From assembly GCA_017551845.1 (NCBI GenBank), contig JAFZKR010000139.1, forward strand, positions 1 through 21,880: DNA of 21,880 bases, given 5' to 3'. Below are positions 1 through 21,880 of this stretch, in pieces. Position 1 is the first letter of the stretch; every line of letters begins with the position of its first letter. The notes beneath the pieces are model-generated. The model ran no database searches, was not told the origin of the DNA, and saw only the letters and a program-made list of their open reading frames with translations. The stretch comes from Bacteroidaceae bacterium (GTDB taxonomy: Bacteria; Bacteroidota; Bacteroidia; Bacteroidales; Bacteroidaceae). The translations under genes and the position numbers were made by a program.

Positions 1-37
1 CTGAACCGAGCACAAGTACTCTCTTTACATCTTCCAT
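1..37 (-). CDS. carB: Carbamoyl-phosphate synthase large subunit, first 12 codons only (partial)
   Basis: An ATG lies 4 bp after the carA stop and opens a frame that runs off the window edge, reading MEDVKRVLVLGS. The VLVLGS stretch is the hallmark N-terminus of the CarB synthetase (usually ...KVLVLGSG), and carB normally follows carA directly. CarB would take ammonia released by CarA from glutamine and make carbamoyl phosphate for arginine and pyrimidines. Only 12 codons are visible, so the call rests on this short match plus position. It is the last visible member of the minus-strand nitrogen run. Confidence 0.75.
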   Translation of the reverse strand, partial: MEDVKRVLVLGS

Positions 38-41
38 AGCA

Positions 42-1121
42 TCATTTCTTAGTGTAAGTTTTCATATTCTCCACAAAAACTCCAAACAGGTTACCATTAT
101 CGGTAGGTCCGCTTGATGCCTCAGGATGGAACTGGGTTGAGAAGAAAGGCTTCGTCTTGTGCTTTATTCCCTCATTGGTACCGTCGTTCAGGTTCTCGAA
201 CATACGCTCCCAGTCTGAAGGAAGTGTGCTGTCATCAATTGCAAAGCCGTGGTTCTGTGATGTCACGAAGCACTTGTGGGTGCCCGGAATGCGTACGGTC
301 TGGTTATGACCGCGGTGACCGTACTTGAGTTTGTAGGTCTTGGCGCCTGCGGCAAGTGCAAGCAACTGGTTTCCTAAACAAATACCCATTATGGGGCGGT
401 CCTGCTTCAAAGCTTCACGTATATGTTTAATGGTAGCAGTGCATATGGCGGGATCACCTGGGCCGTTTGAAATGAACAGGCCGTCATAATCCTCCTGGCT
501 GAAATCATAATCCCAAGGTACTCGCTTTATCTGAACGTCATAGTCAAGCAGGCAGCGCAGGATATTGTTCTTCATTCCACAGTCAACCATGAGGACCTTG
601 TATTTACCGTTACCGTAATACTTTATCTCTGGGCATGAAACCTGTGCAACCAGATTGTCCTTGTTTGGATCATAGAACGGAATATCCTCATCACCGAACA
701 CTATCTTGCCCAGCATGGCGCCTTTCTCACGCAGACGCTTGGTAAGAGCCCTTGTATCAATGCCGTAAATTCCTGGTATCTGCCACTTCTTGAGCCATTC
801 TCCCAAACTCTTGGCAGAGTCCCAATGGCTGTATTCGGCCGAATACTGAGAAATGACAAGAGCCGAACACTGTATTCTGTCCGACTCATAAAACTTTGAT
901 ATGCCATTGACCGTCTCGTCACCGGGCACTCCGTAGTTGCCTATCAACGGAAATGTAGGCACCAGGATCTGCCCTTTGTATGACGGGTCACTCAAACTCT
1001 CCGGGTATCCGGTCATAGCCGTATAGAACACAAGTTCGCCCGATACGGATTTTTCATATCCGAACGAGCGTCCTTTGTAACGGGTTCCGTCTTCAAGTAT
1101 AAGTACTGCTTCTCTATCCAT
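42..1121 (-). CDS. carA: Carbamoyl-phosphate synthase small subunit (glutaminase)
   Basis: CarA hydrolyses glutamine and feeds ammonia to CarB for carbamoyl phosphate synthesis in the cytoplasm. The 359-residue protein has the expected two parts: an N-terminal CPSase_sm_chain domain (about residues 1-150, with ILEDGTRYKGRSFG and the MTGYPE motif) and a C-terminal class I glutamine amidotransferase domain (about 174-355). The nucleophile is Cys248 in GICLGNQ, with His332 and Glu334 in FHPEA completing the triad; SNGPGDP (218-224) is the oxyanion-loop region. Length is usual for the family. It starts 9 bp after the dapL stop, so it is almost certainly cotranscribed with dapF-dapL, and carB begins 4 bp downstream. 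Nothing looks damaged. Confidence 0.97.
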   Translation of the reverse strand: MDREAVLILEDGTRYKGRSFGYEKSVSGELVFYTAMTGYPESLSDPSYKGQILVPTFPLIGNYGVPGDETVNGISKFYESDRIQCSALVISQYSAEYSHWDSAKSLGEWLKKWQIPGIYGIDTRALTKRLREKGAMLGKIVFGDEDIPFYDPNKDNLVAQVSCPEIKYYGNGKYKVLMVDCGMKNNILRCLLDYDVQIKRVPWDYDFSQEDYDGLFISNGPGDPAICTATIKHIREALKQDRPIMGICLGNQLLALAAGAKTYKLKYGHRGHNQTVRIPGTHKCFVTSQNHGFAIDDSTLPSDWERMFENLNDGTNEGIKHKTKPFFSTQFHPEASSGPTDNGNLFGVFVENMKTYTKK

Positions 1122-1130
1122 CTATATCTT

Positions 1131-2327
1131 TTACAATATCTTCTTAATTCTATCCATTGCCTCAATCGTGCGCTGGCGGTCAGCGAAAGATGTAATTCTG
1201 AAATAGCCTTCACCTGCAGGACCGAATCCGCTTCCCGGTGTTACGACAACCTGGGCTTTCTCCAGCAGTTCATCAAAGAACTGCCATGAAGAGATTCCTC
1301 CCGGAGTCTTGGCCCAGATGTATGGAGCATTCTCGCCACCTTGAGGTTCAAGTCCGCATTCAGCCATACTCTTGCTGATTATACTTGCAGTCTCAAGGTA
1401 ATGATCAATTGTGGCACGTGTCTGGGCTCTGCCCTGCTCTGAATATACAGCCAACGCACCACGCTGGGAGATGTATGAGGCTCCGTTGAACTTGCAGCTC
1501 TGGCGGCGCTCCCAGAGAGTATTAAGGTTCACCGTTTGACCATTTTCATCCTTTACCATAAGTTCCTGAGGGATAACCGTATAACCACATCTTACTCCAG
1601 TAAAACCTGCAGTCTTGGAGAAACTGCGGAACTCAATTGCGCACTTCCTTGCACCCTCTATTTCATATATTGAATGAGGAATATCCGCATTGCGTATAAA
1701 TGCTTCATAGGCGGAATCATACATTATAATTGCACCTGCCTCAATTGCGTAATCAACCCACTGTTTAAGCTTGCTGCGGGTTATCACGGCACCTGTGGGA
1801 TTATTCGGGTAGCAAAGGTACACAACATCCAGCTTTTCATTAGGAATATCGCCAGTAAAATCGTTCTCGGCGCTGCATGTAATGTACTTGATCGCATTGC
1901 CGCGCATAAGGTTAGTATCCACATATACGGGGTAAACAGGATCTGTTATTCCAACTGTTGTACAAGGTGCCAGAATATCACCTATATTGCCTGTGTCGCT
2001 CTTGGCACCATCATTTATAAAAATATCATCGGGTTCCATCTGAACTCCCAGCGGAGCGTAATCACCTTTAACTATAGCCTCACGGAGCCACAGGTAACCG
2101 CGTTCCGGGCCATAACCGTGAAAGGTTTCAGATGCTGCGCAGTCATCGACAGCCTTGTGCATGGCCTCAATCACAGCAGGAGCCAGTGGACGTGTCACAT
2201 CACCTATACCCATGCGGATGATATCGGCACCGGGGTGTTTCTCACTATACGCAGCAACCCTCTTGGCTATATCCAGAAAGAGGTATCTCTGCGGCAGTTT
2301 AGAGAAATTCAGATTAGCTTTTATCAT
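1131..2327 (-). CDS. dapL: LL-diaminopimelate aminotransferase
   Basis: DapL converts tetrahydrodipicolinate plus glutamate directly to LL-diaminopimelate and 2-oxoglutarate. This PLP-dependent step bypasses the acylated intermediates of the DapD/C/E route and is used by Bacteroidetes, Chlamydiae and plants. The 398-residue protein is a class I/II fold-type I aminotransferase: CYPNNPTG (172-179) is the conserved Asn/Pro motif, DSAYEAF (204-210) carries the Tyr near the cofactor, and Lys238 in SFSKTAGFTG is the PLP Schiff-base lysine. The start KLPQRYLFLDIAKRV matches the N-terminus usual for DapL rather than other aminotransferases. It begins 5 bp after the dapF stop; DapF acts on its product. 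The glutamate it consumes is made by the gltBD genes upstream. Confidence 0.95.
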   Translation of the reverse strand: MIKANLNFSKLPQRYLFLDIAKRVAAYSEKHPGADIIRMGIGDVTRPLAPAVIEAMHKAVDDCAASETFHGYGPERGYLWLREAIVKGDYAPLGVQMEPDDIFINDGAKSDTGNIGDILAPCTTVGITDPVYPVYVDTNLMRGNAIKYITCSAENDFTGDIPNEKLDVVYLCYPNNPTGAVITRSKLKQWVDYAIEAGAIIMYDSAYEAFIRNADIPHSIYEIEGARKCAIEFRSFSKTAGFTGVRCGYTVIPQELMVKDENGQTVNLNTLWERRQSCKFNGASYISQRGALAVYSEQGRAQTRATIDHYLETASIISKSMAECGLEPQGGENAPYIWAKTPGGISSWQFFDELLEKAQVVVTPGSGFGPAGEGYFRITSFADRQRTIEAMDRIKKIL

Positions 2328-2332
2328 TTATC

Positions 2333-3169
2333 TTACTCTGTTACGGTTCCTTCAAAAACAAATTCAGCGGCACCGGTCATTAGAACCTCCTTGGTATCAG
2401 GATTCCATTTGACATTAAGCGTACCGCCGTCCATAATCACATCACAACCATCGGCATCAGTATATCCCTGCATGGCCGATGCAACCGCCGTTGCGCATGC
2501 TCCTGTGCCACATGCAAATGTTATGCCGCTGCCACGCTCCCAGACACGCATGCGTATATGTTTGCGGTCCAGAACCTGTGCAAACTCAATGTTGGCACGG
2601 TCCGGGAACATCTGGTGATGTTCCATAAAAGGGCCTACTTCATCTACACGAGCCTTCTCGGCATCGTTTATGAACATTACAAGATGAGGGTTACCCATAT
2701 CTATGGCAGAGCATACGGTGGGACCTTCACCCACATTGAGTTTCTCACCGACCAGCGTTCCTTTACCATAATTAACCATTAGAGGAACACCAGGTCCCAT
2801 ATTGACTGATACAGTCTCAACCTTTCCGTCAACGCCCAGATTCAGTTTCAATATCTTTATACCTGACAGTGTATCCAACTTTATTTCAGTCTTGGATGTG
2901 AGTCCTTTCTCATACAGATATTTACCCACGCAGCGGGCTCCGTTTCCGCACATACGGGCCTCAGAGCCGTCAGCATTGAATATCCTCATACTGAAATCGG
3001 CAATGGCCGACTTACCAATCATGATAAGTCCGTCAGAGCCTATTCCTTTGCGGCGGTCACTCCAACGGATGGAGAACTGCTTGGGATCGGTTATGGGGTA
3101 CTCCATGGTATTGACGTATATGTAGTCATTACCAAGACCCTGCATCTTTGTAAAACGAATCACACTCAT
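2333..3169 (-). CDS. dapF: Diaminopimelate epimerase
   Basis: DapF interconverts LL- and meso-diaminopimelate without a cofactor, supplying the peptidoglycan cross-link residue and lysine. The 278-residue protein shows both catalytic thiols in their signatures: Cys74 in [10 protein letters not shown] and Cys220 in TFACGTGA. The N-terminal [11 protein letters not shown] is also a family signature. Its ATG overlaps the gltD stop as ATGA, so translation is probably coupled to gltD; dapL follows after 5 bp. Length and motifs are normal. The order gltD-dapF-dapL ties lysine/cell-wall synthesis to the glutamate supply. Confidence 0.96.
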
Positions 3170-4512
3170 TTGCTCTGCAAATACTTATCAACTTGGGCAG
3201 CAACTTCGCGGCCACTGGCAAGTGCGCGGACCACAAGGCTCGCACCGTTCTTGGCATCACCTGCCAGGAACACGTTCTCAGCGTACTGAGGATGCTCAGG
3301 CTTGAGGAATCCCATAGCCAACAGCACCATATCGCACTCTATAATCTCCTTGTTACCGGTCAGTTTCATCTGCGGACGGCCGCCATTAGGATCCGGTACC
3401 CATTCCACCGTCTCCACCTCAACACCCTTGAGGTTACCCTTGCCGTCATCCAGGAACTTATTTGATGTAAGGCACCAGCGGCGCTCGCAACCCTCCTCAT
3501 GACTAGTTGTTGTCTTGAGGATATTAGGCCACTGCGGCCAAGGAGTTGCGGGATTGTAGCCTACAGGAGGCTTGGGCATGATCTCAATCTGGGTAACGCT
3601 AACGGCACACTGTCTGTGACATGTACCTATGCAGTCACTGCCGGTATCACCGCCACCTATTACCAGTACCTTCTTACCCTTAGCAGATACGGTCTCTTCG
3701 GGAGAAAACTCCTTGCCTGCCAGACGCAGATTCTGCTGTGTAAGCATCTGCAGAGCAAAATATACGCCCTTGAGCTCACGACCCGGAATCTTAAGATCAC
3801 GTGCAGTAGGCGTACCGTTCGATATTATATAAGCGTCAAAGCCCTCGGGCAGTTTGTTAAGATCAACCATAGTATTGAACTTGAACTTTATTCCCTCCTG
3901 CTCCATGATTGCCATACGGCGGTCAATCACATACTTGTCAAGTTTGAAGTTAGGTATTCCATAACGTACCAAACCGCCTGCTGACGGCATCTTGTCAAAC
4001 AGAGTCACATCATAACCCAAGCAGTTAAGTCTCACTGCAGCACTCAAGCCGGAAGGACCAGCACCTATAATGGCTACTTTCTTGCCGTTACGCTCATATG
4101 TCTGAGGCTTTATATATCCCTCACGGAATGCATGTTCAATAATTGAGCACTCGTTTTCACGGATAGTTACAGGAGCATCAATGCAAAGATTCAGAGCACA
4201 GCTCTTCTCGCAGAGAGCCGGGCAGATACGGCCCGTAAACTCCGGAAAATCATTGGTAGCGGAGAGCAGCTTGTATGCCAGCTCCCATTTACCTTTATAT
4301 ACGGCATCCTGCCATTCAGGCTGCTTGTTGCCCAGCGGGCAAGCCCAATGGCAGAACGGTACGCCGCAATCCATACAGCGTGAAGCCTGCATCTGACGGC
4401 TGCTGTCGTTCAAAGTCTGCTCTACCTCACTGAAATCAGCTATTCTCTCATGTATTGGTCTATGACCGGCATCCTGTCTGGGTACGGTCAGAAATGCTCT
4501 TGGATTTCCCAT
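3166..4512 (-). CDS. gltD: Glutamate synthase small subunit (NADPH-dependent)
   Basis: GltD oxidises NAD(P)H with FAD and passes electrons through [4Fe-4S] clusters to GltB for reductive synthesis of glutamate from glutamine and 2-oxoglutarate. The 448-residue protein begins with a ferredoxin-like domain: cysteines in [16 protein letters not shown] and in [17 protein letters not shown] are the cluster ligands. Two Rossmann signatures follow, [10 protein letters not shown] for FAD and GGGDTGSDC for NADPH. A C-terminal [16 protein letters not shown] closes the FAD site. It starts 21 bp after the gltB stop and overlaps dapF by 4 bp. Length is close to the bacterial norm. Confidence 0.97.
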
Positions 4513-4533
4513 ATTTCTTTCTGTTTAAACGGG

Positions 4534-7500
4534 TCAATAATCACGCTGCACATTGTCAATCTTCTGCTGCAACGCCTTCATCCTCTCCTCCTGCAGTATG
4601 CGACGATATTCGATAGGAGTAACCTGTATGAACTCACCTACGTACTGGTTCCAGTTGTCAAGCATCTTCTTGGCAAGAGCTGATCCGGTATATTTGTAGT
4701 GCTTCTCTATCAGACTGTGCAACTCGTCACGACCGGCCTTGTCCTCAATCAAGTCAAGCTCAATCATATCCATGTTGCAGTAGTAGTCAAAGTCATGGTT
4801 CTTGTCCCAAACATAAGCCAAACCACCTGACATACCGGCGGCAAAGTTCCTTCCGGTTGTTCCGAGCACAACCACACGGCCGCCTGTCATATACTCGCAG
4901 CAGTGGTCTCCTGCGCCCTCAACGACTGCTATGGCACCAGAGTTACGTACGCCAAAGCGCTCACCCACACGGCCGTTGATGAATATCTCACCGCTTGTAG
5001 CACCATACAGTATGGTGTTGCCTGCTATGATGTTGTCCGACGGCTCATAAGTAGTCTCCTTGGGCGGGCAGATAGCTATGCGGCCACCTGAGAGGCCCTT
5101 TCCTACATAGTCATTGGATTCACCCTCCAGACGGAACGTAACACCCTTCATAAGGAACGCACCGAAACTCTGTCCTGCAGAACCTTTGAACTTAACGTCA
5201 ATGGTACCGTCGGCCAGACCGTCATGCCCATACTTGGATGCAATCTCACCGGAGAGCATAGCACCTACAGCGCGGTCAGTGTTGATAATATCGTAAGCAA
5301 GCTCAACCTTGCTGCCCTTATCAATTGCCTGTGCAGATTCCTTTATGATCTTCTGGTCAAGCACTTGGCTAAGATCATGCTGCTGATCCTCAACCTTACG
5401 CAGATCACCGTCAATCCTGGTTAGCATACGGCTGAAGTCAAGGCCCCTTGTCTTATCGTTGAACTTGGTTGTATCAATCTCAATAAGGTCCGTACGGCCT
5501 ATTATATCCTCAAAGCGGCGGAATCCCATCTCAGCCAGCAGTTCACGTACGCCCTGAGCCATATACATATAGTAGTTTATAAGGTACTGGCTGTGACCTC
5601 GGAACTTGGCGCGCAATGCTGGATCCTGCGTAGCAACGCCTACAGGGCAAGCGTTAGTATGACACTTACGCATCAACAGGCAACCCAAAACGATAAGCTG
5701 AGCCGTGCCGAATCCGAACTCGCCAGCACCCAGCAGAGCCATTGAAATGACGTCTCGCGGAGTCTTAAGCTGGCCATCTACCTGAACCTCAATCTCCTTG
5801 CGCAGACCATTCAGAACCAGAGTCTGCTGAGTCTCAGAAAGACCTATTTCAGGTGAAATACCTGCATAACGTATTGATGATGCTGGTGAAGCACCTGTGC
5901 CGCCCTCAGAGCCCGATATAACCACCAGGTCAGCCTTGGCCTTGGCCACACCGGCTGCAATGGTACCTACACCGCTCTCGGCCACCAGCTTTACGCTGAT
6001 CTTGGCCTTGGGGTTGACATTACGCAAATCAAATATGAGCTGTGCCAGATCCTCGATAGAATAGATATCGTGATGTGGCGGAGGCGAAATCAGTGATATT
6101 CCGGGAATTGAGTTACGTGTACGGGCAATTATCTCGTTCACCTTGAATCCCGGCAGCTGACCGCCCTCACCGGGTTTTGCGCCCTGGGCAATCTTGATCT
6201 GAATCTCCATTGCATTGACCAGATACTCGGCAGTAACACCGAATCGGCCCGATGCAACCTGCTTGATACGGCTGCTAAGTGAAACACCGTCCACATCCTC
6301 ATGGAAGCGGGTGCTGTCCTCACCTCCCTCACCGGTATTGCTGCGTGAATCAAGAGTATTGAGTGCAATTGCAATAGCCTCATGAGCCTCCTTGCTTATG
6401 GCACCGAATGACATTGCGGCACCTATAAAACGCTTTACAATCTTCTCGGCCGGCTCAACCTCATCAATTGATATGGGGTTGGTCTTGAACTTGAAGTAGT
6501 TGCGCAGGAACAACGGTTCAGGACGGTCATCCACAATTGAGCAGAACTCCTTGAACTTCTTGTAACTGCCCAAGCGTGTTGCCAGTTGCAGTGTTGATAT
6601 GGCCTCAGGCGTCCATGCGTGACGTATTCCATCCTTACGGAAAGCATACTGGCCTATGAACGGGAGCACATCGGCGGGCTCGGCTTTGCTGAATCCCTGC
6701 TCCTGCATACGTACGGCATCCTTGCAGATACCCTCAAATCCTACTCCACCCACAGTCGATGAAGCTGTACCGAAGTACTTGGCAAGCACCTCCTGGCTGA
6801 TACCTATGGACTCGAATATCTTTGCACCGCGATATGAACGTATGGTGCTTATACCCATCTTGCTCAGAATCTTCTTAAGACCCTTGTCAACAGCCTTGAT
6901 GTAGTTGTGCTGAGCAGTCTCGTAATCAAGCTGAATCTCACCCTTCTTCACGAGGTCGTCAATCACTGCAAATGCCATATACGGGTTCACAGCACTTGCG
7001 CCGTAGCCCATAAGCAGAGCCACATGCATAACCTCACGTATCTCACCGCTCTCAACTATCAGGGCTGTCTGAACACGTTTCTGGATTGAAACCAGATAGT
7101 GGTGAATAGCACTCACTGCAAGCAGTGATGGTATCGCTGCATGAGTGTCATCTATACCGCGGTCGCTCAGGATTATGTAGTTGATACCTGCATCAACAGA
7201 CTCCTCGGCTTTCTTGCAGAGCTCATGGATGGCATCGGCCATACCTTTGGCACCCTTGGCCTTCTCAAAGAGAATGGGAAGTATTTCAGTATTGAATCCT
7301 TTGTAGCGAATGTTACAGAGTGTATCCAGCTCAGTGTTGGTGAGTACCGGCTGCGGCAGACGAACCATCTTGCAGTGGCCCTCACTGGGAGTAAGTATGT
7401 TCATGCCAACTGCACCTATATACTCAGTCAGTGACATGACAAGTTCTTCACGGATAGGATCTATAGGCGGATTTGTAACCTGTGCGAACTGCTGACGGAA

Positions 7501-9000
7501 GTAGTTGAACAGCAGCTGCGGACGATCTGACAGAACCGCCAGCTGGGTATCGTTACCCATTGATGAAAGCGGCTCCTGAGCCGTCTGGCACATGGGAACA
7601 ATCACACGGTCTATATCCTCACGAGTAAAGTCAAACGCCCTTAACCGACGTGTGAATTCACTTATGTCATTGGGGGCCTTACGGCCGCTCTTAAGCTTAC
7701 CCAATTCAACACGGCCGGCACTGAGCCACTCACCGTAGTTGTACTCGCTGGCCAGAGCATCCTTAACCTCATCGTTACGGAAAATCTGACCGTTATCGGT
7801 ATCAATAAGCAGAATCTTACCGGGCTGAAGTTTACCTTTCTCTATTATACCGGCAGCATCAACGTGAATGCAACCGGCCTCGGATGCCATAATGAGCATT
7901 CCGTCTTTTGTGATAAGGTAGCGAGCGGGACGCAGACCGTTACGGTCAAGCATACCTCCTGCGTAGCGGCCATCGGTAAAGAGCATTGCAGCAGGACCGT
8001 CCCAAGGCTCCATGAGTATGGAATGGTACTCATAGAATGCCTTGAGCTTGTCACTTATGGGGTTCTTCTCATTGAAAGACTCAGGGATCATCATGGCCAT
8101 AGCATGCGGCAGAGACATGCCGGAGCGCACAAAGAACTCCAGCACATTGTCAAATGATGCACTGTCGCTCATATCGGGCTGTACAATAGGATGTATATCC
8201 GATACATCACCAAGTGCCTCCGATGACAGCACGCTCTCACGTGCCTCCATCCAGCCGCGGTTGCCGCGAATGGTGTTGATTTCACCGTTGTGAGCCAGCA
8301 TTCGGAACGGCTGTGCCAGTGACCAAGTGGGGAATGTATTGGTACTGAAACGGGAATGCACCATAGCTATGCCGCTGGTAAAGAACGGACTGCTGAGGTC
8401 AGGATAGTACTCACGGAGTTGTGTAGATGTGAGCATTCCCTTATATACCATGATGCGGCTTGAAAGGGATACAATATAGAAATCACGGTTGTCAATGCGT
8501 TTCTCAACATGCTTGCGAATCTTGTAGAGAATGGCCTCCAGACCGTCAACCTGAGCCGCTCCGGTAATGAATATCTGTACGGTGCAGGGCTCAGTGGCCT
8601 TTGCTGCATCACCCAGGATATTGCTGTTTACGGGAACGTCGCGTGTGTTTGACAACTGAAGCCCCATCTTCTCTGTCTCCTCACTGATAATGTCAAGGTA
8701 CTGCTCACGCAATTCTTTGTCCTGCGGCAGGAACACCAGTCCTGTACCATAGTGCAGACGCTCAGGAACGGGAATACCCTGCAGAAGTATGAACTCGTGC
8801 GGTATCTGGACCATAATTCCAGCTCCGTCACCACTCTTGTTATCGGCAGCCTCGGCTCCACGGTGCTTCATATTCTCAAGCAGCGTCAAGGCCTCATCCA
8901 CAAGCAGGTGCGTCTTGTTTCCCTTCAGATTGACCATCATGCCTATTCCACATGCATCATGCTCGTTCTGAGGATCATATAATCCCTGTGTCTTAATCAT
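4534..9000 (-). CDS. gltB: Glutamate synthase large subunit
   Basis: GltB transfers the amide of glutamine to 2-oxoglutarate, giving two glutamates; with glutamine synthetase it forms the GS-GOGAT ammonium assimilation cycle. The 1488-residue protein has a short propeptide followed by Cys17 (HDACGIGM), the catalytic N-terminal cysteine of the class II glutaminase domain (about 17-420). A central domain, the FMN synthase domain (with GGTGASPASS) and the C-terminal beta-helical GXGXG domain (GLSGGRIAI, GAGDHCCEYMTGG) follow. The 3Fe-4S ligands are in CLLMRKCHTNACPVG, a Cx5Cx4C arrangement. The start is supported by the normal propeptide length. It follows the glutamine synthetase gene after 145 bp containing hairpins and precedes gltD by 21 bp. 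Confidence 0.98.
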   Translation of the reverse strand: MIKTQGLYDPQNEHDACGIGMMVNLKGNKTHLLVDEALTLLENMKHRGAEAADNKSGDGAGIMVQIPHEFILLQGIPVPERLHYGTGLVFLPQDKELREQYLDIISEETEKMGLQLSNTRDVPVNSNILGDAAKATEPCTVQIFITGAAQVDGLEAILYKIRKHVEKRIDNRDFYIVSLSSRIMVYKGMLTSTQLREYYPDLSSPFFTSGIAMVHSRFSTNTFPTWSLAQPFRMLAHNGEINTIRGNRGWMEARESVLSSEALGDVSDIHPIVQPDMSDSASFDNVLEFFVRSGMSLPHAMAMMIPESFNEKNPISDKLKAFYEYHSILMEPWDGPAAMLFTDGRYAGGMLDRNGLRPARYLITKDGMLIMASEAGCIHVDAAGIIEKGKLQPGKILLIDTDNGQIFRNDEVKDALASEYNYGEWLSAGRVELGKLKSGRKAPNDISEFTRRLRAFDFTREDIDRVIVPMCQTAQEPLSSMGNDTQLAVLSDRPQLLFNYFRQQFAQVTNPPIDPIREELVMSLTEYIGAVGMNILTPSEGHCKMVRLPQPVLTNTELDTLCNIRYKGFNTEILPILFEKAKGAKGMADAIHELCKKAEESVDAGINYIILSDRGIDDTHAAIPSLLAVSAIHHYLVSIQKRVQTALIVESGEIREVMHVALLMGYGASAVNPYMAFAVIDDLVKKGEIQLDYETAQHNYIKAVDKGLKKILSKMGISTIRSYRGAKIFESIGISQEVLAKYFGTASSTVGGVGFEGICKDAVRMQEQGFSKAEPADVLPFIGQYAFRKDGIRHAWTPEAISTLQLATRLGSYKKFKEFCSIVDDRPEPLFLRNYFKFKTNPISIDEVEPAEKIVKRFIGAAMSFGAISKEAHEAIAIALNTLDSRSNTGEGGEDSTRFHEDVDGVSLSSRIKQVASGRFGVTAEYLVNAMEIQIKIAQGAKPGEGGQLPGFKVNEIIARTRNSIPGISLISPPPHHDIYSIEDLAQLIFDLRNVNPKAKISVKLVAESGVGTIAAGVAKAKADLVVISGSEGGTGASPASSIRYAGISPEIGLSETQQTLVLNGLRKEIEVQVDGQLKTPRDVISMALLGAGEFGFGTAQLIVLGCLLMRKCHTNACPVGVATQDPALRAKFRGHSQYLINYYMYMAQGVRELLAEMGFRRFEDIIGRTDLIEIDTTKFNDKTRGLDFSRMLTRIDGDLRKVEDQQHDLSQVLDQKIIKESAQAIDKGSKVELAYDIINTDRAVGAMLSGEIASKYGHDGLADGTIDVKFKGSAGQSFGAFLMKGVTFRLEGESNDYVGKGLSGGRIAICPPKETTYEPSDNIIAGNTILYGATSGEIFINGRVGERFGVRNSGAIAVVEGAGDHCCEYMTGGRVVVLGTTGRNFAAGMSGGLAYVWDKNHDFDYYCNMDMIELDLIEDKAGRDELHSLIEKHYKYTGSALAKKMLDNWNQYVGEFIQVTPIEYRRILQEERMKALQQKIDNVQRDY

Positions 9001-9034
9001 AGAATTTATATAATGGTAATCGTATTACTCTTGT

Positions 9035-9072
9035 TTATTGAAAGGGGAACCGCCGAAGCGATTTCCCTTAAT
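9035..9072 (-). promoter_or_regulatory. Hairpin with UUCG loop in the gltB 5' region
   Basis: Read on the minus strand, this segment runs AAGGGAAAT-CGC-TTCG-GCG-GTTCCCCTT. The inner stem CGC/GCG is capped by TTCG, a stable tetraloop, and outer AAGGG/CCCTT arms pair around a small asymmetric interior. It is followed by TTCAATAAAC, a weak U-tract, and ends about 35 nt before the gltB ATG. It could be a leaky terminator or attenuator between glutamine synthetase and gltB, or a processing/stability element that sets GS:GOGAT stoichiometry. No leader ORF was found in the gap. Confidence 0.45.
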
Positions 9073-9106
9073 TAACGGTTACGCCGTTGATTTCTGTCGC
9101 GACTCG

Positions 9107-9132
9107 GGAGAGCCAAACAAGCTTGGCTCTCC
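9107..9132 (-). terminator. Intercistronic hairpin after glutamine synthetase (weak or no terminator)
   Basis: A perfect 10-bp stem, GGAGAGCCAA / TTGGCTCTCC, with a 6-nt loop begins 14 bp after the glutamine synthetase stop. No run of T follows on either strand, so a classical intrinsic terminator is doubtful. An mRNA 3'-end stabiliser or processing site is equally possible. A second small inverted repeat (AACGG-TTACG-CCGTT) and the UUCG hairpin lie between it and gltB. No exact TAnnTTTG box was seen in this 145-bp gap. Confidence 0.5.
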
Positions 9133-9145
9133 TCTCGCTGCTCCA

Positions 9146-11332
9146 TCAATTAATAAACAGCAACTCGCGATACTTCGGCAACGGCCACATATCGTTGTCA
9201 ACAATCTCCTCGAGTTTATCAATAGTCTTACGAAGCGGGAAAAGTGACTCTGCTATCTCATGATAGGCCTTAGCCTTCTCATACTCATCCTCAATCTTGT
9301 TGGCAGCCTTACGGGCCTCAACCATGCTGTCAACTTGACGGCGCAGGTCAGTCACCAGTTCTGATATGCTGGTTACAAGCCCCATGCTCACTCCGGCCAT
9401 TGCTGTGTAGTTATCTGTGAACACACCCTTCATAAGAGTGATGTTCTTGAGCAGTTTGGTCTGATATGCCAGAGCGGCGGGAATGATATGATTGATAGCC
9501 ATACGGCCTGTCACCCGGGCTTCAATCTGTACCTTTTTGGTATATGTTTCCCACTTCACCTCATTGCGTGCCTCAAGTTCCTTCTCGGTGTAAACGCCCA
9601 GCTCAGTGAACATCTTGATAGCCTTGGGAGCGGTAAATGCCTTGAACATCTCAGGCACGTTGGTGCTGGTGTCCAGACCACGACGCTTGGCCTCAGCCTT
9701 CCACTCATCGGTATAACCGTTACCGTCAAAGCAAACCACATCAATAATGCTTTTGATGATAGGTTTCAAGGTATCCATGAATGCTATGTTCATTGGCTTT
9801 CCGGCCTTCATCTCCTTGTCAACACCCTTCTTGAACTCAATGAGCTGTTCTGCAACAGCTGCATTCAGAGTGGTCATTGCACCAGCGCAGTTTGCACTTG
9901 AACCTACGGCACGGAATTCAAAGCGGTTACCTGTGAACGCGAACGGCGATGTACGGTTACGGTCAGTGTTGTCAACAAATATCTCAGGTATCTCAACCAG
10001 ACCTACTGACTTTCCCTTCTTGCCGGCAATCTCAATAGGAGTATCAGACGGAACCTCAAGCAGTTTCTTGAGCACCGAAGTCATAGTCCGACCCAGGAAA
10101 GCCGATACTATTGCGGGAGGTGCCTCATTAGCACCAAGACGGTGAGCATTAGTAGCGGTTGCTATTGAAGCCTTGAGCAGATCATTATGCCTCTGTACGG
10201 CAGCCAGCACGTTTACAAAGAATGTAACGAACTGCAGATTACCCATAGCATCCTTACCTGGAGCGAGCAACAGAGTTCCTGTATCAGTACCGAGTGACCA
10301 GTTATTGTGCTTACCGGAACCGTTGATGCCGTCAAACGGCTTCTCGTGGAACAGAACCACAAATCCGTGCTTACGGGCAATCGTGTTCATCACGTTCATC
10401 ATCTGCTGGTTCTGATCATTTGAAAGATTGGTTTCACCATATATGGGAGCAAGCTCGAACTGGTTGGGAGCAACCTCGTTGTGACGTGTCTTAAGCGGAA
10501 TACCCAGTTTGTAACCGGCTATCTCAATGTCGCGCATGAAAGCGGCCACGCGTGACGGTATTGCACCAAAATAATGGTCATCCAGCTGCTGGTTCTTTGA
10601 TGATGCGTGTCCCATCAATGTACGGCCTGTAAGCATAAGGTCAGGACGTGCAGCATAGAGATCCTCATCAACCAAGAAGTACTCCTGCTCCCAGCCCAGA
10701 TATGAATAAACCTTCTTGACCTTGGAATCAAACATCTTGCAGATAGGCAGAGCGGCATCATTTACAGCCTTCAGAGCCTTCTTAAGCGGAGTCTTGTAGT
10801 CAAGAGCCTCACCGGTATATGATATGAATACGGTAGGTATGCAGAGAGTGTCATCCTGTATGAACACAGGCGATGTAGGATCCCATGCCGTATAGCCGCG
10901 GGCCTCGAAAGTGGCACGGATACCACCGCTCGGGAATGATGATGCGTCAGGCTCCTGCTGTGCCAGAGCTTTGCCGTCGAAAGTCTCAATCATACCGCCC
11001 TTGCCATCGTACTCCATGAATGAGTCGTGCTTTTCGGCAGTACCGTCAGTTAGCGGCTGGAACCAGTGTGTGATATGTGTCACACCATGCTCCATAGCCC
11101 AAACCTTCATACCTGCGGCAACTCCGTCAGCAGTTTTGCGGTCCAGATGCTCACCGTTATCAATACAATTGACCAGTGCTTTGTAGGTCTCGGCATCAAG
11201 ATACTTGCGCATCTTGTCCCTGTTGAACACCAATTCCCCGAAATAATCGGAAATCTTCTTGTCTGGTGTCTCTACTACAGCCGCCTTCTTCTTGAAAGCA
11301 TCCTGTATTACATCAAATCTTAGTTCACTCAT
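9146..11332 (-). CDS. glnN: Glutamine synthetase, type III (GSIII)
   Basis: This ATP-dependent ligase makes glutamine from glutamate and ammonium. The 728-residue length identifies GSIII (GlnN; called glnA in Bacteroides fragilis), a family of about 700-730 residues, unlike the roughly 450-residue GSI. Visible GSIII landmarks are an N-terminal extension with ISDYFGELVFN, EVAPNQFELAP (about 280-290) and NGSGKHNNWSLGTDTG (about 334-349), equivalent to the glutamate/ATP-site HxNxS region of other GS classes. GNRFEFRAVGSSANCA (about 465-480) resembles the ATP-site Arg motif. No adenylylation-type Tyr motif of GSI is obvious. It starts 32 bp after the asnB stop and is followed by gltB after a hairpin-rich gap, so it probably shares the asnB transcript. 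Confidence 0.95.
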   Translation of the reverse strand: MSELRFDVIQDAFKKKAAVVETPDKKISDYFGELVFNRDKMRKYLDAETYKALVNCIDNGEHLDRKTADGVAAGMKVWAMEHGVTHITHWFQPLTDGTAEKHDSFMEYDGKGGMIETFDGKALAQQEPDASSFPSGGIRATFEARGYTAWDPTSPVFIQDDTLCIPTVFISYTGEALDYKTPLKKALKAVNDAALPICKMFDSKVKKVYSYLGWEQEYFLVDEDLYAARPDLMLTGRTLMGHASSKNQQLDDHYFGAIPSRVAAFMRDIEIAGYKLGIPLKTRHNEVAPNQFELAPIYGETNLSNDQNQQMMNVMNTIARKHGFVVLFHEKPFDGINGSGKHNNWSLGTDTGTLLLAPGKDAMGNLQFVTFFVNVLAAVQRHNDLLKASIATATNAHRLGANEAPPAIVSAFLGRTMTSVLKKLLEVPSDTPIEIAGKKGKSVGLVEIPEIFVDNTDRNRTSPFAFTGNRFEFRAVGSSANCAGAMTTLNAAVAEQLIEFKKGVDKEMKAGKPMNIAFMDTLKPIIKSIIDVVCFDGNGYTDEWKAEAKRRGLDTSTNVPEMFKAFTAPKAIKMFTELGVYTEKELEARNEVKWETYTKKVQIEARVTGRMAINHIIPAALAYQTKLLKNITLMKGVFTDNYTAMAGVSMGLVTSISELVTDLRRQVDSMVEARKAANKIEDEYEKAKAYHEIAESLFPLRKTIDKLEEIVDNDMWPLPKYRELLFIN

Positions 11333-11364
11333 ATCAGTTGAGTTTAAGTTAATAAATAATCAGA

Positions 11365-13041
11365 TTAATAAGCTTTTTCATGAACACCCTTCACAGCGCG
11401 GCCGCTGGGGTCATTAATGTTCCGGAATGATTTGTCCCATGCAAGCGCTTCGGCTGTAGAGCAGGCCACACTAGGTACGCTGGGTACCGTACGCGCTGCG
11501 CTCTCGCTCGGAAACAGCTCCTCATATATGGAACGGTAGTAATACTCCTCCTTGTTCATAGGCGGATTGACAGGGAAACGCTCAGCGGCATGAGTCATCT
11601 GCTCATCGGATACAGCATTTGCAGTGAAAGCCTTCAGCGAGTCTATCCAACTGTAACCCACCCCATCACTGAACTGCTCTTTCTGACGCCATACTATCTC
11701 ACGCGGAAGCATATCTTCAAATGCCTGGCGTACTACCTTCTTCTCTATCTCATTGCCACGACACATCTTGCATTCAGGATCAAGGCTCATAGCCACATCC
11801 AGGAATACGGTGTCAAGGAAAGGTACACGACCCTCAATACCCCACGCTGCCAACGATTTGTTAGCTCTGAGGCAGTCATACTGGTACAGACGAGAAAGCT
11901 TGCGTACGGTCTCTTCATGGAAAGCCTTAGCATCAGGTGCCTTGTGGAAATACAGGTAACCTCCGAACACCTCATCGGCTCCCTCACCACTCAAAACCAT
12001 CTTTATACCCATGCTACGTATCACACGGGCCAGCAGATACATGGGGGTGCTTGCACGTACGGTAGTAACATCGTATGTCTCAATGTGATAAATCACGTCA
12101 CGTATAGCGTCTATTCCTTCCTGAACGGTGTAGTTCACTTCATGATGAACTGTGCCCAGATGCTCAGCCACCAGTCTGGCCTTCTCCAGATCCGGAGCTC
12201 CCTTCAGTCCCACTGCGAACGAATGAAGACGTGGCCACCAAGCATCATGCCTACCCTCTGTCTCTATTCGTTTGGCGGAATATTTCCGTGCTATAGCCGA
12301 TATAACAGAACTGTCCAGTCCGCCTGATAGCAATACTCCGTAAGGCACATCGCTCATCATCTGACGGCGCACGGCAGCCTCAAGGCTCTCACGCAACAGC
12401 TTAGGCGCATCGGCAGCCTTAGGACCATCCTTCACTGCATCATAATCCTTCCATGGACGCTTGTACCATCTCTCCATGCGCCCCTCACTACCCAACAGAT
12501 AATGTCCGGGAGGGAACACCTCATAACGCTCACAATAGCCCTCCAGAGCTTTCAGCTCACTGGCCACATAAAGCGTACCGTCATTGTCATATCCTATATA
12601 AAGAGGTATAACACCTATTGCGTCACGTGCAATCAGGAAATCCCCGCTCTCCTCATCAAACAGGGCAAACGCAAATATGCCGTCCAGCTCATCAAGAAAA
12701 TCCTTGCCTTTCTCACGATACAGCGCCAGTATCACCTCACAGTCAGAACCTGTCCGGAAACTGTAGCTGTCCTGCATGCGCTCCCTGAATGAGCGATGGT
12801 TGTAAATCTCACCATTTACTGCCAGAACCTGATTGCGGTCGGGTGAATATAGCGGCTGACCTCCGGAAAGCGGATCCACAATGGCCAGACGTTCATGTGC
12901 CAGCACACAACGGCTGCTGCTGTACACACCGCTCCAGTCCGGCCCGCGATGCCTTATGGTCGTTGCCATCTTAAGCGCCTTTTCACGCATTGCAGCCGAT
13001 TTGCCGTCGGGTATCCTGAAAATTCCCACAAAACCACACAT
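11365..13041 (-). CDS. asnB: Asparagine synthetase B (glutamine-hydrolysing)
   Basis: AsnB makes asparagine from aspartate, glutamine and ATP. The 558-residue protein starts MCGFVGIF, so removal of Met exposes the class II glutaminase nucleophile Cys2. RLAIVD (51-56) and NGEIYN (76-81) line the glutamine pocket. The synthetase domain carries the pyrophosphatase-type loop SGGLDSS (239-245) and later GEGADEVFGGY. Length matches E. coli AsnB (554). The start is fixed by the need for Cys at position 2. It is the first enzyme gene of the nitrogen run, lying 40 bp downstream of a hairpin and about 100 bp downstream of an Asn-rich leader ORF, which suggests control by asparagine-tRNA charging. Confidence 0.97.
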   Translation of the reverse strand: MCGFVGIFRIPDGKSAAMREKALKMATTIRHRGPDWSGVYSSSRCVLAHERLAIVDPLSGGQPLYSPDRNQVLAVNGEIYNHRSFRERMQDSYSFRTGSDCEVILALYREKGKDFLDELDGIFAFALFDEESGDFLIARDAIGVIPLYIGYDNDGTLYVASELKALEGYCERYEVFPPGHYLLGSEGRMERWYKRPWKDYDAVKDGPKAADAPKLLRESLEAAVRRQMMSDVPYGVLLSGGLDSSVISAIARKYSAKRIETEGRHDAWWPRLHSFAVGLKGAPDLEKARLVAEHLGTVHHEVNYTVQEGIDAIRDVIYHIETYDVTTVRASTPMYLLARVIRSMGIKMVLSGEGADEVFGGYLYFHKAPDAKAFHEETVRKLSRLYQYDCLRANKSLAAWGIEGRVPFLDTVFLDVAMSLDPECKMCRGNEIEKKVVRQAFEDMLPREIVWRQKEQFSDGVGYSWIDSLKAFTANAVSDEQMTHAAERFPVNPPMNKEEYYYRSIYEELFPSESAARTVPSVPSVACSTAEALAWDKSFRNINDPSGRAVKGVHEKAY

Positions 13042-13070
13042 ATACTCAATATCACTTTTATGTTATCCTA

Positions 13071-13109
13071 ACCAAAAGAAGAAGGCTGGTCCTATCTGAA
13101 CCAGCCTTC
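13071..13109 (-). terminator. Attenuator hairpin upstream of asnB
   Basis: On the minus strand, a perfect 10-bp stem GAAGGCTGGT / ACCAGCCTTC with a 9-nt loop is followed by TTCTTTTGGT, a short imperfect U-tract. It ends 40 nt before the asnB ATG, so it sits between promoter and gene and not at an operon end. That position means a regulated (conditional) terminator rather than a constitutive one. The GGCTGGT/ACCAGCC core is shared with the hairpin upstream of the P-II gene. Confidence 0.8.
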
Positions 13110-13143
13110 ATCATTTTATCTATTCTCTATCTCCATATCCCTG

Positions 13144-13269
13144 TCAACATGTCCGACTGGTGAAACAACAAGGGGAACCGGGAATCTGATTATTATTCTG
13201 ATTCCAGTTATTATTCTGCTTATCATTCATCTGATTAGACAGACAGTTATATGTAATATTGATCTCCAT
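13144..13269 (-). CDS. Asparagine-rich leader peptide of the asnB operon (41 aa)
   Basis: An ATG about 20 nt downstream of a TAACTTTG promoter box opens a 41-codon frame. It holds 11 Asn (positions 4, 8, 12, 15, 19-21, 23, 25-27) and 4 Gln codons and ends in TGA 34 nt before the asnB attenuator hairpin. The dense stretch is QNNNWNQNNNQIPG (18-31). Nine of the 11 Asn codons are AAT. Bases 13155-13161, within codons 37-39 (ACC AGT C), can pair with the hairpin's 5' arm GGCTGGT (7 bp including one G-U). Ribosomes stalled at the Asn run would leave this segment free and favour antitermination; ribosomes reaching the stop would cover it and permit termination. The peptide itself has no recognisable domain and is read as a sensor of charged Asn-tRNA. 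Translation and regulation are inferred, not shown. Confidence 0.8.
   Translation of the reverse strand: MEINITYNCLSNQMNDKQNNNWNQNNNQIPGSPCCFTSRTC
13155..13161 (-). promoter_or_regulatory. Predicted antiterminator strand in the asnB leader
   Basis: The minus-strand segment ACCAGTC repeats most of the 3' arm of the downstream hairpin (ACCAGCC). It can therefore compete for the 5' arm GGCTGGT, forming A-U, C-G, C-G, A-U, G-C, U-G and C-G pairs. It lies 3-5 codons before the leader stop, where a terminating ribosome would mask it. Confidence 0.6.
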
Positions 13270-13287
13270 ATATCTTTATTGACGATG

Positions 13288-13318
13288 CAAAGTTAAGCAC
13301 ATAATTTCAAACTGCAAT
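13288..13318 (-). promoter_or_regulatory. Bacteroidales promoter for the asnB leader/operon
   Basis: The minus strand carries TAACTTTG (13288-13295), an exact match to the TAnnTTTG -7 box used by the primary sigma factor of Bacteroides. An ATTG lies 19 nt upstream as a partial -33 element. Transcription would start about 5-8 nt downstream, giving a leader ORF close to the RNA 5' end. Confidence 0.7.
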
Positions 13319-13436
13319 GAAAAATCGAAGTTTTTTTACGTATTAACACAAATTTCTACATAATGACAGAATAATGACACATAATACAAGTCAATTACCA
13401 ACATTATGTTACTCTTTAACACATTTTTTACACGTT

Positions 13437-13470
13437 TTTGTGACAAATAGTGATGTAATGATTATCTTTG
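13437..13470 (+). promoter_or_regulatory. Promoter for the small lipoprotein gene
   Basis: TATCTTTG (13463-13470) fits the TAnnTTTG -7 box. TTTG at 13437-13440 could serve as -33, although the 22-nt spacer is slightly long. The gene starts 33 nt downstream. The promoter is divergent from that of the asnB leader, with an AT-rich 140-bp gap between them in which nothing else was recognised. Confidence 0.65.
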
Positions 13471-13503
13471 CATCCAAGCATTCACTTTTAAACCAATAAT
13501 TAT

Positions 13504-13932
13504 ATGAAAAGAACCATCCGGGCATTACTCCTTATTATGACGGTAAGCCTTTTTACAGTTTCATGCAGTGAAACCACCCGTAACACTATCGCCGTTTCCG
13601 GCAAATGGCAGCTTACCAGGACCGTCCTGACTGAAAATGGAGAAGTGGTCTATGACAAGTATGCCGTACAGGAAGACCGAAGCATCTTCTATGAGTTCAA
13701 TTCCAATAATGAACTGGTCCAGACTATCATTACCAGTAAAGGTACCGATATACACTTGGGAAGATGGCTGGTTGACGAAGATATCCTCGTTTTATCCTTC
13801 GCCGAGGACAGCCAGACATTTCACATTGAAAAAACCTCTCTGCTTGAAATGGTCCTGAGTGAAAGCTACACGGAAAACGGCAAGAACTACGTATATACCA
13901 TTACGCTCAGAAGCTACTCTGAAAAGAAATAA
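13504..13932 (+). CDS. Small lipoprotein, lipocalin-like fold suspected
   Basis: The 142-residue product starts MKRTIRALLLIMTVSLFTVSC. A basic n-region, a hydrophobic core and the lipobox FTVSC indicate processing and lipidation at Cys21. The mature part has a pattern seen in Bacteroidetes lipocalin-like small lipoproteins: an opening 'GKWQLTRTV' strand, a mid-chain 'FYEFNSNNELVQT' segment, then 'GRWLVDEDILVLSF' and a closing 'NYVYTITLR' strand. Function is unknown. The residues after Cys21 (SETTRN) lack the charged surface-export signal described for Bacteroidetes lipoproteins, so a periplasm-facing location is more likely. Its stop lies 1 bp from the stop of the convergent outer-membrane protein gene, with no terminator visible between. 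Its own promoter is well formed. Confidence 0.8.
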   Translation: MKRTIRALLLIMTVSLFTVSCSETTRNTIAVSGKWQLTRTVLTENGEVVYDKYAVQEDRSIFYEFNSNNELVQTIITSKGTDIHLGRWLVDEDILVLSFAEDSQTFHIEKTSLLEMVLSESYTENGKNYVYTITLRSYSEKK

Positions 13933-13933
13933 C

Positions 13934-14623
13934 TCAGAACGAGAAGCCCAAAACAAAGTAGGCCATCTCGGCACAGGGGTTGAGAGTTATTCCCGCCGAT
14001 ATGGGCAAACTGAAACTCTCCGTAATGTCAATTGATTTTTCAGCAGCAAGCGATACGTTGGTTACCGCAAAGCCATCGGTTCCATAAAGGGGTGTCTCCA
14101 TTGGAACAAATCCCAGAGTTGCAGTCCAATCTGCACCAAACGCACTGAATGGTGCCGCCAGTTCGCAGCATGAGCTGTACGCCCGGTCGCCATCGGCTTT
14201 GAAATCATTGCCGGCAAAGTTTGTGTACCAGCTTATTGACGCAAAGCCGAAATCATACCCAAGGAATGCCTCAAATATATGGTTGGTTGCATTCTCACCA
14301 TATTTAAAATAACGCCCGTAAGGCTCACTGCCCACGCTGAACCAATAGTCTGTCATACCGACACTTGCCCCACCTGCTGAATAACTCAGAGTGAGATCAA
14401 GCTCTTTGGTATCAAGGTGATTTACTATGCCTATGCTCCCCCAGGCCGAAATCTCAAATCCGCCCGCACTGACAGCCAATGTGGGTTGCAGCGCTGCATC
14501 GCCGCATTTTACCCCTCTGAATATATATTCACTTACTACATCAGCACCTACTGTTGTTTTTATCTCTGCGTGTAATGGAACTAATATTGCGGCCATTACA
14601 ACTAATACAAATACTTTCTTCAT
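13934..14623 (-). CDS. TorF/Gcw_chp-like outer-membrane beta-barrel linked to amtB
   Basis: The 229-residue protein has a signal peptide (about 1-19, ending LVPLHA). The mature protein opens with GADVVSEYIFRGV (27-38), then LQPTLAVSAGGFEISAWGS and KELDLTLSY. The S-x-Y-x-F-R-G motif followed by a 'P-x-G-x-F-x-W-x-S ... ELDL' pattern is that of the Gcw_chp/TorF family of putative porins. Alternating hydrophobic strands and a C-terminal aromatic (VLGFSF) support an outer-membrane barrel. It lies 177 bp downstream of amtB on the same strand, so it may move ammonium or small nitrogen compounds across the outer membrane for AmtB. That role is inferred from position; transport has not been shown. 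The Cys-Cys pair in SSCCEL is unusual for a barrel. Confidence 0.75.
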   Translation of the reverse strand: MKKVFVLVVMAAILVPLHAEIKTTVGADVVSEYIFRGVKCGDAALQPTLAVSAGGFEISAWGSIGIVNHLDTKELDLTLSYSAGGASVGMTDYWFSVGSEPYGRYFKYGENATNHIFEAFLGYDFGFASISWYTNFAGNDFKADGDRAYSSCCELAAPFSAFGADWTATLGFVPMETPLYGTDGFAVTNVSLAAEKSIDITESFSLPISAGITLNPCAEMAYFVLGFSF

Positions 14624-14640
14624 AATGTGTTATTAAATAA

Positions 14641-14734
14641 TGAAAGTTGAAGGCTGAAAACCGACTAAAGAGAGTTAAAAAACGAATCAATCACTAATAC
14701 ATTAATTTGCCAATCTTCAAACCTTCAACTTTCA
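14641..14734. repeat. Inverted repeat between the barrel gene and amtB
   Basis: TGAAAGTTGAAGG (14641-14653) and its exact reverse complement CCTTCAACTTTCA (14722-14734) flank 68 bp of AT-rich sequence. Beyond the 13-bp arms, further matches (TGAA and TTCAA) extend the pairing imperfectly. It could form a long hairpin in the amtB-barrel mRNA, or be a decayed remnant of a small mobile repeat. No ORF lies inside it. Confidence 0.55.
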
Positions 14735-14760
14735 ATTTGAGATTTATATGTTATGTGAAA

Positions 14761-14790
14761 TGTGAAATTGGGGACTGTCCCCTTTTTCAC
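14761..14790. repeat. REP-like palindrome GGGGACTGTCCCC after amtB
   Basis: The palindrome GGGGACTGTCCCC is framed by an outer inverted pair GTGAA/TTCAC. GGGGACxGTCCCC palindromes are scattered in intergenic DNA of many bacteria and resemble repeats handled by REP-associated (RAYT) transposases. It begins about 10 bp past the amtB stop and might also act as a 3'-end hairpin. The T-run lies on the plus-strand side, so it is not a good terminator for the minus-strand amtB transcript. Confidence 0.5.
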
Positions 14791-14800
14791 ATTCAGTTTT

Positions 14801-16048
14801 TTAAATGTTATAGGCAGTCTCTCCGTGTTCGTAAATATCCAGGCCTTCCTCCTCTACTCTGGGCTCAACGCGGATTCCGTGAACCTTTTTGAGGATAACG
14901 AATGTGAGCATGCCAAGGCAGAATGACCAAGCGACTGTTACCAGTGATCCAAGAGCCTCAACGCCCAGGAAGTGCCAGCCTCCACCATAGAACAAGCCAC
15001 CGTCCACAGCAAACATACCTGTCATGAGAGTACCCAGAATACCGCAAACTCCGTGTACTGATACAGCACCTACAGGATCATCAATCTTGCAAATTTTATC
15101 AATAAGGGCAACAGAACCTACCATTGCGACACCACAAACAGTACCTATAATTGCAGAACCGCCTATTGATACAAGGTCGCAACCTGCCGTGATACCTACC
15201 AGACCAGCCAGAATACCGTTGCAAACCAATGAAAGTGAAGGTTTGCCGTAAACAATCCATGTAAGGAACAGCACTGAAAGTCCGCCTGTTGCAGCAGCCA
15301 TGTTGGTTGTGCACATTACGTGTGAAATTGCAATTGCATTCTCGGCACCCTCGGCAGCCAGCTGTGAACCGGGGTTGAAACCGAACCAACCGAACCAGAG
15401 GATAAACACGCCCAGAGCACCGAATGTCAGGTTATGACCGGGGATAGCGCGGGATTCGCCCGTCTTTGAATATTTTCCGATACGTGGACCAAGCACCATA
15501 GCACCGGCAAGTGCAATCACGCCGCCACAGGTGTGAACAACTGTTGAACCTGCAAAATCATGAAAACCAAGCTCGCTCAACCAACCGCCGCCCCATGTCC
15601 AGTGACCTTCAATGGGGTAAATAAGGACTGAAATAATGATTGAAATGATCACGTACATTGAAAACTTGGTTCTCTCGGCCATACCGCCCGATACTATTGT
15701 AGCGGCTGTGGCGCAGAATACGGTTTGAAATATCAGAGTGCATTCGGCAGGAACGTTTGAGTCACCTATGAATGACCAGTCAAAAAGGTGAAGGCCACCT
15801 ATGAATCCGTTGTTTGTTCCATGCATAAGACCGAAACCTATCATCCAGAACAGGAACGAGCCCACCATGAAGTCAACAAAGTTCTTCATCAGAATATTTG
15901 CAGTATTCTTGGAACGGGTAAAGCCCGCCTCAACCAGCGCGAAACCGGGCTGCATAAAGAACACCAGCATAGCTGCTATCAACACCCAGACTGTATCCAG
16001 TCCGCTTATACCACTCTCTGATATTGTCGATATAATTGAATCTTCCAT
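14801..16048 (-). CDS. amtB: Ammonium channel/transporter
   Basis: AmtB is a trimeric inner-membrane channel for ammonium/ammonia, gated by P-II. The 415-residue protein has about 11 hydrophobic segments. Family landmarks are MQPGFALVEAGFTRSKN (32-48), Asp164 in HDFAGSTVVH, the twin pore histidines His172 and His332 (SVHGVCG), the Phe-rich WFGWFGFNPGS (218-228) and DDPVGAVSVHG (323-333). The N-terminus has no long cleavable signal, unlike E. coli AmtB. A 25-residue charged cytoplasmic tail (VEPRVEEEGLD...) is normal. It begins 29 bp after the P-II stop, the usual glnK-amtB pairing in the usual order. Upstream, the shared transcript passes a Gln/Asn leader and attenuator. Confidence 0.97.
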   Translation of the reverse strand: MEDSIISTISESGISGLDTVWVLIAAMLVFFMQPGFALVEAGFTRSKNTANILMKNFVDFMVGSFLFWMIGFGLMHGTNNGFIGGLHLFDWSFIGDSNVPAECTLIFQTVFCATAATIVSGGMAERTKFSMYVIISIIISVLIYPIEGHWTWGGGWLSELGFHDFAGSTVVHTCGGVIALAGAMVLGPRIGKYSKTGESRAIPGHNLTFGALGVFILWFGWFGFNPGSQLAAEGAENAIAISHVMCTTNMAAATGGLSVLFLTWIVYGKPSLSLVCNGILAGLVGITAGCDLVSIGGSAIIGTVCGVAMVGSVALIDKICKIDDPVGAVSVHGVCGILGTLMTGMFAVDGGLFYGGGWHFLGVEALGSLVTVAWSFCLGMLTFVILKKVHGIRVEPRVEEEGLDIYEHGETAYNI

Positions 16049-16077
16049 AATCGTGTTTGTTTAAAATCGTGTTTTAC

Positions 16078-16425
16078 TCATTTCTTGTCACGCAATACAG
16101 TATCACCGTGTTCTCCGGTACGGATTGACCATGTGTCATCCACAGGACTCACGAATATCCGGCCGTCACCCACCTGACCGGTACGGGCAGCACCCATAAT
16201 GGCATCAATGGCAGGCTGTACAAACTGATCACGGCAGATTATCGTTATCTCAATACGCGAGATGATATCTGTGCTGTACATCACACCACGATAGATACGG
16301 TCCTGACGGGCCTGACCTATGGCATGAACTTCAGCATACGAGAACCAGTTGATGTCGGCCTCAAAAAGAGCCTCTTTCACATCTTCAAACCGGGTTTTCC
16401 GGATGATTGCTTCAATCTTTTTCAT
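16078..16425 (-). CDS. glnB: P-II nitrogen regulatory protein
   Basis: This small trimeric signal protein senses ATP/ADP, 2-oxoglutarate and, through partners, nitrogen status. Next to amtB its likely job is to plug the ammonium channel (GlnK-type role). The 115-residue protein starts MKKIEAIIRKTRFEDVKEAL, has the T-loop tip YRGVMYSTDII with Tyr45 and Tyr50 (equivalents of E. coli Tyr46 and Tyr51), the B-loop RTGQVGDGRIFV (81-92) and the C-loop IRTGEHGD (101-108). By eye, the T-loop base IGQARQDRIYRG is one residue shorter than in E. coli and lacks a Gln exactly at the position of Gln39, the 2-oxoglutarate ligand. It is the first gene after the Gln/Asn-rich leader. Confidence 0.95.
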   Translation of the reverse strand: MKKIEAIIRKTRFEDVKEALFEADINWFSYAEVHAIGQARQDRIYRGVMYSTDIISRIEITIICRDQFVQPAIDAIMGAARTGQVGDGRIFVSPVDDTWSIRTGEHGDTVLRDKK

Positions 16426-16470
16426 TTGTGTTTTGTTTTGAGGTTAATTATTGTGTTTTGATGCATCGTT

Positions 16471-16506
16471 AAACAAAAAAGGCCGGTCAAAAACTTGACC
16501 AGCCTT
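16471..16506 (-). terminator. Attenuator terminator upstream of P-II/amtB
   Basis: On the minus strand, a 12-bp stem AAGGCTGGTCAA / TTGACCGGCCTT (one U-G pair) with a 4-nt loop is followed by TTTTGTTT directly after the stem's closing TT. This is a textbook intrinsic terminator, and it ends about 46 nt before the P-II ATG, between promoter and gene. The plus-strand side also has a T8 run, so it may stop transcription in both directions. The GGCTGGT stem core is shared with the asnB hairpin. Confidence 0.9.
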
Positions 16507-16534
16507 ATTTTTTTTCTTATATCTAATACAACAG

Positions 16535-16654
16535 TTACATACCTGACCGGTCAAAAGGTATAACCATCGGAACCTGATTATTCTGGTTCTGATTCTGCTG
16601 CTGCTGATTATTATTCAGCTGAACAGTGGTTATATTTTTAAAACCGATAAACAT
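16535..16654 (-). CDS. Glutamine/asparagine-rich leader peptide of the P-II/amtB operon (39 aa)
   Basis: An ATG about 25 nt downstream of the expected transcription start opens a 39-codon frame with 8 Gln (12, 17-20, 22, 24, 27) and 8 Asn (7, 14-16, 21, 23, 25, 26). The core is QLNNNQQQQNQNQNNQVP (12-29). All Gln codons are CAG and seven of eight Asn codons are AAT. The frame could be extended upstream to 16720, but that start lies above the TACCTTTG promoter box and so is not expected in the RNA. Codons 34-37 (TTTGACCGGTC) can pair with the 5' arm of the terminator that begins 28 nt after the stop. This is the arrangement of a ribosome-stalling attenuation leader sensing Gln (and Asn) tRNA charging. 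Similarity to the asnB leader (NQNxNNQ[IV]P motif) suggests common origin or convergence. Confidence 0.8.
   Translation of the reverse strand: MFIGFKNITTVQLNNNQQQQNQNQNNQVPMVIPFDRSGM
16545..16554 (-). promoter_or_regulatory. Predicted antiterminator strand in the P-II leader
   Basis: The minus-strand segment TTGACCGGTC duplicates most of the terminator's 3' arm (TTGACCGGCC). It can therefore form 10 pairs with the 5' arm GGCTGGTCAA, two of them G-U. It lies at codons 34-37, just before the leader stop, so a ribosome finishing the peptide would hide it. It also contains the 8-bp palindrome GACCGGTC. Confidence 0.65.
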
Positions 16655-16685
16655 AAAAATGTTCTGTTGTTTCTGATTTCTGCGG

Positions 16686-16693
16686 CAAAGGTA
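16686..16693 (-). promoter_or_regulatory. Promoter -7 box for the P-II leader/operon
   Basis: TACCTTTG on the minus strand is an exact TAnnTTTG -7 element. No convincing TTTG sits at the usual -33 distance, so an activator may assist. The predicted start is near 16680, about 25 nt before the leader ATG. Confidence 0.6.
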
Positions 16694-16792
16694 AATATCA
16701 TTTTGATACATTGTTCTCAAAAAGGGCGGAAATTTTACTATTTTCTGTCAATTTTCCATAATTACTTACATTTAGTAAGCACAGCCTGCAAA

Positions 16793-16824
16793 TTTGCATC
16801 ATCTTGCCATAATTGTATAATTTG
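16793..16824 (+). promoter_or_regulatory. Promoter for the CotH-domain protein gene
   Basis: TTTG (16793-16796), a 19-nt spacer and TATAATTTG (16816-16824) resemble the Bacteroidales promoter, with one extra base in the -7 box (TA-N3-TTTG). The predicted start near 16830-16835 lies downstream of a TTG at 16813 that could otherwise be taken as the start codon. This promoter diverges from the P-II leader promoter about 100 bp away. Confidence 0.55.
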
Positions 16825-16872
16825 CAAAATATCAGTAATTTTACGTCCTGTCAAATGACAACTGACTTGGCT

Positions 16873-19800
16873 ATGAAATTCCCGTATTCTATATTTATGG
16901 CTGTGCTGACCATACTGTCAGCAATGCCTGCTAAAGCACAGATTACAATAAATGAGGTATTGGCATCAAACGGCAGCACCAATACGGATCCTGATTACGG
17001 AACAAATGCTGACTGGATAGAACTGTACAATGCCGGACAGGCTGATGTAAACCTGGGCGGATGGTCAATCACCGACAACCTGGGCAAGCCCAAGAAGTAT
17101 GTACTGCCCAATGGTACAACCATCAAAACCGGAGGTTACCTGCTTATATGGTGCGATGACATGGGTACCGGCCTTCACGCCGGTTTCAAGCTGAGTGCCG
17201 ACGGTGAAGAGGTAGGTCTTTTTGATGCTGACGGCAAGATGGTTGACAGCATGACTTTCGGACCGCAGTATGGCGATATCAGTTTCGGCCGATCCATGGA
17301 TGACGCCTCAGTGACACTATTCTTCATGACCCCTACTCCCGGTACCGCCAACAACACCCCAGGCTACACCGGCAGATCCAACCAGCCGGTAATACTGACA
17401 CAGGGCGGAGCCTATGCTGGATCTGTTACGGTAACAGTGACCAATGATCAGGGCGGCACGGTTTATTATACAACCGACGGCTCAGAGCCTACAAAGGAGT
17501 CAAACGTCTACTCTACTCCACTCACCTTTACCAAGACCACCGTACTGAGGGCTCGCATACTGGAGGACGGCAAGATGCCGGGTCTGACCAAGACCATGAC
17601 ATATTTCCTTAATGATGAGTTCCGGGGCCACAGTCTGCCTATTGTATCTCTGGCAACTGACAGCGAAAATTTCTGGGACACAGAGAAAGGAATATACGGT
17701 TGGACCAACGCAAATAATGAGAAGGCAGACTTTGAGATTCCGGTAAACATAGAACTCTATGAGAACAACGGCAGCGACAGGGCTGCATTCAACGAGCCTG
17801 CAGGCGTAAAGATAAACGGCCTCTATGCATGGCAGCTGCCGCAGAAGATGCTTGGAGTATATTTCAAAAAGAAATACGGTGAGAGCAAGCTCTCATACCA
17901 GCTGTTCCATGACGATCCGCGCAACGAGTTCGATGACTTTGCGCTGCGTGCATCGGGCAATGACTGGAACTACACCATGTTCCGCGACGGACTGCTGCAG
18001 CAGGCTTGCCGCAGGGGCGGACTCAACCTTGCGCTGCAGGCGTTCCGTCCATCGGCCGTATATCTTAACGGTGAGTTCCTGGGTATCCATAACATCCGCG
18101 AGAAGGTCAACGAGGAGTACATAGAGACCCGCTACGGGCTTGAAGCCGGCACTTTTGACATGATTGAAGGTGATCAGAACGTCGAGGCCGGCGACTGGGA
18201 GGAGTGGAACCACTACAAGGAGGTGTGGCAGAAGGACCTGAGCGTACAAGCCAATTACGATGCTCTTACCCGGATTATGGACGTGGAGAACTATACCGAT
18301 TTCATGGTGGCTCAGATATGGAGTCATAACACATCGGTCAACCACAATCCCATGGCCTGGAAGCCCAAGAGCGAAGGCGTGTGGCGCTGGATATTTACCG
18401 ACGGTGACCGCGGTTTCAACAGTTATGCCGATGATTACGCTGACTGGTATGCCGGAAAGGCCAACATGCCTTTCGGATCAATGCTGCAGAATGACGGTTA
18501 CCGCCAGTATTTCTGCAAGCGTGCCGCCGACCTGCTGTTTACGGCATTCAACCCCGAGGAGATTCAGCGACAGGTAACGGAGCACATGAAAGATATTGAA
18601 CCGCTTATGGAACAGCAGGTCCAGAGGTGGCTTGGCACCAGCAGCTCCTACAGCGGCAATGCGCTCACATCGACCCGTCAATGGCGCAGCAGAATAAGCT
18701 ATCTGCGGGATTTCTGCAACGGACGCCCGGTTGTGCTGCTCTGGGACATGTATGAGAACTACGGCACGGGAAAGCCCGCCCTGCTCACCCTTACCTGCAA
18801 GACCGGCTTTGAGTTCAACGGCCTGGCCATCAACAAGAACAAGTGGAGCGGATCTTACCCCACCAACATGGAGATAACCCTTACCGCCCGTGAGCGCGTG
18901 GGTTATACCTTCAAGGGCTGGCGTGAGAATGCCGTTAAGAAAATCATTTCAACCGGCAGCCAATGGAAGTATCTTGATGACGGAACCAGCCCCACCTCAT
19001 GGTATGCAGCCTCTTTTGATGACTCGGCATGGAAATCGGGAGCATCGCCTTTAGGATATGACACAGACAACAAGATGACAGACCTGATAAAGACCACAGT
19101 GAACTACGGCTCAAGCAGTTCCAAGTATGTCACCACCTATTTCCGCCGCAAGTTCACTGTTGATGACGATCCCTCATCTTACCTTCAGATTAAACTCCGC
19201 CTGTTGCGTGATGACGGCGCTGTAGTATGGATAAACGGCAAGGAGATAATCCGCAGCAATCTCAGGGAGAACTTTGAATCCAATCCGCTGGCCGACAATT
19301 ACGCCATTCCCAAGCGTGCTGCCATCAGATATCTCACATACGACATTGATCCTTCCTGGCTCCGTCAGGGTGAGAACACCATTGCTGTCGAAGTTCACCA
19401 GACATCAAGGAGCAGCTCGGATATCATAATGGACGTCGAGCTTCTGGCTGTGCTCAACCAGGCTGCATCACAGAACCGTCTAAGCGGACAGACCAGTCCG
19501 ACAATCAAACTTTCCATCGATTCCGATATGGCAGTCGAGGCAATGTATGAGTCTGACGGCCTTAACATGCTTCCCGATACCATATCGGCCGATATGACCC
19601 TATTCAAGTCAAAGTCACCCTATTATACTGCAGCCGATGTCACTGTCCTTAAAGGCGCTCGCCTTACCATTGAGCCGGGTGTAGAGATAAGGTTTGCACC
19701 CAACTCAAACATGATTGTACACGGAGGCCTTACCGCCCAGGGCACCGGTTCAGACAGCATACGGTTTATTCTCAATCCGCAATATGCCGGACAGTCATGG

Positions 19801-21213
19801 GGAGCCATATGCCTGATTAACAGCGACTCCAAGTCAACAATCAGTTATGCCACCATGCGAGATGCCAATCAGGGACCGCGCATGTACAACTGCGTGGCGG
19901 CCATATCGGCCTACAACTGTCAGCAGCTGATGCTTGACCATCTGAACATAACGGATGTGGTAAGCAATCCCATTGCGGCCCGTTACAGCGACGTGACGCT
20001 TACAAACAGCATAATACACAGCCGTGTTACGGGTGATCTGATAAACGTCAAGTACGGCAAAGGACGCGTGGAGCACTGCACATTCATAGGCAATGATCAG
20101 GTTGACACCGATGCCATTGACTTTGACGGCATAGACGGCGGTATCATCAGGGATGTCGTAGCCCACCACTTCCTGGGCGATAACAGCGACGCAGTGGATA
20201 TAGGCGAACAGGCCATCGGCGTTATCATTGACAGCCTGCTGGCATACACCATTACCGACAAGGGTATCAGCGTAGGACAGCGCTCAACCGTAAAGGTGAG
20301 CAACTCCACATTCATCCAGACCAACATGGGCGTTGCCGTAAAGGACTCATGTCATGCCGATATTGACAAGTGCACATTCTTTGCCGTGGCAACTCCGGTG
20401 GCCTGCTATGAGAAGGTTGACGGCCGTCTGGGCGGAAATGCAGTGGTAACAGAATGCATACTGTCCAACAGTTATGACCGCACATATGAGTGCGATACCA
20501 AATCCAGCATCAGGTTCAGCGGTTCACTCTCAGACGGTGACACGCTCTCCATTGGCAACCTGTATGGCGATCCGCAGTTCTTATCGGCCACAAACTACAT
20601 GTTGACACCTGCCAACCTGAAGATCGGCTCAACCTACCTGCCTGAAACCCCGCAGAATGAGCCTGTTATAAGTGAGATATGCTATCATCCCACTCTGAAT
20701 TCTGAGTCTGAGTACATAAGGATTTACAATCCGACCGATATACCGTTTGACATAAGCGGATACATACTCAGCCAGGCCTTTGACTTTACGTTCCCGGACG
20801 GAAGCCTGATTCCGGCACACGGCAGCATTTATGTTGCGGCCGATGCCTCCAAACTCAAAACGGTAATCAGGTATGACCAGGTATGGCAATGGACCGATGG
20901 AAAACTGTCCAACAATGGTGAATCTGTGCGTCTGAGCAATGCGGCAGGCATAGTCGTTGACCAGGTTACTTACATGAGCGTCTCACCGTGGCCCGCTTCA
21001 GAACAGTCTGGCACATCGGTACTGATGCTGCGTGATACGAATGCCGATAACCACATGGCTGCCAACTGGACCGTTATGCAGTATCCCACTGATGTGGAAC
21101 TGATACCTGCTGCAACGGGTACGGATATGATCTATGACATAAACGGCCGCCCCTTAGAGGGACAGCCGCGTGGTATAGTCATAATCAACGGAAAGCTTTA
21201 CTACTACAAGTAA
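16873..21213 (+). CDS. Large exported CotH-domain protein with lamin-tail and beta-helix domains
   Basis: From the ATG at 16873 the protein has 1446 residues. That start gives a clean signal peptide (MKFPYSIFMAVL..., cleavage near AKA-Q, about residue 22); an in-frame ATG at 16855 is possible. Domains in order: lamin-tail domain (about 23-133: INEVLASN, DWIELYN, LGGWSITDN); chitobiase-C-terminal-like beta domain (170-247, VYYTTDGSEPT); CotH domain (255-535) with LPIVSL, FRPSAVYLNGEFLGIHNIREKV and WRWIFTDGDRGFN, where Asp510 and Asp512 fit the metal/ATP site of CotH-type atypical kinases; an InlB-repeat-like segment (about 640-690); a beta-sandwich, galactose-binding-like domain (695-860); a right-handed beta-helix (910-1205); a second lamin-tail domain (1260-1363); and a short C-terminal tail (YDINGRPLEG...NGKLYYYK) like a type IX secretion sorting domain. 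Substrate is unknown; a role at the cell surface or on extracellular polymers is inferred. It ends 7 bp from the pyrG stop. Confidence 0.85.
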   Translation: MKFPYSIFMAVLTILSAMPAKAQITINEVLASNGSTNTDPDYGTNADWIELYNAGQADVNLGGWSITDNLGKPKKYVLPNGTTIKTGGYLLIWCDDMGTGLHAGFKLSADGEEVGLFDADGKMVDSMTFGPQYGDISFGRSMDDASVTLFFMTPTPGTANNTPGYTGRSNQPVILTQGGAYAGSVTVTVTNDQGGTVYYTTDGSEPTKESNVYSTPLTFTKTTVLRARILEDGKMPGLTKTMTYFLNDEFRGHSLPIVSLATDSENFWDTEKGIYGWTNANNEKADFEIPVNIELYENNGSDRAAFNEPAGVKINGLYAWQLPQKMLGVYFKKKYGESKLSYQLFHDDPRNEFDDFALRASGNDWNYTMFRDGLLQQACRRGGLNLALQAFRPSAVYLNGEFLGIHNIREKVNEEYIETRYGLEAGTFDMIEGDQNVEAGDWEEWNHYKEVWQKDLSVQANYDALTRIMDVENYTDFMVAQIWSHNTSVNHNPMAWKPKSEGVWRWIFTDGDRGFNSYADDYADWYAGKANMPFGSMLQNDGYRQYFCKRAADLLFTAFNPEEIQRQVTEHMKDIEPLMEQQVQRWLGTSSSYSGNALTSTRQWRSRISYLRDFCNGRPVVLLWDMYENYGTGKPALLTLTCKTGFEFNGLAINKNKWSGSYPTNMEITLTARERVGYTFKGWRENAVKKIISTGSQWKYLDDGTSPTSWYAASFDDSAWKSGASPLGYDTDNKMTDLIKTTVNYGSSSSKYVTTYFRRKFTVDDDPSSYLQIKLRLLRDDGAVVWINGKEIIRSNLRENFESNPLADNYAIPKRAAIRYLTYDIDPSWLRQGENTIAVEVHQTSRSSSDIIMDVELLAVLNQAASQNRLSGQTSPTIKLSIDSDMAVEAMYESDGLNMLPDTISADMTLFKSKSPYYTAADVTVLKGARLTIEPGVEIRFAPNSNMIVHGGLTAQGTGSDSIRFILNPQYAGQSWGAICLINSDSKSTISYATMRDANQGPRMYNCVAAISAYNCQQLMLDHLNITDVVSNPIAARYSDVTLTNSIIHSRVTGDLINVKYGKGRVEHCTFIGNDQVDTDAIDFDGIDGGIIRDVVAHHFLGDNSDAVDIGEQAIGVIIDSLLAYTITDKGISVGQRSTVKVSNSTFIQTNMGVAVKDSCHADIDKCTFFAVATPVACYEKVDGRLGGNAVVTECILSNSYDRTYECDTKSSIRFSGSLSDGDTLSIGNLYGDPQFLSATNYMLTPANLKIGSTYLPETPQNEPVISEICYHPTLNSESEYIRIYNPTDIPFDISGYILSQAFDFTFPDGSLIPAHGSIYVAADASKLKTVIRYDQVWQWTDGKLSNNGESVRLSNAAGIVVDQVTYMSVSPWPASEQSGTSVLMLRDTNADNHMAANWTVMQYPTDVELIPAATGTDMIYDINGRPLEGQPRGIVIINGKLYYYK

Positions 21214-21220
21214 GCCCTGT

Positions 21221-21880
21221 TCACTTTATCGCAGCAGCGATGAAGGCTTTGAAGAGAGGATGCGGATTCTCAGGCGTGCTCTTGTACTCGGGATGGAACT
21301 GTGAGCCGATGAAGAACGGATGCACGGACTGCGGAAGCTCCACAATCTCGGTCAGGCCCGTCTGCGGGTTGTGACCCGATGCTACCAGACCAGCCTTGCT
21401 GAACTCCTCAGCATACTTGGCGTTGAACTCGTAGCGGTGACGGTGACGCTCGGAGATATGTTTGGTTCCGTAAATCTTGCAGGCAAGCGTGTCCTTTGTG
21501 ATTTCGCAGTCGTAGGCCCCAAGACGCATGGTTCCTCCCTTCATGGTGGTTTTCTTCTGATCCTCCATCATGTCTATTACGGGGTGTTTGGTATCGGGAT
21601 TGACCTCGGTTGACTCTGCATCCTTAAAGCCCAAGACGTTACGGGCAAACTCCACTACGCACATCTGCATTCCCAGGCAGATTCCAAAGAACGGTATCTT
21701 GTTCTCGCGGGCGTATTTGATGGCCTCAACTTTGCCTTCCAGACCGCGAGAGCCGAATCCGGGAGCAACCAGGATGCCCTTCATGCCTTTCAGTTTATTG
21801 GCTACGTTGGCAGCGGTTATCTCCTCGCTGTTTACGGAGTGGATATGCACCTTGCAGTAGTTGGCGGCACCCGCGTGCAC
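21221..21880 (-). CDS. pyrG: CTP synthase, C-terminal glutaminase part (partial)
   Basis: CTP synthase aminates UTP to CTP using glutamine. The 219 visible codons cover the class I glutamine amidotransferase half. Landmarks are VAPGFGSRGLEGK, the nucleophile cysteine in FFGICLGMQMC, the MRLGAYDC and ERHRHRYEFN stretches that set PyrG apart from other amidotransferases, and the catalytic FHPEYKS near the end. The frame runs off the window edge (first codon GTG, read as Val in VHAGAANYCKVH), so the N-terminal synthetase domain lies beyond it. It is convergent with the CotH gene, with 7 bp between stops. Like CarA, AsnB and GltB in this window it consumes glutamine. Confidence 0.96.
   Translation of the reverse strand: MHAGAANYCKVHIHSVNSEEITAANVANKLKGMKGILVAPGFGSRGLEGKVEAIKYARENKIPFFGICLGMQMCVVEFARNVLGFKDAESTEVNPDTKHPVIDMMEDQKKTTMKGGTMRLGAYDCEITKDTLACKIYGTKHISERHRHRYEFNAKYAEEFSKAGLVASGHNPQTGLTEIVELPQSVHPFFIGSQFHPEYKSTPENPHPLFKAFIAAAIK

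What the first reader, a model, noticed from the sequence alone, without database searches (positions are those of the whole stretch)
16471..16693. Glutamine/asparagine-codon leader peptide and terminator in front of P-II-amtB
Seen: a TACCTTTG box, a 39-codon ORF with 8 Gln and 8 Asn codons concentrated in residues 12-27, and a 12-bp terminator with T-tract before the P-II gene. The ORF end (TTGACCGGTC) can form 10 pairs with the terminator 5' arm. Inference: expression of the ammonium channel and its P-II regulator is controlled by translation of Gln/Asn codons, a direct readout of charged tRNA-Gln, rather than, or besides, a two-component system such as NtrBC. That would be an unusual way to sense nitrogen.
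Basis: partly seen in the sequence, partly recalled or inferred. Interest (0 to 1): 0.95.

Follow-up and report, generated by a model that had tools for sequence, protein, structure and literature searches.

The report
Glutamine-codon switches for nitrogen genes
In a group of Bacteroidales known mainly from gut metagenomes, short upstream reading frames packed with glutamine and asparagine codons, each followed by a terminator-like hairpin, stand in front of genes that take up ammonium and make or spend glutamine, and they are predicted to switch these genes on when glutamine-charged tRNA runs short.

Summary
In detail: a 39-codon ORF (8 Gln, 8 Asn; 15 of residues 12-27 are Gln or Asn) lies behind a TAnnTTTG box and before a 12-bp hairpin with T-tract, upstream of P-II-amtB. 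It is not chance: 21 of the 22 genomes with a P-II hit in the nearest genus keep it, and other Bacteroidales genera keep the plan with different sequence. The window holds a second, overlooked copy (13269-13144) before asnB-GSIII-gltB-gltD-dapF-dapL-carA; relatives carry copies before GSIII, pyrG, glmS and purF. The window's asnB leader is closest to relatives' glmS leaders, so these cassettes have moved between operons. In two 390-kb stretches all four Gln/Asn ORFs with terminator precede such genes. An element near the ORF end complements the terminator's 5' arm and covaries with it between genera. GlnRS was found, and GatB not, in the 10 genomes searched, so charged tRNA-Gln should report free glutamine. 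Best reading: ribosome-mediated attenuators of a glutamine regulon; a known mechanism class with a sensed amino acid and target set I did not find described. Not shown: expression, Gln versus Asn, and how the antiterminator beats a terminator that wins in full-length folds.

The parts
16686..16693 (-). TACCTTTG, a match to the Bacteroidetes primary-sigma -7 box TAnnTTTG
   Evidence: read directly; consensus as quoted in passages of PMC7366714; such a box precedes the leader start in 23 of 24 P-II leaders of the window set
16535..16654 (-). leader ORF 1, 39 codons
   Evidence: ORF intact in 24 of 24 aligned P-II leaders
16574..16621 (-). control-codon run (residues 12-27; 15 of 16 are Gln or Asn)
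   Evidence: sequence; mostly conserved as Gln/Asn, with codon-length indels only
16570..16589 (-). hairpin GAACC..GGTTC at the end of the run (possible RNA-polymerase pause hairpin, inferred)
   Evidence: synonymous-codon test over 27 leaders, combined p 1e-4, 5 of 27 below 0.05 singly, this one 0.086
16628..16634 (-). region 1, 5' strand of the protector helix (TATAACC)
   Evidence: pairs with 16565-16559 in the MFE; 98.8% of cells paired in A1, no two-sided change
16559..16565 (-). region 2, 3' strand of the protector helix (GGTTATA)
   Evidence: as above
16545..16555 (-). antiterminator element TTTGACCGGTC near the ORF end
   Evidence: complements terminator 5' arm; covariation between genera
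16479..16506 (-). predicted intrinsic terminator hairpin, T-tract to about 16475
16078..16425 (-). P-II regulator (PF00543)
14801..16048 (-). ammonium transporter amtB (TIGR00836)
13934..14623 (-). Gcw_chp family protein (PF09694) behind amtB, presumably the same operon
   Evidence: 25.0 bits against a cut-off of 24
13288..13295 (-). TAACTTTG, TAnnTTTG box of the second leader
13144..13269 (-). leader ORF 2 (MEINITYNCLSNQMNDKQNNNWNQNNNQIPGSPCCFTSRTC)
   Evidence: 70-82% identical over 178-199 nt to five glmS leaders of relatives
13153..13161 (-). antiterminator element of leader 2 (ACCAGTCGG)
13081..13109 (-). predicted terminator hairpin of leader 2, T-rich tail
11365..13041 (-). asnB, glutamine-hydrolysing asparagine synthase (NF006949)
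9146..11332 (-). glutamine synthetase type III (PF12437, PF18318, PF00120)
4534..9000 (-). gltB, glutamate synthase large subunit (NF008730)
3166..4512 (-). gltD, glutamate synthase small subunit (TIGR01317)
2333..3169 (-). dapF (TIGR00652)
1131..2327 (-). LL-diaminopimelate aminotransferase (TIGR03542)
42..1121 (-). carA, glutamine-hydrolysing carbamoyl-phosphate synthase small subunit (TIGR01368)
21221..21880 (-). 3' part of a class-I glutamine amidotransferase gene, read as pyrG; its start lies outside the window
   Evidence: PF00117; identity as pyrG inferred from its likeness to the G263 pyrG end and from neighbouring loci

Best explanation
The Gln/Asn leader in front of P-II-amtB is predicted to be a ribosome-mediated transcription attenuator, one of a family of such leaders that stands in front of nitrogen-uptake and glutamine-using operons of these Bacteroidales. 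Shown by sequence: short ORF, Gln/Asn run, an element near the ORF end complementary to the terminator's 5' arm, and a terminator-like hairpin; repeated before P-II, asnB, GSIII, pyrG, glmS and purF. Inferred: when glutamine (and asparagine) is plentiful the ribosome runs to the stop codon, covers the antiterminator element, the terminator hairpin forms and transcription stops. When charged tRNA-Gln (and tRNA-Asn) is scarce the ribosome stalls inside the run, the element stays free, pairs with the terminator's 5' arm as soon as that is made, and RNA polymerase reads into the operon. The hairpin at the end of the run may pause RNA polymerase so that the ribosome keeps step. Because the genomes tested have GlnRS and no detected GatB, charged tRNA-Gln would be a direct report of free glutamine. 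P-II and amtB would thus be controlled together with glutamine synthesis and with glutamine-spending amidotransferases by separate cis copies of the same kind of leader.
For: (1) Conservation: leader in 21 of the 22 nearest-genus genomes with a P-II hit; the exception, G296, has a 67%-identical P-II. (2) Second leader in the window before asnB; a leader region before asnB in 19 of the 19 loci examined where asnB is not behind amtB (17 with intact ORF). In the other two (L250, L267) asnB follows amtB without a leader of its own; in L250's genome, G714, P-II carries the leader. (3) When P-II is internal to an operon the leader precedes an upstream gene: asnB-P-II 2 of 2, GSIII-gltB-gltD-P-II 2 of 2, GSIII in 5 of 5 loci of the gltBD-pyrG-purF-P-II type whose GSIII start was fetched. 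(4) Other heads: pyrG directly in 5 of 27 starts examined; glmS in 11 of 14 and purF in the one case met. (5) Specificity. (6) Cassettes have moved: the window's asnB leader is 70-82% identical over 178-199 nt to five relatives' glmS leaders, and the L404 purF leader 77-84% identical over 142-184 nt to three asnB leaders. (7) Of 81 leaders, 78 have a recognisable arm core; 77 of these have CCGGYC, CCAGYC or the shifted partner downstream of the run, and L125 has CTGGTC. Arms with C at position 4 go with CCGGYC 6:0, arms with T with CCAGYC 15:3, Fisher p = 6e-4 on <80%-similar representatives (motif classes chosen). (8) Synonymous-codon test of the ORF tail: combined p 2e-4 over 27 leaders, 7 of 27 below 0.05 singly, the window's 0.013. 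(9) Stall map of leader 1: with the ribosome at any codon of the run, 11 bases of the arm pair with the leader once transcribed; from codon 33 none do apart from one position. (10) GlnRS 10 of 10, GatB 0 of 10 genomes. (11) In Prevotella ruminicola the homologous genes are reported as strongly ammonium-responsive (PMC5552732, passages and section 7).
Against: No expression data. In full-length folds the terminator is present for every ribosome position in all six leaders mapped, so antitermination must be kinetic. For the untranslated leader 1 the antiterminator, not protector plus terminator, is the minimum once only the 5' arm is made, so termination without translation is not assured. Within the P-II set the helices show little two-sided covariation: protector 0 pairs; antiterminator 2 pairs, no more than shuffles. 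Element-arm pairing against shuffled regions: only 5 of 26 representatives below 0.05 singly (combined p 8e-6), and partners swapped between lineages often pair as well because the motif is shared. In the first register 29 of 78 leaders lack a full 6-bp match; 24 of them pair in a shifted register, 5 do not. Two of 19 asnB leaders are frame-broken and 3 of 14 glmS loci have lost the ORF; assembly error is not excluded. In 6 of the 11 intact glmS leaders the T-tract after the hairpin is weak. A TAnnTTTG box is found before only 15 of 27 P-II leaders of other genera and 2 of 8 GSIII leaders. Codon positions vary about equally in the ORF alignments, so coding rests on frame, start and Q/N conservation rather than on third-position bias.
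Confidence: 0.78

Rival explanations
1. The leader is a translated attenuator, but the sensed signal is asparagine, or either amino acid, rather than glutamine specifically.
For: Almost all leaders carry both; Asn is the commonest residue overall (22.9% against 17.1% Gln over 81 leaders); asnB heads several of the operons; three leaders have only 2 Gln and 5 Asn, and L310 has 2 Gln and 8 Asn.
Against: L203 (before GSIII) has 8 Gln and no Asn in the start chosen; the other heads (GSIII, pyrG, glmS, purF) concern glutamine, not asparagine.
Confidence: 0.15
2. The Q/N peptide is a functional small protein or a nascent-chain sensor (as with TnaC, recalled), and the downstream hairpin is an ordinary or protein-controlled attenuator.
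For: The peptide is conserved within the P-II set.
Against: Between genera mainly Q/N composition is kept: order, length and flanking residues change freely, unlike an arrest peptide; an element complementary to the terminator arm lies in or near the ORF end in most leaders.
Confidence: 0.07
3. The region is a metabolite-binding RNA (glutamine riboswitch or T-box) and the ORF is incidental.
For: Strong fold; conserved helices within the P-II set.
Against: No Rfam family at gathering score in the window; in the two leaders only matches below threshold, the best L20_leader at 28.4 bits, E 0.001, gathering score 58.7; Q/N residues kept across genera while the sequence diverges.
Confidence: 0.04
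4. Chance: a repeat-rich stretch of CAG and AAT codons next to an ordinary terminator.
For: Low-complexity run.
Against: Scan specificity and conservation.
Confidence: 0.01

Closest known systems
Ribosome-mediated transcription attenuators of amino-acid operons (trp, his, ilv, thr type; general knowledge, recalled)
   Same: Leader ORF with control codons, alternative antiterminator and terminator that share the terminator's 5' arm, intrinsic terminator before the first gene.
   Different: Control codons are Gln/Asn; targets are P-II-amtB, glutamine synthetase/glutamate synthase and several glutamine amidotransferase genes in separate operons; the antiterminator loses to the terminator in full-length folds.
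Leader-peptide attenuation noted in Flavobacterium psychrophilum and suggested in Bacteroides thetaiotaomicron (PMC9723704 and PMC7366714, passages read)
   Same: Same phylum; clues for leader-peptide attenuation upstream of amino-acid biosynthesis operons (F. psychrophilum), and short ORFs in long 5' UTRs reminiscent of leader peptides (B. thetaiotaomicron).
   Different: The passages I read name no glutamine, asparagine, P-II or ammonium-transporter leader; their supplements were not read.
Glutamine riboswitches (glnA and downstream-peptide RNAs; recalled)
   Same: Cis RNA control of nitrogen genes by glutamine.
   Different: Those bind glutamine directly; no Rfam match at gathering score here; here the signal would be tRNA charging read by the ribosome.
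NtrBC/GlnB, GlnR/TnrA, NtcA, AmtR nitrogen control (recalled)
   Same: Same target genes: glutamine synthetase, glutamate synthase, P-II, amtB.
   Different: Those use DNA-binding proteins; here cis leaders. Presence or absence of such proteins was not tested.

Membership tests
Ribosome-mediated transcription attenuator | Short leader ORF with a run of control codons | tested here: met
Ribosome-mediated transcription attenuator | Control amino acid is a product or substrate of the operon controlled | tested here: met
   asnB, GSIII, gltBD, carA, pyrG, glmS, purF by family models behind leaders; for P-II-amtB the link is through ammonium, inferred
Ribosome-mediated transcription attenuator | Intrinsic terminator between ORF and first gene | tested here: met
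   predicted in 81 of 81 leaders tabulated; T-tract weak in 6 of 11 glmS leaders
Ribosome-mediated transcription attenuator | Antiterminator that uses the terminator's 5' arm, supported by covariation | tested here: met
   between genera; within the P-II set not above shuffles
Ribosome-mediated transcription attenuator | Ribosome at the control codons leaves the antiterminator free; ribosome at the stop masks it | tested here: met
   fold with a 15-nt footprint for six leaders: holds for the window P-II, window asnB, L001 and pyrG leaders; irregular in L131; not in L200, whose element lies past the stop
Ribosome-mediated transcription attenuator | Protector helix that enforces termination without translation | tested here: inconclusive
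   helix conserved in the P-II set, but the untranslated fold to the 5' arm favours the antiterminator in 6 of 11 leaders folded
Ribosome-mediated transcription attenuator | Antiterminator able to compete with the terminator | tested here: inconclusive
   terminator always in the full-length MFE; kinetic competition not modelled
Ribosome-mediated transcription attenuator | Readthrough increases when the control amino acid is scarce | not testable with these tools
   needs an experiment
Glutamine riboswitch or T-box | Match to the Rfam covariance model | tested here: not met
   0 families at gathering score in the whole window
NtrC/sigma-54 type control | Activator site and sigma-54 promoter upstream | not tested
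   a primary-sigma -7 box is present; no search for NtrC or sigma-54 was made

The most novel reading that the evidence does not exclude
These bacteria run a whole glutamine regulon without a dedicated transcription factor: each operon that imports ammonium, makes glutamine or spends glutamine carries its own copy of a movable Gln/Asn-codon attenuator, so the translating ribosome itself is the nitrogen sensor and even P-II and AmtB, elsewhere the sensors, are outputs of tRNA-Gln charging.
Probability: 0.5. Interest if true: 0.92.

Novelty: new variant of a known kind. Interest (0 to 1): 0.83.

Why it matters
Nitrogen control in bacteria is taught as protein-based (NtrBC, GlnR, NtcA, AmtR; recalled), and how Bacteroidota sense nitrogen is, to my knowledge, poorly known. 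A tRNA-charging readout set in front of P-II-amtB and of several glutamine-handling operons would make the question 'what is the nitrogen signal in gut and rumen Bacteroidales' directly testable with codon-swap reporters. It would also add Gln and Asn to the amino acids read by attenuators, and show a multi-operon regulon built from repeated cis elements that move between operons.

Tried and rejected
Riboswitch or T-box reading: no Rfam family at gathering score; with the permissive threshold the best match in leader 1 is L20_leader at 28.4 bits (E 0.001) against a gathering score of 58.7, and leader 2 has two matches below 16 bits. Wide distribution: not found before GSIII in 29 of the 30 named loci read (30 loci returned, 42 of 43 genomes with a hit; the one, L310, is a Salinivirgaceae record), nor in 28 of the 30 GSIII loci read out of 232 genomes with a hit in the order (the two are L340, the same gene as L310, and L341), nor before P-II in L005-L017. 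Of 158 distinct P-II upstreams, 37 have >=6 Q/N in 14 codons, one of them (L076) an unrelated ORF some 400 nt away. Plasmid copies: best plasmid P-II 62% identical; not pursued. P-II in viral contigs: three distant hits, not pursued. Within-set covariation as proof of the antiterminator was dropped: not above shuffles. The terminator string given was off by one column for most rows; slid by -1 it gives 97.5% of cells paired and 15 cells changed on both sides. The swap and shuffle duplex test gave mixed single-locus results. In print: ten searches of open-licence PMC papers, of which 34 and 63 were about nitrogen genes rather than leaders, showed no Gln or Asn leader of this kind; subscription papers and preprints were not searched. 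An earlier count said 15 glmS loci; searches give 14.

Full report
WHAT IS THERE. On the minus strand, within 270 bases before P-II, lie TACCTTTG (16693-16686), an ORF of 39 codons (16654-16535), a hairpin of 12 pairs (16506-16479) and a T-tract. The ORF reads MFIGFKNITTVQLNNNQQQQNQNQNNQVPMVIPFDRSGM; 15 of residues 12-27 are Gln or Asn. P-II (PF00543) and an ammonium transporter (TIGR00836) follow.

A SECOND COPY IN THE WINDOW. A scan of both strands (>=7 Q/N in 14 codons) found one other short ORF of this kind in the window: 13269-13144, MEINITYNCLSNQMNDKQNNNWNQNNNQIPGSPCCFTSRTC, again behind a TAnnTTTG box and before a hairpin with a T-rich tail. It precedes asnB, glutamine synthetase III, gltB, gltD, dapF, LL-DAP aminotransferase and carA on the same strand.

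CONSERVATION OF THE P-II LEADER. The window's own genome is not held. The genus of G304, which holds the P-II genes nearest to it (up to 100% identical), has 37 genomes in the collection; 22 have a P-II hit and 21 of them carry the leader. The exception, G296, has a P-II only 67% identical. With the window and two members of a sister genus this makes alignment A1 of 24 leaders, all with intact start, frame, run and terminator; indels in the ORF are whole codons. In that sister genus 6 of 19 genomes have P-II and only those 2 have the leader. In a large third genus (that of L003; 84 of 400 sampled genomes with P-II) leaders with little DNA similarity keep a Q/N run and a terminator; I read 26 with the leader directly before P-II and 9 with it before a longer operon that ends in P-II. 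The rest were not all read upstream, and some show none.

THE LEADER FOLLOWS THE GLUTAMINE OPERONS. In that third genus the leader stands before asnB in 2 of 2 asnB-P-II loci, before GSIII in 2 of 2 GSIII-gltB-gltD-P-II loci, and before GSIII in 5 of 5 fetched loci of the gltBD-pyrG-purF-P-II type. In the window and its nearest genus 19 of 19 asnB genes that are not behind amtB have the leader region, 17 with an intact ORF, L265 and L254 broken. pyrG has it directly in 5 of 27 starts examined, one gene being counted twice among the 22 without it. Of 16 stretches fetched upstream of other pyrG genes, 14 contain a glmS start: 11 of these have a Q/N ORF and the hairpin (T-tract weak in 6), and 3 (L400, L405, L413) keep the hairpin without a Q/N ORF. 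One (L404) has the leader before purF, and one (L414) shows none.

CASSETTES MOVE. The window's asnB leader matches five relatives' glmS leaders at 70-82% over 178-199 nt, but relatives' asnB leaders only over 33-62 nt; the L404 purF leader matches three asnB leaders at 77-84% over 142-184 nt; asnB and window P-II leaders match at 71-75% over 145-152 nt (a hand-picked set of 19 leaders). The leaders of different operons are thus related by descent, and have been exchanged or duplicated between operons.

SPECIFICITY. In 390.5 kb of G263 contig 5 the only Q/N ORFs with terminator precede P-II, asnB and pyrG; in 390.5 kb of G324 contig 1 the only one precedes GSIII. Requiring a downstream ORF and adding the window gives 6 hits, all of this kind, while 15 other residue classes, with cut-offs set by hand, give 0 or 1 each.

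STRUCTURE. Over 81 leaders a terminator and its 5' arm can be tabulated; 78 have an arm core of the form GRCYGG. Of these, all 36 with GGCTGG have CCGGYC or CCAGYC downstream of the run, all 12 with GACCGG have CCGGYC, the 27 with GACTGG have CCAGYC (3) or a shifted partner (24), and of 3 with GGCCGG 2 have CCGGYC. These motif classes were chosen, where 29 of 78 lacked a full match in the first register. Arm position 4 and the element covary between genera (Fisher p = 6e-4 on the representatives with less than 80% similarity, 2.6e-4 on all). Synonymous randomisation of the ORF tail weakens pairing (combined p 2e-4; 7 of 27 singly below 0.05) and likewise the hairpin at the end of the run (1e-4; 5 of 27). 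In leader 1, with the ribosome anywhere in the run, 11 bases of the new 5' arm pair with the leader; from codon 33 none do except at one position. But once the 3' arm is made the terminator is in the minimum at every position of the six leaders mapped. Antitermination must therefore be kinetic, and the default without translation is uncertain. Within the P-II set two-sided changes are too few to prove the protector or antiterminator helix.

SIGNAL. GlnRS scores above cut-off in 10 of 10 genomes (4 of 14 control genomes do) and GatB is found in 0 of 10 (12 of 14 control genomes are positive). Gln-tRNA is thus expected to be made directly from free glutamine. Leader codons are CAG 462, CAA 12, AAT 504, AAC 129 over 81 leaders, whereas five window genes use AAC 88, AAT 48. 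One leader (L203) has Gln and no Asn, so Gln is the likelier common signal, but both are present nearly everywhere.

LITERATURE. Prevotella ruminicola has the homologous genes in two clusters, and glnK, amtB, asnB, glnN and gltBD respond strongly to ammonium; its results text says induced under limiting ammonium, while a legend and other passages say non-limiting (PMC5552732; passages and section 7). The Prevotella-type P-II loci read here lack the leader, so that genus presumably does it otherwise. Leader-peptide attenuation is mentioned for Flavobacterium psychrophilum and suggested for Bacteroides thetaiotaomicron (passages). I found no paper on a Gln or Asn leader of this kind in ten searches.

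VERDICT. A real, conserved family of Gln/Asn-codon leaders with terminators, most likely ribosome-mediated attenuators of a glutamine regulon that includes P-II-amtB. The class is known; the sensed amino acids and target set appear to be new.

Noticed in passing
13269-13144 (-): Second Gln/Asn leader in the window, before asnB-GSIII-gltB-gltD-dapF-dapL-carA; not in the finding given. Its closest relatives are glmS leaders, not asnB leaders, of the nearest genus.
   Followed up: yes
L400, L405, L413, upstream of glmS: Three related glmS genes keep the leader's hairpin but have lost the Q/N ORF; whether glmS is then permanently attenuated is unknown.
   Followed up: partly
81 tabulated leaders: Leader Asn codons are mostly AAT (504:129) although five window genes prefer AAC (88:48).
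   Followed up: no
13934-14623 (-): A Gcw_chp (PF09694) protein follows amtB; P. ruminicola has a presumptive transmembrane protein gene (PRU_1977) clustered with amtB with similar ammonium response (PMC5552732), perhaps a partner in ammonium uptake. Homology of the two was not tested.
   Followed up: partly
16813-21213 (+): A 1466-aa CotH kinase/lamin-tail/beta-helix protein gene sits opposite, between P-II and the pyrG 3' end; in G263 pyrG and P-II are neighbours.
   Followed up: no
L184-L190, L200-L204: Operons of the type GSIII-gltB-gltD-pyrG-purF-P-II join glutamine synthesis with two glutamine amidotransferase genes and P-II.
   Followed up: partly
3169-1131 (-): dapF and LL-DAP aminotransferase lie inside the nitrogen operon, linking lysine/peptidoglycan precursors to it.
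   Followed up: no
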